A DNA stretch of 64,000 nucleotides from Gemmatimonadota bacterium (GTDB lineage Bacteria; Gemmatimonadota; Gemmatimonadetes; Longimicrobiales; Gaopeijiaceae): the NCBI GenBank assembly GCA_022827345.1, contig JAJDTB010000015.1:153237-217236 (forward strand), written 5' to 3'. Of the stretch, positions 1 to 64,000 are shown in pieces; position 1 is the stretch's first letter; each line of letters opens with the position of its first letter. The position numbers and the translations under genes were made by a program. The notes under the pieces are model-generated. The model did no database searches, was not told the origin of the DNA, and saw nothing but the letters and a program-made list of their open reading frames with translations.

Positions 1-53
1 GTCGGCGTTCGCAGACATTGCCTATAAGTCGTCGGACGGCTACAAGTCGTGCC

Positions 54-350
54 ATGCGAGTTCGTACACCCGTCGATTTCGGCGTGATGATCCGCCAAGC
101 GAGGCGGGCCCGGGGAATGACCCAGCAGGAGCTTGCGCGCGCCGCCGCGGTCGGACGCCAGTGGATCGTGGCTATCGAAGCGGGCAAGCCACGGGCTGAG
201 CTTGGCAAGGTGCTTCAAACGCTGGCCGCGCTGGACTTGTGGCTGAGCATACACGGCGAGGGAATCCCCGAGGTCCGCGAATCGGAGGATCCGATCGAGG
301 TCATCGACCTCCAGGCCGTTCTGGACGCCCACCGGCGCACATCCCCGTGA
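54..350 (+). CDS. hipB: XRE-family antitoxin/repressor, HipB-like
   Basis: Small DNA-binding protein of 98 aa with one Cro/C1-type helix-turn-helix: a MIRQARRARGMTQQELA helix pair, then VGRQWIVAIEAGKP recognition region (about residues 13-45). The ATG at 54 is preferred over a TTG at 18 because the HTH fold begins directly after it. The stop overlaps the GTG start of the downstream HipA-like kinase by 4 bp, the usual translationally coupled HipB-HipA order. HipB partners bind the kinase and repress the operon. Upstream, the repeated words TATAAGTCGTC and TACAAGTCGT at about 22-51 could be an operator (inference). The acidic C-terminal tail (about residue 70 onward) resembles the flexible tails of HipB proteins. 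Confidence 0.85.
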   Translation: MRVRTPVDFGVMIRQARRARGMTQQELARAAAVGRQWIVAIEAGKPRAELGKVLQTLAALDLWLSIHGEGIPEVRESEDPIEVIDLQAVLDAHRRTSP

Positions 351-1627
351 CCGACCGCCTGGTCGCGCTGGCCAACGGGCGAGTCATGGGCGAGGTGCAA
401 CGTGACGCCCGAGGGCGGCTTGCGTTCGAGTACGACGAGGGATGGAGCAGGAACGACGCGGCCTATCCGCTTTCCCTCTCGATGCCGCTGACTGTCCCCA
501 ACCACGGTCACGACCGGATCGAGCCATGGCTCTGGGGCCTCCTTCCGGACAACGAAAACGTGCTGACGCGTTGGGCTCGGACGTTCCATGTGTCGGCCCG
601 CAGTGCCTTTTCGCTGCTCAGGGCCACAGGGGAGGACTGCCCGGGGGCCGTTCAGCTGGTCCGGCCGGAACGCGTTGACCGCGTAATGGCTCCGGCAGGT
701 CGGCAAGTCGCGTGGCTGACGGCTGCCGAGGTCGAGGCTCGCCTGCGTACTCTGCGCATGGACGACAGCGCGTGGCGGCTCGACGGCGACGAGGGACAGT
801 TCAGCCTGGCCGGGGCGCAGTCCAAGACGGCGCTGCTCCAGGAAGACGGCCGCTGGGGCATTCCACAGGGTGCGACACCCACAACCCACATCCTGAAACC
901 CCCAATCCCCGGCTTCCCCGGACACTGCGAGAACGAGCACCTCTGCCTGGCTCTGGCAGAAGCCCTGGGCATTCCCACCGCACGATCCCTGGTAGGGCGC
1001 TTCGGGCAGGAGACCGCCATAGTCGTCGAAAGGTATGATCGGATCCGCGCCGCGGGACGCCTCCTGCGGCTGCACCAGGAAGACCCTTGTCAGACACTCG
1101 CGCGCAGCCCCTTCAACAAGTACCAGAGCGACGGCGGACCGGGCTGCCGGGACATCGCCGGCGCAATTCAGTCCCACTGTGGTCGTCCGGGCGAAGATCT
1201 CCGCACGTTCGTGAAGGCGATCGCAGTGAACTGGGTCATCGGCGGCACCGACGCTCACGCCAGGAACTTCTCACTCCTGATCGGCGCCGGGGGCAACGCC
1301 AGGCTCGCGCCACTCTACGACCTGGCCAGCGCCCTGCCCTACCCCGGCCACTACGCGCCAAGGCTCAAACTGGCCATGAAGATCGGCGGGGAGTCGCGGC
1401 TGGGATACGTCCGGATAAGGCATTGGGAGCGGTTTGCCCGTGAGGTGGGCTTGCCTCCGGACGAGGTGCTGGAGATATCCGAATCCGTGGCCGCCGAGAC
1501 GCCCGACCGGTTTGCCGATGTCGTGGCGGCCGCCCTGTCGGAAGGACTGGATCACCCGATAATGGAGAAACTGAAGAAGGAGATTGCGGGGCGCGCGGGC
1601 GGGTGTCTGGCGAGCCTGCGAAGGTGA
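347..1627 (+). CDS. hipA: HipA-family serine/threonine kinase toxin
   Basis: Full-length HipA-like kinase (426 aa from the GTG at 347, overlapping the antitoxin stop by 4 bp). The N-terminal subdomain carries YPLSLSMPL and WLWGLLPDNENVL, typical of the HipA N-domain. The kinase core shows FSLAGAQSKTAL (nucleotide/P-loop-like), HILKPPI (lysine), CENEHLCLALAEALGI, IVVERYDR, RLHQEDPCQTL, NWVIGGTDAHARNFSLL (catalytic Asp and Asn) and LAPLYDLASALPY (metal-binding Asp). In the studied family the kinase phosphorylates an aminoacyl-tRNA synthetase and stalls growth, and the antitoxin neutralises it. All catalytic motifs appear intact, so the module should be active; the target here cannot be read from sequence. 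Confidence 0.92.
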   Translation: MTDRLVALANGRVMGEVQRDARGRLAFEYDEGWSRNDAAYPLSLSMPLTVPNHGHDRIEPWLWGLLPDNENVLTRWARTFHVSARSAFSLLRATGEDCPGAVQLVRPERVDRVMAPAGRQVAWLTAAEVEARLRTLRMDDSAWRLDGDEGQFSLAGAQSKTALLQEDGRWGIPQGATPTTHILKPPIPGFPGHCENEHLCLALAEALGIPTARSLVGRFGQETAIVVERYDRIRAAGRLLRLHQEDPCQTLARSPFNKYQSDGGPGCRDIAGAIQSHCGRPGEDLRTFVKAIAVNWVIGGTDAHARNFSLLIGAGGNARLAPLYDLASALPYPGHYAPRLKLAMKIGGESRLGYVRIRHWERFAREVGLPPDEVLEISESVAAETPDRFADVVAAALSEGLDHPIMEKLKKEIAGRAGGCLASLRR

Positions 1628-1648
1628 CCGCGCCCGCCGGCGGGCACC

Positions 1649-1667
1649 GGCCAGCCGGAAGCTGGCC
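1649..1667. terminator. GC-rich hairpin after hipA
   Basis: Perfect 7-bp stem GGCCAGC/GCTGGCC with a 5-nt loop, 20 bp after the hipA stop. There is no clear T-run, so this is a weak terminator candidate. Confidence 0.3.
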
Positions 1668-1798
1668 CGCTTCGGATAAACCCCGCATCGAGTGCGGAGA
1701 ATCCCCCCTCAAGTAGAGTATCTGTCACTCTGTTCGCGTCCCCGCCAAAAGCCCCAACGTTGTGCCGTCACATTCCGGGCCGGCGAAAGGGGCGACAA

Positions 1799-4126
1799 AT
1801 GACGACTGGCGCAACCGCGATCATGATCGCTGTTGCCGTACAGCAGACGGCGGTAACGGGGGTCGTCCGCGACAGTACGGACCTGGAGCCGGTCGCCTTC
1901 GCGCGCGTGACGGTCGAGGTACCGGAGCATCCACCCAGGGAAACGGTCACCGACAGATTCGGCGCGTTCGCGATAGCGGGGCTCGAAGTCGGTGCGGCCG
2001 GCACGACGGTCAGCGTGGACGCCTTCGGATACGCGCCGTGGCAAACGGAAGTGGCGGAGGCAGCGGACGGTGAACTCACAGTCCTGCTTCGCCCGCAGCC
2101 GATCACACTTGAGGAGATTCGCGTCAATGCACGCCGGGCTGCGGACCCCTTGTCGTCGTCTCCGGGGGCTTTCGTGGTCGACCGGCAACTCGTGCGGACG
2201 CAGCCGGTGGTGCTGGAAACGGACGTGCTGCGCGCCACCGCCCTGTCCCCGGCAGCGTCGTCCGCGTCCGACTGGGTGGCGGCACCGTTTATTCGGGGCG
2301 GTGCAAGCGAGGGTACGCCCGTCTTCCTGGACGGAGTGCGAATCTTCAACCCGTTTCACGTGGGAGGGTTCGTCGCGGCCCTGAACGCCGAAGCCGTCAA
2401 TCGCGTGACGCTGCTCACGGGATCGTCGAGCGAGGCGCTGGCCGTGGGCTCGCTGTCGGGAGCCATCGACGTTGCGACACGCGACGGAGCGCGGGACCAG
2501 TTTCACTCGAGCGGGTCGCTGGGAATTGCCTCGGTGCGCATGTCTGCCGAGGGGCCGGTGGGCGAGTCCGCATCGTTTCTGCTGGACGCAAGGCGCTCCT
2601 ACATCGATCTGCTGACGGCGGGGCTGCGCGCGATGTTCGACAGCCCCAGGGTGCCGTATTCCTTCGGCGACCTTCACGGGAAGTTCACCATGGATCTCGG
2701 CGGCGTGCGCCGGCTTTCGGTGACTGGCTACTGGAACGACGAGTTTCTGGATTCGAGGCCGGACGATGTGCCGGCAGGAGACGAGGCGCTGGGCCGGGCC
2801 TCGAGGGCGACCTGGGGAAACATGGCGCTGGCCGCGCATTACCGAGATCGCCTCGGCTCGGCCACTCTGGTCGACCTGAGCGCGGGCCACAGCCGATTCT
2901 CTGGCGATTACATCGTGTTTCGGAACAAGACGATGGATTCCGACACCTCGTCGGCCGTACACGGAATGATGGGCGAATACCGAACCGAAGTGCGGTTGAG
3001 GCGACAGTCGGGCAGTCTGACCCTCGACGGCGGGTTCCAGGCCACGCGATTCGAGGCGGATCATGTGGCCCTTGGGAGCGAACGGGACGGCAGCGACCCC
3101 CATGATCTCTTCGAGGCCTTCGATCTCTCGCCCACGGTCACAAGGGTCGCGGCGTACGGAAGCGCCAAGGCGACACTCGGCAGGGGGGTCACGGTGGGAG
3201 GCGGCTTGCGGGCCGACCATTACTTCGGCGTCGAGGGTGCGCTGTCCCCCTTCGCCGAGGTCTCCTACCAGGGTTCCGGGTGGAAGGCATGGCTCGCCGC
3301 CAGCCGGATGCATCAGGCGCTGTCGTCGATTCGCAGCGAAGAGCCGGTTTCGTCCAGCTATCTGGCCTACGACCTCCTGGCACCGGTGGAAGAGGGTCCG
3401 CTGCTGCGCAACTCGGAGGTAGCCGTCGGCTGGGAGGGAGGCGCGCGCGGCGTGCGCCTTCGGGTGGAGGCCTTTGCCCGGAGGATGGACAACCTCCGGC
3501 TTCCCGTTCTTGGGGCGAATCCAATCGAATCGCTCATGCTGGTCGAACCGTCCAAACGGCAGATCGGCAGCGGCACGGCCAGGGGGCTGGAATCCACGTG
3601 GAGCTGGGCCTCGGCGAGCGGCGCGGCCAATGTGGTCGGCAGCTATCGCTGGGCCAGGGTGAATCGCACCGTGGCGAACTACAGCTACACGCCCAGGTTC
3701 CACAGAGATCACGAAGGCGAGCTGAGCGCGAGCCTGCAGCGGGGCGGCTCGACCTGGTCGGTTCGGTTTTCCGCGCGAAGCGGACAGCCGACGACGCCCA
3801 TCATGGCCTTCCTGCCGTTCGTCGCCTACATGTCCCCCGACGCGAGGGTGGGCGGTCTCTACGACGATGTCCTGAACTTCGCCGGCGAGTACAACTCCGC
3901 GACGCTGCCGCCCTACGTGCGCATCGATCTCGGGTGGCGGGGCTCAAGCGAAGTGGAGTGGTTCGGCGGTGGGACACTGACGCCCTTTGCCTCCATCGCC
4001 AATCTGTTCAGCCTTCCCAACGTCGTTGGCGTCGCACCGGAGCAACGCCCTGACGGAGTCACCGAGCGCGTGTACGCGCCACAGCTTCCCATGGTCCCGT
4101 TCCTGGGTCTGGAATTCCGGTTCTAG
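1799..4126 (+). CDS. TonB-dependent receptor-like outer membrane protein with CarboxypepD_reg domain
   Basis: Protein of 775 aa. A short hydrophobic leader (about residues 1-20) is followed by a carboxypeptidase-regulatory-like domain (GVVRDSTDLEPVAFARVTVE ... TDRFGAFAIAGL, about 20-95). A plug domain follows (ITLEEIRVNARR, then RGGASEGTPVFLDGVRIFNP, VNRVTLLTGSSSEALAVGSLSGAIDVATRDG, about 105-240). The rest is a long beta-barrel-like region rich in alternating Tyr/Trp/Arg strands and ending in an aromatic residue (LGLEFRF), as outer-membrane barrels do. ATG at 1799 is chosen for the purine-rich GGCGAAAGGGGCG upstream. The next gene, 36 bp on, encodes a lipoprotein, matching the receptor/lipoprotein pairs of this group. 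The substrate is unknown. Confidence 0.85.
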   Translation: MTTGATAIMIAVAVQQTAVTGVVRDSTDLEPVAFARVTVEVPEHPPRETVTDRFGAFAIAGLEVGAAGTTVSVDAFGYAPWQTEVAEAADGELTVLLRPQPITLEEIRVNARRAADPLSSSPGAFVVDRQLVRTQPVVLETDVLRATALSPAASSASDWVAAPFIRGGASEGTPVFLDGVRIFNPFHVGGFVAALNAEAVNRVTLLTGSSSEALAVGSLSGAIDVATRDGARDQFHSSGSLGIASVRMSAEGPVGESASFLLDARRSYIDLLTAGLRAMFDSPRVPYSFGDLHGKFTMDLGGVRRLSVTGYWNDEFLDSRPDDVPAGDEALGRASRATWGNMALAAHYRDRLGSATLVDLSAGHSRFSGDYIVFRNKTMDSDTSSAVHGMMGEYRTEVRLRRQSGSLTLDGGFQATRFEADHVALGSERDGSDPHDLFEAFDLSPTVTRVAAYGSAKATLGRGVTVGGGLRADHYFGVEGALSPFAEVSYQGSGWKAWLAASRMHQALSSIRSEEPVSSSYLAYDLLAPVEEGPLLRNSEVAVGWEGGARGVRLRVEAFARRMDNLRLPVLGANPIESLMLVEPSKRQIGSGTARGLESTWSWASASGAANVVGSYRWARVNRTVANYSYTPRFHRDHEGELSASLQRGGSTWSVRFSARSGQPTTPIMAFLPFVAYMSPDARVGGLYDDVLNFAGEYNSATLPPYVRIDLGWRGSSEVEWFGGGTLTPFASIANLFSLPNVVGVAPEQRPDGVTERVYAPQLPMVPFLGLEFRF

Positions 4127-4162
4127 GGAGAGACCAGCACCCGGTTCAGAAACGATCTCATC

Positions 4163-5122
4163 ATGAATGACATCTCGCGCGAAAGAGCCATGGCCGTTCG
4201 AAGAGGGGTCCGCAGGTCCGGCGTGATGCGCCAGGTCGCGCCATTTGCGCTGTTGAGCGCCCTGATCGCGGGCGGCTGCGACTACACGCACCCAACGGAC
4301 GTGTTCGTCCCCGCCGAGGACGTGATCGCCATCTCGGCAGTGATCAGTGCCGGGTTCGACACCGCTGCCCTGCTCGCCACTCTCCCGCATCGTGACGGAT
4401 CCACGAACCCCCCGATCGTCAACGCGCGGCTAACAGGACCAGGCTGGACGGCCGACTTTCGTCAGGATCCGGACTCGCACACGCCAGAGGGTCTGCAAGC
4501 GTGCAACCTGTTGTCCGAGTCGGTGGCCTGGAAAGGCCCCGTGTCCTGCCTGCGCGCCCAGCTGCCCGAGCCCGTCAAGGCAGGGGTTCAGTACACTCTG
4601 TCCGGCACTACGGAGTTGGGCGCCTTTTCGGGAAACACCATCGTCCCGCCCCCTCCCGTGATCGTCGATCCCTCGGTGGAGTTCGTTGCGACACCGGCCG
4701 CCGACACCTTCGGGGTCGATCTGCGATACGAAACTCCGGCCGAGGTGGGACTGTTGGTTGCGGAGGCCGCCAATGTCGTGCAGGTGGTCGTGGACGGCGC
4801 GGGGAACCTCGGCGAGGAACCCAGATGGATCAAGTTCATCCGCCCCCGAGAACTGAACCCGGCGGCTCAGAGCGCCCGCATCATCGTCTGGGGTTATGAC
4901 TCCGGTTCGTCCCAGGCCTGGCGGCCCCCCGAATTCCGCTTCGACCTCCATCTGGTGGGTTTTGACGAGAACTTCAGCCGTTTCGCCCGCCTCCGCTACG
5001 ACCGGCTGGTGATCCGGCCGTGGCCCAGCTTCGGGCTGAGCGGCGACGAGGGCATATTCGGCTACTTCGGGGCCGCATCCCGCTCAGCCACCGCCGTGCG
5101 TGTGATTGTGAGGCCACAATGA
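4163..5122 (+). CDS. Putative lipoprotein paired with TonB-receptor-like protein
   Basis: 319-aa protein with a lipoprotein signal: a basic N-terminus, hydrophobic stretch FALLSALIAGG and lipobox Cys (IAGGC, about residue 39). In-frame ATGs at 4190 or 4226 would give a more usual signal length, so the start is uncertain. After the Cys comes DYTHPTDVFVPAEDVIAISAVI and a beta-rich body with no catalytic motif that I recognise. Its place directly after the receptor-like gene resembles the DUF4249-type lipoproteins that follow TonB receptors, but I cannot assign it to that family from sequence alone. Likely anchored in the outer membrane facing the periplasm. Confidence 0.75.
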   Translation: MNDISRERAMAVRRGVRRSGVMRQVAPFALLSALIAGGCDYTHPTDVFVPAEDVIAISAVISAGFDTAALLATLPHRDGSTNPPIVNARLTGPGWTADFRQDPDSHTPEGLQACNLLSESVAWKGPVSCLRAQLPEPVKAGVQYTLSGTTELGAFSGNTIVPPPPVIVDPSVEFVATPAADTFGVDLRYETPAEVGLLVAEAANVVQVVVDGAGNLGEEPRWIKFIRPRELNPAAQSARIIVWGYDSGSSQAWRPPEFRFDLHLVGFDENFSRFARLRYDRLVIRPWPSFGLSGDEGIFGYFGAASRSATAVRVIVRPQ

Positions 5123-5186
5123 GCGACCGGGTTGCACGCAATGTTCTGCCCTTGGCCGCCTGCCGATTGCGTTGCTACAATGCGAC

Positions 5187-6221
5187 ATGCTCGCGGACCG
5201 CCTGCTCAGAGAAGTCCTCGATACGTTGCCGGACGCCATCCTGGTTGTGGATGAGGGCGGCGTGATCCGGGAAGCCAACGAGCGCGTTACCAGCATGTTC
5301 GGCTGGGACCGCCGGGAGCTGATTGAGCGGAATGTCGATCTCCTGGTGCCCTTCCAGCACCGCGCGCGGCACGCGGAACTTCGGGCGGAATACGCCCGCC
5401 GACCCCTTGCCCGGCCAATGGGAAGCGGCATGCTCCTTCACGGGGAACGAAAAGATGGAAGTCAGTTCCCGGTGGAAATCGCTCTCAGCCCCTGGCAACC
5501 TGATGCCGGCGAACCGATGGTCGTGTGTGCCGTTCGCGACCTCTCCCTGTTCGACCGCTGGCGGAGCATGTCGATGGCCCGGGTGGAGGCGGTGGAAGCG
5601 GAGCGGACCCGGATCGCTGCCGAACTGCACGACGACATCGTCCAGCAGATGGTGTTCATCAAGCACCGCTTCACGACTTTGCGGAACGCGGAGAGCGTGT
5701 TTGGAGACGACGACAGTCTGCTGGAGCTTGGCTCGGCCATCGATCACACGATCGCGTCGATCGAGCGGATCTGCCGAGGCCTGACGCCGCTCGAGCTCAA
5801 GCATTTCGGACTCACCCTGGCGTTGAAGATACTGTTTCGCGAGTACTCCGAAGCGGGATTCAAGGTTCGAGGCAAACTTGTCGATGTAGGGCGTGACCTG
5901 GATCTCGCGAAGGCGCTGGCCCTGTTTCGGATCGTCCAGGAATCCCTTTCCAATGCACGTGAGCACTCGGGAGCCGACGAGGCACTCGTGACCATGACCC
6001 GCGATGCCGATTGGGTGCAGGTGGAAGTGAAGGACACCGGCGTCGGTTTCGAAACCGCCGCCGTCGCTTCGTCGGGGAGCGGAATCGGGCTGCTCGGAAT
6101 GAGTGAGCGTGCCGCCATGATCGGCGGACTGTTCGAGTTGCGCAGCACTCCGGGCGAGGGCACGAGGATTCGGGTTCGCGTTCCGGTTGCCGAGCCGGCC
6201 AGGGCGGAGGAAGAGCTGTGA
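5187..6221 (+). CDS. PAS-domain sensor histidine kinase (NarX/DegS type)
   Basis: Soluble 344-aa kinase with no membrane segment. An N-terminal PAS domain (LPDAILVVDEGGVIREANERVTSMFGW ... GERKDGSQFPVEIALSPW, about 8-120) precedes a HisKA_3 dimerisation/phosphoacceptor helix with the H-box ERTRIAAELHDDIVQQMVF. A HATPase_c domain follows, with N-box (ESLSNAREHSGA), DTGVGF and GIGLLGMSERA. ATG 5187 is used; an upstream in-frame TTG at 5172 is possible. The stop overlaps the response-regulator start by 4 bp, making this a two-component pair. The signal is presumably cytoplasmic (redox, ligand or gas via PAS), which is inference. Confidence 0.92.
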   Translation: MLADRLLREVLDTLPDAILVVDEGGVIREANERVTSMFGWDRRELIERNVDLLVPFQHRARHAELRAEYARRPLARPMGSGMLLHGERKDGSQFPVEIALSPWQPDAGEPMVVCAVRDLSLFDRWRSMSMARVEAVEAERTRIAAELHDDIVQQMVFIKHRFTTLRNAESVFGDDDSLLELGSAIDHTIASIERICRGLTPLELKHFGLTLALKILFREYSEAGFKVRGKLVDVGRDLDLAKALALFRIVQESLSNAREHSGADEALVTMTRDADWVQVEVKDTGVGFETAAVASSGSGIGLLGMSERAAMIGGLFELRSTPGEGTRIRVRVPVAEPARAEEEL

Positions 6222-6871
6222 GCGCGGACACCAGGGTGCTCATCGTCGACGACCATGAGATGGTGCGCGCGGGTCTTCGAGCGATCATCGAGGGTACCGG
6301 CCGGATGAAAGTGGTCGCCGAGGCGGCCAACGGCGAAGACGCAATACGACTGGCGAAGGAGCACCGGCCCGCCGTGATATTGATGGATATCGACATGCCT
6401 CGTCTGAACGGCATCGAGGCAACCCGGCGAATCAGCGCGCTCGAGCTCGGCACGGGTGTCCTCATCCTTACGAGGCACGATCACGAAGAGTATCTGGAAC
6501 CCATCATGTCCGCTGGCGCGATGGGGTTCATCAGGAAGAGCCGGGGACCTGAAGACCTGGTCCGGGCCGTGGATATGATTGCCGCCGGGAGGACAACGAT
6601 GCCGCGGGAGGCGACCCGACTCTACATGCGGAAGCGGCAGGAATTCGACGCCCAGCCGGAAACTCCGCTGTCCCGGCTGAATGATCACGAACGCGAGATT
6701 CTGACACTCACCGCCCGGGGCTACACGGCAAGGCAGATTGCCGGGAAACTCCATTTGGCACCAAGGACGATCGAGAACTACCGCGCGCGACTCAAGGAAA
6801 AACTCGAGCTGCACGACCGATCGGATTGGGTGGACCTGGCGCTCAAGTCGGGCTTGCTGCTGGCCGAGTAA
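6218..6871 (+). CDS. NarL/LuxR-family response regulator
   Basis: 217-aa regulator: a receiver domain (VLIVDDHEMVRAGLRAII, phosphoacceptor Asp57 in LMDIDMP, then LTRHDHEEYL and FIRKS) joined to a C-terminal LuxR-type HTH (LNDHEREILTLTARGYTARQ, followed by IAGKLHLAPRTIENYRARL). The GTG start overlaps the kinase stop (GTGA), so the two are co-translated and form a cognate pair. The target promoters are not evident; the adjacent receptor/lipoprotein genes are one possibility. Confidence 0.93.
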   Translation: MSADTRVLIVDDHEMVRAGLRAIIEGTGRMKVVAEAANGEDAIRLAKEHRPAVILMDIDMPRLNGIEATRRISALELGTGVLILTRHDHEEYLEPIMSAGAMGFIRKSRGPEDLVRAVDMIAAGRTTMPREATRLYMRKRQEFDAQPETPLSRLNDHEREILTLTARGYTARQIAGKLHLAPRTIENYRARLKEKLELHDRSDWVDLALKSGLLLAE

Positions 6872-6905
6872 AGAGCGTCGGCCACAAGCCGGTCTGCCAA
6901 GGGAA

Positions 6906-6978
6906 TGGTCGCTGCTGGACTCGAACCAGCGACCCCTACGATGTGAGCGTAGTGCTCTACCGACTGAGCTAAGCGACC
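6906..6978 (-). tRNA. tRNA-Val (anticodon CAC)
   Basis: Reading the minus strand gives a complete cloverleaf: acceptor GGTCGCT paired with AGCGACC, D-arm GCTCAGTCGGTAGAGC, anticodon stem CTACG/CGTAG with loop CTCACAT (anticodon CAC), variable GGGTC, and T-arm GCTGG-TTCGAGT-CCAGC. The discriminator is A and CCA is not encoded. It lies 5 nt downstream of tRNA-Glu, so the two are likely co-transcribed. Confidence 0.95.
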
Positions 6979-6983
6979 TTGAG

Positions 6984-7056
6984 TACCCCCACGGGGAATC
7001 GAACCCCGGTCTCCTGGCTGAGAACCAGGTATCCTAGTCCACTAGACGATGGGGGC
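6984..7056 (-). tRNA. tRNA-Glu (anticodon CTC)
   Basis: Minus-strand cloverleaf with acceptor GCCCCCA/TGGGGGT (first pair G-U), D-arm starting GTCTAGTGG, anticodon stem CCTGG/CCAGG with loop TTCTCAG (anticodon CTC), and T-arm CGGGG-TTCGATT-CCCCG. The discriminator is A and no CCA is encoded. It is the promoter-proximal gene of the Glu-Val pair. Confidence 0.95.
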
Positions 7057-7362
7057 GTCTGCAGCTCGCCGGCGCGTGTCTCGCGACGCCCGCTGGCGAG
7101 GGGCAGATAAGCTACACGGAATGCGGGGATCGCTCAAGTCAAAGTCGATTCGCGGTGACGATGGCGGGTTCGAGGGGGTACAAGATCCTCGGTTCGAGCC
7201 TCCGGAGCCAGCAGCAGCTCCTTGAGGTCCCTCCTGGCGCGCCGGTTGCGTTTCCGTCCGGCGACCGAGAGCAAAAGCTGCCATACTCTACGCACGTTGA
7301 CCTCCCGGGCCACCAGTATTGACCCGCTATTGCGACTGCCTCAGGACACAACGACTACTCCA
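7057..7362. other. Intergenic region between tRNA pair and qhpG
   Basis: About 300 bp without a supported gene. It holds the candidate tRNA promoter on the minus strand. Near 7190-7211 there is a GGTTCGAGCCTCCGGAGCCA word that looks like a tRNA 3' end, but no matching acceptor or anticodon arm precedes it. No convincing qhpG promoter was found. Confidence 0.5.
7109..7137 (-). promoter_or_regulatory. Candidate promoter of the tRNA-Glu/Val pair
   Basis: On the minus strand, TTGAGC (7137-7132) lies 17 bp before TAGCTT (7114-7109), roughly 50 bp upstream of the tRNA-Glu 5' end. The -10 is imperfect, so this is tentative. Confidence 0.4.
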
Positions 7363-8889
7363 GTGACCAGCGAACCACAAGTCCTCATCCTCGGCGGCGG
7401 GCCGGCCGGTGCCGCCGCGGCCCGACTCCTCGCCCGGTGGGGGCACGAGGTCGTGGTGGTCGAGCGGGCGGCCGACCCCGCCGCGCAATCCCTCGCCGAA
7501 TCGCTGCCGCCCAGTACGCGCAAGATCCTCGCCGCGACGGGGCTGCTCGGGGTGGTGGAGGCGGGGGGATTCCACCCGAACGGGGGGAACACGGCGCTGT
7601 GGGGCGGCGAGGGCCGCCGGGACGACTTCGCGGGGGGCGCCGCCGGGTTCCACATCCTGCGGTCGCGGTTCGACGGGTTGCTGCGTGAGGCGGCGGCGGG
7701 GGCCGGGGCGGAGATCGTGGGGGGTGTGGCGAAGTTGCCGGAGCGGGTGGGTGATGGGGATGTGTGGCGGGTCGAGGTGGTGCTGGATGGTGGGGAGCGC
7801 GTGGAGGTCGCGCCGGGTTGGGTGCTGGACTGCACCGGTCGGGCGGGGGTGCTGGCACGCCGGTACCGGGTCCTCGAGAGCGAGGCGCCGACGCTGGCTG
7901 TCGTGCGCAGGTATCGCAGCGAGGACGGGTGGGGGAACGTGGACGCCACGCACGCCCTCGTGGAGAGCTTCGAGCGCGGCTGGGCCTGGTCGGTGCCCAC
8001 CTCGGGTGAGGAGCGTCATGTGGCGGTGATGGTCGACCCTCAACTCCAGACCGTGATGGAGGGGGCCGCCGACCTCTCGGCTGCCTTCGAGGCCGAGATC
8101 GAGAACACCGCCCTCATGCGCTCCATCACCAACTCCGCCGTGCCTGCCGGCGGCGCCTGGGCGGTGACCGCGTCGATGTACACGTCGTCGGAGTTCGTGG
8201 TGGGACGGGCGCTGCTCGTGGGCGACGCGGCCTCGTTCGCGGACCCGATGTCGTCGTACGGGGTGAAGAAGGCGCTGGCGTCGGCGTGGCTGGCGGCGGT
8301 GACGGTCAACACCGCGATCCGGACGCCGGAGCTGGCGGGAGCCGCGGCCGAGTTCTACAGCGACCGGGAACGCGCGATGTATCGGTCGTTGCGGGAGGGG
8401 TTGGCGGTGGAGGTGGCCGAGGCGGGGGAGGGGGCACCGGACGCCTTCTGGCAGCGCCGCGCCAGCTGGCTCGCCGATCAGCCCCAGGCCGCGGCCGACG
8501 CCAACGCGCCCGACGGGCCCGACGCCGAGGCGCTGCGCGACGATCCCGAGGTGCGAGCGGCTTTCCACGCACTCCGCCTCGGTTCCGGACGGCTGCGGGT
8601 GGGACGCCGCGAGACGGCCGACCGCCCGCTCGTCATAGGCAACCGCATCCGCCTTGCCCCGGCGCTCGTCACCCCCCGCTTTCCCGGCGGGGTCCGCTTC
8701 TTCCGCGATGTCGACCTGCTCCGCGTCGTCCACCTCGCCACCGGCTCGGCGAACCCCGGCGCCCTCTACGAAGCGTACTCCGAGTGGGCCGCGCGCGAGG
8801 ACCTTCCCCCGGTCGATCTGGCCAACTTCATCGGGGTGGTGGCGCTGTTGATCGCGGACGGGGTGCTGGTGCCGGGGCGTGGATCGTAG
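7363..8889 (+). CDS. qhpG: Flavin-dependent monooxygenase, QhpG-like (QHNDH cofactor biogenesis)
   Basis: 508-aa flavoprotein of the halogenase/monooxygenase fold. It starts almost directly with the Rossmann FAD motif VLILGGGPAGAAAARLLARW (residues 7-26) and VVVVER. It has the halogenase-like GWAWSVP element (the WxWxIP position) and the second FAD motif LLVGDAASFADPMSSYGVKKALASA. Such proteins are often labelled tryptophan halogenase. In the known QHNDH system QhpG is a flavin monooxygenase that hydroxylates the gamma-subunit Trp to make the tryptophylquinone. The qhpADCBF genes just downstream favour that role. GTG 7363 is chosen because the nucleotide-binding strand begins four residues later; upstream in-frame extensions look non-coding. 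A vapBC pair separates it from qhpA. Confidence 0.85.
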   Translation: MTSEPQVLILGGGPAGAAAARLLARWGHEVVVVERAADPAAQSLAESLPPSTRKILAATGLLGVVEAGGFHPNGGNTALWGGEGRRDDFAGGAAGFHILRSRFDGLLREAAAGAGAEIVGGVAKLPERVGDGDVWRVEVVLDGGERVEVAPGWVLDCTGRAGVLARRYRVLESEAPTLAVVRRYRSEDGWGNVDATHALVESFERGWAWSVPTSGEERHVAVMVDPQLQTVMEGAADLSAAFEAEIENTALMRSITNSAVPAGGAWAVTASMYTSSEFVVGRALLVGDAASFADPMSSYGVKKALASAWLAAVTVNTAIRTPELAGAAAEFYSDRERAMYRSLREGLAVEVAEAGEGAPDAFWQRRASWLADQPQAAADANAPDGPDAEALRDDPEVRAAFHALRLGSGRLRVGRRETADRPLVIGNRIRLAPALVTPRFPGGVRFFRDVDLLRVVHLATGSANPGALYEAYSEWAAREDLPPVDLANFIGVVALLIADGVLVPGRGS

Positions 8890-8899
8890 CACCCTGTGC

Positions 8900-8928
8900 T
8901 TGCAAAACACAGGCATCACCAGCATAAT
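8900..8928 (+). promoter_or_regulatory. Candidate promoter of the vapBC-type module
   Basis: TTGCAA (8900-8905), a 17-bp spacer and CATAAT (8923-8928) just before the antitoxin start. The adjoining palindrome ATGCATGCA-like word at 8931-8939 covers the start codon and could be the antitoxin operator. Confidence 0.4.
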
Positions 8929-8934
8929 ACATGC

Positions 8935-9171
8935 ATGCAGAAATCCATCACAGTCCGGGATGTTCCCGAGCGAGTCTGCCGTGAACTCGCCTCGCGAGCC
9001 GCGGCCAACGGACATTCCCTCCAGTCCTACCTCAAGACGGCGTTGATCGAACTCGCCAGCCGGCCGGACGTCGCCGACGTGCTCGCGCGCATCGAGAAGC
9101 GCAAGGCGATGACCGGAACGAGACTGTCGGCGGCGGCCATTCTCCTACATCGCGACGCGGATCGCCGATGA
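8935..9171 (+). CDS. vapB: VapB/FitA-type antitoxin (ribbon-helix-helix)
   Basis: 78-aa protein beginning MQKSITVRDVPERVCRELASRAAANGHSLQSYL, the Arc/FitA-type ribbon-helix-helix pattern in which the first beta strand binds DNA. A flexible C-terminal tail follows that would wrap the toxin. ATG 8935 is used. The stop overlaps the toxin start by 4 bp (ATGA). The family represses its own operon and neutralises the PIN-domain RNase. It lies between qhpG and qhpA, interrupting that gene cluster. Confidence 0.88.
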   Translation: MQKSITVRDVPERVCRELASRAAANGHSLQSYLKTALIELASRPDVADVLARIEKRKAMTGTRLSAAAILLHRDADRR

Positions 9172-9569
9172 CGCTGGTCGTGGACGCCACCGTCGTGGTT
9201 TCCGCGTTGATCGACTCCGGGCCGGAGGGGACGTGGGCCACCGCGCAGTTGGCACGTGGCCCGCTCGCGGCGCCGCACCACATGCCCGTGGAAGTGACCA
9301 ACGTCCTGCGGCGCGCGGCGTTGCGCGGCGAGATTTCGGATAGCGTCGCGGCCATCGCGCTGCAGGACCTGCTGGATCTGCGAATCGAGCTCTTTCCCTT
9401 CGCGCCGTTCGCACGGGGGGCATGGGCGCTTCGCGACAACGTCACACCCTACGACGCCTGGTACGTGGCCCTTGCGGAATCGCTCGATGCCCCACTCGCG
9501 ACACTGGACGACCGGTTGAGCCGCGCGTCAGGGTGTCGGTGCACCTTCCGCTGTCTCGGTCGGGATTAG
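9168..9569 (+). CDS. vapC: VapC-type PIN-domain ribonuclease toxin
   Basis: 133-aa PIN-domain protein with the acidic metal-binding residues in order: Asp in LVVDATVVVSALID (residue 6), Glu in MPVEVTNVLRRA, Asp in TPYDAWYVALAE and Asp in LATLDDRL. VapC toxins cut tRNA or rRNA when freed from the antitoxin. All four acidic positions are present, so it should be active. It is coupled to the antitoxin by an ATGA overlap. Confidence 0.92.
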   Translation: MTLVVDATVVVSALIDSGPEGTWATAQLARGPLAAPHHMPVEVTNVLRRAALRGEISDSVAAIALQDLLDLRIELFPFAPFARGAWALRDNVTPYDAWYVALAESLDAPLATLDDRLSRASGCRCTFRCLGRD

Positions 9570-9691
9570 GAAGGGTGGCGGCGCGCGCTACTTTGCGCTG
9601 CGTCCGCCTGTTTCCTATCGTTGAGGTCGCCCACGGCGTTGAGGGCCGTGCATCACGTGCATCACCTTGAAGCAGGAGGGACGCGGCAGCG

Positions 9692-11485
9692 ATGAGCCCA
9701 GGGAGAGGAAGGACAGGGAGCGGCAGGAACCGCGCTTCGGGACGCATGCAATCCCTCTCGCTGCCACTGGTGCCGACGCTGTCGGCGTTTCTCCTTTCCG
9801 TGGCTTTCCCCCCGGCCGCACCCGCCCAGCAGTCCGGCGACGACGCGAACGGCACCGGCATCCCCGTCACCGACCAGCTGGTCATCGACACCTGCGACCA
9901 GTGCCACGCCGTCGACGACGACGGGATGATGACGCGCGTCTCGTACATGCGGAAGACGCCCGAGGGGTGGCAGCAGTCGATCCGCCGCATGGTGACGCTC
10001 AACGACGTCGAACTCGAGCCGGAGACCGCCCGCGATGTCGTGCGCTATCTGTCGGACCATCACGGAATCGCGCCCGAAGAGCTGCGCCCCGCCCGCTTCG
10101 AGGTCGAGCGGCGCCTGATCGACTGGTCGTACGAGGAGGCGCACGAAGGGGACGAGGACGTTGATCGCACCTGCAGCAGCTGCCACTCGATGGGCCGCGT
10201 CGTCACCCAGCGCCGCACGAAGGAAGAGTGGGACCTGCTCATGTCGATGCACCGCGGGTACTATCCGCTGTCGGACACGCAGGGATTCCGCAGGCAGGGG
10301 CCGGCGCCTCGCGGCGCAACCGATGCGCGCCATCCGATGGACAAGGCGATCGACGAGCTCTCCGGCAAGTTCCCGCTGACCACCGCCGAGTGGACATCGT
10401 GGTCGGCGACGATGCGGCCGCCGCGGATCGCCGGCACCTGGGCGCTGCGGGGCCACGACCCCGGCCGCGGCCCGATCTACGGCACGGTCGAGATCTCGCA
10501 GGGCGCCGACGAGGGCAACTTCAACACGCAGATCCGCTACGCCTACGCCCGCTCGGGCGAACAGGTCGAGCGCGACGGGCGCGCGATCGTCTACACCGGC
10601 TACCAGTGGCGCGGCCGCTCCTTCGAGGGGGCCAGCGAGGAGAGCGCGCTGCGCGAAGTGATGATGGTGGAGCGCGGCTGGAACGAGATCAACGGGCGCT
10701 GGTTCGCCGGCGACTACGACGAGTTCGGGCCCGACGTGACGCTGGTGCGCGCGGACGGCCCGGTGGTTCTGGGACTGCACCCCGGCGCGCTCCGCTCCGG
10801 CAGCAGCGCCACCGTCACCGTGCACGGCGCGAACCTCCCGACCGGGCTCGGCGCGGCCGACCTCGACCTCGGCCCCGGCGTCGAAGTCGTGAGCGTGACC
10901 GCGAGCGCCCCCGGCATGTTCGCCGCCGAGGTCACCGCCGCCGCCGATGCCGCCCCCGGAGCCCGCGACGTGTTCCTCGCGGGCCGCCCCGTGCCGGGCC
11001 ACCTGACCGTCTACGAGACCGTCGACCGCATCCTCGTCACCCCCGAAGCGGGGATGGCACGGCTCGGCGGCGGCGCCTTCCCCCGCGGCTACGCGCAGTT
11101 CGAGGCCACCGCCTTCAGCAACGGCGCCGACGGCGAGCCCGACACCGACGACGACCTCGACCTCGGTTTCGTCGACGTCGAGTGGTCGATGGAGGAGTAC
11201 TCGGCGATCTTCGACGACGACGACATCGAATACGTGGGCTCGCTCGACGACAACGGCCTCTTCCACCCGGCGCTCGACGGCCCCAACCCCGACCGCGAAG
11301 GCATGCGCAACAACGTCGGCGACGTCTGGACGGTCGCGACCTACCGCGGCCCGGACGGTACGCAAGTGCGGGGACGCGCCCACCTGATCGTCACGGTGCC
11401 GCTCTACATGCGGTGGGAGCCGTGGCGGGTCCAGATGGTCCCGGGCGGCGCGCGCAGAACCTCGGACATGGGGAGCCAGAGATGA
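9692..11485 (+). CDS. qhpA: Quinohemoprotein amine dehydrogenase alpha subunit (diheme cytochrome c)
   Basis: 597-aa secreted protein. The N-terminal signal peptide ends near PAAPAQQ (about residue 47). Two c-type haem sites follow, CDQCH (68-72) and CSSCH (161-165), in the diheme domain. The remainder is beta-rich, including an IPT/TIG-like section (GSSATVTVHGANLP) and the region ending VTVPLYMRWEPW, matching the multi-domain layout of the QHNDH alpha subunit (also called PeaA). It relays electrons from the gamma-subunit quinone to a periplasmic acceptor such as a cytochrome c or cupredoxin. ATG 9692 has an AGGAGGG ribosome site 13 nt upstream; an internal ATG at 9746 would shorten the signal n-region. 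The stop overlaps qhpD by 4 bp. Confidence 0.94.
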   Translation: MSPGRGRTGSGRNRASGRMQSLSLPLVPTLSAFLLSVAFPPAAPAQQSGDDANGTGIPVTDQLVIDTCDQCHAVDDDGMMTRVSYMRKTPEGWQQSIRRMVTLNDVELEPETARDVVRYLSDHHGIAPEELRPARFEVERRLIDWSYEEAHEGDEDVDRTCSSCHSMGRVVTQRRTKEEWDLLMSMHRGYYPLSDTQGFRRQGPAPRGATDARHPMDKAIDELSGKFPLTTAEWTSWSATMRPPRIAGTWALRGHDPGRGPIYGTVEISQGADEGNFNTQIRYAYARSGEQVERDGRAIVYTGYQWRGRSFEGASEESALREVMMVERGWNEINGRWFAGDYDEFGPDVTLVRADGPVVLGLHPGALRSGSSATVTVHGANLPTGLGAADLDLGPGVEVVSVTASAPGMFAAEVTAAADAAPGARDVFLAGRPVPGHLTVYETVDRILVTPEAGMARLGGGAFPRGYAQFEATAFSNGADGEPDTDDDLDLGFVDVEWSMEEYSAIFDDDDIEYVGSLDDNGLFHPALDGPNPDREGMRNNVGDVWTVATYRGPDGTQVRGRAHLIVTVPLYMRWEPWRVQMVPGGARRTSDMGSQR

Positions 11486-12933
11486 GCACCGCCCTCGCCA
11501 CCGACACCACCTTCCTCGCCCAGCGCGAATTCCACCCCTTCGAAGCCGGCGGCGAGACCTTCCTCTACCTGGTCCCCTCGGCCGCCGTCTTCCACCTCGA
11601 CGAAGCTTCGTTGGCCGTCCTCCGGACCCTCGAAGCGGGCGCCGCGAGCGAAAACGACATCGTCGCCGCCCTCGCCCCCCGCTTCGGCGAGGACACCGTC
11701 CGCAGGAGCCTCGCCGAACTCATGCGCGTGCAGGCCATCGGCCTCACCACGGCCCCGAAGGAGACCTTCCCGCGCGTCCTCCCCCAGGCGGATTTCCCGC
11801 TGACGACGATGGTCCTCAACGTCACCAACAAGTGCAATCTGGCGTGCACCTACTGCTACGAGTACGGCGAGGACAAGATCGTCGACACCACCTGCGACCC
11901 CGCGCCCAACTACATGAGCGAGGAGACTGCGCGGAAGAGCGTCGACTTCATGTTCGAGCAGTCCGGCGATCTGCCGGTCGCGCACCTCACCTTCTTCGGC
12001 GGCGAGACGCTCCTCAACTTCAAGGTCCTCAGGAAGACGGCGGCGTACGCCCGCGAACGCGCGAAGGAGCTGGGGAAGGACGTCGACTTCTCGCTGACCA
12101 CGAACGGCACACTGCTCCGCGACGAAGTCATCGACTGGCTGGCCGACAACCGGATCGGCGTCACGGTAAGCATCGACGGGCCGAAGGAGATGCAGAACAA
12201 GTTCCGCGTCTTCAAGAACGGGATGGGCAGCTACGATTACGCGATGCCCAAGATAAAGCGCCTGCTGGAGCGCCACCGCACCCGCCCGATCGGGGCCCGG
12301 GTGACGCTCACTCGGCAGACCCTGGACGTGTCGCGGATCTTCCACCATCTGCGCAACGAGATCGGCTTCTGGGAGGTCGGTTTCGCCCCCGTCACCACCG
12401 CCGACGGACGCGGCTACGCGATCGAGGACACCGGCTTCGACCGCATGCTCGGCCAGTTCCAGGAGCTGGCGCGGGAATTCCTGGATTTCGCAGTCGAGGA
12501 CAAGCACCACGGCTTCTCGAACGTCAAGGACACGATCGAGGAGATCCACAAGGGCGTGAGCAAAGCCTTCCCCTGCGGCGCCGGACTCGGGCTGATGGGC
12601 GTCGCCACCGACGGCGAGGTCGCGCTCTGCCACCGCTTTGCGGGCTCGGACGACCACAGCATCGGCTCGGTGGACACCGGGCTCGACCGCAAGCGCCAGT
12701 TCGAGTTCCTCGGGCACCACCACGTGGCCAACAAGACAGACTGCAGCACCTGCTGGGCACGGCCCCTCTGCGCCGGCGGATGCTATCACGAGGCGCATGT
12801 GCGCTACGGCGACACGGGCGTGGCGAACCTGCACTATTGCGACTGGATCCGGAGCTGGACCAACACCTGCCTGGAGGTCTACGGCGAGATCGCGGTCCGG
12901 AACCCGGGTTATCTGGAACAGTTCGAATCATGA
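11482..12933 (+). CDS. qhpD: Radical SAM/SPASM maturase of QHNDH gamma subunit
   Basis: 483-aa enzyme. The radical-SAM CxxxCxxC motif is CNLACTYC (Cys118, 122, 125), preceded by LTTMVLNVTNK. The glycine-rich SAM-binding FFGGE and a partial TIM barrel follow. The C-terminal SPASM/twitch region has many Cys (FPCGAG, VALCHRFAG, CSTCWARPLCAGGCYHE, LHYCDW) to hold auxiliary 4Fe-4S clusters. About 100 N-terminal residues precede the barrel and probably form the peptide-recognition domain. In the known system QhpD makes three Cys-Asp/Glu thioether cross-links in QhpC. It is coupled to qhpA by an ATGA overlap, and its substrate gene lies 66 bp downstream. The start at 11482 is clear. Confidence 0.95.
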   Translation: MSTALATDTTFLAQREFHPFEAGGETFLYLVPSAAVFHLDEASLAVLRTLEAGAASENDIVAALAPRFGEDTVRRSLAELMRVQAIGLTTAPKETFPRVLPQADFPLTTMVLNVTNKCNLACTYCYEYGEDKIVDTTCDPAPNYMSEETARKSVDFMFEQSGDLPVAHLTFFGGETLLNFKVLRKTAAYARERAKELGKDVDFSLTTNGTLLRDEVIDWLADNRIGVTVSIDGPKEMQNKFRVFKNGMGSYDYAMPKIKRLLERHRTRPIGARVTLTRQTLDVSRIFHHLRNEIGFWEVGFAPVTTADGRGYAIEDTGFDRMLGQFQELAREFLDFAVEDKHHGFSNVKDTIEEIHKGVSKAFPCGAGLGLMGVATDGEVALCHRFAGSDDHSIGSVDTGLDRKRQFEFLGHHHVANKTDCSTCWARPLCAGGCYHEAHVRYGDTGVANLHYCDWIRSWTNTCLEVYGEIAVRNPGYLEQFES

Positions 12934-12978
12934 TCGGCGATCATGAATCATGACAGGACATCATGATCAGAGATCGCC
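12928..12978 (+). repeat. ATCATGA repeats and hairpins between qhpD and qhpC
   Basis: The qhpD stop codon is inside a perfect hairpin TCATGATC-GGC-GATCATGA (12928-12946). Further TCATGA words recur at about 12949 and 12961. GGCGATC (12936-12942) can also pair with GATCGCC (12972-12978), giving an alternative fold just before the qhpC ribosome-binding site. Such a structure could set the ratio of maturase to structural subunit (inference). Confidence 0.6.
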
Positions 12979-12999
12979 GGTGACAAAGGAGGCCGGCAA

Positions 13000-13386
13000 A
13001 TGGACCACTTGAAAGCCATCAACCAGAAGGCACGGCGGATTCAGGAGCATGTGGCACCGGGGGTGCCCGGGGAGGTTGCCGCATCGCCGGTGGCCGCGAA
13101 CGGCGACGCCGACCTCGACGTCGTCGCGCTCGAAAGCTCCCCGGACCGGTCCGGGCCGCACATCCCGCTGGGGTGCTCGCTCGTATTCGCGCCGGGTTGG
13201 GAAGTGGACTCGACGGGCGGCACGGCCGGACTCTGTCAGCCGGTCGAGCGCGACCTCTTCGATTGCCACCTGGCCTGCTTCTGGCCCGCCCACGTCCCGG
13301 ACCAGCTGAACCACGCGCCCGACTGGACGGGCAAGTGCGCGGCCGCGCAGAAGGACTGGCGCAAGATCGACCTGATCTTCCCGTGA
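13000..13386 (+). CDS. qhpC: QHNDH gamma subunit precursor, cross-linked peptide with CTQ cofactor
   Basis: 128-aa RiPP-like precursor. A leader (MDHLKAINQKARRIQEHV and on, to about residue 52) is followed by the core beginning near PHIPLGCSLVFAPGWE. Setting Cys59 as mature Cys7 of the Paracoccus protein gives Glu68 (=16), Cys79 (=27), Asp85 (=33), Cys89 (=37), Cys93 (=41), Trp95 (=43) and Asp101 (=49). Every partner of the three thioether cross-links (7-16, 27-33, 41-49) and of the Cys37-Trp43 quinone is therefore in place, including the Asp33 catalytic base. An additional Cys113 has no known partner. A strong ribosome site (AAAGGAGG) sits upstream of ATG 13000. It carries no Sec signal, consistent with export by the dedicated ABC transporter. 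Confidence 0.96.
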   Translation: MDHLKAINQKARRIQEHVAPGVPGEVAASPVAANGDADLDVVALESSPDRSGPHIPLGCSLVFAPGWEVDSTGGTAGLCQPVERDLFDCHLACFWPAHVPDQLNHAPDWTGKCAAAQKDWRKIDLIFP

Positions 13387-14477
13387 TGCGTGCCGCGGCA
13401 TTCCTGACCGTCGGCCTGCTGGCCCTCCCCGCCCCAGCCCTCGCCCAGGGCGGCGGCAACGGCGTCATCTACATGGCGGCGTACGACCACGCGATCCATG
13501 TCATCGACGAGAACACCCTCGAGGTCGTGGACAAGATCCCGACGACGATCGGCATCCCGATCGGGCTGACGCTCTCGAAGGACCACGAGCGCATCTACGT
13601 GCGGGACGCCGAGTTCGAGGAGATCGAGATCATCGACGTGGCGAGCCGCGAGTCGATCGACAGCTTCACCCTCAGCCGCGGGAACCGGAAGGTGCGGATC
13701 TGGGGGATGGAGGTCGACCCGGCCGAGGAGTTCATCATCCTCAATACCATGCGCTACACCAAGCGCATCGACCGCTGGGAAATCGAGGAAGCGGTGCTGC
13801 TGAAGTACGACCTGGCCGAGAAACAGGTCACCGACACGATCCCGTGGCCGGAGGGCGATGGCGGTCGGAGGGCGCGGCTGATGTTCTCGCCCGAGGGGGA
13901 CTACCTGTACTTCTTCAGCCGGGGCAACATCATCGTCCTCGAGACCGAGAACTTCACGGAAGAGGACCGCTGGGACCTGTCCCGCCCGATCGAGGAGGGG
14001 CTGGGGCGCTTCAGCTTCGGCTTCCCCACGAGCCCCCACGACGACGAGGGCTTCCACACCGGCCTCTTCAACTTCACCGACCCCGTGCAGGACCGCCGCA
14101 TGATGGGAATCGCGCGCGTCAACCTGGCGGAGAGGGACGTCGACTTCTTCACCCTGGGGCCGAGCTCGCCGGTCAGCTTCCGCCTCGCGCCCGGCGGCAG
14201 GAAGGCGTACGGGCTGGTGCAGCAGATCGGCAACTACGAGTTCTGGACCTTCGACGTGGAGGGTCGGCGCGTGGAAAGCCGCCAGCGCTTCGCGGGGCGT
14301 CCGCGCATGGGCCTCGAGATCAGCTCGAACGGCGAACTGCTCTACATCTACAACGCCGGCTCGACGATCGACGTCTACGACGCCGCCACCTACGAGTTCC
14401 TGCGGACCGTGACCTTCGACGCCGACATGACCAGCTTCGTGATGATCCCGGAGGGAACCGGCCCCGGGGCGAACTGA
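13386..14477 (+). CDS. qhpB: Quinohemoprotein amine dehydrogenase beta subunit (beta-propeller)
   Basis: 363-aa protein with a clean Sec signal (MRAAAFLTVGLLALPAPALA) and then YVTN-like repeats: VIYMAAYDHAIHVIDENTLEVVDKI, LTLSKDHERIYVRDAEFEEIEIIDV, RLAPGGRKAYGL, LEISSNGELLYIYNAGSTIDVYD. This is the seven-bladed propeller expected of the QHNDH beta subunit (PeaD), which packs on the gamma subunit and forms part of the active-site cavity. The ATG shares one base with the qhpC stop (TGATG), so the two subunits are translationally coupled. Confidence 0.93.
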   Translation: MRAAAFLTVGLLALPAPALAQGGGNGVIYMAAYDHAIHVIDENTLEVVDKIPTTIGIPIGLTLSKDHERIYVRDAEFEEIEIIDVASRESIDSFTLSRGNRKVRIWGMEVDPAEEFIILNTMRYTKRIDRWEIEEAVLLKYDLAEKQVTDTIPWPEGDGGRRARLMFSPEGDYLYFFSRGNIIVLETENFTEEDRWDLSRPIEEGLGRFSFGFPTSPHDDEGFHTGLFNFTDPVQDRRMMGIARVNLAERDVDFFTLGPSSPVSFRLAPGGRKAYGLVQQIGNYEFWTFDVEGRRVESRQRFAGRPRMGLEISSNGELLYIYNAGSTIDVYDAATYEFLRTVTFDADMTSFVMIPEGTGPGAN

Positions 14478-14499
14478 GGGCCGCCCCGGCCGCAGCCTG

Positions 14500-16149
14500 A
14501 TGGCCATGCTGGATGCCGAACTGCGGCGCGGACTCGCCTACGTCTTCCCCTACAAGTGGCGGCTCGCGGTCATCCTGGCGCTCAACCTGGCCGGGACCGC
14601 GCTCGCGCTCTACGTCCCCTTCCTCACGCGCACCCTGGTCGACGACGCGCTGCTGGGGCAGGACCTGAGCGCGCTGGTCCGCGTCGTCGTCCTCTTCGCG
14701 GGCGTCACCGCCGCCAGCTTCGTGCTCAACTTCGCCAGCGGGATGCGCTACACGAAGGTCTCGGCCGAGATCCTCTTCGACATGCGGCTCGCGGTGTACC
14801 GGCACCTGCAGCGGCTGTCGCCCCGGTTCTTCGCACGGACTCCGCTCGGCGAGATCATGTCGCGGATCAACAACGACGTGGGCGAGATCCAGCGCGTGCT
14901 CGCGGACACGGCGCTGGCGTGGATCGGGAACGTGGCATTTCTGGTCGGGACGGTGGCCATGCTCCTCGTCCTCGACTGGCAGCTGTTCCTGGCGGCCGCG
15001 GCGCTCCTGCCGCCGGCGATCTGGGCGATCGTGCGGTACCGGCGGCGCCTCGAGGTGCGGGTGCGGGTCATGCGGGAGCGCAGCGCGAGCATCGGCACCT
15101 TCCTGATCGAGACGCTGCGCGGGGTGCGCCTGATCGCCGCGTCGAACGCCGCCGAGCGCGAGGCGGGGCGCTTCCGCGAACACAACGACTCGTTCGTGCG
15201 CTCGCTCATGTCGATGCAGCGGCTGCGCTACCTGTCGGGCGGCCTGCCGGGGCTGCTGCTGTCGGCCAGCACGGCGGTGGTCTTCCTCTACGGCGGCGCG
15301 CGCGTGATCGACGGCGTGATCACGCTGGGCACCTTCACCGCGTTCATGGCCTACCAGATGCGCCTGATCGGTCCCGTGCAGGGGCTGATGGGGCTGTACA
15401 CGGGGATCGCGACGGCGCGGGTGTCGCTGCGCCGCGTGCACGAGCTCCTCGACGAGCCGGTCGAGGTGGTCGACGCCGAGGCGCCGGCCGCGCTGGGCCG
15501 GGTGCGCGGCGAGCTGGTCTTCGAGGACGTGTCGTGCGGGCACGGGCGGGGAGGCGCGGTGCTGGAGGGGTTCGGGATGGCCGTCGCGCCGGGTGAGGTG
15601 GTGGCCCTGGTGGGCCCGTCGGGGAGCGGCAAGTCGACGGTGGCCGACCTGATCGTCCGCCATCTCGACCCGGATGCCGGGCGCGTGTTGCTGGATGGAC
15701 GGGATGTGCGGGACATCGGCCTGGCGGAGCTGCGCGCGAATGTCGCCCTCGTCGACCAGGCCGCGTTCGTGTTCAACACCTCGATCCTGGAGAACGTGCG
15801 GTACGCCCGGCCCGACGCCGACGAGGCGGCGGTGATGCGGGCCGTGGAGCGCGCGGGGCTGGCGGACTTCGTGGCGCGGCTGCCCGACGGGCTCGGGACG
15901 GTGGTGGGCGAGGATGGCGGGCAGCTTTCGGCGGGCGAGCGTCAACGCGTGGCGATCGCGCGGGCGCTGCTGGCGGATCCGGCGGTGCTGGTGCTGGACG
16001 AGGCGACGAGCGCACTCGATTCGGAAGCCCAGGCGCACGTGGTGGGCGCGTACCGCGAGGTGATGAGGGGGCGGACGACGGTGCTGATCACGCACCGGGA
16101 GGAGATGCTGCGGGGGGTGGATCGGGTGGTGGGGGTGGGTGGGGGGTAG
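14500..16149 (+). CDS. qhpF: ABC transporter (fused membrane and ATPase domains), QhpF-like peptide exporter
   Basis: 549-aa half-transporter. Six transmembrane helices of the ABC exporter fold occupy about residues 1-310 (WRLAVILALNLAGTALALYV ... FLYGGARVIDGVITLGTFTAFMAY). The ATPase follows, with Walker A GPSGSGKST, Q-loop VDQAAFVFN, signature LSAGERQRVA, Walker B VLVLDEATSALD and switch His in LITHREE. In the known qhp cluster the equivalent protein moves the processed gamma subunit to the periplasm. Its place 22 bp after qhpB supports that over a generic lipid or drug exporter. It works as a homodimer in the family. Confidence 0.88.
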   Translation: MAMLDAELRRGLAYVFPYKWRLAVILALNLAGTALALYVPFLTRTLVDDALLGQDLSALVRVVVLFAGVTAASFVLNFASGMRYTKVSAEILFDMRLAVYRHLQRLSPRFFARTPLGEIMSRINNDVGEIQRVLADTALAWIGNVAFLVGTVAMLLVLDWQLFLAAAALLPPAIWAIVRYRRRLEVRVRVMRERSASIGTFLIETLRGVRLIAASNAAEREAGRFREHNDSFVRSLMSMQRLRYLSGGLPGLLLSASTAVVFLYGGARVIDGVITLGTFTAFMAYQMRLIGPVQGLMGLYTGIATARVSLRRVHELLDEPVEVVDAEAPAALGRVRGELVFEDVSCGHGRGGAVLEGFGMAVAPGEVVALVGPSGSGKSTVADLIVRHLDPDAGRVLLDGRDVRDIGLAELRANVALVDQAAFVFNTSILENVRYARPDADEAAVMRAVERAGLADFVARLPDGLGTVVGEDGGQLSAGERQRVAIARALLADPAVLVLDEATSALDSEAQAHVVGAYREVMRGRTTVLITHREEMLRGVDRVVGVGGG

Positions 16150-16221
16150 GGTGATCGCTGGCCTTCGCGGAAGAACGCCCGGACCCAGCCATAGAGCCCC
16201 TTTACCGGGTCGCGGTCGTCT

Positions 16222-16416
16222 TCAATCCTCCGCGCCCGTTTCTCCCGGGCCGCCCTTGTCCCGACCAGCCGTTTCGGAACCCTCGTCCCGGCCCATCCCG
16301 CGCTCGGCCACCCGCTCCAGCAGGTAGAAGAACAGGCGAACCGCAGCGAGAATGAGCCCGCTGAAGGCCAGGAGGAGGACCAGCACCCCGATCATTTGCA
16401 AGGAATCGCGCAGCAT
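16222..16416 (-). CDS. Small single-pass membrane protein at end of sigma-factor operon
   Basis: 64 aa: MLRDSLQMIGVLVLLLAFSG begins a single hydrophobic helix (about 8-32), followed by a charged Gly/Glu/Asp-rich tail. It lies 6 bp after the anti-sigma stop on the same strand. I do not recognise a family. Confidence 0.55.
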   Translation of the reverse strand: MLRDSLQMIGVLVLLLAFSGLILAAVRLFFYLLERVAERGMGRDEGSETAGRDKGGPGETGAED

Positions 16417-16422
16417 CGGTGA

Positions 16423-16875
16423 TCAGCGGACCGGCAGGTCTTCCGGCGGCTCCTCCATGTCCGAATCCGCTGTCGCCGTCCGCTCGCGTCTCCAGCGGTA
16501 CAGCGCCCAGCAAAGGCTCACCGCCCCGGCGTAGAGGGCGGCATTCCAGATTGGAATCGGGCCCACGACAGCATCACGAAACATCATGAATACCAGGACG
16601 GCGAGCGCAATCAGAAGCGCCGACAGGGCGAGCTGCCTCCAACTCGTCGCCGTGTCGGACTCGCGCGCCAACGCGGCAATCCGGGTGAGGACGCGTTCGT
16701 CCGGATCACTCAGATCGCGCACGGTCTTCTCCTCCGTATCGAGCAGAAGGCGGGCGCCCTCCTGAATCTGCCAGTCGAGCCAGCATTCCTCGCACGTCTG
16801 GAGGTGCTCGACCACCGCCGGGTCGCTTCGGGAAGTGCCCGCGCGCCGCAGGGCGGCCAGGTCAGGACAGTTCAT
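16423..16875 (-). CDS. Anti-sigma factor with zinc-finger-like N-terminus
   Basis: 150 aa. The N-terminal part has Cys3 in MNCPDLAALRRAG and VEHLQTCEECWLDWQI, with His and two Cys spaced HxxxCxxC as in zinc-binding anti-sigma (ZAS-like) domains. Two hydrophobic helices follow (about 80-97, ALSALLIALAVLVFMMF, and 107-125). The start overlaps the sigma-factor stop by 14 bp. In the family, the cytoplasmic N-terminus holds the partner sigma until a membrane or periplasmic signal releases it. Confidence 0.8.
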   Translation of the reverse strand: MNCPDLAALRRAGTSRSDPAVVEHLQTCEECWLDWQIQEGARLLLDTEEKTVRDLSDPDERVLTRIAALARESDTATSWRQLALSALLIALAVLVFMMFRDAVVGPIPIWNAALYAGAVSLCWALYRWRRERTATADSDMEEPPEDLPVR

Positions 16876-17443
16876 CTTTCGAACCCTTGAGCAAAGTGCG
16901 GAGTTTGATCCTGGCGTGTCGGAGGTGGGAACGTATCGTCGCCGGGCTTACCCCGAGCTTTCTCGCGGCCGCATTGGGACTGTTGCCCTTGAGGTGGACG
17001 ACGATGAAGGCCTCGGCCTGGCGGGCGGGAAGCTTCGCCAGGGCGTGCTCCAGCCTATCCAGGAAGCGCCGATAGCTCAACAGCCTCCCCGGGTCGGTGA
17101 GGAGTTCCCTCGAGTCCTGCACGGGGGCGACGTGAACCGAGTACCGATCCATTGCGGACGCCCGTGCCAGCTTACTGGCGCGCCAATTGCGGGCATGATA
17201 ATGGGTCAGCCTGGCTATCCATCCCGACAGAGATCCACGGTGCTCGTAGCGACGTCTCTGCTTCCAGATGCGGACGCAAACCTCCTGGTAGAGGTCGTCC
17301 CGTTCATCGCCGTCCCCAGCGTACGACGCCGTGATGCTCCTGATGAGGTGGCCCTGGGACTCCAGCAACGCCCGAAACGCCTCCGGATCGCCTCGGAGAA
17401 AAGCCTCGATATCAATTCCCGCGGCCCCCTCGGTGTCGTTCAT
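16862..17443 (-). CDS. ECF-type RNA polymerase sigma factor
   Basis: 193 aa. Region 2 is seen as DDLYQEVCVRIWKQRRRYEHRGSLSGWIARLTHYHARNW in consecutive parts (-10 recognition and melting). Region 4 is LPARQAEAFIVVHLKGNSPN followed by AARKLGVSPATIRSHLRHAR (the -35 binding HTH). It starts at 17443, with the stop of the upstream membrane-protein gene overlapping it (ATGA), and it ends 14 bp inside the anti-sigma gene. It therefore forms a tightly coupled sigma/anti-sigma unit with a membrane protein that may be the sensor or first target. Confidence 0.9.
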   Translation of the reverse strand: MNDTEGAAGIDIEAFLRGDPEAFRALLESQGHLIRSITASYAGDGDERDDLYQEVCVRIWKQRRRYEHRGSLSGWIARLTHYHARNWRASKLARASAMDRYSVHVAPVQDSRELLTDPGRLLSYRRFLDRLEHALAKLPARQAEAFIVVHLKGNSPNAAARKLGVSPATIRSHLRHARIKLRTLLKGSKDELS

Positions 17444-18243
17444 CCATACCGCCGACTGCGGGTGAGATACACCAGCAGCAGGCCTTCGGCCAATGGGACG
17501 GACAGCGGCAGCCAGGCGGCCGGCACGCCCGGGCGAAATTCCCCGGTGTCCAGAAACGGCTGTATGGGTGCTGCAAGCACAACGGCGGCGAAGAAGGCAA
17601 TTCCCCCCAGAATGCCGAACGCCAGCAGCGCGGTCCTGCGCACCCCCCGTTTGAGATCTACGGTCAACTCCGCGGCAAGCAGGCCGAGGAATACGTTGAC
17701 AAGGCTGAAGATGGCCATGACGATCGGAAAGTGCAGACGCCACCGGAGAATGTTCGGGGGATGCTGTTCGGGATTCCCGACCCTCAGGCTGTACTGGTCC
17801 GGTGGGTTCGCCTCAACAAAGTCGAGATTCCGCAGAATCCCCACAGGTGTGTCAGCGCCAAACCGCCGAGCGTCTTCGGTCGTGCTTCCCAGACTGGCAC
17901 TATACCGGTGCCCGACGATCGGATCTAGCCAGGCTTCCATGACGTAGGCAACCGACCCCAGAGCAAGGCCGACCACGAGCGTACATCGGAGGGCCCGGCG
18001 AGAATGTCCCAGCTTCCGGGCGACGACCAGGCCGGCGGCGAACAGGGCAAACGGAAGCACGGTAGAGAAATCGCTCACGGTGACCCACAGCCACCGGAGG
18101 AACGAGCCGGACCATGCATACGGAGGCCAACGGAATTGAAGAAGGGGTGAGGCCGCCACGAACAACAAGCACCAGGGAAGTATGGCTCTGGCGAGTGCGG
18201 CGCACAGCCTTTGGTCCTTTTGCCTACCTCGAATGATCGTCAC
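17440..18243 (-). CDS. Polytopic membrane protein, first gene of sigma-factor operon
   Basis: 267 aa with about five hydrophobic helices (AILPWCLLFVAASPLLQF, VLPFALFAAGLVVA, CTLVVGLALGSVAYV, PIVMAIFSLVNVFLGLLAA, AFGILGGIAFFAAVVLAAP). A soluble stretch of about 45 residues lies between the third and fourth (GHRYSASLGSTTEDARRFGAD). This layout faintly recalls Lpt-type permeases but is too short for them, so no family is assigned. It is coupled to the sigma gene by a 4-bp overlap. Confidence 0.65.
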   Translation of the reverse strand: MTIIRGRQKDQRLCAALARAILPWCLLFVAASPLLQFRWPPYAWSGSFLRWLWVTVSDFSTVLPFALFAAGLVVARKLGHSRRALRCTLVVGLALGSVAYVMEAWLDPIVGHRYSASLGSTTEDARRFGADTPVGILRNLDFVEANPPDQYSLRVGNPEQHPPNILRWRLHFPIVMAIFSLVNVFLGLLAAELTVDLKRGVRRTALLAFGILGGIAFFAAVVLAAPIQPFLDTGEFRPGVPAAWLPLSVPLAEGLLLVYLTRSRRYG

Positions 18244-18331
18244 CGTCTCGCTTTCCAGATGTGAGGGTCATCGTCCGCCCGGTGTCGGGCCGCGGGTCAG
18301 GTTGCCCTTGTAACAGATCCCGGCTCTGAGA

Positions 18332-18352
18332 CGTGCAACAGGACATTGCACG
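18332..18352. repeat. Inverted repeat in the divergent promoter region
   Basis: CGTGCAA, 7-nt spacer, TTGCACG between the minus-strand sigma operon and the plus-strand beta-propeller array. A plausible operator; the binding protein is unknown. Confidence 0.4.
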
Positions 18353-18442
18353 CTTCCCCGGTGGGCGCTGTTGTAAGGGAGATCCGTGCATCCAAACCAC
18401 CGGCTGCCGGCAGTCCCGACCTGCCTCGAAAGGAAGATGGCG

Positions 18443-19033
18443 ATGAACATTTGCAAAGGCCTGGGGCTCGCAATGGTCGTCGCCTCCGCGCCTCTGCAAC
18501 TGACCGCCCAGACCGAGACCATCGACCTCTCCGGTCACACAAGCCGTGTCTGCCTTTTGCACGCGGACGGCAGGCAGCTGAACCCCGTGGCGAGCTACCA
18601 CGTGGAAACCGAAGGATGGGATTCACCGGCGCGATTCAGTCACACGCGCGCCTCTGCACCTCGCGCTTCCGGGGCATGGACATCCGTGACTGACTCCATG
18701 GCCGTGCTGGTGAACGAAGTCACCGGAATGCTCACCCGCCTCACGGTCCGTAACGGCTCGCTGGTCGCGGATACATTCGACCTCGGGATCCGCGGCCGCC
18801 ACCCGTCGGCCGACCGCCCGTCGGAGATCAGGGTTGTCGTCGGCAGGAACGACGGGATCTGGATGCGCAACAATATCGATGGCCAGCACGAGGTGTGGAG
18901 CATCATCCAGCCGGGGGCAAACCGTAGATGGCGCATCGCGCTGGCGGCCTCGATGCCGGTATCGCCATTCGAGGTGACTACTGCGGCCATGAGTGAATCT
19001 GGTGGCGCAGAATGTAAGGTCAACATACCATAA
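18443..19033 (+). CDS. Internally deleted beta-propeller paralogue (decayed copy)
   Basis: 196-aa product with a signal peptide (MNICKGLGLAMVVASAPLQLTAQ) and then TIDLSGHT, which aligns with TLDLSGQA at the start of the next gene's mature protein. Immediately after, SRVCLLHADGRQLNPVASYH aligns with SHVLLFHPDGLWVDTLASYH, which lies about 130 residues further into that paralogue. The first blades, including the GPGEF signature, are missing, and the reading frame is kept. Later parts still align (MAVLVNEVTGMLTRLTVRNG versus LAVLADGIAGTLTRLRIRGG). It is most likely a non-functional relic of a tandem duplication with an in-frame deletion. ATG 18443 gives better spacing from GAAAGGA than ATG 18437. 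Confidence 0.7.
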   Translation: MNICKGLGLAMVVASAPLQLTAQTETIDLSGHTSRVCLLHADGRQLNPVASYHVETEGWDSPARFSHTRASAPRASGAWTSVTDSMAVLVNEVTGMLTRLTVRNGSLVADTFDLGIRGRHPSADRPSEIRVVVGRNDGIWMRNNIDGQHEVWSIIQPGANRRWRIALAASMPVSPFEVTTAAMSESGGAECKVNIP

Positions 19034-19052
19034 TGTAATGTTTGCATTACAT
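19033..19052. repeat. AT-rich palindrome over a gene start
   Basis: ATGTAATG-TTTG-CATTACAT, two perfect 8-bp arms, in a GC-rich background. It overlaps the start codon (19038) of the beta-propeller gene and matches the sites at 25017 and 37301. Probable operator. Confidence 0.6.
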
Positions 19053-20150
19053 CGCTTGAGCGTCGCCCTCGTCATCGGCCTCGCGCCGATCCCGGTCGCG
19101 GCCCAGATGGACACGCTGGACCTCTCCGGACAGGCTGGCGAGACCGTAATCCCTCCCGAGTTCGCCGGAGGTTTCTTCGCCCGGATCGGAGGGATGGTCG
19201 TCGACGAACGGGGAATCTGGGTCGTCGACCGCGGTCACACGACCGTTCTCCGCTTCGACCCCGATGGCGTCCTGAGGGCGCAATACGGCCGCGAAGGGAG
19301 TGGGCCCGGTGAATTTCTCCTGCCATCGCGCCCCAGGGTGGACTCGATAGTGACGGTGACCGACGTGCGACTGGGGCGGATCGTGCGTTTCAGCCTGGAG
19401 GGCGAACACATCGAGACCACCCGGCAGGACCGTCGGCCCGTCACCTCGAGCGGGATGGAGGTTCCCCTCGGAGAAGTGCTTCCCCTCTCCGACGGCTACC
19501 TGATCAGTGCCACGGCGGGATGGTATTCCTTCGGGGCGTCGGCCCCCAGCGATCCTTTCAGCCACGTCCTGCTCTTCCATCCGGACGGCTTGTGGGTGGA
19601 CACGCTCGCCAGCTACCACATCGATTCCGGCAGGTGGGATGCGCCCGGTCGGCTTGGCGGCAACTTCGAGACCGGCCTGGGCAGATCGGGGTCATTCGCG
19701 GTGGTGGGCGATTCCCTGGCGGTGCTGGCCGACGGGATCGCCGGGACTCTGACTCGCCTTCGCATCCGCGGCGGAGTGCCCGTGGCCGACACGATTGACA
19801 TGGGGATGCGGGCGCGTCCGGTGAGCGACCGCGACATGGACGAGTTCGAGGCGCGCCTTCGTGAGGACAAGCCGGACCTGCCGCGGCGAATCGAGTTCGA
19901 AATGGCGGACGGATGGTCGGTCGCGACCAGTATCCTGCCGGGCGAGAATGGTGAGTTCTGGCTGAGCCAGGCAGTGGAGGGCGAACAGCAGGAGTGGGTG
20001 GTCGTGAAACCGGGATCGACTCGGAAGCGGCGCGTACTGCTCCCGGAGCGATTCTCTCTCAGGGCGATCCACGATGGGTACCTGTATGGGGTCGGCACGG
20101 ACGCGCTCGACATCCCGAGCGTGGTAAGGATCGCGGATCCGCGGGGGTAG
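19038..20150 (+). CDS. Secreted six-bladed beta-propeller protein
   Basis: 370 aa with a Sec signal (MFALHRLSVALVIGLAPIPVAAQ). Propeller blades start at FFARIGGMVVDERGIWVVDRG and include the group's hallmark YGREGSGPGEFLLPS, then GRIVRFSLEGEH, VLLFHPDG and NGEFWLS. This family is predicted to fold as a six-bladed propeller in the periplasm or on the outer membrane; no catalytic residues or known ligand can be read out. The start codon lies inside an AT-rich palindrome. The truncated copy immediately upstream is its paralogue and the next gene is another family member. Confidence 0.8.
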   Translation: MFALHRLSVALVIGLAPIPVAAQMDTLDLSGQAGETVIPPEFAGGFFARIGGMVVDERGIWVVDRGHTTVLRFDPDGVLRAQYGREGSGPGEFLLPSRPRVDSIVTVTDVRLGRIVRFSLEGEHIETTRQDRRPVTSSGMEVPLGEVLPLSDGYLISATAGWYSFGASAPSDPFSHVLLFHPDGLWVDTLASYHIDSGRWDAPGRLGGNFETGLGRSGSFAVVGDSLAVLADGIAGTLTRLRIRGGVPVADTIDMGMRARPVSDRDMDEFEARLREDKPDLPRRIEFEMADGWSVATSILPGENGEFWLSQAVEGEQQEWVVVKPGSTRKRRVLLPERFSLRAIHDGYLYGVGTDALDIPSVVRIADPRG

Positions 20151-20183
20151 GTTGTCGTAGACATTCACACTTGGAGGAACAAG

Positions 20184-21446
20184 ATGGACGGATCCAGCAA
20201 TCCAGTGACAGCCGTCGTGCTAGCACTCGTCGCGGCAACGCTTTTGGCCGCGGGCCCGGCGGCCGCCCAGGAAGTCATCGAATTGCCCGCGGAGGACCGT
20301 CGCCTGGAAGCCAACCTCGAAGAGGTGTACCGCGTAGGCGCGATGACAGGCGAGGACTGGGAACAGTTCGGAAACGTGCGGCGGGTAGGGTTCGATGCCG
20401 AAGGGAAACTGTACGTCTTCGACAATCAGGCTGACCGGATCCACGTGGTGGGCGCGGATGGCGAATACGTGCGTACGCTGGGTCGCTCGGGCGAGGGGCC
20501 TGGCGAATTCCGAAGCCCGGATGGGCTCGCGGTCATGCGCGACGGACGGGTGGTGATCGCCGATCTTGGCCACCGTGCGTACCACATCTTCGATGCCGAC
20601 GGCGAGCTGGAGCGCATGGTGGGGATGGCATTGGAAGGGGGCGACCTGCGGATCACGGATATCTATCCGGACCCCGGGGGCGAGGCCATCTTCACCGCCG
20701 TGGGGGCACAAATGCTATCGGGAAGCATGGGGGGAACGGGAGCACGCATCGCCCCGCATACGTCACGGGCGGTGGAGCGACTCGTGCTCATCGGTGAGGT
20801 TGCCACCAAGGACACCGTCGCCGAAGGCTGGCTGCCGAGCGGAGGAGACAACACGTCCATCCCTGTCGATGGGCAGACGAACTACCGCGTGCCACGCCCC
20901 GGCGTTTTCGGGCCGGACATTCTGCCTGGCGTGCTCCCCGATGGAAGCGTGGCTTTCTCCGACTCGTCGGCCTACACGATCAAGATTGCGCGACCGGGCG
21001 CGGGGGTCTGGAGGATCCTGACGCGGCCGCTCCGACCGATTCCCGTTACAAACCGGGTAATCGAAGACGAAAAGGAGCGTCGACTCGAGGAACTCGAAGA
21101 GAGGGGCGACAGGGGCGGGATCGTGATAAACGGCGTGCGCCAGGCGCCCAACCTGGAGCGCCTGCGCCGGCGAATCGAAGAGTTGGAGTTTTTCGATGAG
21201 GTGTCGATCGTTCGCGACCTGAAGACGGGTTGGTCCGGTGAAATCTGGGTGCAGCGGCACGGGCCGGAGCCCGGGGACGACGACGGTCCCATCGATGTAC
21301 TGACCATGGACGGCGAATACCTCGGCACCTATCCGGCGGGCGCGATCCAGATGCCGGCCGCCTTCGGGCCGGACGGTCTGGTCGCGTTCATCGAGACCGA
21401 CGAGCTGGATGTGGAGACGGTGGTGGTGAGGCGGCTTGGGGGGTAG
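20184..21446 (+). CDS. Secreted six-bladed beta-propeller protein
   Basis: 420 aa with ribosome site GGAGGAAC before ATG 20184. The signal peptide ([20 protein letters not shown]) is followed by blades [80 protein letters not shown], ending [25 protein letters not shown]. An Arg/Glu-rich linker ([19 protein letters not shown]) near residue 295 interrupts the propeller, as in many relatives. It lies 33 bp after the previous paralogue. Probably periplasmic; function unknown. Confidence 0.82.
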
Positions 21447-21482
21447 AGGGCACCCCGGGAGAGTCGAGCCCACACACTAACG

Positions 21483-23240
21483 ATGAACTTGTCCATGGCC
21501 AGAACCACACCGCCAACGTTATTGGCCCTTCTGTGGCTCTTTGTCGCCCTCCCTCAATCAGCCCATGCCCAACTGGTCCGTGGCAGGATTGTCGACGCAG
21601 GAGGCGGCAATGGGATCGGCGGCGCGATGGTGAGCCTCATCGACCAGAGCGGCCGGGAGATCGAGCAGGTGCTCACGCGATCCCCCCGCGGCCTCTTTCA
21701 GCTTCGGGCACCCTACCCCGGCCAATACAGCATCAGGGCCGACCGGATCGGCTACGCCTCCACCTCGTCGGAGTTCTTCGGCCTGACCGCCACGGACACG
21801 ATGACAATCGAATTGGTCGCGGGGATCGAGCCGGTATCCCTGCGGGGGATTGAAGCGGAGGCGGATCGTCGGTGCCGTGTCCGTCCGCAGGAAGGCCTGG
21901 CCGTTGCCCGAGCGTGGGAGGAGGCGCGCAAAGCCCTGGAGGCCGCTTTGTGGACCCGGGAGCGGGGACTGTACCGCTACGAGATGCTCCGGATTCAGCG
22001 CCGGCTGGACGAAAGGGGCCGCAGGGTAGAGCAGGAAGACCGCTCCTACACCGAGGTGTCGGCCCCGGCCCCCTTCACTTCTCGTCCCGCCGACTCGCTG
22101 TTGGCCAGCGGATTCGTGCGTTTGTCGCCTTCGGGCTCCGAGTTCTGGGCGCCGGACGCGGACGTCCTCCTCTCCGACTTCTTTCTGGACACGCATTGTT
22201 TTCGGATCGGGGAAAGCGAGGGCGGACCAGGAGAACCGGTGGGCCTGGAGTTTGAGCCCGCGCCCGGTCGCCAGGTGCCTGAAATCGCGGGTAGGATGTC
22301 GCTTCATCCGGCGACGGCCCAGCTGCAACGCCTGGATTTCCGGTACGTCAACCTCAACGTCCACCCGCGGCTCATGCGGGCCTCCCCCGGAGGCAGGGTG
22401 GATTTCAGGACGCTGCCGAACGGCACATGGATCGTGCCGTCGTGGCATCTGCGGATGTTCCGCCCCGGTGAAACGGTCGACGCCTTCACCGGCCGTCCTG
22501 CGGCCTCCCTGCAGGCGGTCATCATGGAGCACGGCGAGGTGCTGCGCGTTCACGATGAAGACGGCATCGTCTTTGAGGGTGACCGCGGCCGGCGCATCTA
22601 GGGCACCGTCCTCGACACTCTGCAGGTCGGCCTGCCGGGCGCCCGCGTTTTCGTCAACGGCGAGGGAACCGAGGTTGTCACGGACGCCGCCGGTCGTTTC
22701 GAGCTCGATCACCTGGGCCCCTACACCTACTCGGTCTACTACACGCATCCCTATCTCGAGCGCCTGTGGTTCCAGCCCACGCCGGTCGATGTCGATGTGG
22801 GGTCTGAATCCTCCGATCCGGTTCGGGTCGACTTCCGGACGCCGCCGATCGGAGACGTGTTGGACGAGATCTGCCGCGGTGTCAGGCGGTCGCAGGCAAC
22901 CGGCGATGGTCTCCTCACCGTTTTCGTGGCCGATGCGCAGGGGGATCCCGTTGACGGGGCGACCGTCCTGGCGATAGCGGCGTCTCGCGGCGCGCAAGGA
23001 AACCGGGCGGGCGGGCCGAGGATTCAGGGACAGACCAACGCTTCGGGATTGTTTCGAATGTGCTGGCTGCCCATGAGAACTCGCCTGGAGGTGGTGGCGC
23101 TGACAAGCGACGAAGAACTTGATCGTCACGCGTTCGAAGACGCGTCCACCCTCGCCCATCTCTTCCCTGCCAGAGTTCGGGAGATCACAATCGCTGCCGA
23201 CGCTCCACACAGATCCCTCCTTCTGCGAGTCGAGCGATGA
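21483..23240 (+). pseudogene. CarboxypepD_reg-domain secreted protein split by in-frame TAG
   Basis: One frame runs from ATG 21483 to the TGA at 23240 except for a TAG at 22599-22601. The first part (372 aa) has a signal peptide (LLALLWLFVALPQSAHA), a regulatory-like domain (LVRGRIVDAGGGNGIGGAMV ... GYASTSS) and a conserved body (LLSDFFLDTHCFRIGE). After the stop, GTVLDTLQVGLPGARVFVNG continues for 213 codons and aligns with GTVLGEVSGGVAGDGIAVVG in the intact next gene. The downstream portion keeps its frame and its ATGA overlap with that gene. It is therefore a recent nonsense mutation (or a sequencing error), not two genes. The truncated N-terminal product may still be made. Confidence 0.8.
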
Positions 23241-24943
23241 GTGCAGCGCGTCTTGGCGAACGGTCGCGGCTGTTGACCGCATTCATCCTGGGTGCGGCGA
23301 GCGCGGTGTTCGCTCAGGAAGGCGCCGCACAGGTCATCGACGGGGTCGTCGTGGACTCGGAATCGCGGATTCCGGTGGCCGGAGCGCTTGTCTCGCTGGT
23401 CGACGGCAGCGGCCGCGACATCCAGCGCTTCATGGTCGATGCCGCCGGCTCGTTCCGCTTCCTGGTAGCGGCGGTGCCGGGCAGCTACAGTCTGCGCGCG
23501 GAGCGTCTCGGGATGACCACCAGGACGGTGGACAGTTTCGATCTGGAACCGGCCGACACGGTCACGATTCGGATCGCACTGAGTCATCGTCCGATTGCAC
23601 TGGCGGGCATCCAGGCGTCGGGAGAACGAAGATGCGAGCTGGAGGCTGCACTCGGCGAGACGACCCACCAGGTGTGGGAAAGGGCCCGAACGACGCTGCG
23701 GGCGGTAGGCACCTCGGATTCGGTTGGCCGGTACGTCTATGATCTCGAAAGGCACGTCCGGGAACTTGAACCACGGTCCCTGGAGATTCGCAGTGAGACG
23801 CGCACGCATGCGCGGTCGACCGACGAGCGGCCGATCAAGAGCCATCCCGTGGAAATCCTCGTCGCCGACGGCTGGGCTGTCGGTGACGAAGCTGGCGGAT
23901 ATCGCTTCTTTGCGCCGGATGCGCACACCCTTCTTTCCGACCTCTTCCTCGCCACCCACTGCCTGCGGCTCCGTCCCCGCGACGAGTCTCGCCCCGGGTT
24001 GGTGGGACTGGAGTTTCGGCCCATCGGCCTCCGTTCGAACCACACCGACATCGAAGGCGTCCTCTGGCTGTCCCGCGAAACCGGCGAGCTCCTCTGGCTT
24101 GAATTCGATTACCGCGGCCTGCCCGGGTTGGCGGCGGACCACCACAGCGACCAGGTCGGTGGCCGTGTGGAGTTCCTGGGCCTGCCCGACGGCGGATGGA
24201 TCGTCTCGGAGTGGTTCATCCGCATGCCGATGATGGTCGAAGAGCGTCACGACTTCCTGGGTGGCCGGCGCGCAAGGCTGGAGGGAATCGCGGAGGAGGG
24301 GGGCCGGGTCGTGCGGGCGGTGCGGCGGGGTACCGGACAGGTGGCCTATGCCGAGCTTGGCGGGACGGTGCTGGGCGAGGTCTCAGGAGGGGTCGCCGGG
24401 GATGGAATCGCCGTTGTAGGTGCCGGAGTCCAGACCGCTCTGGACGAAAGTGGGGGCTTCGTCTTTGACGGGCTCCCGGAGGGAAGCTATCGACTTGCAT
24501 ACATCCGTCCTTACCTGATGGGTGTGGATCGCGAATACGCGGTGGCCGATGCAAGGGTCTTGCCGGGCGATACAACGACGCTGCGGGTCACGGCGCCTCC
24601 CGTGCACGACGTGCTTGCCGCGACGTGCCAGGTGGAAGAGTGGAGCCGAGGGACGGGAATCCTGGTGGGAGATGTGTCGGATGGGCAGGGTCGCGCGTTG
24701 GAGGAAATCAACGTGGTGGCGGAATGGGTAGCGGTGCGCAACCTTTCCGGCCGAATGATCGGCCAGGCCCGAACGGCCGAGGCCGTGACCAATCGGTTGG
24801 GCGAGTTCCGCATCTGCGGCGTCCCTGTGGACCGTTACACGATTACCGTGACCGCGGGCACCGGCGCGGAACGTGTGATGACGGAAGTGGTGCTGTCGCC
24901 GGACGAGCCGGTTGGCGGTGTGTCGCTCAGGCTCGCGAGGTAG
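23237..24943 (+). CDS. Secreted CarboxypepD_reg-domain protein
   Basis: 568 aa. The signal peptide (LLTAFILGAASAVFAQEGAAQ) is followed by a carboxypeptidase-regulatory-like domain (VIDGVVVDSESRIPVAGALV ... FRFLVAAVPGSYSLRAERLG). The central region includes LLSDLFLATHCLRLRPRDES, GLEFRPIG and LPDGGWIVSEWFIRMP. Two further Ig-like regulatory modules follow (GGTVLGEVSGG ... FVFDGLPEGSYRL, and GTGILVGDVSDGQGRALEEI ... FRICGVPVDRYTITVTAG). This is the intact paralogue of the preceding gene, coupled to it by ATGA. No catalytic motif is visible; such proteins are thought to act at the cell surface. Exact role unknown. Confidence 0.75.
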   Translation: MSAARLGERSRLLTAFILGAASAVFAQEGAAQVIDGVVVDSESRIPVAGALVSLVDGSGRDIQRFMVDAAGSFRFLVAAVPGSYSLRAERLGMTTRTVDSFDLEPADTVTIRIALSHRPIALAGIQASGERRCELEAALGETTHQVWERARTTLRAVGTSDSVGRYVYDLERHVRELEPRSLEIRSETRTHARSTDERPIKSHPVEILVADGWAVGDEAGGYRFFAPDAHTLLSDLFLATHCLRLRPRDESRPGLVGLEFRPIGLRSNHTDIEGVLWLSRETGELLWLEFDYRGLPGLAADHHSDQVGGRVEFLGLPDGGWIVSEWFIRMPMMVEERHDFLGGRRARLEGIAEEGGRVVRAVRRGTGQVAYAELGGTVLGEVSGGVAGDGIAVVGAGVQTALDESGGFVFDGLPEGSYRLAYIRPYLMGVDREYAVADARVLPGDTTTLRVTAPPVHDVLAATCQVEEWSRGTGILVGDVSDGQGRALEEINVVAEWVAVRNLSGRMIGQARTAEAVTNRLGEFRICGVPVDRYTITVTAGTGAERVMTEVVLSPDEPVGGVSLRLAR

Positions 24944-25016
24944 AGTCCGCGGCCAATCATGATGATAGACGGCGAGTTCGAGCGCACGGTTGATGCCGGC
25001 CAGACCAGCGATGGCC

Positions 25017-25036
25017 ATGTAATGTATACATGACAT
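25017..25036. repeat. AT-rich near-palindrome over a gene start
   Basis: ATGTAATG-TATA-CATGACAT with one arm mismatch. It covers the ATG at 25030 of a beta-propeller gene. The 19-mer from 25018 differs from the left half of the 37301 palindrome only at the two central positions. Probable operator of the same family. Confidence 0.55.
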
Positions 25037-26169
25037 TTTGTAATGGCGCCATGACACCATACATACCAACTTACCAACGGTCCCCAAGCAGACCTACCCT
25101 GTCCAGATCCGGGCCCCGCGCGGCCACGGCACTCCTGACCTTGGCCCTCCTGGCCAGCATCGCCTGTGACGATGGCACCTCAAAGGACCCCACCATCGTC
25201 CCGACCGGAATGCCTTTCGACGAAATGTTCCAGCTTGTGCAGGTGCTCACACCGGAGCAGACCCCGGAGTCTCCGATCGCACTGATCTCGGGCGCGAGCT
25301 GGGACGGTGGCAGCATAGCGATCGCCGACGGGTCGGAGGGCAACGCAAAGCTGTTCGACAGCGACGGATCACTCATCGCCGCCATGGGCCGATCCGGCGA
25401 GGGACCGGGGGAATTCAGAAGCGCGCGCCACCCTCAACTCCTGGACGGACAGCTGTACATGGCCGACGGACAACTGGGCCGCGTGTCCGTGTGGACGGGC
25501 GGCGGGGAGCTGGAGCGCGAGATCGACTTCCGCTTTGGTTTCGTTTCGGATTTCGCTGTACTTCCGGATGGCCGGCTGGTGTTCGCCGGACTCGTGTTCG
25601 CGGACTCCGCAGCGGCGATGGGCGTGTACGCCAACGACGGGACTCCTCTGATGCACGGCCTCTACACTACCGACGTCCTCCCGGCGGGCGCCGACCCCAG
25701 TCTTCCGTGGGGGAACTTGCGGCAGAACTTGTTCGCCGTCAGCAACGACACGGCCTGGGCGGTCTCGACGATTTCGGACAGCATCTGGGCAGTGCCGTTG
25801 AACCGCGACGTGCTTGAGCCCGAGTCCTACCGGCTCGCCATTCCCGGCTACGTGGCCCCAGCCGCTCCGCAGAACCCGCTGCGATCGATCGAGGACCTGA
25901 TGGCGTGGGGCAATTCGTTTCACGGCGCGGCACGGCCCGCGGCAAGCTCCGAACTCCTTGCCATTCCGTTTGTGCAGGGCGTGCTGAATTACGGTGATCC
26001 CACCATCCTGGTATTGAGAGATGAAAACGGTGACTGGTACGCGCTCAGTGATCCGCCGCCGGTGATCGCGGCACATGCAAACCAGCTGCTCGTCATCCAC
26101 AATCCGCTGGGAGACCCAGTCGAACTTGCCGTCTACGAGGCGCACCCCCCGCACCAGGCGAACGAATGA
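25030..26169 (+). CDS. Six-bladed beta-propeller lipoprotein upstream of qhpE
   Basis: 379 aa from ATG 25030 (ATG 25051 is also possible). The lipoprotein signal is AATALLTLALLASIAC with lipobox Cys, then DDGTSKDPT. Blades include [74 protein letters not shown] and LVIHNPLGDPVELAVYE. It ends with an ATGA overlap with qhpE, so the protease is translated from the same mRNA. Whether the propeller takes part in amine oxidation is unknown, but the coupling makes co-expression with qhpE likely. Confidence 0.8.
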   Translation: MTFCNGAMTPYIPTYQRSPSRPTLSRSGPRAATALLTLALLASIACDDGTSKDPTIVPTGMPFDEMFQLVQVLTPEQTPESPIALISGASWDGGSIAIADGSEGNAKLFDSDGSLIAAMGRSGEGPGEFRSARHPQLLDGQLYMADGQLGRVSVWTGGGELEREIDFRFGFVSDFAVLPDGRLVFAGLVFADSAAAMGVYANDGTPLMHGLYTTDVLPAGADPSLPWGNLRQNLFAVSNDTAWAVSTISDSIWAVPLNRDVLEPESYRLAIPGYVAPAAPQNPLRSIEDLMAWGNSFHGAARPAASSELLAIPFVQGVLNYGDPTILVLRDENGDWYALSDPPPVIAAHANQLLVIHNPLGDPVELAVYEAHPPHQANE

Positions 26170-26954
26170 GCCCGCGCGAGGAACCCGCATCCCGAGGTGG
26201 AGGTCGGCCGGGAGCAGGGACTGGAGACGCCCCGGCTGCCGCGCGCGTGTGCGTCGACTCGCCGCCGCTGCTGCCGCTGACCGGCCGGGGCGTCACCGTC
26301 GCCGTCATCGACAGCGGCGTCAATCCCGGTCATCCGCATGTTGCCGGTGTCGCCGGGGGCGTGCGCATCGCCCTCTCCGGCGATGTCGAAGACGACTACA
26401 TCGACCGCCTCGGGCACGGCACCGCGGTTTTCGCGGCCATCCAGGAGAAGGCGCCGGGCGCGGCCATCTTCGCGGTGCGCGTCTTCGAGGACCGGCTGCG
26501 GACGAGTTCGCGTGCGCTGGTGGCCGCGATCGATTGGGCGGCGGCAAACGGCATCCGCGTGGTCAACCTGAGCCTGGGGACACTCCGCGAAGAGCACGCC
26601 GAGGCGCTGGGCAGGGCGGTGGCGCGGCTTGCCGGCGCGGGGGGTGTGGTGGTGGCGGCGGCCGAGGACGAGGGGCAGCTGTGGTGGCCGGGGTCGCTGC
26701 CGTCGGCGGTGGGGGTGGTGGCGCACGCCGGCTGCCCGCGCGGGTGCGTCGAGGTGCGGGGGGCGGCCGACGGCGACGCGGTGGTCGCCGCTTCACCCTA
26801 TCCGAGGTCGATTCCGGGAGTGCCGGTGGAGATGAATCTGAGCGGAATCAGCTTCGCCGTGGCGAACGTGACCGGGGTGCTCGCGAGGGTGCTGGAAGGG
26901 TGCGAAGCGCCGGTGACCGCGGGCGCGTGCATCGAGTTGCTTCGGGCCCGCTGA
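26166..26954 (+). CDS. qhpE: Subtilisin-like serine protease, QhpE-like leader peptidase
   Basis: 262 aa with no signal peptide, fitting a cytoplasmic subtilase. Catalytic Asp in VTVAVIDSGVN, His in DRLGHGTAVFAAI and Ser in LSGISFAVANVTGVLAR (the GTSMA position reads GISFA). It is short, lacking a prodomain, as is QhpE. In the characterised QHNDH pathway QhpE removes the leader from the cross-linked gamma subunit before export. No other subtilase is seen near qhpADCBF, so this gene, about 10 kb downstream, is the best candidate for that step. The assignment rests on fold, size, lack of a signal and context. It is coupled by ATGA to a beta-propeller lipoprotein gene. Confidence 0.8.
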   Translation: MSPREEPASRGGGRPGAGTGDAPAAARVCVDSPPLLPLTGRGVTVAVIDSGVNPGHPHVAGVAGGVRIALSGDVEDDYIDRLGHGTAVFAAIQEKAPGAAIFAVRVFEDRLRTSSRALVAAIDWAAANGIRVVNLSLGTLREEHAEALGRAVARLAGAGGVVVAAAEDEGQLWWPGSLPSAVGVVAHAGCPRGCVEVRGAADGDAVVAASPYPRSIPGVPVEMNLSGISFAVANVTGVLARVLEGCEAPVTAGACIELLRAR

Positions 26955-27057
26955 CCGGCGGCAATCCGGCGGGCTGTGGAGAGCCGAGCGTGCATCCGCC
27001 CACGCGCCTCAGGCTGGGCGTGTCGGGGTGGGCGAGTCGGCAACCCTGCACCCGACA

Positions 27058-27098
27058 TTTCTTGAAAATCCGTAAGTCGGTTGCGGATTTTCAAGAAA
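27058..27098. repeat. 15-bp perfect inverted repeat between convergent genes
   Basis: TTTCTTGAAAATCCG, an 11-nt loop, then CGGATTTTCAAGAAA. It sits about 100 bp after qhpE and about 150 bp before the end of the minus-strand beta-propeller gene. The long A/T-rich stem stands out from the GC-rich surroundings. It may act as a bidirectional terminator or processing hairpin, but no T-run follows. Confidence 0.65.
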
Positions 27099-27185
27099 GA
27101 CAAGCCACATACGACTACACTTCGACACCCTGAGGACGGAGCCGAGGGCGATGCTGAGGGCGGGTGTCAAGCCGCATACGACTGG

Positions 27186-27265
27186 AGGCACCGGCCCCGA
27201 CCGAGGTCGGGAAACCGGCCGCGATTCGAGGTGCCGGCCCCGGCCCAGGTCAGGAAACCGGCACC
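27186..27265. repeat. Imperfect 43-bp-period direct duplication
   Basis: Two copies of about 37 bp (27186-27222 and 27229-27265) that share CCGGCCCCG, AGGTC and GGAAACCGGC blocks. The second copy overlaps the last codons of the minus-strand beta-propeller gene, so the duplication probably arose from that gene's 3' end. Confidence 0.5.
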
Positions 27266-28515
27266 AGCCTCCGTCCGACCACCTGCGGAACCTCGGTCTC
27301 GTCCCGCCGGACCCCCCAGACGTGCGTCTCGGTCGCGTCGCTCACGCGCAGCCACTCGGGCAGCAGCACACGGCGCGGCGGCTCGTCCATGTCGCCCCGG
27401 CGCACCGCGTAGTGCACCCTGAGATCGCCTTCGATCTCGTGCGTCCGGAACCAGATCTCGCTGGAAGACGTCGGGATCGGCCGTCCTTCGGCCGCGGGCA
27501 GGTACTCGGGCTTGTAGAGCGCCTCGTAATAGATGTCGCGCACCTCCTGCCGGGTCAGTCTGTCGGCATGCAAGGGCGCAAAGACGTCGAGCCGTTCTTC
27601 CAGCACTTCGTCCAGCATTTGAGGGGTCACTTCGCGGGGCTCGAGCTGCAGGCGCCGGTGCCAAACCGTGTCTCCGGCTGAGTTCACCTCGATCAGCTCC
27701 ACCGAACCGGGACCGCCCTTGGTGCGCATCACGATGGCCGCACCGGGCTCGAACCGAACCTGATCGTGGTCCGCGAAACGCTGGCCACTGTAAGAATCTC
27801 TGCCGTCCGGAAACTCGGCGACCATGACCCGGTTGCCGATGTCCAGCCACAGCAGCGGCTCGGGATCGAGCCACTCTCCGGTTTCGGCGCGCCGGACGCG
27901 CAGCAATGGCTCACGCAGCACTGGGCCGTCCACGGCCAAGGGGCCGACGGCCGCTTCCATGGCCGGCGGGACCACCGCGCGGCCCAGGTATACCCCGTCC
28001 CGGGGGGGCGCCAACACGATGCTCAGTCCTTCGTACTCCAGGCTGGTTCCCGGCCCGAGCTGCGTTCGGGTGTGTTCGCCGTCGGCGGCGAAGTACGCGA
28101 ACCGCGATCCGCTCCAATCCATGACGGACATGGTGCCGTCCTCCTCGACGAAGAGGCCTCCGGCCCCGCCGAACCGCCCCAGGCCCTCTCCCATTCGGCC
28201 TCGCAGGCTGAGCAGCGCACCGTCGGGGGTCCAGGCGCTGATCTGTGCGGTGCTCGCGTCCGCGACCAGGACACGGTTTCGGCCGGGGTCGATCCGCACG
28301 AGGGGTGTTTCGAACGCCACGCCCGTCTCGAAGGGGTCGCCCAGCTGGTATTCCGCCTCGGTCGTCCAGACGGACAGGTCGTGGTCGGTGGCGGTCCGGC
28401 CGGCATCGCCGCACGCGGCGCACACGACGCACGCGGCCAGCATCGTCAACAGGGCTCCGCGGGGGCGGGTCGCGGCCGCGAGCGGTCGCTGCAATCGGTT
28501 GATCCGGTCCTTCAT
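27250..28515 (-). CDS. Six-bladed beta-propeller lipoprotein
   Basis: 421 aa. The lipoprotein signal is LLTMLAACVVCAAC followed by GDAGRTATDHDLSVW. Blades: RIDPGRNRVLVADASTAQIS, SLRGRMGEGLGRFGGAGGLF (a variant of the GxxGxGPGEF signature), TMSVMDWSGSRFAYFAADGE and LLWLDIGNRVMVAEFPDG. A charged segment follows (EVTPQMLDEVLEERLDVFAP). It is divergent from the Rieske/cytochrome b operon, with a 193-bp shared upstream region. Function unknown; possibly outer-membrane anchored. Confidence 0.78.
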   Translation of the reverse strand: MKDRINRLQRPLAAATRPRGALLTMLAACVVCAACGDAGRTATDHDLSVWTTEAEYQLGDPFETGVAFETPLVRIDPGRNRVLVADASTAQISAWTPDGALLSLRGRMGEGLGRFGGAGGLFVEEDGTMSVMDWSGSRFAYFAADGEHTRTQLGPGTSLEYEGLSIVLAPPRDGVYLGRAVVPPAMEAAVGPLAVDGPVLREPLLRVRRAETGEWLDPEPLLWLDIGNRVMVAEFPDGRDSYSGQRFADHDQVRFEPGAAIVMRTKGGPGSVELIEVNSAGDTVWHRRLQLEPREVTPQMLDEVLEERLDVFAPLHADRLTRQEVRDIYYEALYKPEYLPAAEGRPIPTSSSEIWFRTHEIEGDLRVHYAVRRGDMDEPPRRVLLPEWLRVSDATETHVWGVRRDETEVPQVVGRRLVPVS

Positions 28516-28708
28516 CGCTTGGTCCTCCGGCAGGGGGTTCGCAGGGCCTCGGCCTGTCCCGGGGGCGACAGAGCCGCCGGTACGATCGGGCCGAACTCCT
28601 AAGACTTTAGTATACCCGCGGCCATCTCGCAAAGTTCCGCCGACTGCAATACTGTTGTTCGGCTGTCCATTCCACTGTGCCAACGCACCCGACCCGCACC
28701 GACTTGCC

Positions 28709-29293
28709 ATGAACCGGAAGCGACAGGTGGCCGATGAACCGCTGGTGGTAGAAGAAGGGTCCGCCGAGCCGGGCTCTGCCCCCCGCCGGGGTTTCCTGGC
28801 GGGCATCGGAGCCGTCGCCGCCGCCGGGCTGGCCCTCGTCGCGCCGCTGTGGTCGGGCGTCCGCGTCGCGCTGGACCCGCTGGGGCGCTCGAGCGGCGAA
28901 GCCGACCTGATCCCCGTGGCCAAGCTGGCCGCGATCCCCGACGACGGCATTCCCCACAAATTCCGCGTCGTCACCGACCGCGTCGACGCGTGGAACACGC
29001 ACCGCCAGCTGCCGGTGGGGGCCGTCTACCTGCGCCGCAGCGGCGACTCCGTGGAGGCGCTGAACGTGGTCTGCCCCCACGCCGGCTGCTTCGTGAACGT
29101 CGCCGCCGACCGGTCGCGCTTCGTCTGCCCCTGCCACAAGAGCAGCTTCGACCTGAGCGGGGCCGTCAACGACCCGGCGAGCCCCAGCCCGCGCGACATG
29201 GACACCCTCGACGTCGAGATCCGGGGTGACGACGTGTGGGTCCGGTTCCAGAACTTCCTCCCGGGCCGGGCCGAGAAGGAGCCGGTGGCGTGA
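28709..29293 (+). CDS. Rieske [2Fe-2S] protein of a bc-type quinol oxidoreductase
   Basis: 194 aa. The N-terminus carries a twin-arginine-like membrane anchor (APRRGFLAGIGAVAAAGLAL). The Rieske cluster motifs are CPHAGC and CPCHKSSF (two Cys and two His ligands), followed by the Pro-rich loop NDPASPSPRDMDTL. It transfers electrons from quinol to a haem c. The GTGA overlap with the cytochrome b gene shows it is part of the same complex. ATG 28709 is chosen; longer in-frame extensions upstream are antisense to the divergent gene. Confidence 0.92.
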   Translation: MNRKRQVADEPLVVEEGSAEPGSAPRRGFLAGIGAVAAAGLALVAPLWSGVRVALDPLGRSSGEADLIPVAKLAAIPDDGIPHKFRVVTDRVDAWNTHRQLPVGAVYLRRSGDSVEALNVVCPHAGCFVNVAADRSRFVCPCHKSSFDLSGAVNDPASPSPRDMDTLDVEIRGDDVWVRFQNFLPGRAEKEPVA

Positions 29294-31230
29294 CGCCGCA
29301 GCCGCCGCCCGGGGACAGCGCCCTCTCCATCCCCAGACTCCTCGACTGGCTCGACCATCGCACCGGCTATCGCCGGCTCCTGCGCCTGGCGCTCGTCGAA
29401 TCCATCCCCGGGGGCGCGAAGTGGCGCTACGTGTGGGGGAGCACGCTGACGTTCGCGATCGTGGTGCAGTTCATCACCGGGATCGCGCTGTGGGCGGCGT
29501 ACAGCCCGAACGCGCAGGGCGCCTGGGAGAGCGTCTACTACATCGAGAACGTCATGGCGGGCGGGTGGATGCTGCGGGGCATCCATCACTACATGGCGCA
29601 CGCGACCATGGTGCTCCTCGTGCTGCACCTCATGCAGGTCGTCGTGGCCGGCGCCTACAAGGCCCCCCGCGAGGTCAACTTCTGGTTCGGCGTCGCGCTG
29701 CTGCACCTGGTGCTGGGGCTGCTGCTGACCGGCTACCTCCTTCCCTGGGACCAGAAGGGGTACTGGGCGACCAAGGTGACGACGAGCATCGCGTCGATCA
29801 CGCCCCTCATCGGTCCCGCGCTGCAGGAGGTGCTGGTCGGGGGTCCGGACTACGGCCACCTCACCCTGACGCGCTTCTTCGCGCTGCACGCGGGCATCCT
29901 TCCCGGCGCCCTGATCGCGCTGATCGCGGCGCACGTCTATCTCTTCCGCCGCCACGGGGTCACGACCGGGGGGCTGCGCGCGCAGATGGACGGCAGCGGG
30001 CCCGGGGATGCGGTGGAGGGGGAGGAGGGCGGCGACCCGGACGCGGCTCCCACCCGGGTGAGCACCGGGCAGTTCTGGCCCGATCAGGCCCTGCGTGATG
30101 CCGTCGCCTGCCTCGCGGTGATGGCCGCGGTGCTCTATCTGGTCATTCGCAGCGGCGGCGCTCCGCTCGGCGCCCCGGCCGACGCCAGCGAGCCCTTCGC
30201 CGCGGCGCGTCCCGAGTGGTACTTCATGTTCCTCTTCCAGTGGCTGAAGTACTTCCCGGCGGGCACGGAGATCATCGGCGCGCTGGTGATCCCGGGCGTC
30301 GTGGTGACGCTGGTCGCGCTCATGCCCTTCGCCGGGAAGTGGCGGCTCGGCCACCGCTTCAACCTCGGCTTCACGGGGGCGGTCCTCGCCGGCATCGGCC
30401 TGCTGACCCTGCAGGCCTACATCCAGGACGGCGCGGACCCGGACTTCGTCGCCGCCCACGAAGCCGCCGAAGCCGACGCGGCGCGCGCCGCCGAACTCGC
30501 CGCGGGGCCGGACGGGATCCCGCCGACGGGGGCGCTGACGCTGCTCCGGAACGACCCCCTCACCCAGGGCCCCCGCCTGTTCGCGGAACGGTGCGCCAGC
30601 TGTCACAGCTACGACGGCCACGACGGCCTGGGCGGCGAGCTCGCCGAGGCGCCGACCGCCGCCGACCTGGCGGGGTTCGCAAGCCGCGAGTGGCTGGCCG
30701 GCCTGCTCGACCCGGATCGCGTGGCCACGCCGGAGTACTTCGGCGGCACGGCCTTCGCGCGGGGGCGCATGGTGCGCATGGTGCAGAGCCGCCTCGCGGG
30801 GCTGGACGACGCGGGGCGAGCCGATCTGGCGAAGGTGGTGAAGGCGCTGTCGGCGGAGGCGGCGCTGCCGCATCAGGCGGAGGCGGACGAGGCGGAGCGG
30901 GCGGAGATCGCGGAGGGGGCGGAGCTGCTGTCGGCGGAGGGGATCGGATGCACGGAGTGCCACGAGTGGCGCGGGACGGTGGAACGGAGCCTGGGGCCGG
31001 TGCTGACCGGGTTCGGGTCGAGGGAGTGGCTGGAGGCGTTCATCCGCGACGCGTCGCACCCGCGGTTCTACGGCGAGCGCAACGACCGGATGCCGGCGTT
31101 CGGGCCGGACGAGATCCTGAGCGAGGTGGAGATCGGGTTGCTGGTGGGGTGGTTGAGGGGGGGAGGGGTAGGGGGGCACTCAGTCACCGCAGAAGGGCTG
31201 GAACTCGTGCGCCATGCCGCCCAGCCCTAG
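29290..31230 (+). CDS. Cytochrome b fused to two c-type haem domains
   Basis: 646 aa. Residues about 1-390 are a cytochrome b with eight hydrophobic helices: haem-ligand His in GIHHYMAHATMVLLVLHLMQ and FFALHAGILPGALIALIAAH, GYLLPWDQKGYWA (quinol-site region) and PEWYFMFLFQWLKYF. After a linker rich in Ala/Glu come two haem c motifs, CASCH (about 435) and CTECH (about 554), each in its own cytochrome c-like domain. With the Rieske gene this makes a compact two-gene bc complex in which the c1 role is fused to cytochrome b. It could receive quinol electrons and pass them to soluble cytochromes. The 3' end overlaps the convergent regulator gene by 51 bp. Confidence 0.9.
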   Translation: MTPQPPPGDSALSIPRLLDWLDHRTGYRRLLRLALVESIPGGAKWRYVWGSTLTFAIVVQFITGIALWAAYSPNAQGAWESVYYIENVMAGGWMLRGIHHYMAHATMVLLVLHLMQVVVAGAYKAPREVNFWFGVALLHLVLGLLLTGYLLPWDQKGYWATKVTTSIASITPLIGPALQEVLVGGPDYGHLTLTRFFALHAGILPGALIALIAAHVYLFRRHGVTTGGLRAQMDGSGPGDAVEGEEGGDPDAAPTRVSTGQFWPDQALRDAVACLAVMAAVLYLVIRSGGAPLGAPADASEPFAAARPEWYFMFLFQWLKYFPAGTEIIGALVIPGVVVTLVALMPFAGKWRLGHRFNLGFTGAVLAGIGLLTLQAYIQDGADPDFVAAHEAAEADAARAAELAAGPDGIPPTGALTLLRNDPLTQGPRLFAERCASCHSYDGHDGLGGELAEAPTAADLAGFASREWLAGLLDPDRVATPEYFGGTAFARGRMVRMVQSRLAGLDDAGRADLAKVVKALSAEAALPHQAEADEAERAEIAEGAELLSAEGIGCTECHEWRGTVERSLGPVLTGFGSREWLEAFIRDASHPRFYGERNDRMPAFGPDEILSEVEIGLLVGWLRGGGVGGHSVTAEGLELVRHAAQP

Positions 31231-34200
31231 TTCCTTGCTCCGCTTGCGTGCTCGCTCGGCGAGTTGGGGTTGCGGTTTGCCGAGCCGGCGCGCGAGCCTC
31301 ACGAACTCCAGCGACAGCTTCAGCCAGACGAGCGGGCGGCTATGGTCGTTGGCCTCCAGGGCGTTCGCCAGCACTTCCATTGCCCCTGGGAGGTTACCGG
31401 TTCGAGCCCGCAGACGGGCGTGGAACAGGATGAGACCAAGCGGGGTGTCGCCCAGCGATTCCCCAAGCGGATGCCGTTCTGCAATCCGGGTGACTCCACC
31501 CAACTTGCCCGATTCGAGGAGCAGCGTCCCTTCGAGGGCGGCGATTGCGTCGGCCAGTCCCGCGGGAAAGGCGGGCGGATCCTGGTCGCTTCGCTGATCC
31601 CTGGCATCGGCGAGTGCTTCGAGGACAGCTTTGACCTCGTCCGGATCTCGCCGCGAAACAGAGAGGGCACCACGCACGAGGATTTCGCGAGTACGAATTC
31701 CCGGACAATCCATCTCCCGAGTCAGTGTTCGGGCTTCAGCGAAGACCCGGTCCGCGATCTCGTAATTGCCGGTCACGGTGTGCCACTCAGCCTGCGCCAG
31801 CAGGATGAGCGCGTGATGACCGTGTTGTCCGGTCGTTTTGGCCAGGGTCGTGGCATCGGACAGCGTCTTCCAGCCGTTTGCGGTTGCCGCGAGCCCGCAG
31901 GTCATCAAGGCCTCGGCATGCCGTCGAAGCGCCAGGAGAATCTCGTCGGACGAGTCGTGCGCGCGCGCCAGGCGTACCGCTTCCTGCCCCGATCGGAGCC
32001 CCGCCTCCGGGTTGCCATATGCGGCCTGGATCGCCAGGGTGGCGAGAATCCGGCTTCGGGCCGCCCGCTCCCCGGGCAGGTCCATCTCTCCGAGCCGCGC
32101 GAGTTCTCTCATCACCTTGTCCCGGTCGCCAGACCAATCCGCGACCTCGACCCTGCTCTGCAACACGGCGGCCAGAACAGCCTCGTCACCGAGCGTGCGT
32201 GCCTCCTCTTCGAGCTCGTCCAGTTCAGCCAGAGATGCTCTGGTGCCGGCCAGACCGAGCATATGCCGGGACCGGGCAACGGTGAGGCGAGCGGCGACCG
32301 ACTCCGATGGTTGCAGACAGGCTTCACCCTCCAGTGCCTCGACTCCGAAGCGGACTGCCTTTTCCAGACGGCGCAAGCTGTAGTACGTGCGTGAAAGCGC
32401 GGCCGCAACGATCCCCCGCCGGGCGCCTTCGCTCAATTCGTAGGCCTCCGTGAGTGTGCGCAGGCGAGACGCGGCATCCTGCTCATTTGTCTGCTGGATC
32501 GCTTCGAGCGCGCACATCGAGGCCAGCTTTGGTCTCCCGGCCAGAGCATAGTGTCTCGCGATGTCCAGCGAAGAGGGACTCGCCGAGGCCCGATGGAGGA
32601 CCTCGGCTGCGCGGGCATGGAGGACGGCCCGCCGGGTAGGATGGATCTGCTCGTACACGGCGTAACCAAAGAGATCGTGCCGGAACTGGACACCACGGGG
32701 CGTCCAATCGACCAGGCGGAGACGGTGGAGCCTGTCGAGCGAGGCCAGACAAGTGAGGCGTGTATTCTCGACGACCAGCGAGAGTCGGTCGACCGATGTG
32801 ACTTGACCGAGAACCGCCAGGCCGTACACGACGGCCCGCGATGCGTCATCAAGCAGCGCAAGACGGCGAGAGACAACCTGTCGCGCCGAAGACGGGACAG
32901 GCGCGCGCTCGTCGGAACCATGAGGAGACCTGCCGTCACGGGTGCTTGCCGCCACATCAATGAGATATCTCGGATTGCCGCCAGTGGTCCGTGTGAGCTT
33001 GGCAAGCTGCGACTCGCCGGTGTCGATGGAGGTTACGGATCTGACCAGTTTGACGGCCGCAGCGTCGTCCAGCTCGGCGAGGCGGACTACCATGGCCTGA
33101 GAGTCCAGTTCCTCTTCCTGAACAAAGCAGGTCACCATGTGCCCTGGCGCGAGCTCCTCTTCGCAATAGGCGACAAGGAGTGTGAATGCGGTGCTCTTCC
33201 AGCGCTTTCGAAGGAACTGGAGCACGGTGATCGTCGCGTCGTCCGTCCACTGGAACCCGTCCATGAACAGGATCGTGGGCCTTGATTCGGCAATCGCGGT
33301 GAACAGTCGCAGAAACGCTTCACAGAGGTGTCGCGACATGTCCCCGGTTGGGTGAAGGGCCTCTCCGTACAAACGCTTGTTGCCTTCCTGCAGCTCCGGC
33401 AACAACAACAGCAGTGAAGACCGCCAGGGCTCGGCAACCATCCTGAGATAGGGCTGCACCCAGGAGTGACCGAGAGGCTCCAGAATCGGACCCAAGGCGA
33501 TCTCCCTTTCCAGCAGAGAGCTGCCGGTGTCGATGACCCGATAGCCGCGAAAACGCGCGCTCCTGACCACCTCCCGCACCAGTCTGGTCTTGCCCACACC
33601 AGCTTCACCGCACACAGCGATGGTGCGCCAACACTTACTGCCGCGGTTGCGGTAAAGGCCGCGCGTGAGTGCGGCCAGTTCGGATGACCGGCCGACCAGG
33701 GGGGGCTCCTGCCTGGCACTGGGTGTCGTGTCGATTTGCACGGACGAGGGGCTGTGCGCGTCTCTGACGTTCTTCAGAAGCCTGCTCGTCGCCGGCTCCG
33801 GAGTCCATCCTCCCGACGGATCGGCGCGTTCGGAAAACGACCAGTAGATCGCTTCGGCTTCCCGCACCTGCCCGGCCATGACTCGTGCCCTCATGACTCT
33901 CCGCAAGATCGTCTCTTCACGCGGGTCGAGCCTCAGCAGCACTTCGGACGCTTGTCGGGCCCGGAGCCACTCATGTGCAGCCTCGGCGTCCTCCCACGCC
34001 GCGAGTGCAGCACGCCGGAGGTTCAAGCGCTTGTGAATCCGCTGTTCCTCGATCCAGTCGGCGAGAGCCGCGGTCCTCTTGTGATTGCAAGCGGCGAGAT
34101 ACCCTCGCTCCAGGAAATCGCACGCCTTCTCGAAGTCCCCCGAGCTAATGAGCCTCGAGTACTCGTCGACGTCACAAGCAACGGCTTGCCGGTGGAAACG

Positions 34201-34500
34201 GATGTGTTCACCATCGGGCTCGAACAGCTTTTCCGCGACGGTCCGGTTCGTCTGATAGACCAGCTGGCTCAGACGATGCCTGAGGATCTTGCCGTCGTGA
34301 GACTCCCAAAGAAGCCGCTGCGCCGACGCCCGGGGAATGCGCGTCGCGCTGTCTCCGAACGTGATGGCCAACAATGCAGTCTGAAGAGGCGAAATCCGGA
34401 CAGTGCGGCCACGCCGCCAGAGCAGGGGGCCGCCAAAGAGCTCCAATCGCAACGGAGGAGGATCGTGCGGCGTGTCAGTGAAGATGGTCTTGGCGGGCAT
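31180..34500 (-). CDS. Large ATPase/TPR transcriptional regulator (BTAD/LuxR-MalT-like)
   Basis: 1106 aa. The N-terminal 250 residues resemble the OmpR-like winged helix plus bacterial transcriptional activation domain (LRLELFGGPLLWRRGRTVRI, SPLQTALLAITFG, then TPR-like helices DFEKACDFLERGYLA and LRLDPREETILRRVMRAR). An AAA/STAND ATPase follows: PLVGRSSELAALTRGL, Walker A CGEAGVGKTRLV, Walker B ILFMDGFQWTDD and GGNPRYLIDVA. The C-terminal half is helical repeats (ARHYALAGRPKLASMCALEA and similar). Such proteins are switched by ligand binding to the repeats. It begins one base after the stop of the AraC-type regulator, implying a regulatory pair. Targets unknown. Confidence 0.82.
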   Translation of the reverse strand: MPAKTIFTDTPHDPPPLRLELFGGPLLWRRGRTVRISPLQTALLAITFGDSATRIPRASAQRLLWESHDGKILRHRLSQLVYQTNRTVAEKLFEPDGEHIRFHRQAVACDVDEYSRLISSGDFEKACDFLERGYLAACNHKRTAALADWIEEQRIHKRLNLRRAALAAWEDAEAAHEWLRARQASEVLLRLDPREETILRRVMRARVMAGQVREAEAIYWSFSERADPSGGWTPEPATSRLLKNVRDAHSPSSVQIDTTPSARQEPPLVGRSSELAALTRGLYRNRGSKCWRTIAVCGEAGVGKTRLVREVVRSARFRGYRVIDTGSSLLEREIALGPILEPLGHSWVQPYLRMVAEPWRSSLLLLLPELQEGNKRLYGEALHPTGDMSRHLCEAFLRLFTAIAESRPTILFMDGFQWTDDATITVLQFLRKRWKSTAFTLLVAYCEEELAPGHMVTCFVQEEELDSQAMVVRLAELDDAAAVKLVRSVTSIDTGESQLAKLTRTTGGNPRYLIDVAASTRDGRSPHGSDERAPVPSSARQVVSRRLALLDDASRAVVYGLAVLGQVTSVDRLSLVVENTRLTCLASLDRLHRLRLVDWTPRGVQFRHDLFGYAVYEQIHPTRRAVLHARAAEVLHRASASPSSLDIARHYALAGRPKLASMCALEAIQQTNEQDAASRLRTLTEAYELSEGARRGIVAAALSRTYYSLRRLEKAVRFGVEALEGEACLQPSESVAARLTVARSRHMLGLAGTRASLAELDELEEEARTLGDEAVLAAVLQSRVEVADWSGDRDKVMRELARLGEMDLPGERAARSRILATLAIQAAYGNPEAGLRSGQEAVRLARAHDSSDEILLALRRHAEALMTCGLAATANGWKTLSDATTLAKTTGQHGHHALILLAQAEWHTVTGNYEIADRVFAEARTLTREMDCPGIRTREILVRGALSVSRRDPDEVKAVLEALADARDQRSDQDPPAFPAGLADAIAALEGTLLLESGKLGGVTRIAERHPLGESLGDTPLGLILFHARLRARTGNLPGAMEVLANALEANDHSRPLVWLKLSLEFVRLARRLGKPQPQLAERARKRSKELGLGGMAHEFQPFCGD

Positions 34501-34501
34501 A

Positions 34502-35344
34502 TCAATGGGCCGCCGCGGTCGCTGTTTGACGGTCTCCCGGCTCAGGGGTGACGGCTATCGAAGGGCGTTGGTCAACGACCCTGGAACTGATGTTGCCGAT
34601 CGCCGCTTCCTTGGCGAGCCAGGTTTCGAAAACCCATTCCCAGCCCAACCTCTCCCGGGCCTCCATCGGCCTGACACCACAAAGACGATACATCTGATTG
34701 CTCAGGGAAAACCCGTCGGAGTACCCGAGGGAACAAGCGATGCTGAACAGGCTGTCGTTGGAGCTCTGCAGCTTGATAATCGCCCTCAGCACTCTGGACA
34801 TGTGCAGCCAGTGGGAAGGGACCGGCAGTCCGCTCCTCATCAGCTTGCGCCCCAGAGCCCGCCTGGACATGTAAAGGCTTCTGGCCAGTGTGCCCACGGT
34901 CTGAACATCGGAGCTCAGTTGCACCGTTCGGCGAATGATGCTCCGGGTAACCGGGTCCAACGAGAAGCCCCTCCACTCCAGGAAATCCGCAACACTGGTT
35001 GCCAGGCATGTCGGCTCACGACGAATCACGCTTGTGATGTCCCTCGCCGTGGGTGCTTCATAGTAGGGGAGCACCACCTGGGGGCGAGACTGTTCAATCG
35101 CGCGGAGCACTCGGAGTACGGAAAGACGGTCGTCACGAGCCGGCAGGATCATGGCCAGTGACACCCCCGCCGCTCGGTTGGCAATCAGCCCAGCACCCCG
35201 ATGCCAGTCGGGACTGCCCAAATGCCATATCGCCACCCAGCCGCCTCCCCGCGGCCGTGGCGGCTCGTCAGGATCGACGACCCTCAACTGTCGGTAGGGT
35301 GGGCCAAGCAGAAAAACCGCGTCGAGCATGCTTCTTTTCGGCAT
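34502..35344 (-). CDS. AraC-type helix-turn-helix regulator
   Basis: 280 aa. The C-terminal part has two HTH elements: VQTVGTLARSLYMSRRALGRKLMRSG (in two motifs) and SIACSLGYSDGFSLSNQMYR, the AraC/XylS pattern. The N-terminal 130 residues (YRQLRVVDPDEPPRPRGGGW ... VLPYYEAPTARDITSVIRRE) resemble a degenerate receiver-like sensing domain without a clear phosphoacceptor. It is encoded just before the ATPase regulator. QHNDH clusters elsewhere use an AraC-type activator (QhpR), but nothing here ties this gene to qhp, so I leave the symbol blank. Confidence 0.75.
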   Translation of the reverse strand: MPKRSMLDAVFLLGPPYRQLRVVDPDEPPRPRGGGWVAIWHLGSPDWHRGAGLIANRAAGVSLAMILPARDDRLSVLRVLRAIEQSRPQVVLPYYEAPTARDITSVIRREPTCLATSVADFLEWRGFSLDPVTRSIIRRTVQLSSDVQTVGTLARSLYMSRRALGRKLMRSGLPVPSHWLHMSRVLRAIIKLQSSNDSLFSIACSLGYSDGFSLSNQMYRLCGVRPMEARERLGWEWVFETWLAKEAAIGNISSRVVDQRPSIAVTPEPGDRQTATAAAH

Positions 35345-35590
35345 CGGTACTGCTCCTGTAGCTGGCGGTGGATCCTTGAACACCCTAGGACTTCCCGTCA
35401 GCGATTGATCAGCACCGGGCCGTACCCTATAGCCGAACTCCGCCCAACCGGCGGGCGACGCCATTCTTGTGTGCCTTTTCCTCGATTCGATCACCGTCGA
35501 CACCTCCCTGGAGTTGCGCGCCACCTCCACGAGAAAGGATCTTTCTGGCTGCCGCGTAGCATCGAAGCCGTGCCCGCCACAGTCGTCCCC

Positions 35591-37246
35591 ATGGTCCCCG
35601 CTACACCATCCAGCACAGAGAGTGGCATCGTGTCCGATATTGTCGCATCCATCCCCATCCCCCCCGACACCACCGTCATGTCCGCCCTGCGCGGCCTCCG
35701 CGGCCGCGCCACCCTGGGCGACGTCGTCTCCGCCACCGGCATGCCGGACCACGAGGCCGAGACCGCGCTGAAGTCCCTCCTCGAGACCCACCGCGGCCAC
35801 CTCGAGGTCTCGGACTCCGGCGACCTGCTCTACCAGTTCGACCCCAAGCTGATCTCGCGCGACGCGGAGCCGTTCTGGACGCGCTTCCGCCGCACCGCCT
35901 GGTCGGCCTTCAAGGTCGGGTTCAAGGTGTGGACTGCGGTCATGCTGGTCGTCTACTTCGCCATCTTCGTGCTGATCCTCGTCGCGATCATGCTGCGCGG
36001 CTCCGACGACCGGGGCTTCGGCGGGCGCGGGGGCTTCAGCCTGGGGGACTTCTTCATCCTCCACTGGCTGCTGGGGGGCCGCGGCTGGAACCGCGGGGGC
36101 CTCTACTACGGTCACGCGCACGCCAGGCGGCTGCCGAAGGACGCCCGTCCGCCCTTCTACAAGCGGGTCTTCGCCTTCATCTTCGGCCCCGACGAGCCGA
36201 AGCCGACGCAGCTGCAGAAGGACCGGAGCGTCGTGCAGCTGATCCGGGCGCGGAAGGGCGTGCTGACGTCATCGGAGCTGATCGAGCACACCGCGCTGTC
36301 GGCCGACGACGCCGACGAGGAGATGGGGCGCCTGACCGGTGCCTACGGGGGCGACCCGCAGGTCTCCGACGCCGGCGAGGTGGTCTACGCCTTCCCCGAG
36401 CTGATGAAGAGCGCGCACGGGAAGGTCCGCGCGAGCGAGCCCAAGCCCGCCTGGATGCGGCTGGAGTACCCGAAGAAGCTGACGGGCAACAGCGCCGGGT
36501 CCAACTTCGGAATCGGCGCCATGAACGGCTTCAACCTGATGATGGCGAGCGTGCTGGGTCTGGCGCCGGCGTTCGTGGTCGCGGCCCCGGGCGCCCCTCC
36601 GCTCGACCCGCTCATCTTCTACGGGCTGGGCGTGGTGCCGTTCACCTTCAGCAGCCTCTTCTTCGGGATCCCGATCGTGCGCTCGCTCGGGCTGGGCAGG
36701 GAGAACCGGGGGCGCATGCGGCGCAACATCCGGCGCCTGCTGCTGGGCCTCGTCTACGCGCGCAGCGTGGGGACCTTGCGCTGGATCCCCGTCGGCGAGG
36801 CAATCCGTCACGTGACGGCCGGGCTCAAGGATCAGCAGGTGAGCCCGAAGGTGGTGCTGAAGGAGCTGGAGCGCCTGGCGGCCGAGTTCGACGCCGACGT
36901 GGAGGCGGACGACGACGGATTCCGCTACCGGTTCCCGGCGATCCGCGAGACCTTTGTCGAGGCGGAGCTCATGCGGCGCCGGCTGAAGCTCCAGGACCAG
37001 AAGCTGGGCCGGATCGTCTACGCCACGTCGGACACCGCCGCCGAGGAGTCGCAGAGGGAGCTGGACGCCTTCGACCGGGAGCTGAAGCGGGCCGAAATCG
37101 ACCTGTCGCGCTATCTGCCGTCGCCTGACCGGGTGGGGTATGAGGAGGACTTCGAGGTGGTGATGGAGAGGGCGCCGGCGCGGGCCGGGAGGACTTCCGG
37201 CCGGCGTCGTCCGCAGCAGCGGCGGCCGCCTCCTCGGTGGCGGTGA
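35591..37246 (+). CDS. Membrane protein with three winged-helix-like repeats
   Basis: About 551 aa from ATG 35591 (GTG 35630 is an alternative). Three soluble segments look like winged-helix repeats, each ending in a similar beta hairpin: LRGRATLGDVVSATG ... VSDSGDLLYQFD (about 35-95), ARKGVLTSSELIEHTALS ... VSDAGEVVYAFPEL (about 215-275) and VGEAIRHVTAG ... EADDDGFRYRFP (about 395-455). Hydrophobic helices lie between them (VWTAVMLVVYFAIFVLILVAIML; two more around 315-365). A coiled, basic C-terminus follows. I do not recognise a named family; it may be a membrane-tethered DNA- or protein-binding regulator. Confidence 0.6.
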   Translation: MVPATPSSTESGIVSDIVASIPIPPDTTVMSALRGLRGRATLGDVVSATGMPDHEAETALKSLLETHRGHLEVSDSGDLLYQFDPKLISRDAEPFWTRFRRTAWSAFKVGFKVWTAVMLVVYFAIFVLILVAIMLRGSDDRGFGGRGGFSLGDFFILHWLLGGRGWNRGGLYYGHAHARRLPKDARPPFYKRVFAFIFGPDEPKPTQLQKDRSVVQLIRARKGVLTSSELIEHTALSADDADEEMGRLTGAYGGDPQVSDAGEVVYAFPELMKSAHGKVRASEPKPAWMRLEYPKKLTGNSAGSNFGIGAMNGFNLMMASVLGLAPAFVVAAPGAPPLDPLIFYGLGVVPFTFSSLFFGIPIVRSLGLGRENRGRMRRNIRRLLLGLVYARSVGTLRWIPVGEAIRHVTAGLKDQQVSPKVVLKELERLAAEFDADVEADDDGFRYRFPAIRETFVEAELMRRRLKLQDQKLGRIVYATSDTAAEESQRELDAFDRELKRAEIDLSRYLPSPDRVGYEEDFEVVMERAPARAGRTSGRRRPQQRRPPPRWR

Positions 37247-37300
37247 CGGGGTTTGGGCGGGCTCTTCGCCCTGACCTTCCATTGGACAGGGGCGCAATAA

Positions 37301-37339
37301 TGTAATGTTAACATGACATCATGTCATGTTAACATTACA
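37301..37339. repeat. 39-bp perfect palindrome, AT-rich
   Basis: The arm TGTAATGTTAACATGACAT (37301-37319) is followed by one C and its exact reverse complement (37321-37339). Each arm also contains the self-complementary core ATGTTAACAT. It lies in the 268-bp space between the winged-helix membrane protein and the low-GC island, 176 bp before the next start. The arm matches the site at 25018 in 17 of 19 positions, suggesting a double operator for one regulator. Confidence 0.75.
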
Positions 37340-37514
37340 AAACCGATACCCAAACCACGCCAAATGCGCGTGTTTCGTGAGACCTGCCCAATGGCCTAGG
37401 TTCATGAGCGAACTTCTCCAGCGGGGGTCACAAGAAGGGAATGTCCGACAAGTGTCTGATACTCGGCGATCGGACGGCGAGGATCCATAGGAAGATGCAC
37501 AGGAAGGCAGGGGT

Positions 37515-38435
37515 ATGAGCAGTCGCGATGCAGTACCGGCCAAGGCAAGTCTTGAGAGATTAGCTGCAGTCAGTGCACTGGCTACTTCTTTTGCCCTGGC
37601 ACTGTCTTTCACCTACGACTGGGGATTCTTATCTGCGCTGGGCATTAGTTTCGCGAGTGCCCCCACCTTGATCTCCGACCACCTTCGTACTGGGCTGCTC
37701 TGGGCGGCACGGCTCGTACCGGGGGTCTTCCTAGTACTGGTTTTCGACTTGCTCACCAGCCGACTCGATCACGGGCTGACCGAGGAAGAGATCATTGAGG
37801 CATCTCCAGATCCAGAGCGAGCCAGGAAGAGGATCAACCGGCCACGCAAGGTCCTCGCGTATACCTGTATAGCCGGCCTCGCTGTGTGGCTCATCACCGG
37901 CATTGGTGGGAGTCCGTGGTTTCCTGCGATGATTTGCTGGATGTGGTTTATCGGGTGGGTGATGAAGCACCCCCTCGTAAAAGCGCGGCGCTCGGTAACG
38001 TTTTGGCTTTTTGCGTTCGTCGGACCTCCGGCCCTCATGTTGTTCTTTTCGATGGGATCTCAAGACGCTAGGTCAGCGGTGTCTCATGATCCTCCCGCGA
38101 CAGCACACATCCAGTTTTGTGAGAGCGGTGTTGAGATGTGTCCGGCAACCGCGAAGGCTGGCGTCTTGCGGAGCTTCCAAGGATGGCTTTTGGTTCGTGA
38201 TTCGACAGCGGTCTACTGGGTCAAGTCGGATCATGTTCAGAGGATAGACGTATCTGACCAGGGTCAGTCGTCTTTTTCGGGTCTGATGTGCGTATTCTTC
38301 GCCAAATGCCTTGCCTCAGAGCGAGGCCGCCCGCCTGCACCAACCAAGAAGGCGGGTCAAGGTGAATCCACAGGGGATCGGGTCCTTGAGCCCGTCCAAC
38401 GCACACCAGACCCTGGCCACCCCCAGACCAATTGA
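37515..38435 (+). CDS. Hypothetical membrane protein in low-GC island
   Basis: 306 aa with about five hydrophobic segments: AAVSALATSFALALSF, AARLVPGVFLVLVFDLL, LAYTCIAGLAVWLITGI, FPAMICWMWFIGWVM and VTFWLFAFVGPPALMLFF. A soluble C-terminal domain follows (about 190-306; AHIQFCESGVEMCPATAKAG). The ribosome site AGGAAGGCAGG precedes ATG 37515. Codon use is visibly less GC-biased than the neighbours, as in the two following minus-strand genes, which it meets tail to tail. Family unknown; possibly part of an acquired island. Confidence 0.6.
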   Translation: MSSRDAVPAKASLERLAAVSALATSFALALSFTYDWGFLSALGISFASAPTLISDHLRTGLLWAARLVPGVFLVLVFDLLTSRLDHGLTEEEIIEASPDPERARKRINRPRKVLAYTCIAGLAVWLITGIGGSPWFPAMICWMWFIGWVMKHPLVKARRSVTFWLFAFVGPPALMLFFSMGSQDARSAVSHDPPATAHIQFCESGVEMCPATAKAGVLRSFQGWLLVRDSTAVYWVKSDHVQRIDVSDQGQSSFSGLMCVFFAKCLASERGRPPAPTKKAGQGESTGDRVLEPVQRTPDPGHPQTN

Positions 38436-38458
38436 CCGGAACGCTTTCCTAGCTGAGC

Positions 38459-39202
38459 CTAGTATTCGCCTTCGAACAGGTATGGCGGGCAGTCCGGATC
38501 AATCTCGGATCGAAGTCTACGGACCCTGTAGAGGATCCTCAGCGCGAACACAGCCTCGTCGTCGTCTTTGCATCGTTCGAATACCTCCCTCACGCGTTCC
38601 GGCCACTCTTGTGTAGCCCAGGAAAGCCCGTCGATCAGATCCTCGAGAATCCTTGGAAGTGAGAGACTACATAGACTGATCGGATCTGCCTTCCGGGACG
38701 GCTCATCTATTCCCAACGGTGGCCAGATACCGGCGTCCCGTTCCCGAAGGGAGTAGCATTCCAGAGCCTTCCAAACAATGACCAGGGTCTCCCTGATCTC
38801 TTTGAGATAGACCGGCTTGACCTCCTTCAGCGGAACCAGGTGTGCCAGACGGCTATTGCGTAGAGTCCTAAGGTTCTTTGTCGCTGCCTTAGCCGAGTTC
38901 GTCAACTTCCGCTGCTCAGCGACGTCTGTTCCTAAGAGGGTCAGGGTCACTCGACCTCGTTTGTCGTCGTCGGTGATCCGCGTCATGTGCATAACCAGAG
39001 AGAAGAACAGTTCTCTCTGGATCGTGGCGAAGAGTTGTCCGTCCACAGCGTTCAATAGGGTCCTAGTCTTCGCTGATGCGAAGAGTCCCTCGTACATCTG
39101 GTACAGCATGACCGCATGGCACCACTCGTCCCCTAGGGTCTTCCATTGCTCTTCCGTGACATTCGCGGACTTGCGTTCAGTGCGTTCCGGTGACTGGTCC
39201 AT
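38459..39202 (-). CDS. HEPN-like protein, AbiU2-type
   Basis: 247 aa, mostly helical. Residues about 60-125 (IQRELFFSLVMHMTRITDDD ... LRTLRNSRLAH) fit the AbiU2 HEPN pattern, with the RNxxxxH-type motif at Arg115-Asn116 ... His121. HEPN proteins are typically RNases in abortive infection or toxin systems. It lies 39 bp downstream of a second HEPN-like gene on the same strand. Lower GC than the flanking genes suggests transfer. Activity as a ribonuclease is inference from the motif. Confidence 0.6.
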   Translation of the reverse strand: MDQSPERTERKSANVTEEQWKTLGDEWCHAVMLYQMYEGLFASAKTRTLLNAVDGQLFATIQRELFFSLVMHMTRITDDDKRGRVTLTLLGTDVAEQRKLTNSAKAATKNLRTLRNSRLAHLVPLKEVKPVYLKEIRETLVIVWKALECYSLRERDAGIWPPLGIDEPSRKADPISLCSLSLPRILEDLIDGLSWATQEWPERVREVFERCKDDDEAVFALRILYRVRRLRSEIDPDCPPYLFEGEY

Positions 39203-39241
39203 TTCTCCTTTCCACGCCCGGGACTAGCTGACCGTACGGTC

Positions 39242-39724
39242 TTACTCAGTTAGCAGCGGCAGATGGTGAATGGGAAGCGGGCCTTCGCCCTGCTCTGCAA
39301 CGAGCTTCTCGAGGTCGACACCGGAGAGAAGCGAGACAGCCTTCATTGCTTCCAGCAGAGTATCGTGGATCACGTCCAAGTCACGAAGCATCACTTCACA
39401 GCCATGACCAGAATTGCGGCGGAAGTTGTGCTGCAGGAAGAAGGAATGGGTCAATCGATTGCGCGAAGCCAATGCACGGCGAAGCTGTTGCTCGATATCC
39501 ACATTCGGTTCGCTGATTGAACCGAGGGACCGAATCAATTGACCAAGAGTCCGTTTGTTGATCCGTCGAAAGATTGCAGTCGCTACGTCTGGATCCGGTT
39601 GCTGAAGTAGACCAGCATCAATGCACTTGTGTCGGATGAGCAAGTTCCCTAGCTCAGTCTCCAAGAGCTGGGCGGCCTCGGATGCTTCACCGTACTTCCT
39701 GTAGACATCATCCAACGTTGCCAT
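39242..39724 (-). CDS. Second HEPN-like helical protein
   Basis: 160 aa, helical. It contains RRALASRNRLTHSFFLQHN with Arg88-Asn89 ... His93 (R-x4-H), the signature of HEPN domains. N-terminal helices (VYRKYGEASEAAQLLETELG) and a helical C-terminus surround it. It is transcribed just ahead of the AbiU2-like gene, so the two may form a pair. No nucleotidyltransferase (MNT) partner is visible nearby. I assign only the fold, tentatively. Confidence 0.55.
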   Translation of the reverse strand: MATLDDVYRKYGEASEAAQLLETELGNLLIRHKCIDAGLLQQPDPDVATAIFRRINKRTLGQLIRSLGSISEPNVDIEQQLRRALASRNRLTHSFFLQHNFRRNSGHGCEVMLRDLDVIHDTLLEAMKAVSLLSGVDLEKLVAEQGEGPLPIHHLPLLTE

Positions 39725-39784
39725 GCGCCTACCGCTCCTACACTGAATACCAACTGAGACCTACGTGTAACGTGATCGGACGAC

Positions 39785-40600
39785 CTACGAGGACCCCACC
39801 TCGCCGTCCCCAGTCTCCCGGCCGGCCTCCGCCTCGATGACCTGGAAGATGTCGGCCCACAGTTCTATGGGCTGAGCGCCGACGAACGGGATGCCGTTGA
39901 TCAGGAAGGACGGGGTGCCCCGCACACCCAGCCGGGCTCCCGACAGGATGCCGCTGCGCACCCGCGGCCTGGGGCGCTGCTCGGTGATGCAGGCGCGGAA
40001 CTGTTCGGTGTTGACGCCCACCTCCTCGGCGATCGACTCGAACACCTCGTAGGGCTCGCCCTCGCCCTTCCAGTCGGACTGGCGCTCGTAGAGCAGCTTG
40101 CTCATCGGGGGGAAGAGGTCCTGCTCGCCGGCGCACTCGGCCGCGAAGGCCGCGACCATGCCGTTGGCGAACATGCCGCTCACGTAGGTGACGTACTTCC
40201 ACTGCACGCGGCCCGTGTCGACGTAGTCCTTCTTGAGGGTGGGGAAGATGTCTGTGTGGAAGCGCCGGCAGTAGCCGCAGCCGTAGTCGCTGAACTCGAC
40301 GACCTTGATCGGGGCGTCTTCGGAGCCCATGTCGAACCCGAGATCCTCCAGCTGGACCTCCTGTGCGGGCGGAAGCGCGCTGTTTGCGCCCTCGGAGAGC
40401 ATCGAGGTCGGGATGGACTGGGAGCGCGCGCCGCCCGGCGCGTCCCCCGCCCCCCCATCCGCCCCGCCGCCCCCCTCACCCCCGCCACCGCCGCATCCCC
40501 ACGCGACTACCACCGCAAGCGCCGCCACCGCGGCGCGGCCCCACCATCTGCGTTCGTGCTTGCCTGTCACCGTATTCCGCTCCCTGTCATCTGTCTGCAT
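39785..40600 (-). CDS. DsbA-like thioredoxin-fold lipoprotein
   Basis: 271 aa. A lipoprotein-type leader (RAAVAALAVVVAWGC) is followed by a Gly-rich linker, then a DsbA-type domain: APIKVVEFSDYGCGYCRRFH (active-site CGYC), a helical insertion and the cis-Pro loop LGVRGTPSFLING. It should act as a membrane-anchored periplasmic thiol oxidoreductase or disulfide isomerase. It follows the RDD gene on the same strand. The first Met at 40600 is used; a GTG shortly after would also keep the signal. Confidence 0.85.
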   Translation of the reverse strand: MQTDDRERNTVTGKHERRWWGRAAVAALAVVVAWGCGGGGGEGGGGADGGAGDAPGGARSQSIPTSMLSEGANSALPPAQEVQLEDLGFDMGSEDAPIKVVEFSDYGCGYCRRFHTDIFPTLKKDYVDTGRVQWKYVTYVSGMFANGMVAAFAAECAGEQDLFPPMSKLLYERQSDWKGEGEPYEVFESIAEEVGVNTEQFRACITEQRPRPRVRSGILSGARLGVRGTPSFLINGIPFVGAQPIELWADIFQVIEAEAGRETGDGEVGSS

Positions 40601-40619
40601 TTTCTCCGGCCGCGCCGCC

Positions 40620-41687
40620 CTACGAGGCGCCGCGTCCGCCACCCGAATCCTGCCCTGTCCCCGCGGCTTCCGCCACCCCCGCGCCCCGCGCGGACGGCCC
40701 CGCCGCTGCCCCGGCCCGCCCCATCGGCGCCGCCCCCTCGCCACCTGCCCGCCCCCCGTACACCCTTCTCGGCAGCCCCTCACGCACGACCACCGTCTCG
40801 GCGACCTTGTCGTGAATCGCCTGGCGGTTCGGATCCCACCACACCTGCGCGAAGCCGAGCAGCCCGGTGGCCAGCCCCGCCGCGTAGCCGCCGGTGCGCT
40901 CCAGCGACATGTACAGCCCGAGCGGCTGCCCGTTGAGGCGCACCACGCGCAGCCCGAACAGCTTCTTGCCCGGCGTGCGGCCGCCCCACAGCGCCAGGAA
41001 GAGGGTGAGATAGATGGTGCCCCAGCCGAAGACCAGCCCGGCTTCGTCCGCCGCGTCGCGGATCCACGTGAAGAGCGTCGACGGCCGCTCGGCCTCCGCC
41101 AGCTGCGCCTCGAGCTCCTGGATCCGCTCTTCGCGGGCCTGGATGTCGTCTGCCGCATCGACGATCTCCTCCACGAGACCGGCGATGTTCGGAGCGGTCG
41201 CGGTCTCGCCGGCCGAGTCGGCGCCCGCGCCCGTCCCCGCGCCCTGCAGCAGGGTCTCGGCGAGCTCGTCCAGGTCGATGGTGTCGGCGGCTGCCGCCCC
41301 GCCCACGATGGTGTCCCGGCCGACCACCAAAAGCGGCGTGTCCCCACCGGAGGACGCCATCCTCACCAGCGACGGGATGAAGGTGACGCCGATCGCCAGC
41401 ATCAGCACCGTGGCGCCCGAGCATCCCAGCGCGATCTTGCGCACCGGGCCCCCTGCCGTGCGGTCCGGGCGCTTCGTGGCCATGCGGAACAGCGTGAGCC
41501 CGACGAGCCCGCCCAGCACGCGCCAGCCGAGCAGCTGCAGGAACCCGATCAGGACGAGGTCCACCATGAGCGCGGCGAAGCGCCGCCAGGGTTCGGCGAG
41601 CGGGGTGCCGAGGAGCTCGGGCGTGACCGAGAACGCGTCCGGCGTGACGATCGAGCGCGGGTCGCCGGAACCGGACTCCGCCGGCAT
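40620..41687 (-). CDS. RDD-family membrane protein
   Basis: 355 aa. The RDD signature is split: EPWRRFAALMVDLVLIGFLQ (Arg/Asp in the first helix) and GGRTPGKKLFGLRVVRLNGQ later. About four to five hydrophobic helices are present. A long periplasmic insertion with a coiled coil (AADDIQAREERIQELEAQLA) separates them. A low-complexity Gly/Ala/Arg tail ends the protein. RDD proteins have been linked to ion exchange or are of unknown role. Its start shares bases with the stop of the upstream zinc-ribbon gene. Confidence 0.78.
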   Translation of the reverse strand: MPAESGSGDPRSIVTPDAFSVTPELLGTPLAEPWRRFAALMVDLVLIGFLQLLGWRVLGGLVGLTLFRMATKRPDRTAGGPVRKIALGCSGATVLMLAIGVTFIPSLVRMASSGGDTPLLVVGRDTIVGGAAAADTIDLDELAETLLQGAGTGAGADSAGETATAPNIAGLVEEIVDAADDIQAREERIQELEAQLAEAERPSTLFTWIRDAADEAGLVFGWGTIYLTLFLALWGGRTPGKKLFGLRVVRLNGQPLGLYMSLERTGGYAAGLATGLLGFAQVWWDPNRQAIHDKVAETVVVREGLPRRVYGGRAGGEGAAPMGRAGAAAGPSARGAGVAEAAGTGQDSGGGRGAS

Positions 41688-42172
41688 TACCGCCGCCGGA
41701 TGAGGCCGCCCAGGATCAGCCCGGCCGCCAGGCCCAGGAGCGCCGATGTGGCCAGGAGCGTCTCGAGCTTGCGGGACGGAGGCGGGTCGGGAAGCTGCGG
41801 AACCGCACCGTGCGGGGCGGGATTGGGGGCGACCTGGGGCGCCGCGGGCTGGGAGGCGTCGCCTTCGGCCTCGATCTCCAGGTGGATGCGCACCCGGTCC
41901 TCCTCGTCCTCGAACCCGCAGATCGTGCACGAGACGAAGCCGCGGTCGCGCGCCGTCCGGTTCGGGTACGACAGCTCGCAGTCACCGGCGGGGCAGCGCA
42001 GCCCGGCGGGGAGCGGAACGATGGCCTCGTAGAGCGCGCCCTTGGAGAGATCGAGCTCCCGCGCCAGCGCGTTGACACTCTCGTCGGAGTGCCAGTACAG
42101 TTCGTTCGCCCTGGCGACGACTTCGGCGGAGGGCTCGGCTCCGAAGGCCTCCGGCTCCTTGAGATTCACCAT
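41687..42172 (-). CDS. Zinc-ribbon tail-anchored membrane protein
   Basis: 161 aa. An N-terminal HTH-like segment (HSDESVNALARELDLSKGAL) is followed by a zinc ribbon with CPAGDC and CTIC pairs (about 80-105). A Pro/Ala-rich linker and a C-terminal transmembrane helix follow (LETLLATSALLGLAAGLILG then basic GLIRRR). The layout suggests a cytoplasmic regulatory head tethered by its tail. It is overlapped with the RDD gene, so the two are likely co-expressed. Start at 42172 (MVNLKEPE). Confidence 0.68.
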   Translation of the reverse strand: MVNLKEPEAFGAEPSAEVVARANELYWHSDESVNALARELDLSKGALYEAIVPLPAGLRCPAGDCELSYPNRTARDRGFVSCTICGFEDEEDRVRIHLEIEAEGDASQPAAPQVAPNPAPHGAVPQLPDPPPSRKLETLLATSALLGLAAGLILGGLIRRR

Positions 42173-42327
42173 TTCCTTCGGTCCCGGGATCGCGGGGTGG
42201 GGCGCTTCCGTGGCGGCGTTCGCCAGGTGCGCGCGGATGCCGCTACCCTTCAAGATATACGGGCGGGCAGGCGGCTGCACCCGCCGCCGGCTCCCCCCCA
42301 CGGCCCACGACCGGCAGGCAGATCGGA

Positions 42328-42582
42328 ATGCGAACGAGATCGAAAATCATCGGGAGCCTCGAGGGCGTCTACACGGAGGCGTTCCAGAAGGCGGACAGGT
42401 CGGGCGACCGGTCGCGCATGGAGGCGCTGGACTTCGGCTTTCAGCGCGACCAGGTCATGCTCGAGGTCATGCTGGACGTGCGCGACGCCCTCGCCAGCAT
42501 GGGCGGGGAGGAGGAAGCGCCCGAATCGAGCCTGCTCGACAAGGCGATGGCCATCCGCAGGTTCACGAAGCTCCGCCCCTGA
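42328..42582 (+). CDS. Small conserved-looking protein upstream of cobalamin adenosyltransferase
   Basis: 84 aa, charged and helical (MRTRSKIIGSLEGVYTEAFQ ... DKAMAIRRFTKLRP). No domain recognised. Its stop and the adenosyltransferase start share one base (TGATG), indicating translational coupling. Confidence 0.65.
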   Translation: MRTRSKIIGSLEGVYTEAFQKADRSGDRSRMEALDFGFQRDQVMLEVMLDVRDALASMGGEEEAPESSLLDKAMAIRRFTKLRP

Positions 42583-43139
42583 TGAAGATCTACACCAGGC
42601 GCGGCGACGGCGGGGACACGGGTCTCTTCGGCGGCGGAAGGGTGCCCAAGGACGACACCCGCGTCGAGGCCTACGGGACTGTGGATGAGATGTGCGCCGT
42701 CCTCGGCGCGGCCCGCGCCCATGTGCGGGACGGCGACACCCTCACCCGGTTGAGCCTGCTGCAGAGCGACCTGTTCGCCCTGGGCGCGCGTCTCGCAACC
42801 CCGCCGCCCCGCGAGGGCCGCCCGGCGCCGTCGCTCCCCGATCTGCCCCTCGGGCGCGTCGGCGAGATGGAGTCGTGGATCGACGCCGCCGAGGAGGTCA
42901 CGGGGAGCGTGCGGCACTTCATCCTCCCCGCGGGAACGGCGGGGGCCAGCCACCTCCACCACGCGCGCGCCGTCTGCAGGCGGGCCGAGCGGCGGGTCGT
43001 GACGCTGGCGCGGCGGTCGGCCGTCGACCCCGATGTGGTCCGCTACCTGAACCGCCTCTCGGACTACCTCTTCGCCGCGGCGCGCCTCGAAAACCACCGG
43101 GCGGGCACGGGAGACGTCGAATGGAGAGGGGAAAAGTGA
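42582..43139 (+). CDS. pduO: ATP:cob(I)alamin adenosyltransferase (PduO type)
   Basis: 185 aa, the usual PduO N-terminal-domain length. Motifs: MKIYTRRGDGGDTGLFGGGR (ATP-binding), VEAYGTVDEMCAVLGAAR, and the C-terminal active-site helix ARAVCRRAERRVV ... YLNRLSDYLFAAAR. It converts cob(I)alamin and ATP to adenosylcobalamin in the cytoplasm. It is coupled by TGATG to the small gene upstream and by GTGA to the hydrolase downstream. Confidence 0.93.
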   Translation: MKIYTRRGDGGDTGLFGGGRVPKDDTRVEAYGTVDEMCAVLGAARAHVRDGDTLTRLSLLQSDLFALGARLATPPPREGRPAPSLPDLPLGRVGEMESWIDAAEEVTGSVRHFILPAGTAGASHLHHARAVCRRAERRVVTLARRSAVDPDVVRYLNRLSDYLFAAARLENHRAGTGDVEWRGEK

Positions 43140-43993
43140 ACACCGGCTCCGTGGTCCTCACCCGCGGCGAAGCGACGCCGCCGCACGGCGAAGTCATCCG
43201 CCTCGATGTCCGCCGCCTCGCCGGCAGCGAACCCCGCACGGCGGTGCTGGTCGTGCATGGATTCAAGGGCTTCAAGGACTGGGGCTTCTTCCCCCACCTC
43301 TGCGAGCGCCTTGCCGCCGACGGCCACCTCGTCGTCTCCTTCAACGGCTCGCGCAACGGGATCGGCCCGAACCTCCTCGACTTCACCGACCTGGACGCCT
43401 TCGGCCGCAACTCCATCAGCCACGAGGTGGGCGACGTGCGGTGGATGCTGGAGCGGCTGGCGGCGGGGGAGTGGAGCGGCGGCGCGCGGCCCCGGGCGGT
43501 GGGCGTGCTGGGGCACAGCCGCGGGGGCGGCACGGGGATCATCACCGCATCGGAACATCATGATGTCGTCGCATCACTGGTGACGTGGGCGGCCGTGTCG
43601 ACCTTCCAGCGCTGGCCGGCGGAGTGGATCGAGGAGTGGCGGCGCAGCGGCGTCGTCTACGTCGCGAACGCGCGCACCGGCCAGGACATGCCGCTGGACA
43701 GGTCGGTGTGGGAGGACCTGGAGACGAATCGCGAACGGTTCGACGTGATCGCCGCGGCGGGGCGGGTGGCGGCGCCGTGGCTCGTCGTGCACGGGTCGAA
43801 GGACGAGACGGTGTCCGTCGTGGAGGCCCGCGACCTCGCGCGGGCGGGCCGGCGCGCGGCGCTGAAGGTGGTCGAGGGCTCGGGACACACCTTCGAGGCG
43901 GTGCACCCGCTGGACGGGGTGACGCCGGGGCTCGAAGCCGCCGTCACCGCCACGCTCAATCATTTTCGGCACTCGCTCCAGCGCCTGGCATGA
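43136..43993 (+). CDS. Alpha/beta-hydrolase (dienelactone-hydrolase-like)
   Basis: 285 aa. Oxyanion-region HGFKGFKDWGF, nucleophile elbow GHSRGGG (Ser), Asp in VVHGSKDETV and His in GSGHTFEAVH complete a catalytic triad. No signal peptide is seen, so it is cytoplasmic. GTG 43136 overlaps the pduO stop and has GGAGAGGGG upstream; an in-frame ATG at 43121 is the alternative. The substrate is unknown. Confidence 0.85.
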   Translation: MNTGSVVLTRGEATPPHGEVIRLDVRRLAGSEPRTAVLVVHGFKGFKDWGFFPHLCERLAADGHLVVSFNGSRNGIGPNLLDFTDLDAFGRNSISHEVGDVRWMLERLAAGEWSGGARPRAVGVLGHSRGGGTGIITASEHHDVVASLVTWAAVSTFQRWPAEWIEEWRRSGVVYVANARTGQDMPLDRSVWEDLETNRERFDVIAAAGRVAAPWLVVHGSKDETVSVVEARDLARAGRRAALKVVEGSGHTFEAVHPLDGVTPGLEAAVTATLNHFRHSLQRLA

Positions 43994-44110
43994 AGATTCC
44001 GGGCGACGAATTCCCGGGGCTGGCCGGGGCCGCGCAGGGTTGCCACCCGCCCCAAGTTCCGCAATCATCTACATCCGTTTACCAACGAATGTCAGAAGCC
44101 ACGAGGTAGT

Positions 44111-44344
44111 GTGACCTACATCATCACCGAACCCTGCATCGGCACCAAGGACGCCAGCTGCGTCGAGGTGTGTCCGGTGGATTGCATCTACGAGGTAGGC
44201 GAGCAGTATCTCATTCACCCGGACGAGTGTATCGACTGCGGTGCGTGCGAGCCGGAATGCCCCGTGCAGGCCATCTTCCCCGACACCGATGTGCCGCCGG
44301 AGTGGTCCGACTACATCGAGAAGAACGCGGTGCACTTCGAGTAG
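44111..44344 (+). CDS. fdxA: 7Fe/8Fe ferredoxin (FdxA-like)
   Basis: 77 aa. Cys ligands: [19 protein letters not shown] (first cluster; the long CIGTKDASC spacing points to a [3Fe-4S] site) and [18 protein letters not shown] (a [4Fe-4S] site with shared Cys). The body and the acidic tail match seven-iron ferredoxins. Cytoplasmic electron carrier. GTG 44111 with GAGG upstream. Confidence 0.93.
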
Positions 44345-44376
44345 CGGACGGGCGCCGGACAGTCCCGAAAACAGCG

Positions 44377-44409
44377 AAGGGGGGCGACCTTGTTCGGGCC
44401 GCCCCCCTT
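44377..44409. terminator. Strong hairpin between convergent genes
   Basis: Perfect 10-bp stem AAGGGGGGCG/CGCCCCCCTT with a 13-nt loop, 32 bp after the ferredoxin stop and before the end of the small minus-strand gene. It lacks a long T-run but fits a (possibly bidirectional) terminator. Confidence 0.5.
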
Positions 44410-44476
44410 GCTCTGGGTCGTCTCGCTCCGACGACGGGCGGTCAGCCGTTGGCGCGGGTCCGCGCCGCGGGCCAAC

Positions 44477-44647
44477 CTAGATGCCGAGTTCCCTCAGCCT
44501 CTCGAGCCTGATCTTGCCAGGAACCGTCTCGCCCGGAGGAACGTCATCGACCTTTCCCTGGTGCGGGTCGGGCCGGTGGGTTCCCTGACGGAGGAGAGCT
44601 ACGCCGGCAGCGAACAGCGCAGCGGCGCCCAGCAGATTGACAGTCAA
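44477..44647 (-). CDS. Small single-helix membrane protein
   Basis: About 56 aa: LTVNLLGAAALFAAGVALLR is a transmembrane helix. A hydrophilic tail follows (QGTHRPDPHQGKVDDVPPGE) and the C-terminus is IRLERLRELGI. A ribosome site GAGGAGGG lies upstream, but the usable start is non-standard: TTG at 44647 (14-nt spacing) or ATT at 44656 (5-nt spacing). No family recognised. Confidence 0.45.
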   Translation of the reverse strand: MTVNLLGAAALFAAGVALLRQGTHRPDPHQGKVDDVPPGETVPGKIRLERLRELGI

Positions 44648-44941
44648 CTTGCGAATAGCTCCCTCCTCTGGTCTGAGTGTCCGTGAGTGCGCGGCAGATC
44701 CGCGTGACTCGTATCGCCGTCAGCGAGCAAGTTCCGTGCCACATGCTGGACGCACTCGCCGGGCCGGACCCCGCAAGCCGCGAATCGCCATATTCCGATT
44801 GACGATATCGCCGATGGGGACGCCCGGGCGGCGCCAGGCGCGCGATCCGGCAAGGTGAACCGATTTCCCTACTCTCAGCTGAAAAGTGGACACAAGGTGA
44901 TTGGAAACGAATCAGGTGCGAACGGGAAGACGCGCCCGGGG

Positions 44942-46102
44942 ATGCGCGCCGACCCGGTGGCGATGACCCGCGCGCTGGTGCGGACGCCCTCGGTGAACCC
45001 GGTGCTGGAAGCGGGTGGGGCGGGCGAGGGGGCGGTCGCCGAACTGGTCGCCGGGTGGCTCGGTGAATGGGGATACGAGCCAGCTCGCAGCGAAGTGGCC
45101 CCGGGGCGCTGGAACGTGGTGGCGCGGCGCGGTGCGGGCGAGGGGCCGTCGCTGCTGCTGAACGGGCACCTGGACACGGTGGGGGTCGCCGGAATGGCGG
45201 CGCCGTTTTCCGGTGCGCTTCGCGAGGGGCGCATTCACGGGCGGGGCGCGGCCGACATGAAGTCGGGGGTCGCCTGCGCACTGGCCGCGGCCGCCGAGTT
45301 GGCCGACGCGGAGATCCCCGGCGAGCTGATCGTCGCGCTGACCGCCGACGAAGAGCACGCGTCGCTGGGGATGGAGGCGCTGGTCGCGGCGGGCGCCAGT
45401 GCGGACGCCGCGGTCGTGTGCGAGCCCACCAGCCTCGCGATCATGCCGGCCCACAAGGGGTTCCTCTGGATCGACGCGCATGCGCGGGGGCGTGCCGCGC
45501 ACGGGTCACGTCCCGAACTCGGCATCGACGCGATCGCGCACATGGGGCATGTACTGGTCGCGTTCGAGGAAGAGGCGCGCCGGCTCGCGCGGCAGACGGA
45601 TCACCCGCTGCTGGGTCCCGCGTCGCTGCACGCCGGCACGATCACCGGGGGAAGCGCGCCGTCGGTCTACCCGGATCGTTGCCATCTCGTGGTCGAGCGG
45701 CGGACGCTGCCGGGCGAGACGGCCGAGAGCGTGATGATCGAGGCCGCCGAGGTGCTGGAGCGGGCGAAGCGAAGTTGCCCCGGGCTCAACGCCTGGATCG
45801 AGGCCGGGCTTTACCGCGCCGCCACCGAGGTGCCGGAGGACTCCGCGCTGGTGTCAGGCCTCAAGCGGGCGTGCACGGATGCGGGCCTTCCCGGCACGGT
45901 GAAGGGAATGTCCGCCTGGGTCGACGCCTGCTTCCTCAACGAGACCGGAACGCCCGCGGTCTGCTTCGGCCCCGGGTCGATCGCACAGGCGCACGCCGAC
46001 GAGGAGTGGGTGAGCGTGGAGGAGATCCGGAGCTGCGCCCGGGTCCTCGCCGATTTCGCGCGGCGGTTCCTGCGACCCGGGCCTACCGGGTTCGGCTTGT
46101 AA
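44942..46102 (+). CDS. M20-family metallopeptidase (ArgE/DapE-like deacylase)
   Basis: 386 aa from ATG 44942. Metal and catalytic motifs: LLLNGHLDTVG (His, Asp), GRGAADMKSGVACAL (bridging Asp), ALTADEEHASLGME (catalytic Glu and Glu ligand), VCEPTSL, AAHGSRPELGIDAI (dimerisation-domain His) and a C-terminal FGPGSIAQAHADEEWV His. The family hydrolyses N-acyl amino acids or small peptides with two zinc ions in the cytoplasm. The exact substrate is unresolved. Longer GTG starts (44855, 44897) exist but add residues unlike the family. The 3' end overlaps the convergent lipoprotein gene by 20 bp. Confidence 0.88.
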   Translation: MRADPVAMTRALVRTPSVNPVLEAGGAGEGAVAELVAGWLGEWGYEPARSEVAPGRWNVVARRGAGEGPSLLLNGHLDTVGVAGMAAPFSGALREGRIHGRGAADMKSGVACALAAAAELADAEIPGELIVALTADEEHASLGMEALVAAGASADAAVVCEPTSLAIMPAHKGFLWIDAHARGRAAHGSRPELGIDAIAHMGHVLVAFEEEARRLARQTDHPLLGPASLHAGTITGGSAPSVYPDRCHLVVERRTLPGETAESVMIEAAEVLERAKRSCPGLNAWIEAGLYRAATEVPEDSALVSGLKRACTDAGLPGTVKGMSAWVDACFLNETGTPAVCFGPGSIAQAHADEEWVSVEEIRSCARVLADFARRFLRPGPTGFGL

Positions 46103-46487
46103 CGACGATCGCCCCTCCGGGGTAGTTCGTCCCGTACCTCATCGTGGCATCGGAGGCGTTCAGGTACTCCATCTCCGAAATGGTGGAGACGGAAATGGAG
46201 CGCAAGCCGTTGGTGGCATCCCCCATGCGGGCTCCGTCCAGGATCAGCTGCGGCATGTTCGAACCGCCCGTTCCCGCGCCGCGGCCGGTCAGCCAGCGCG
46301 GCCGCAGACGGCGCACGACATCGATCGCCGTCAGCGTCGTATACTCCGCCAACTCCTCGGCGGTGATCAGATTGGGGTTCCGCCGCGGCCCGCTGGAACC
46401 CCCCCCGCTGGCACAGGCGCCAAGGCTCGACACCAACGCGAAGGCGGCAACGAATGACAGTCTGGTAATCCAACGATTCAGGCGCAT
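46083..46487 (-). CDS. Small TonB-plug-like lipoprotein
   Basis: 134 aa. Lipoprotein signal LSFVAAFALVSSLGAC, then a plug-domain-like sequence: LITAEELAEYTTLTAIDVVR ... PQLILDGARM ... VSTISEMEYLNASDATMRYG ... YPGGAIVVTSRTR. This resembles an isolated TonB-receptor plug domain with no barrel. Ribosome site AAGGAGT upstream of 46487. Probably an outer-membrane or periplasmic accessory protein; role unknown. Confidence 0.75.
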   Translation of the reverse strand: MRLNRWITRLSFVAAFALVSSLGACASGGGSSGPRRNPNLITAEELAEYTTLTAIDVVRRLRPRWLTGRGAGTGGSNMPQLILDGARMGDATNGLRSISVSTISEMEYLNASDATMRYGTNYPGGAIVVTSRTR

Positions 46488-46608
46488 TCCATACTCCTTG
46501 ATCTCTAGAGGGCCTGGCATGTCTTCCCGGGAGCCCGGTCGCTGCGGGGCGCTTGGCCAGCCGGAAGCGGCCTGACGCTCAACAATACCCCTGCGGATCC
46601 GGCCCCTG

Positions 46609-48132
46609 TCAAGACTGACCCGACGCCCGCTCCGCCCTGACCTCGTCGAGCAGGGCGTCCAGCGCCTCCCTGCCGAAGAATCGTCCGTTTGCAACAACCG
46701 CCGAGATGCGGCGCGTATTCCCGATCTCGTCGAGGGGATTGGCCTCCAGAAGGACCAGGTCGGCCAGCTTGCCTTCCGCGACGGCGCCCAGCGAGTCGGT
46801 CGCGCCGAGAAACTCCGCCGGGGCCGTGGTCGCCGCGGCCAGCGCTTCGCGGGGCGACAATCCCGCCTGCACCAGCAACTCCAACTCGTCGTGGATGCTG
46901 AAGCCGGGGTAGACAAACGGATTGGGGGTGTCGGTTCCAGCCAGAATGCCGACGCCGACCGCGGCGGCCATCCCGGTAACGGCGAGCTGGCGGGCCAGAA
47001 ACGCTTCCCTGGTCTCGATGTCTTCAGGCGTGTCGGATGATTGGCCGGGAAACGGCGTCATCCAGCCCGCCACGATGGCCTGCGGCATGTACTGCATGCG
47101 GGGATCGTCCTCGTCGCGGAGCCGCGCCAGTGAAGCCACCGATTTCAGAACGGCGAGCGTGGGCGTCAGCCAGGTGCCGTTGCCCGCCAGTTGGGCGAGC
47201 AGTTTGCCGCAGAGGTCGTCGTCGGCGGCGTCGAGGATGACGCGGTAGAGTCCCGTTCCGAAGAACGGATCGGCGAACTCGCGTCCTTCGGCCCGCAGCG
47301 CCAGCGCTTCCGCCCGCATCGAGCGGACTTCGGCGTCGTTGGAGGAGCAGCCCTCCACGACGCCGAACATGTGCGTCATGCTTCGCATCCCCGCGTCGGA
47401 CGCTTCCCGGGCCGGAACGGAGAAGGGCACGTGTCCGGCGACATCGACACCGCGCGCCGCGGCCTGCTCGACGATGGCGGCAAACGCGTCCGCCTCGAGC
47501 GCGGAATACACCTTGATGAACCCCGCGCCCGCGCCCACCAGCGAATCGACGGCGGCGCGCGCCCGTTCGGGGCCGTCGACGACCACCGAACCGGGGAACC
47601 ACGGGTTGGCGCCATCCGTGATGTTGCCTGCGACCACTGCACGCGGCCCCACCCGCTGGCCGGCGGCGACCGTCTCGCGGGCTGCCGCGGCCACGTCCAG
47701 CTCGCCCCACATGTCGCGGACGCCGGTCACTCCGTTGGCGATGTAGAGAGGCAGCGCCGGGGCGAAGAACGCGGAGAACTCGTGGACGTGCATGTCCCAG
47801 AGCCCCGGGATCAGGTATCCGCCGCTGCCATCGATGCGCTCCACGCCCTCGCCCAGGCGCAGGTCGCCGGGCATCGCCACCGCGGCGATTCGGCTGCCTT
47901 CGATGACGACGGTGCGCCCGTCGGCCACGGCACCGGTCGCCGCGTCGACCACCGAGACGTTCTCGATGGCGGTTCCCGAAGCGAATTCGCGGGGCGGCGG
48001 GGCGCAGGATGTGACCACCACCAGCAGCGCGGCGGTCCCTGTCCCGAAACTTCGGAACGTCCTCGCCACGGACAACGGGCCGCGCGGCCCGGTTGCGATT
48101 CCCACGGTGCGGAACGGAACGGACGGCTTCAT
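46609..48132 (-). CDS. Amidohydrolase-family lipoprotein (imidazolonepropionase-like)
   Basis: 507 aa. Lipoprotein signal TAALLVVVTSC followed by APPPREF. Amidohydrolase motifs: IENVSVVDAATG, GGYLIPGLWDMHVHEFS (metal-binding HxH), FIKVYS (bridging Lys), VAGHVPFS (His), MTHMFG (His) and ILAGTDTPNP (Asp). The end (GKLADLVLLEANPLDEIGNT) is typical of the composite beta-sandwich. It probably hydrolyses a cyclic amide or dipeptide-like substrate outside the cytoplasm. It is divergent from the APC permease gene. Confidence 0.88.
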   Translation of the reverse strand: MKPSVPFRTVGIATGPRGPLSVARTFRSFGTGTAALLVVVTSCAPPPREFASGTAIENVSVVDAATGAVADGRTVVIEGSRIAAVAMPGDLRLGEGVERIDGSGGYLIPGLWDMHVHEFSAFFAPALPLYIANGVTGVRDMWGELDVAAAARETVAAGQRVGPRAVVAGNITDGANPWFPGSVVVDGPERARAAVDSLVGAGAGFIKVYSALEADAFAAIVEQAAARGVDVAGHVPFSVPAREASDAGMRSMTHMFGVVEGCSSNDAEVRSMRAEALALRAEGREFADPFFGTGLYRVILDAADDDLCGKLLAQLAGNGTWLTPTLAVLKSVASLARLRDEDDPRMQYMPQAIVAGWMTPFPGQSSDTPEDIETREAFLARQLAVTGMAAAVGVGILAGTDTPNPFVYPGFSIHDELELLVQAGLSPREALAAATTAPAEFLGATDSLGAVAEGKLADLVLLEANPLDEIGNTRRISAVVANGRFFGREALDALLDEVRAERASGQS

Positions 48133-48264
48133 CGGCGACCTCCCGGGCTGCGAGTGGACCTGGTCCCGCGGCGCGCCGACGGCCCCGCGATCCATCGGTC
48201 CAACTTGCGCGAGTGGCGCGCGGGAGGAAAGCTGTTCCGGTAGTGTCCGGTAACCCCGCCGGTC

Positions 48265-49755
48265 ATGCAGTCAGTCCTTTCCCCAGCCACGCCGCCGATG
48301 CAACCAGGAAACCAGCCCGCCCGACCGACGCTGAAGAAAGCGGTCGGCAGGGTCCAGTTCTTCACGGTAGCCTTCGGGACCATCATCGGGGTCGGGTGGA
48401 TGGTCTACCTCGGCTACTGGCTGGAGCCGGCCGGCCCGGTCGGTGCATCCATCGGCTTTGCCGCGGGCACCCTGCTCATCGCGCTGATCAGCATCTGCTA
48501 TGCCGAGATGGCGTCGATGTTTCCCGTCTCGGGCGGCGAACTGGCCTACACCTACGAGTCGTTCGGCACCGGCACCAGCTTCATCACCGCCTGGACGCTG
48601 GCGTTCATCTACACGGCCGTCGCGGGTTGGGAGGGCATCGCGATCGGGGTGCTGGCCGAGAGCCTCTTCCCCGGCTTCGGCGGCCCGGTCTGGTACACGC
48701 TCTTCGACGTTCCCGTGCGGCCCGGCAAGCTCGCGCTTGGGCTCGGCGTGATGGCCCTGCTGGTCTGGATGAACATCCGCGGCATCGCGAAGGCCACCCG
48801 CTTCCAGGATCTGATGACCTACGGCTTTCTGGCGCTGTGTGCGGTCTTCATCGGCGCCGCCTTCATCTTCGGCGACGTGGCCAACCTGGAGCCGGCCATA
48901 CTGCGCAGCGAGGGCGGATCGATCATGCCCGGGATCATCGCCGCGTTCGTCACCGCACCGTTCTTCCTCGCCGGCTTCGACGTGGTCCCGCAGCTCATGG
49001 AAGAGCGGGCCCCCGGCACCAGCGGCCGCGCCGCCGCGCTCATGATCGTGCTGGCGGTCCTGGGCGCGGGGGCCTTCTACGTGCTGATCATCATGTCGGG
49101 GTCGATGATCGTGCCCTGGCAGCAGTTGCTCGAGTACGACCAGCTGCCCGCCGCGACCGCCTTCCAGGAGACGTTTTCGTCGCCGCTCCTGGGCCGCGCG
49201 GTGCTCGCCGCCGGCTTCATCGGCATTCTCACCACCTGGAACGCGGTGATCATCGCCGCCTCGCGCGTCTACTTCGCGATGAGCCGCGCCCGCATGCTCC
49301 CCACCTTCCTGGGCTCGGTGCACCCGGCCCACGGAACCCCGTCGGGCGCGATCCTCTTCGTGGGCGGGCTGGGTGCCCTGGGCGTCGTCCTGGGCGAGGG
49401 GGCGATCGCACCCATCGTCAGCGCCGCGACCATCTGCTTCGGCATCATCTTCGCCCTTGTCTCTATCGGCGTCGTCAGGCTGCGCGTCACCCGCCCGGAC
49501 GCGCGCCGTCCCTACCGCGTCCCCGGCGGCATCGTCACCGCGGTCGGCTCGGCGCTGGCCGCCCTGCTCTTCGTCGTCCTTGCGCTCGGCGATCCCTACG
49601 AACCCGGCGCCGGCATCCCCGTCGCCTGGATGGTCATCATTGCCTGCTTCCTGCTGGGCGTCCTCTTCTGGCTCTCCTCGGGGCGCCTCAGGCAGTCCGT
49701 CACCGAACCGCAGCGCCGTGAACTCATTCTGGGGGAGGAGGCCCCGCTCGAATGA
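48265..49755 (+). CDS. APC-superfamily amino acid/amine permease
   Basis: 496 aa with twelve or so hydrophobic helices. Helix 1 carries the unwound ligand-binding motif FGTIIGVGWMVYLGYWLEPA. EMASMFPVSGGELAYTYESF follows. Later helices include FFLAGFDVVPQLMEE and YVLIIMSGSMIVPWQQLLEY. It takes up amino acids or polyamines across the inner membrane. It is coupled by ATGA to the MaoC-like gene and lies upstream of an acyl-CoA ligase, suggesting one catabolic unit. The start may be ATG 48265 or 48298. Confidence 0.88.
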   Translation: MQSVLSPATPPMQPGNQPARPTLKKAVGRVQFFTVAFGTIIGVGWMVYLGYWLEPAGPVGASIGFAAGTLLIALISICYAEMASMFPVSGGELAYTYESFGTGTSFITAWTLAFIYTAVAGWEGIAIGVLAESLFPGFGGPVWYTLFDVPVRPGKLALGLGVMALLVWMNIRGIAKATRFQDLMTYGFLALCAVFIGAAFIFGDVANLEPAILRSEGGSIMPGIIAAFVTAPFFLAGFDVVPQLMEERAPGTSGRAAALMIVLAVLGAGAFYVLIIMSGSMIVPWQQLLEYDQLPAATAFQETFSSPLLGRAVLAAGFIGILTTWNAVIIAASRVYFAMSRARMLPTFLGSVHPAHGTPSGAILFVGGLGALGVVLGEGAIAPIVSAATICFGIIFALVSIGVVRLRVTRPDARRPYRVPGGIVTAVGSALAALLFVVLALGDPYEPGAGIPVAWMVIIACFLLGVLFWLSSGRLRQSVTEPQRRELILGEEAPLE

Positions 49756-50237
49756 CCCGCGACTACATCACGCCCGAAACCGTCGACCAGGCCGTCGGCC
49801 GCACCTTCGTCTCGGACTGGATCGTCGTCGACCAGGAGCGCATCAGCGCCTTCGGCGAGATCACCGAGGACCCCGACCCGCACCACGTGGACCCGGAGTA
49901 CGCGGCCGAGCACAGCCCCTGGGGCCGCACGATCTCGTTCGGCTTCCTGACCATGTCGCTCATGACGCCCATGCTCTACCAGATCTACCGCTACCCCATG
50001 GACGGCGGCATCGGCGACGGCTATCCCGCCAGCTACGGCTTCGAGGGCGTCCGCCTGGTCGCCCCGGTCCTCTCCGGTTCGCGCATCCGCGGACACTTCA
50101 CGGTCAAGGACGTGCGCGACCGCAAGCCGGGCCAGCGCCAGGTGACGCTGGGTTGCCGGGTGGAGATCGAGGGGGAGGAGAGGCCGGCGCTGGTCGGTGA
50201 CTGGCTGTCGATCTGGCTGACGCCGCAGAAACCCTAG
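49752..50237 (+). CDS. MaoC-like hot-dog dehydratase
   Basis: 161 aa. MaoC motifs: YITPETVDQAVGRTFVSDWI, ISAFGEITEDPDPHHVDPEY (hydratase Asp and His) and GRTISFGFLTMSLM. It should hydrate or dehydrate an enoyl-CoA substrate. Its start overlaps the permease stop (ATGA) and the acyl-CoA ligase follows 16 bp later, placing it in a CoA-thioester degradation operon. Confidence 0.9.
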   Translation: MTRDYITPETVDQAVGRTFVSDWIVVDQERISAFGEITEDPDPHHVDPEYAAEHSPWGRTISFGFLTMSLMTPMLYQIYRYPMDGGIGDGYPASYGFEGVRLVAPVLSGSRIRGHFTVKDVRDRKPGQRQVTLGCRVEIEGEERPALVGDWLSIWLTPQKP

Positions 50238-50253
50238 CGGGACGGGGGGAAGG

Positions 50254-51888
50254 GTGACGCACCCGGATCCGGCGCAGCCCGGTGGCGTGGCGACGATCGT
50301 CACGACGCTCGCCGAGCGTGCCAGGCAGCACCCCGACAGGTACTTCGTCCGCTTCCGCGAGTCCGACCTGACCTACGCGGCCTTCGAGGCGCGCACCCGA
50401 TCGCTGGCGGCGGGATTGCGGCGCCACCGCGTGGCCGGGCTGGGGGGCCCGGGTGGCGCGGGGGCCATGCCCTCCGAGGGCGGCCCGCGTATCGTCCCGA
50501 CCCTCCTTCCCAACTGCGCGGATGCGGTCGTCTTCTGGTTCGCGGCCAACCGGGCAGGCGCGGTGTGGGCGCCCTTGAATACCGAATTCCGCGGCCCGGG
50601 ACTGGCGCACGCCATCAACCTGACCGGGTCGCGGGACCTGGTCGCGGATCACTCGCTGGTTGACGCAGTGCTGGAGGTCGCGGGCGACCTGGACAATGTC
50701 GAGCGCCTCATCGTGCGCGGCGGACCTGTCCCGACGAGCGGCCGTTTCGCCACCCTTCCACTCGACGCCCTCGACGTCGGCGATGACGGGGCGCCGCCCG
50801 CGCCGCAGCCCACCACCGCGGCCCCCTCGCTGCTGATCTACACCTCCGGCACCACCGGGGCGTCCAAGGCGTGCGAGCTCTCCCACCGCTACGTGCTCGG
50901 CCACGCGCACCTCATGGCCCGGTCGGCGAGCGTGCGCGGGGACGACGTGCTCTTCTGCCCCTACCCCGTCTTCCACTGGGACGCGACCATCGGCACGATC
51001 GCACCCGCGCTGTGGGCCGGCGCCACCGCCGTCGTGACCGAGCGCTTCAGCGTATCGCGCTTCTGGGCGGACGTGCGGCGCTACGGCGTCACCATCTTCG
51101 ACTTCATGGGCGCGACGCTGACCTTCATCTACAAGCAGGAGCCGCGCCCCGACGACGCCGACAATCCCGCCCGGCTCGCCTGGGGCGTCCCGATGCCCGC
51201 CTTCAAGGACGACTTCGAGGAGCGGTTCGGCCTCACCTTGATCGAGGGCTACGGCTCGACCGAGGGCGGCGTCATGGTCTGGCAGGAACCGGGCGAGCCC
51301 TACCCGACGGGATCGTGCGGTCGCGCAATCCCCGAGTTCCGCCTGCGGATCGTCGACAGCGACGACCGGTCGCTGCCCCCCGGCGGCATCGGCGAAATCG
51401 TGGTCCGGCCCACGCGCGACGAGGACCGCCACCTCATGCTGACGGGCTACTACCGCATGCCCGACCTCAACCGGGAGGTGTTCCGCGGCGGCTGGTTCCA
51501 CACCGGCGACCTGGGGCGCCTCGACGAAGACGGCAACCTCTACTTCGAGGGGCGCAGCAAGGACGCGATCCGGCGGCGCGGCGAGAACATCTCGGCGTAC
51601 GAGATCGAGCAGGTGATCGAGGCGCACCCGGCGGTGCTGGAAGCGGCGGCGTACGGGGTGCCGAGCGAATACACTGAGGAGGACGTGGCGGTGTCGGTTG
51701 CGCTGCGCCCCGGGCAGGAGCTGAGCGCCGAAGAACTGCTCGACCATTGCCGCGGCCGCATGGCCCGCTACATGGTCCCTCTGTTCGTGCGCTTCCTCGA
51801 TGTGCTGCCGAAGACGCCCACCGAGAAGGTCGAGAAGACGACGCTCAGAAAGTGGCACATGCGTGCGCTTGCGGAGACCAAGGGGTGA
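50254..51888 (+). CDS. AMP-dependent acyl-CoA synthetase (CaiC-like)
   Basis: 544 aa, GTG start. ANL-superfamily motifs: P-loop LLIYTSGTTGASKACELSH, adenine site EGYGSTEGGVM, hinge GWFHTGDLGRLDEDGNLYFE then GRSKDAIRRRGENIS and the C-terminal Lys in TPTEKVEKTTLRKW. It activates a carboxylic acid to its CoA thioester via an acyl-AMP. The substrate is not deducible; context (permease, MaoC) suggests catabolism of an imported carboxylate or amino-acid derivative. Confidence 0.93.
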   Translation: MTHPDPAQPGGVATIVTTLAERARQHPDRYFVRFRESDLTYAAFEARTRSLAAGLRRHRVAGLGGPGGAGAMPSEGGPRIVPTLLPNCADAVVFWFAANRAGAVWAPLNTEFRGPGLAHAINLTGSRDLVADHSLVDAVLEVAGDLDNVERLIVRGGPVPTSGRFATLPLDALDVGDDGAPPAPQPTTAAPSLLIYTSGTTGASKACELSHRYVLGHAHLMARSASVRGDDVLFCPYPVFHWDATIGTIAPALWAGATAVVTERFSVSRFWADVRRYGVTIFDFMGATLTFIYKQEPRPDDADNPARLAWGVPMPAFKDDFEERFGLTLIEGYGSTEGGVMVWQEPGEPYPTGSCGRAIPEFRLRIVDSDDRSLPPGGIGEIVVRPTRDEDRHLMLTGYYRMPDLNREVFRGGWFHTGDLGRLDEDGNLYFEGRSKDAIRRRGENISAYEIEQVIEAHPAVLEAAAYGVPSEYTEEDVAVSVALRPGQELSAEELLDHCRGRMARYMVPLFVRFLDVLPKTPTEKVEKTTLRKWHMRALAETKG

Positions 51889-51890
51889 GA

Positions 51891-51928
51891 TGTATGGAGA
51901 ACATTACATTATGTAAAGTCGACTTTAC
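51891..51928. repeat. Overlapping AT-rich palindromes at a gene start
   Basis: TTACAT-T-ATGTAA (51904-51916) overlaps GTAAAGTC-GACTTTAC (51913-51928). The segment 51891-51909 ends in the CATTACAT half-site also seen at 19045. It covers codons 1-12 of the CocE-type gene. Probable operator of the same family. Confidence 0.5.
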
Positions 51929-54077
51929 GCCATGGGCCACTGGGGCCTGGCGGGCCGCCCTGTGCGCGTTGCTTCTGGGCGTGACCGCTTGCGGCGGCGG
52001 CGATGCGCCGACGATCGACGTCGAGACGAGCCCGCTGTCGCTCGAGGGCACCAGCCCGGTCGAATGGACGGGCCATGAGCGGTCGTCTCATTTCGTGACC
52101 GCGTCGGACGGCGTGCGGCTGGCCGTCGACGTCGTCCTGCCCGCCGGGTACACCGGCGAGGGCGAGGCGGCGACGGCGTTTCCGGTGATCTTCCGCTACA
52201 CCCCGTATCACCGCACCTCGATCAACCCCGAAACCGGCGAGGTCCCGGTCGCGCCGTACGAGTTCTTCCTGTCGCGCGGGTACGCCTATGTAGCGGCCGA
52301 CATGCGGGGCAGCGGCGCGTCGTTCGGCTGGAACGACGTGATGACGCCCATGATGGTCGAGGACGCCGGCACACTCGTCGACTGGATCGCGGCCCAGCCG
52401 TGGAGCGACGGCAACGTCGGCATGTTCGGCGGCTCCTACGAGGGCTGGTCGCAGTTTGCCACGGCGGCGGCGGGACCCGAGGCGCTCAAGGCGATCGTAC
52501 CCGTGCACACCGGCTGGGACGGGATGCTCGTGCAGCCCGGCGGCATCTTCAGCTACGCGTTCACCGAGATGTGGACGGCCATGACCGACTTCATCAACCA
52601 CAACAACACGTTTCCGACCTTTCCGATTCCCCCTGTGACCCCGGTGCTCGACGAGGACGGCGACGGCGAGCTGCTGGACGAGATCCCCGTGGACGCGGAC
52701 GGCGACACCTGGTTCACCGACGACTACGCCTGGCCGGTGGATCCCGCGAATCCGCCGCAGTATCCCGATGGTGTCGAGCGCACGGAGCACGCGTACTTCA
52801 ACGCGACGATGGAACACATCGCGCATCCGGATGGCGCGCCCGGCAACTTCGATGCGGTGACCAGCATCCGGTCGGTCCGCTTCTTCGACAGCGCGCGCGA
52901 GTCCGACGGCCTCACCGCACCGGGCGTCAACTGGTCGCTGGTTCCCGACATCATCGAATCGGGCGTGGCGGTCTACAACTTCGCCGGCTGGTGGGACGCG
53001 TTTGCGCGCAGCTCCTTCGAGGTGTTCGCGACCCTCGAGGAGTCGAATGCGTCGCGGGTCATCGCCTGGCCGATGTATCACCAGGGAATTTCGCCCGCGG
53101 CATCGATGGGAATCGGTGCGGATCCCGAACGGGAAAACGTCTACACGCCCGCCTACCTGGGCGAGGCGCTGCGGTGGTATGACCGTTGGTTGAAAGGGAT
53201 CAGGAATGGCATCGAGCACGAGCCCCCGGTGCACATCTTCGTCCAGAACGAGGGGTGGCGGGCGGAAGAGTCATGGCCGCTGGAACGGGAGGTCCCCACA
53301 CGGTTCTACCTTGCCGGCGCGGGCGCGCTCGCGCGGGAACCCGGCGGACCCGGAAGCGACGACTACACCGCCGACTTCACGCACGACGCCTCGTTCGGCC
53401 CGCCGCTCGACGCCTCACAGATCTCGGTCGCGAACGCGATGAAGGGAAAGCCGCCCTTCAACGCGCCGTCGTTCGGCCATTCCCGCCAGCAGATGTTCGG
53501 CGTACCGGACGACCTGCCCTACCGCACGGACAAGGCCGGGCAGGTCCTCACCTACACCAGTGCGCCGCTCGAGGCGGACACCGAGGTGACGGGTCATCCC
53601 GTTGTCAGCGTCTCGATCTCGTCCACCGCCGACTACGGCGACCTCTATTTCTACCTCGAAGATGTCGATCCGGCAGGCAACGCGATCCTCGTGACGGAGT
53701 ACCAGCACCGCGCCGGTTTCAACCGCCTGGTCGACAACGACCTCCTGATCCCCGGCAACACCGGGATCGACGTGAAGCCCGACCTGCCCTGGCACGGCTT
53801 CCGCGAGGCCGACCATACCGACCGCGTCTTCGCCGACGGCGCGGTGGTTCGCGTCACGACCTCGCTGTACCCGACGTCGTGGCTCTTCCGGGCCGGACAC
53901 AGCATCCGCCTGTCGGTCGCGGCGGCCGACTGGCCCGTCTTCGACCTGCACCCGAAGCTGTCACCGCAAAACCGGCCGGACGCCGACGACAACATCGTGC
54001 CCACGATCACGGTTCACCGCGGCGGCGAAGGGGGATCGCATTTGCAGTTGCCAGTGATTCCGGGAGCGGCGAAGTGA
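51894..54077 (+). CDS. CocE/NonD-family hydrolase lipoprotein (X-Pro dipeptidyl-peptidase type)
   Basis: 727 aa from ATG 51894 (AAGGGG ribosome site). Lipoprotein signal WRAALCALLLGVTAC. The S15-type alpha/beta hydrolase domain has GVRLAVDVVLPAGY, YVAADMRGSGASFGW and nucleophile elbow MFGGSYEGWSQF (Ser), with probable acid and His in FAGWWDAFARSSF and WPMYHQGI. The C-terminal jelly-roll (PVVSVSISSTADYGDLYFYL ... SWLFRAGHSIRLSVAAADWP) is the family's sandwich domain. It probably cleaves esters or Xaa-Pro peptides outside the cytoplasm. An insertion of Asp-rich repeats (EDGDGELLDEIPVDADGD) might bind calcium. The 5' codons lie within AT-rich palindromes. Confidence 0.88.
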   Translation: MENITLCKVDFTPWATGAWRAALCALLLGVTACGGGDAPTIDVETSPLSLEGTSPVEWTGHERSSHFVTASDGVRLAVDVVLPAGYTGEGEAATAFPVIFRYTPYHRTSINPETGEVPVAPYEFFLSRGYAYVAADMRGSGASFGWNDVMTPMMVEDAGTLVDWIAAQPWSDGNVGMFGGSYEGWSQFATAAAGPEALKAIVPVHTGWDGMLVQPGGIFSYAFTEMWTAMTDFINHNNTFPTFPIPPVTPVLDEDGDGELLDEIPVDADGDTWFTDDYAWPVDPANPPQYPDGVERTEHAYFNATMEHIAHPDGAPGNFDAVTSIRSVRFFDSARESDGLTAPGVNWSLVPDIIESGVAVYNFAGWWDAFARSSFEVFATLEESNASRVIAWPMYHQGISPAASMGIGADPERENVYTPAYLGEALRWYDRWLKGIRNGIEHEPPVHIFVQNEGWRAEESWPLEREVPTRFYLAGAGALAREPGGPGSDDYTADFTHDASFGPPLDASQISVANAMKGKPPFNAPSFGHSRQQMFGVPDDLPYRTDKAGQVLTYTSAPLEADTEVTGHPVVSVSISSTADYGDLYFYLEDVDPAGNAILVTEYQHRAGFNRLVDNDLLIPGNTGIDVKPDLPWHGFREADHTDRVFADGAVVRVTTSLYPTSWLFRAGHSIRLSVAAADWPVFDLHPKLSPQNRPDADDNIVPTITVHRGGEGGSHLQLPVIPGAAK

Positions 54078-54081
54078 GGAG

Positions 54082-54201
54082 CGGCTTGGCGTCGGCGCGC
54101 GCTACGAAGCCGGCCTGCGCGCGGTCGAGGCTTCAGCCACCGGGAACGAGATCTACAACGGGGTGGTGTCCTTCACGGCCAGGTACATGTTGCGCGGCTG
54201 A
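54082..54201 (+). pseudogene. 3' remnant of an outer-membrane beta-barrel gene
   Basis: The frame reads LGVGARYEAGLRAVEASATG and on through NEIYNGVVSFTARYMLRG before a TGA. It closely matches the last 40 codons of the intact barrel gene at 55152-55874 (GARYEAGIRAVEASVLGNEL). No start or upstream barrel is present: the match begins just past the CocE gene's stop. A decayed duplicate. Confidence 0.8.
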
Positions 54202-54245
54202 CGGACCGGCGCTCGACGCGCGTCCATCGACCTTGTTCGTGCCGC

Positions 54246-55055
54246 TCAGGCGGCGTAGTCCTGCCCCTGTTGGTCCAGCACGGCCTTCATTCCGTCCAGA
54301 TACCCGCGTTCGCCGAATCCGTCGGGCGCGGTCGCGGCCACGGCCTCGGCCACTTCGAGCGGCACCTGCCGGATGCGGCCTCCGCCGGCCCGCACCATCC
54401 ACTCGGTCATGCAGGCGCGCTCCAGCGATACCAGGTGCAGCATGGCCACCTCGATCGACGCCGCGACCACCAGCGCTCCGTGATTGGCCATGATCAGCGT
54501 GCTCTTGTCGCCCAGCGCCTCGGCCATCCGCTCGCCCTCTTCGTCCTCGGTCACGATTCCCTCGTAGTCGAAGTAGGCCACGTTGCCGTGAAAGACCCCG
54601 GCGAGCTGCCCGCCGCGGGTGTCGAGCCGCCACCCTTCCGTCGAGGCGAGCGCCGTCATGTACGGCGAATGCACGTGCAGGGCGCAGCCGATGTCGGGGC
54701 GCGCGCGGTACAGCGGGGCGTGTATGGCCCAGGCGCTGATGTTGGGGATGCCGGCCCCCTCGACCACGTCGCCCCCGGGGTCGGTCATGAGCAGGCTGGA
54801 TGCCGTGACGCGGGAGAAGTGCGTCTGGCCGGGGGACAGCAGCAGGTATCCCGGACGCCCGGGAACGGCGGCACTGAAATGGTTCCAGGTCCCCTCGTGG
54901 AGCTCTTCGAGCACCGTGATCCGATGAACCGCGGCGAGATCGACTCGCGTCTGTTGCAGCACTTCGTCAAACGCCTCATCCCGGGTGTGTCCGTTCGCCG
55001 AGGTCGATGAGGCAGCCGCCGTGGTCGGGGTGCTCCGGTGCGGTTTCGTTTGCAT
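54246..55055 (-). CDS. Class II aldolase/adducin-family protein
   Basis: 269 aa. Motifs: TWNHFSAAVPGRPGYLLLSP, HAPLYRARPDIGCALHVHSP (zinc-binding HxH), YEGIVTEDEEGERMAEAL and TLIMANHGALVVA (third His). These fit fuculose-phosphate aldolase-like enzymes that use zinc, though many relatives have other substrates. Starts at 55055 (MQTKPHRS); an extension upstream would run antisense to the barrel gene. It lies between the barrel remnant and the intact barrel copy. Confidence 0.85.
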   Translation of the reverse strand: MQTKPHRSTPTTAAASSTSANGHTRDEAFDEVLQQTRVDLAAVHRITVLEELHEGTWNHFSAAVPGRPGYLLLSPGQTHFSRVTASSLLMTDPGGDVVEGAGIPNISAWAIHAPLYRARPDIGCALHVHSPYMTALASTEGWRLDTRGGQLAGVFHGNVAYFDYEGIVTEDEEGERMAEALGDKSTLIMANHGALVVAASIEVAMLHLVSLERACMTEWMVRAGGGRIRQVPLEVAEAVAATAPDGFGERGYLDGMKAVLDQQGQDYAA

Positions 55056-55151
55056 TGCGGGAGAATGCCGGTCGCACCGTTCGCCGCGCAAGCGTCTTTT
55101 CGACAGAATAGTCCGAGCGGCTACATTTGGTGACACCCAACCGGAGATGAG

Positions 55152-55874
55152 ATGGCAACAGCAGTTCGTGACGAACCCCCGCGTCGCACCGACTACGGTG
55201 ATGGCGGCAGCCGGGTGCGCACGAACCGCCGCCGAGTCACCCGCCGCCAGCTCCACCGCCCGATTCTGATCGGCGCGATACTGCTCGCGGCTCCCCTTTC
55301 GGCGGCGTCGGCGCAGCCGGCCGTGGGCGTGATGACCGGCTTCAGCCGGGCCAGCTTCACCGGCGGTGGCTCCAGGGACGCCGTCGCGCGCACCACCTTC
55401 CTCTTCGGCGGCGTCGGCGAACTCGCGTTCGGCGAGATGTTCTCGCTGAGGTCCGAACTGTACTTCTCCGAGAAGGGCGCCCGGGTCGAGACCCTGCTGG
55501 GCGACCCGCGCACCGGTCCCACCAAGCTCTTCCGGGTACCGTACGTCCAGCTCCCCCTGCTCGCGCAACTGCGAACCTCTCTGGGCGATCATCTGCGGCC
55601 CCACCTGTTCGGCGGCATGTCGGTCGGGGCTCTGCTGCGCTGCGAACTGGCGGAAGAGGGATGCGACGAAATCGAGGAAATCGGCTACCGCTCGGTCGAC
55701 CTGGGGGTGCTGGTCGGGGGCGAACTCGAATGGGGCGGCGTCGCGTTCGGGGCGCGCTATGAAGCCGGAATCCGCGCGGTCGAGGCCTCGGTGCTCGGCA
55801 ATGAGCTGTACAACGGTGTTCTGTCGTTTACGGCGAGGTACATCTTCAGGCGGGGGTCGGCGGAGGACCGGTAA
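55152..55874 (+). CDS. Outer-membrane beta-barrel protein (PorT/OMP_b-brl-like)
   Basis: 240 aa. The signal peptide has an unusually long basic n-region (NRRRVTRRQLHRPILIGAIL then LAAPLSAASAQ). Amphipathic strands follow: GVMTGFSRASFTGG, FGEMFSLRSELYFSEKGARV, VPYVQLPLLAQLRTSLGDHL, LGVLVGGELEWGGVAFGARY and YNGVLSFTARYIF. A Cys-rich loop LLRCELAEEGCDEIEE may form a disulfide. Function unknown; a truncated paralogue lies at 54.1 kb. Confidence 0.78.
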   Translation: MATAVRDEPPRRTDYGDGGSRVRTNRRRVTRRQLHRPILIGAILLAAPLSAASAQPAVGVMTGFSRASFTGGGSRDAVARTTFLFGGVGELAFGEMFSLRSELYFSEKGARVETLLGDPRTGPTKLFRVPYVQLPLLAQLRTSLGDHLRPHLFGGMSVGALLRCELAEEGCDEIEEIGYRSVDLGVLVGGELEWGGVAFGARYEAGIRAVEASVLGNELYNGVLSFTARYIFRRGSAEDR

Positions 55875-55880
55875 CGGGCG

Positions 55881-56606
55881 TCACGCCGCCCCGAAGAACT
55901 CCGCGACGAAATCCGTCTCCGGCCGGGCCGCCAGGGCCGCCGCCGGCCCGCTCTGCACCACCGCGCCGCCCTCGAGCGCAACCACCACCGGCGAGCCGAG
56001 TGCGTGCACATCGCGCACGTCGTGCGTGACCACGATCGCGGGCGCCCCGCGGCGGGCCAGACGGCGGGCAAGCCAGGCGCGAAGCCCCCGCCGCGCGGCT
56101 ACGTCCATCGCCGCCAGCGGCTCGTCCAGAAGCAGCATCTCGGGCGCGGGCAGCAGGGCGCGAGCCAGGGCGACCCGTTGCTTCTCGCCGCCTGACAGCG
56201 TCGCGGGGTAGCGTCCGGCCAGATGGCCGCACTCCATCTCGGCGAGTATCTCCGCGGCGGTCCCGCGGCGCTCCGCCACGGGCACGCGCCGGGGGCCGCC
56301 GGCGAGCCCGAAGGCCACGTTGTCGATGACCGGCAGGTGGGGGAAGAGCCCATAGCCCTGCGGCACGTAGCCGACGCGGCGCTCTTCGGGGGCGAGGTCG
56401 AGCCCGGCTGCCGAATCGAAGAGGGTGCGGTCGCCGAAGCGAATGCGTCCCGCCCGCGGACGATAGGCCCCCGCGATGATGCGCAGCAGGGTCGTCTTGC
56501 CGGAACCGTTGGGCCCGATGACGACCACCGGCGTGCGGTCGCCCTCGATGCGCACATCGAGTTGGAAGCCGCCCGCACGCGCCTCGACCTCCACGCTCCA
56601 CTGCAT
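55881..56606 (-). CDS. modC: Molybdate-type ABC transporter ATPase (ModC-like)
   Basis: 241 aa. Walker A IGPNGSGKTTLLR, Q-loop VGYVPQGYGLFPHL, signature TLSGGEKQRVALARALL, Walker B MLLLDEPLAAMD and switch His VVTHDVRD. It lacks the C-terminal MOP domain that many ModC proteins have, so the length is that of a minimal ATPase. It follows the permease by 3 bp. Energises import of molybdate or a related oxyanion. Confidence 0.85.
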   Translation of the reverse strand: MQWSVEVEARAGGFQLDVRIEGDRTPVVVIGPNGSGKTTLLRIIAGAYRPRAGRIRFGDRTLFDSAAGLDLAPEERRVGYVPQGYGLFPHLPVIDNVAFGLAGGPRRVPVAERRGTAAEILAEMECGHLAGRYPATLSGGEKQRVALARALLPAPEMLLLDEPLAAMDVAARRGLRAWLARRLARRGAPAIVVTHDVRDVHALGSPVVVALEGGAVVQSGPAAALAARPETDFVAEFFGAA

Positions 56607-56609
56607 GGC

Positions 56610-57479
56610 TCAGGAACCCGCGAAGCCCTGCAGCGGCGGCCGCCCCCCGCCGCGCCCCCCGCCGAAGCGGCGCGCGATCAGGGCGGGGACGGCGCGCAGG
56701 GGCACCAGCAGCAGGGCGCTCGCCGCGACGAGGACGAGGGCCAGCGCGACCGCGACCCGCGCATCGGACTCGAGGGCGGTGTAGATGGCGAGCGGCATCG
56801 TCTGGGTCGAGCCCGTGAAGTTGCCCGCGAAGAGGAGGGTGGCGCCGAACTCTCCCAGCGCCCGGGCCCAGGCGAGGGCGGCGCCCGCGACCATGCCGGG
56901 CAGCGCGAGGGGGACCGCGACCCGGAAGAAGGCGCTCGCCGGGGAATGGCCCAGGGTGCGCGCGACGATGAGGAGGTCCTCGTCCACGCGCCGGAAGGCC
57001 GCGGCGGCGGCCTGGATGTAGAAGGGGGCCGAGACGACGACCTGCGCCGCGACGACGGCGGTGGTGGTGAAGGGGATCTGGAGCCCCAGCGCGGAAAGGG
57101 CGGGACCGAAGAGGCCGTTGCGTCCGAAGGCCTCCAGCAGCGCGATGCCCATCACCGCGGGCGGCACCACGATGGGGAGGTCGACCAGGATCTCGACGAC
57201 GCGGGAGCCGCGCCCCGGGCGCGACGCCATCCACCAGGCCAGGGGGGTGCCCAGCACGACCATGGCGGCCAGGCTGACCAGGGTGGTGCGGGTGCTCAGC
57301 CAGAGGGCGGGGGCGAAGAGGGGGTGGCGGGCGCCCGCGGCGATGTCGCCGGGTGAGGAGGCTCCCGCCAGCGCGATCAGGGGCACCGCGAGGATGGCCA
57401 GCATGGGGATGGCGGCCAGGAACGGCGCGCGCTCCGCGAGAGAACGGCGGCGCTTCACCGCCCTGTCGGCGTCTTCCAC
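56610..57479 (-). CDS. modB: Molybdate-type ABC transporter permease (ModB-like)
   Basis: 289 aa with about six helices. [20 protein letters not shown] is the first, the permease-domain core is [20 protein letters not shown], and [20 protein letters not shown] is the classical ModB/CysT motif. The EAA loop region reads [20 protein letters not shown], followed by [20 protein letters not shown]-type sequence. Forms the membrane channel with ModC. Confidence 0.9.
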
Positions 57480-57485
57480 GGGGCT

Positions 57486-58274
57486 CTACTGCGCCGTGGC
57501 GGTCGATTCCGCGAGGAAGCCGTGGCGGGAGAGGATGCGCCGCCCTTCCGGCGATGCGGCGAATTCGGCCCATCGCTCCGCTCCGGCGGCGTTCTCCGCG
57601 CCTTCCACCATCCCGAGCAGGTAGCGCGCCCGCACGTTGGCCCGGGGCGGCACCGGCACGGTCAGCACCCGCCCGGGCACCGCGTCGGTCCGGTACACGA
57701 TCGCGGCATCGGCCTCGCCCAGCTCGACCTTGGCGCGCACCAGGCGCACGCTGCTCTCCTCGGAAACGACCCGGCCCAGCACGGCCTGCGCGAACGCGCC
57801 GCCGCCGGCCTCCGCACCCACGCGCCGCAGCGCCTCGCGCGCATATGCCCCCACCGGCACGTTCGGCGTCCCGATCACGATGCGCTCGGCGCGGACCAGG
57901 TCGGCGAAGGACTCGATCCCGGCGGGGTTGGCCGGCGGCACGATCACCACCAGTTCGTTGCGCGCAAGCACCCGCTCACCGCTCACCAGGCCGCCATCCA
58001 CCAGCGCGTCCATGTGTTGCGGGTTGGCCGAGGCGAAGACGTCGGCCGGGGCGCCCTGCTCGATCTGCAGGCGCAGTATCTGGCTGCCCGCGAAAACGAG
58101 GACGACCTCCGTGTCCGGGTGTGCGCCCTCGAAGGCCCCCGCCATCTCCCGGAACGCGTCGGTGAGCGACGACGCGGCGAAGATGCGCAGAGGCTGCCGT
58201 TCGGGCCCGCCGGGATGGCAGGCGGCGACGGCAAGCGCCAGAATTGCCGCGACCGCGCGGGCCCGTGTCGTCAC
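57486..58274 (-). CDS. modA: Molybdate-type substrate-binding lipoprotein (ModA-like)
   Basis: 262 aa. Lipoprotein signal VAAILALAVAAC, then LRIFAASSLTDAFREMAGAF (the ModA start, with oxyanion-binding Ser), VLVFAGSQILRLQIEQGAPA, DVFASANPQHMDAL, NELVVIVPP, VGAYAREAL and GEADAAIVYRTDA. GTG 58274 overlaps the regulator stop by 4 bp. It binds molybdate or tungstate outside the membrane and delivers it to ModBC. Confidence 0.92.
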   Translation of the reverse strand: MTTRARAVAAILALAVAACHPGGPERQPLRIFAASSLTDAFREMAGAFEGAHPDTEVVLVFAGSQILRLQIEQGAPADVFASANPQHMDALVDGGLVSGERVLARNELVVIVPPANPAGIESFADLVRAERIVIGTPNVPVGAYAREALRRVGAEAGGGAFAQAVLGRVVSEESSVRLVRAKVELGEADAAIVYRTDAVPGRVLTVPVPPRANVRARYLLGMVEGAENAAGAERWAEFAASPEGRRILSRHGFLAESTATAQ

Positions 58275-59380
58275 GCGGCTTCGACGGTCGTGACCTGCCC
58301 GCTCATCGAGCCGTCGTAACCGGGCAGATGGCTGACTTCGGTCCGGAACGCCGGATCGTCCAGGGCGTCGAGCAGGCGCGAGACGGGTGCCTTCCTCGTG
58401 AGCCTCTCGGGCACGACGAGGTCGAAGCTCTCCTCCGTGAGCGGTACGAAATCGAGCCCCTCGGCCAGGGCTGCGCTCTCTATGGCGACCCCCACGTCCG
58501 CTGCGCCCCAGCGAATCAGGCGCGCGACCTCGGCGTGGCCCTCGGCCATGGGACCGTCGGCGGGAAGCGCGCACCCCGCGGCCTCCGCGACCCGGGCGGC
58601 CAGGGCCTGCGCGGCGGAGCCCTCCTCGCGCTGCACGATCCGCAGGCCGGGTGTGGCCAGGTCCTCGGCGCCACCGATCCCCTTGGGGTTCCCGGCGGCC
58701 ACGACCAGCCCCTGCCGCCATTGCGTCAGGTTGACGACGAGCAGGGTCTGGCCCGGCAGCGCCCGGCGGGCTGCCGCGGCGGTGCCGTTCTCTCCCCCGC
58801 CCGACGACAGGTGAAGCCCCGCGACGTGAACGAGCCCCGCGGAGAGCATCTTCATCGCCCTGCCGCTCCCGGCGCGCAGCCAGGTCACGCGGGCGTCGTT
58901 GAAGCGCCGTCCCACCCGGTGTGAGACCGCGCCGAGAAGGGGTGCGCACCCGGCGACGAGGACATTGCGTTTCAGCTGGCTGAGGCCGGCCAGCGGCATG
59001 ACCTCGGCGTCCGCGCCGTCACCCTCGCCGGTCAGGATGCCGTCGGCGGCGGTCATCCCGTGCGAGGGGAGGCGGTGGGCCACCCAGTGCTCGCCGACCA
59101 TGCCGAGCGCGACCCGCGAACCCGTGGCGAGCGCCAGTGGGGCGGGGGCGAGGCGGGCCCGGATCCCCGGATCCGAAGCGAGGCTGAACAGGTCCTCCAC
59201 GTCGCAACCGAAGACGCGCGCCATGCGCAGGCCGAGGCTGGTCGACGGCACCTGGGCGCCGTTCTCGATGGCGTGGATCGCCTGTCGTGAAACGCCGATG
59301 GCTTCGGCGAGCGCGTGTTGGGAAAGCCCCTCCGCCTTGCGATGCTGTCTGACGCGGTTCTTGAGCTGGTTGTCCGTCAT
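58271..59380 (-). CDS. XRE HTH regulator with substrate-binding-like domain
   Basis: 369 aa. An N-terminal XRE HTH (VRQHRKAEGLSQHALAEAIG and VSRQAIHAIENGAQVPS, about 8-45) is fused to a periplasmic-binding-protein-like domain (about 85-350; LVAGCAPLLGAVSHRVGRRF, VTWLRAGSGRAMKML, IVQREEGSAAQALAARV). Such fusions act as molybdate-responsive repressors of modABC instead of ModE. It is the first gene of the mod operon and its promoter carries a 20-bp palindrome over the -10. The ligand is inferred from context. Confidence 0.88.
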   Translation of the reverse strand: MTDNQLKNRVRQHRKAEGLSQHALAEAIGVSRQAIHAIENGAQVPSTSLGLRMARVFGCDVEDLFSLASDPGIRARLAPAPLALATGSRVALGMVGEHWVAHRLPSHGMTAADGILTGEGDGADAEVMPLAGLSQLKRNVLVAGCAPLLGAVSHRVGRRFNDARVTWLRAGSGRAMKMLSAGLVHVAGLHLSSGGGENGTAAAARRALPGQTLLVVNLTQWRQGLVVAAGNPKGIGGAEDLATPGLRIVQREEGSAAQALAARVAEAAGCALPADGPMAEGHAEVARLIRWGAADVGVAIESAALAEGLDFVPLTEESFDLVVPERLTRKAPVSRLLDALDDPAFRTEVSHLPGYDGSMSGQVTTVEAA

Positions 59381-59425
59381 GAGTGTAGGTCTCCTGTCCT
59401 GATCCGTGGGCGGGAAAGTGTAAGG

Positions 59426-59458
59426 TTTACATTATATAATGTAAAGCCTACTTGACAA
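59426..59458 (-). promoter_or_regulatory. Promoter and 20-bp palindromic operator of the mod operon
   Basis: On the minus strand TTGTCA (59458-59453), 16 bp, then a perfect TATAAT (59436-59431). The -10 lies inside TTTACATTATATAATGTAAA (59426-59445), an exact 20-bp palindrome. A GGAG ribosome site precedes the ATG at 59380. Best read as the regulator's own operator. Confidence 0.75.
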
Positions 59459-59475
59459 GAGCGCGGCGACCGCCG

Positions 59476-60135
59476 CTACCCGAAGTGGGGCCGGATCGCC
59501 TGGGCCAGGGAAACCTCGATGTCCCACACGGCCGCGGTCACCGCCTGGCCGATCAGATCCATCTGGCGGAGGAACTGGATGCGCGGCAGCACCTGCTGCA
59601 GTTCGCGCCGCGAGAGCAGCTCCGCAAAGATCCCGCACGCGTCGGCGAGGCAGATAATCACCACGTCGCGCGGCGTCGGGATCATGTCGCTGAAGAGCAG
59701 TTCCATGAGCCGCAGCTTCACCTCGCGCTCGGCGGTGCCGTCGTCGAGGACGGGATAGCGGCGCGAGCGGAAGACCCACAGGAAGCGGTCCTCCTTGCGC
59801 TCCAGGATACCGCGCCCGACCAGGCTGTCGATGGCGGCCTCGCGGATTTCGTCCGAACGCGCGGCGGCGCGCTCCACCCAGAAGCGCGCGTTGTGGGTGC
59901 CTTCGCTGTCGGCGATCTCGGCCAGCGTGGGGTCGAGGAGGTCATCCCCCAGCGGCGTCGGGTCGACGAGGACGAGCTTCTCGAGATCGGTGTCGATCCG
60001 GTCCTCGAACGCCAGATCCATCAGCACTCCGCCGCCCAGGGCGTACCTGAGGGACCAGTCGGGTACCCGCAAGAACCTCTCGCCCTCGTCATCCAGCAAA
60101 AGAAGCATGACCTCTTCGGCGAATCTCAGCTGCAT
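59476..60135 (-). CDS. GPP34 (GOLPH3/Vps74-like) phosphoprotein-domain protein
   Basis: 219 aa. The start LRFAEEVMLLLLDDEGERFL and YALGGGVLMDLAFEDRIDTD are characteristic of the GPP34 domain. LVDPTPLGDDLLDPTLAEIA and LVGRGILERKEDRFLWVFRS (the beta-hairpin region) follow. Eukaryotic relatives bind phosphatidylinositol-4-phosphate; the bacterial role is unknown. It is 12 bp after the FAD oxidoreductase gene and is probably co-transcribed. Confidence 0.88.
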   Translation of the reverse strand: MQLRFAEEVMLLLLDDEGERFLRVPDWSLRYALGGGVLMDLAFEDRIDTDLEKLVLVDPTPLGDDLLDPTLAEIADSEGTHNARFWVERAAARSDEIREAAIDSLVGRGILERKEDRFLWVFRSRRYPVLDDGTAEREVKLRLMELLFSDMIPTPRDVVIICLADACGIFAELLSRRELQQVLPRIQFLRQMDLIGQAVTAAVWDIEVSLAQAIRPHFG

Positions 60136-60147
60136 GTCTCTCGGGTC

Positions 60148-61368
60148 CTAGAAAATGTTGGCTTCCACCGCCACCCCGCCGTCCTCGAACCTTCCGTGAG
60201 CGAAGGCGGTTACGTCAAGGGTGTGGGCGCGACCGTCGGCGATGAGCTCGGAGACGGCAAGCCCGGTCGCCGGCGCATGCATGATGCCGTGTCCGGAAAA
60301 GCCGCAGGCGTCGACCCAGCGCGCGGCGCCGGGGTTGAAACCGATGACCGGGTTGTTGTCGGGAGTGACGCCGTAGTATCCCCACCAGCTGCCCTGGCGG
60401 TCCACTCCGAGGTCCACCCACCAGGGATAGCGGTCGACGCCCGCCAGCAGCACCTGCTCCAGCCACCCCCAATCGACCCCTTCGGTGAAGCCGTCGTCGG
60501 CGTGCGTGTCCATGCCGAAGAGGATGCGGTCGCCCTCGCTGCGCAGGTAGACGCCCGTGCCGAGGTCGATCGTGAGCGGGTAGGTGCGCTCGTCGGCGAT
60601 GGGGGCGCTGAGGAAGATCTGGATGCGCTTGGGGCGCACCGGGACCTTGAGCCCGGCGAGGCGGCCGATCAGCCCCGACCAGGTGCCGGCGGCGTTGACG
60701 ACGTGGCCGCAGGCGAAGGCCTCGTTGTCGCACTGCACTCGCCAGCCGTCCGCCTCGGGTTGCACTGCGGTGACGCCGTGCCTGAAGCGATACGACACCC
60801 CCGCGTCGCGACCCATCGCAACCCAGGCGTGCGTGGCCATGTGGGGATCGATGACCCCGTCCCATGGGCCGTAGGTCACCCCGGCCAGGCCGCTGGGGTC
60901 CATGGGGACGTACCGCGGCGCGTCTTCCGGTGCGAGCACCTCGACGGGTGCGCCCATGCTCTGCTGCAGCGCGACCGACGCGAGGTGATCGTCCCAGCGG
61001 TCCGGCGGGACCAGCAGCAGGTAGCCGATGTCGCGGTAGCCGACTTCGTGACCGTGCCGCTCGCGGAAGGTTCGGTAGATCGGCAGCGAGTACATCGACA
61101 GCGCGATGTTCGGAGCGGTGGTGAACTGGACGCGCACCCCGGCGGCGCTGCGTCCGGTGGAGCCCAGCGCGGGGGCGGCCTCGCGTTCCAGGACGATGAC
61201 CGACAGGCCGCGTTGGGCCAGCTGCCAGGCGCTGGAAGCCCCCACGATGCCGGCGCCGATGACGACGACGTCGGCGGTGTGGGTGGCCCCGCCGAGGTTG
61301 GAGCCGCTTCCCCCACCTCCCGAGCCGGTGACCTTTCCGCCCAGGGCGCGACCCGGGGCCGATTTCAT
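60148..61368 (-). CDS. FAD-dependent oxidoreductase (DAO family, sarcosine oxidase-like)
   Basis: 406 aa. FAD Rossmann motif VVVIGAGIVGASSAWQLAQR (about residues 34-53), then VIVLERE and TGRSAAGVRVQF. The C-terminal FAD-binding segment is GFSGHGIMHAPATGLAVSEL. It belongs to the D-amino acid oxidase/glycine oxidase family, which oxidises amines or amino acids with release of imine and reduced flavin. The first 30 residues are Gly-rich and atypical, so a later start is possible. The start overlaps the upstream beta-propeller stop (ATGA). The acceptor and substrate are unknown. Confidence 0.88.
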   Translation of the reverse strand: MKSAPGRALGGKVTGSGGGGSGSNLGGATHTADVVVIGAGIVGASSAWQLAQRGLSVIVLEREAAPALGSTGRSAAGVRVQFTTAPNIALSMYSLPIYRTFRERHGHEVGYRDIGYLLLVPPDRWDDHLASVALQQSMGAPVEVLAPEDAPRYVPMDPSGLAGVTYGPWDGVIDPHMATHAWVAMGRDAGVSYRFRHGVTAVQPEADGWRVQCDNEAFACGHVVNAAGTWSGLIGRLAGLKVPVRPKRIQIFLSAPIADERTYPLTIDLGTGVYLRSEGDRILFGMDTHADDGFTEGVDWGWLEQVLLAGVDRYPWWVDLGVDRQGSWWGYYGVTPDNNPVIGFNPGAARWVDACGFSGHGIMHAPATGLAVSELIADGRAHTLDVTAFAHGRFEDGGVAVEANIF

Positions 61369-62567
61369 GACACCGGCGCCCTCACGACGAAGGGCGTGTC
61401 CAACTCGTCGACCACCCAGGTGTAGAGGTTCCCGTGCTGGACCGTAACCTTGCTGTAAAGCCGGGGCTCGAATGCGAGGCGGACGGATCCCAGGTAGTCG
61501 CCGCCCTGCGAAAACAGGTCGTAGAAGGGAGGCACGTCGTTCGGGGTGGCTCTCTCGACCCAGAGCCTCCCTTCGTCGTCCACGAAGAAGCTCTCAAGGA
61601 TCGGTTTGACATCCGGGATGAGCTCTGCGGCCGCTTCGGCGGAGCGTCGCTCACCGGGTCCAACATCAACAACAAGCTGGACATACGCCGCGCGGTCTTC
61701 CGCTGTCACGGGGTGCACCGGGACAACTGCTTCGATCACGACGACGGTATCGCCGTTTTCGCGGGTACGACTCAAGCGGTACGACGCGGTGTGGGCGTGC
61801 CAGAGACCACCGGACGGTTGCACGATGTTGATCGGAGATGCCACAAAGGGGATGTGATACCTGACCTGACCTGTGCCACTGGTTTGCACGTAACTGCGAC
61901 CGCCGGTTGCACCCATGTAGACAGAGTCGGATCTGCCTGTGGAAAGATCAAAATACCTATAGTACTCGCGGTACAACCGCCAATAGCGTCCGCGATCATC
62001 GAATGTTCCGGTCCAGATGTACCTGGAATTGGGCACTGGATTATCGAATCGGCGAACCTCGTTGCCGGCAGGATCCACGCCGATGATCTGCCTCTTCCAG
62101 TGGTCGTTGATCCAGAGGAGTGTGTCGCCCGAGAGCAGGATTCCATTGGCTCGGCTGATCTCTCCCGGGCCCTCCCCCTGCCGGACCACCGTGCGCAGGT
62201 GTTCACCATCGCGAGAGTACGCTCTAACCTCCACGGCCTGATAGTCGAGCACGTAGATGGTGCCGTCGCCGGCTGCCTGCACGCCCCGGATGTCGCCGAA
62301 GATGTAGTTGGGGTCGTTGCCATCGAGGGTGCCGATCCTGAGGTCCACCTGCGCTTCAGTGACCTCCGGGCCCACCGAGTCGATGGCGGGAAGGCTCGGA
62401 TACCTTACGAGAACCGCACCGTTGGGGAGCGTCTCGCGCAGCGGTGCCCCTGCCGTCGATGCCATCTCACAGGCCGCGGTGGCCGCAGCCATGGCCAGTG
62501 CGAGGAGCGCACCATCGGCGTGGCGGCCCGCCGTGCAGCCGCGGTCGCGACGCAGGGCCAGCCTCAT
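61365..62567 (-). CDS. Six-bladed beta-propeller lipoprotein, tandem copy 2
   Basis: 400 aa. Lipoprotein signal LLALAMAAATAAC, then PNGAVLVRYPSLPAIDSVGP. Blades: IRGVQAAGDGTIYVLDYQAV, VRQGEGPGEISRANGILLSG, DTLLWINDHWKRQIIGVDPA, FFVDDEGRLWVERATPNDVP, ending VQHGNLYTWVVDELDTPFVV. Nearly the same order and wording as the next (upstream) copy, so it is a tandem duplicate. It is coupled by ATGA on both sides (upstream copy and the oxidoreductase). Confidence 0.85.
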   Translation of the reverse strand: MRLALRRDRGCTAGRHADGALLALAMAAATAACEMASTAGAPLRETLPNGAVLVRYPSLPAIDSVGPEVTEAQVDLRIGTLDGNDPNYIFGDIRGVQAAGDGTIYVLDYQAVEVRAYSRDGEHLRTVVRQGEGPGEISRANGILLSGDTLLWINDHWKRQIIGVDPAGNEVRRFDNPVPNSRYIWTGTFDDRGRYWRLYREYYRYFDLSTGRSDSVYMGATGGRSYVQTSGTGQVRYHIPFVASPINIVQPSGGLWHAHTASYRLSRTRENGDTVVVIEAVVPVHPVTAEDRAAYVQLVVDVGPGERRSAEAAAELIPDVKPILESFFVDDEGRLWVERATPNDVPPFYDLFSQGGDYLGSVRLAFEPRLYSKVTVQHGNLYTWVVDELDTPFVVRAPVS

Positions 62568-63813
62568 GACACCGGTGCCCTCACGACGTACGGCGTATCC
62601 AGCTCGTCGACGACCCAGGTGTAGAGGTTCCCGTGCTGGACCCAGACCTTGCCGCCCGGCCGCGGTTCGAACGCGAGACGCACGGAGCCCAGGTAGTCGC
62701 CGTCCCGCGCAAACAGGTCGTAGAAGGGGGGCACTTCGTTCGGGGTGGACCGCTCCACCCAGAGCCGCCGCTCATCATCCACGAAAAGACCCTCCAAAAT
62801 CGGCTTGAACTCCGGCATGAGGTCCGCCACTGCTTCTACGGCACGCCGCTGATCCGGACGGCCCTCGACCATGCGCTCGATGTAGGCGGAGCGGTCGTCG
62901 GGCGTCACCGGCTGGGTCGGCAGTCCCGCTTCGATCACCACAAGCGTGTCCCCGGTCTCGGTGGTGCGGGTCACGCGGTACGAAGCCGTGTTCGCCTGCC
63001 AGAACCCGCCGGACGGGTCCATCACCGTGACGTTGGCGGCCACGAAGGGGATCGGGTAATGCCTGTAGCCCCCGGTATTCGTCTCGACCACATACTCCTG
63101 GTAGGGATCCTCGCCCACGAAGATGGAGTCGACGACTTCCGTGGCCGGGTGATAGGACTTGAAGTACTGACGGAAGATGGTTGTGCCGTGCCCGAACTGC
63201 GGTGGCATGCTGAACTCCCTGTCCGAGTGCACGGCGCCCTGCCAGTAGCGGCCCTCATGGTCGAACGCTCCGTCCCAGAGATACCCGTAGGCGGGAACCG
63301 GCATATCGAAGCGGCCAAGCTCCTCGCCGCGGGATCGACGCCGACGATCTGCCACTTCCCGTGGTCGTTGATCCAGAGGAGGGTGTCGCCCGAGAGCAGG
63401 ATTCCATTGGCTCGGCCGATCTCGCCCGGGCCCTCGCCGTGGCGGGTGATCGTGCTCAGGTATTCGCCGGCGGGGGAATACGCCCGGACCTCCACGGCCT
63501 GGTAGTCGAGCACGTAGATGGTGCCGTCGCTGGCTGCCTGCACGCCCCGGATGTCCGCGAACATGTAGTTGGGGTCGTCGCCGTCGAGCGTCCCGATCCT
63601 CAGGTCCACCTGGGCGTCGGCCACTTCCGGGCCGACGTGCTCGACAGCCGGGAGGTCGGTGTAGCGCACGAATGCCGCCCCGTTCGGCAGCGTCTGGCGC
63701 ACCGCACCTCCCGCCTGATCCTCCGGCGCGCAGGAAGAGGAGACCGCGGACAACATGAGGGCGAGCAAGGCGGCTGCAGGCGCCGCGGTGTAGAGGGGTC
63801 TCGGCCCGATCAT
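62564..63813 (-). pseudogene. Six-bladed beta-propeller lipoprotein, tandem copy 1, frameshifted
   Basis: Starts at ATG 63813 with GGAGG upstream: MIGPRPLYTAAPAAALLALM, lipobox SSSC. Reads in one frame to DTLLWINDHGKWQIVGVDPA, then the match to the paralogue continues in another frame (GEELGRFDMPVPAYGYLWDG) to the TGA at 62564. At about 63328-63333 the minus strand reads CCCGCGGCGAG where CCCGCCGGCGAG would restore the frame, so one C is missing. It is a recent pseudogene or an assembly error; the rest of the sequence looks intact. The stop overlaps the next copy by ATGA. Confidence 0.8.
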
Positions 63814-63883
63814 TGTACAATGCCTCCTGCACGGATTGCGGCGGCTTCTCCGGGAAACACCTACGTCGCGGTCAGGCCGGAAC

Positions 63884-64000
63884 TTACCCGTCCCGCTTCG
63901 TGAACGCGACGCTCCCCTCGATCTCCGCGTGCAGCACGGCGACGTTGCCGTCCGTGCCGATCTCGAAGCGCAGGAACTCCTCTGACCCGGCGCCACCGCC
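63884..64000 (-). CDS. 3' end of a gene running off the window
   Basis: The final 38 codons read GGGAGSEEFLRFEIGTDGNV and on to AFTKRDG, then TAA. The pattern FEIGTDGNVAVLHAEIEGSV resembles the C-terminal beta strands that follow serine beta-lactamase-like domains, but this is too short to assign. Confidence 0.5.
   Translation of the reverse strand, partial: GGGAGSEEFLRFEIGTDGNVAVLHAEIEGSVAFTKRDG

Follow-up and report, generated by a model that had tools for sequence, protein, structure and literature searches.

The gene at 26166-26954 of the window, the 64,000-nucleotide stretch of Gemmatimonadota DNA that we analysed, encodes a subtilase that is very likely QhpE, judging from profile matches, alignments and gene order. 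Our reading is that it is the qhp operon's own QhpE, that insertion of a block of genes stretched the operon, and that qhpE is transcribed together with a propeller gene, P25, from a separate control region; we put the probability of this reading at about 0.87. In the characterised systems, QhpE removes a 28-residue leader from cross-linked QhpC, after which QhpF carries out export, and QhpE is a suicidal, single-turnover enzyme, a property that the authors tied to co-expression from one operon (PMC7876137). By analogy with characterised QhpE, the window's protein would act in the cytoplasm, removing the QhpC leader after QhpD has formed the thioether cross-links, and leader removal would let QhpF export the mature gamma subunit. 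Separate control of qhpE matters because QhpE is described as single-turnover, and a genus in which qhpC and qhpE have been separated repeatedly, with qhpE under purifying selection, offers a natural test of the rule that links single turnover to a shared operon.

The full set of qhpA, B, C, D, E, F and G lies within the window (Table 1); QhpB and QhpG score under their profile cut-offs but are in place. The C-terminal 72 residues of QhpC align to solved gamma chains, and alignment with the mature chains gives a leader of about 52 residues, compared with 28 in the characterised Paracoccus/Pseudomonas system. The leader is longer because a variable linker grew between two conserved leader motifs; variable Ala/Pro-rich linkers at this place lengthen the QhpC leaders in the window's genus. 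The PIN toxin gene between qhpG and qhpA occupies the same place in three relatives (G076, G093 and G106).

Table 1. Features of the stretched qhp locus (positions counted from the first letter of the window)
Feature	Position	Strand	Basis or remark
qhpG, flavin monooxygenase	7363..8889	+	228 bits, cut-off 240
FitA-like antitoxin and PIN toxin pair, between qhpG and qhpA	8896..9569	+	Pfam
qhpA, alpha subunit	9746..11485	+	profile matches
qhpD, radical SAM maturase	11482..12933	+	profile match
qhpC, gamma subunit, QhpE substrate	13000..13386	+	profile match and alignment
qhpB, divergent beta subunit	13386..14477	+	44 bits, cut-off 223
qhpF, ABC exporter	14500..16149	+	profile matches
Three genes: putative anti-sigma/membrane protein, ECF sigma factor, membrane protein	16423..18243	-	start of inserted block
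Rest of inserted block	18386..24943	+	gene map, Pfam
Truncated propeller (in block)	18386-19030	+	
Two propellers (in block)	19038-20150, 20184-21446	+	
CarboxypepD_reg gene with in-frame stop (in block)	21483-23240	+	
CarboxypepD_reg gene (in block)	23237-24943	+	
Copy of the ~40-bp compound palindrome, candidate operator/promoter of the P25-qhpE unit	25018..25058		core TGACATTTTGTAA at 25031-25043
P25, 6-bladed propeller protein, putative lipoprotein	25051..26169	+	DUF5128, signal-like N-terminus
qhpE (very likely), subtilisin-like leader protease	26166..26954	+	ORF, NF049966, Pfam, alignments, model

The initial annotation described a signal-less subtilase of 262 aa, and such an ORF is indeed present: the protein is small (235-262 aa), has neither signal nor pro-peptide and, read from its sequence, lacks a hydrophobic N-terminus. 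Its start is uncertain, with ATG 26166 giving 262 aa and GTG 26247 giving 235 aa. In G076, the nearest relative, no ATG is available, and the GTG that matches 26247 is one of two candidate starts. The protein matches Pfam Peptidase_S8 (2.5e-15) and the QhpE model NF049966 (155.9 bits, 9.2e-46), E-values that place its identity as a subtilase far beyond chance. The NF049966 score falls 9 bits short of the curated cut-off of 165, which is normal within the lineage: the qhpE that overlaps qhpF in G117, a genome of the same genus, scores 156.0, and the operonic qhpE of Leisingera scores 153.1, both under 165 too.

Alignment with subtilisin BPN' placed the catalytic triad at D49, H84 and S229, and the Asp-His-Ser triad is invariant in 19 QhpE proteins, including those of Paracoccus, Cupriavidus and Leisingera. 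The same alignment showed that the subtilisin oxyanion residue N155 is replaced by D168. This Asn is also missing from all reference QhpE proteins compared (Paracoccus, Pseudomonas, Cupriavidus, Leisingera and Novosphingobium); as a mark of QhpE it is an observation of the present analysis, not a published criterion. An AlphaFold model of the protein has a subtilisin fold (pLDDT 82.5, with the first ~23 residues disordered), and the top Foldseek matches were subtilisin BPN' variants (1e-10). The window's protein thus resembles the Paracoccus/Pseudomonas QhpE (NF049966, PMC7876137) in its subtilisin fold, its triad, its lack of a signal sequence, its missing oxyanion Asn and its place in a qhp locus. 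It is 31-32% identical to the Cupriavidus and Paracoccus proteins, with a longer N-terminus.

We then measured how far qhpE lies from its operon. It lies 10.0 kb past the end of qhpF (stop at 16149), in agreement with the displacement of about 10 kb initially claimed, and 12.8 kb past that of qhpC (stop at 13386), whereas in Paracoccus (order A-D-C-B-E-F) it is about 1 kb from its substrate gene. Relatives were compared in up to 146 genomes of the order, and distances were taken only where qhpC and qhpE share a contig. The gap between the two genes is 2.9-5.7 kb in 27 of 28 genomes of the family's other genera, and at least 10 kb (10 to 29 kb, window included) in 9 of 12 genomes of the window's genus; the short gaps in this genus are those of G117 (2.8 kb), G081 (3.3 kb) and G069 (4.8 kb). 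Compact genomes, among them G065, G074, G117 and G119, carry an uninterrupted G-A-D-C-B-F-E run, and qhpG-A-D-C-B-F-E is, by this comparison, taken as the family's ancestral order. G117 has the window's gene set and the same downstream genes (cytochrome b, Rieske, AAA regulator), but lacks the block. In the window's clade, the same qhp genes stand on both sides of a block between qhpF and qhpE, and in a second clade (G002, G070, G091 and G109) the insertions lie mostly between B and F and sometimes also between D and C. These gene maps indicate that the operon was opened by insertions and that qhpE did not jump away, with the possible exception of G072 in another genus. Displacement of qhpE by a hypervariable block in the window's genus is well supported by the comparison: the block entered the operon mostly between qhpF and qhpE and left qhpE at the far edge of the stretched locus. 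The single gap outside the 2.9-5.7 kb range in the other genera is that of G072 (L113), in which a single contig carries qhpE and the qhp operon ~495 kb apart, apparently as the result of a true relocation.

The blocks differ between genomes. They hold 6-bladed propellers, CarboxypepD_reg proteins, an ECF sigma cassette, toxin-antitoxin pairs (ParDE, VapBC, nucleotidyltransferase/HEPN) and transposases of IS3/IS21 type, and the comparison shows the qhp operon serving as a landing zone where transposases, propeller genes and toxin-antitoxin pairs settle. In the relatives, small genes of the toxin-antitoxin and transposase kinds were assigned by eye from their sequences; in the window, Pfam confirmed the FitA-like/PIN pair and the ECF sigma factor. 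A search of the block edges in the window revealed neither direct repeats nor target-site duplications. The CarboxypepD_reg gene at 21483-23240 is broken by its in-frame stop and is a continuous single gene in G076; the propeller at 18386-19030, which lacks its N-terminal half in G076 as well (omega 0.59), is a probable remnant.

The initial annotation said that a processing step under another promoter than its substrate would be unusual, which overstates the case, since qhp genes are published as varying in arrangement, order and strand (PMC7876137) and qhpE is also separated in Cupriavidus basilensis; a displaced qhpE is a variant of a known state. On Cupriavidus pRK1-2, as in the window, qhpE (in a run F-E-G) stands apart from qhpA-D-C-B, with an opposite-strand gene between. 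There ~6 kb part qhpE from qhpC, taken up by qhpG, a single aldehyde dehydrogenase gene, qhpA and qhpD alone; neither propellers nor mobile genes lie in this interval. Leisingera has A-D-C-B-F followed by a 227-aa QhpE. The closest plasmid-borne sequences that we found, on plasmid NZ_CP141945.1 of Novosphingobium sp. RL4 (QhpD 50% and QhpE 48% relative to the window), have the order A-D-C-B-F-E, with qhpF and qhpE adjacent and, unlike the window, no large inserted block. What sets the window's genus apart is the large scale on which insertions have occurred, their recurrence, and a candidate for separate control of qhpE.

If the protein at 26166-26954 were an unrelated or RiPP-type subtilase, the true QhpE would be located elsewhere; its score under the NF049966 cut-off fits this, as do order-mates that have no qhpC but whose QhpE-like subtilases reach similar scores, up to 156 bits. 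We searched the whole genome with the NF049966 profile for a better-matching QhpE, and 26166-26954 was the one single QhpE-type match; the two other S8 matches fall within long ORFs (873 and 1259 aa). Furthermore, the two order-mate proteins that could be read in frame, L133 and L134, differ from QhpE in retaining the oxyanion Asn and in carrying a GTS serine motif, which makes them a different kind of subtilase. In relatives the orthologous gene follows qhpF directly, and the remaining qhp genes are all within the window. The unrelated-subtilase reading is thus largely refuted and, in our estimate, very improbable, and the suggestion that this subtilase is the QhpC leader protease very likely holds, on its being the genome's only QhpE-type match, its invariant triad and its orthologs behind qhpF. 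Alternatively, an error in assembling a metagenome bin could have produced the separation; the assembly behind the window consists of 75 contigs, and the relatives are metagenome-assembled. G076, however, has the same arrangement with ordered orthologs, and separation recurs in G002 and G017, both single-contig genomes, as well as in several further bins, so that mis-assembly is hardly credible. As for the order-mate subtilases themselves, L133 (in G042) and L134 (in G003) are QhpE-like proteins with an intact oxyanion Asn in genomes without qhpC, and L134, adjoined by ABC-transporter-like genes, possibly belongs to another peptide-maturation system.

We next considered the gene in front of qhpE. 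The P25 stop overlaps the qhpE start by ATGA at 26166-26169, as had been noted, and the upstream ORF is, as claimed, a propeller protein (DUF5128) with a signal-like N-terminus. Its lipobox, S-I-A-C, is plausible but atypical, and its status as a lipoprotein is putative. Its AlphaFold model (pLDDT 45.9) was too poor for use. The propeller start had been placed at 25030, inside an AT-rich palindrome. The palindrome, ATGTATACAT at 25022-25031, is there; the start is not, since the alignment with the closest relative begins at ATG 25051, the conserved start, and the palindrome therefore lies just upstream of it.

The pairing of P25 with qhpE is not conserved, and from the comparison of loci the tie looks accidental. 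Of the loci examined, just those of G076 (84%) and G106 (68%) carry a P25 ortholog. In G076 a 342-aa CarboxypepD_reg gene sits between the P25 ortholog and qhpE, and in G106 the ortholog stands behind qhpF and a different propeller overlaps qhpE. Checking synteny in relatives, as had been proposed, thus showed that the displaced qhpE recurs in the genus and that its adjacency to P25 is not kept. The partner changes from genome to genome: a propeller 77% identical to the window's P20 overlaps qhpE by GTGA in G017 and G106, ParE does so by ATGA in G093 and G062, and qhpF does so by ATGA in G065 and G074 and by 11 nt in G117. Short start-stop overlaps with changing partners argue for ordinary compact packing, in which qhpE would overlap whichever gene happens to stand before it. 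The overlap may give translational coupling between P25 and qhpE, without implying a shared function.

The palindrome ahead of P25 belongs to a repeated element. The strict 13-bp core TKACAWWWTGTMA occurs 62 times in the genome and its reversed control once. It is present in 7-138 copies in 22 of 23 genomes of the genus (0 in G081), and in 0-5 copies in all others; the ~40-bp element is frequent only in the window's genus. A matrix built from 16 sites, 15 from elsewhere in the genome plus the window's own, carries information over ~40 bp (AATGTAATGTnnACATTACAWWATGTAATGTnnACATTACATT). It finds five sites in the window (19026, 25031, 37314, 51904 and 59432), where a reversed control finds none. 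We examined 48 genomic sites: none lies inside a called gene (random expectation 78%) and for 30 of them a called start follows within 250 bp (random 24%). By eye, the genes behind element copies resemble those for gyrA, a DnaE-type polymerase, exonuclease III, an HtrA-like protein and secreted enzymes. A literature search on the palindrome core returned unrelated work only, and the comparison exposes what is apparently an undescribed, genus-specific putative regulatory element.

Around the qhp loci, the copy at P25 lies ahead of and across ATG 25051, inside a ~80-bp stretch that is missing from G076; there the element is absent directly before the P25 gene. P19 has a copy before it both in the window and in G076. 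Further copies were located in the interval from qhpF to qhpE in G049, ahead of qhpF-qhpE in G002 and, in G109, ahead of a propeller that stands two genes upstream of qhpE. In none of the genomes scanned did a copy turn up ahead of qhpG, A, D or C. Matrix sites are dense (about 1 per 13 kb in the window), so that one site inside a 10-kb block is not significant alone.

The initial annotation had also suggested that the processing step is under a different promoter from its substrate, perhaps with a function shared with the propeller. The first part stands in a qualified form. Reading the whole locus as one long transcript from the qhp promoter, with qhpE expressed by read-through, agrees with the + strand of every gene from 18386 to qhpE, and a scan of 16000-27500 gave no convincing terminator or sigma-70 promoter, an uninformative result from a scan that suits other organisms. 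Against this reading, three minus-strand genes at 16423-18243 part qhpF from the + run that ends in qhpE, in the window as in G076, which makes a single transcript unlikely, and candidate control elements lie at 19026 and 25031; we consider one long transcript rather unlikely. Probably, then, qhpE is not on the same transcript as qhpC, and separate control of qhpE is plausible. On this anatomy, a control region at ~25018-25058 would drive qhpE together with P25, independently of the qhpG-A-D-C-B-F promoter. The second part did not hold up. The ATGA overlap and the propeller of another type that overlaps qhpE by GTGA could suggest that propeller and protease work together, for example with the propeller as a QHNDH chaperone or subunit, and that the overlap sets their ratio. 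Besides the changing partners and the two lone P25 orthologs, neither of which adjoins qhpE, compact genomes have no propeller beside qhpE, and the propeller is exported whereas the protease is cytoplasmic. With 63 matches to the propeller family across the window's genome, propellers beside qhpE need no special explanation, and we regard such a partnership as quite improbable. Turning back to separate control of qhpE, a more far-reaching suggestion, which we consider rather unlikely, is that in this genus QhpE has left its substrate's regulon and come under a genus-specific regulator that binds the ~40-bp palindrome, so that the final cytoplasmic step in maturing quinohemoprotein amine dehydrogenase would be switched separately, or else that QhpE has become a multiple-turnover enzyme there.

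Finally, we looked at the evolution of the displaced gene. qhpE is under purifying selection (omega 0.14-0.48) and changes faster than most other qhp genes; omega showed no clear difference between compact and displaced qhpE pairs. The main groupings of genomes agree between the QhpE and QhpD trees, and replacement of qhpE by horizontal transfer is for this reason not supported. G017 carries, beside an IS3-type element (L090, 17140-17370), a decayed and frameshifted 5' remnant of a second qhpE that is most like, and groups with, the qhpE of G026. In most genomes of the genus the qhp locus adjoins a gene for an AAA-ATPase regulator-like protein (1106 aa, minus strand, 31180-34500 in the window), which in another genus (G032) stands directly upstream of qhpA; by its position this protein is a candidate qhp regulator. 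The qhp locus of the window is immediately preceded by two tRNA genes on the minus strand (6906-7056).
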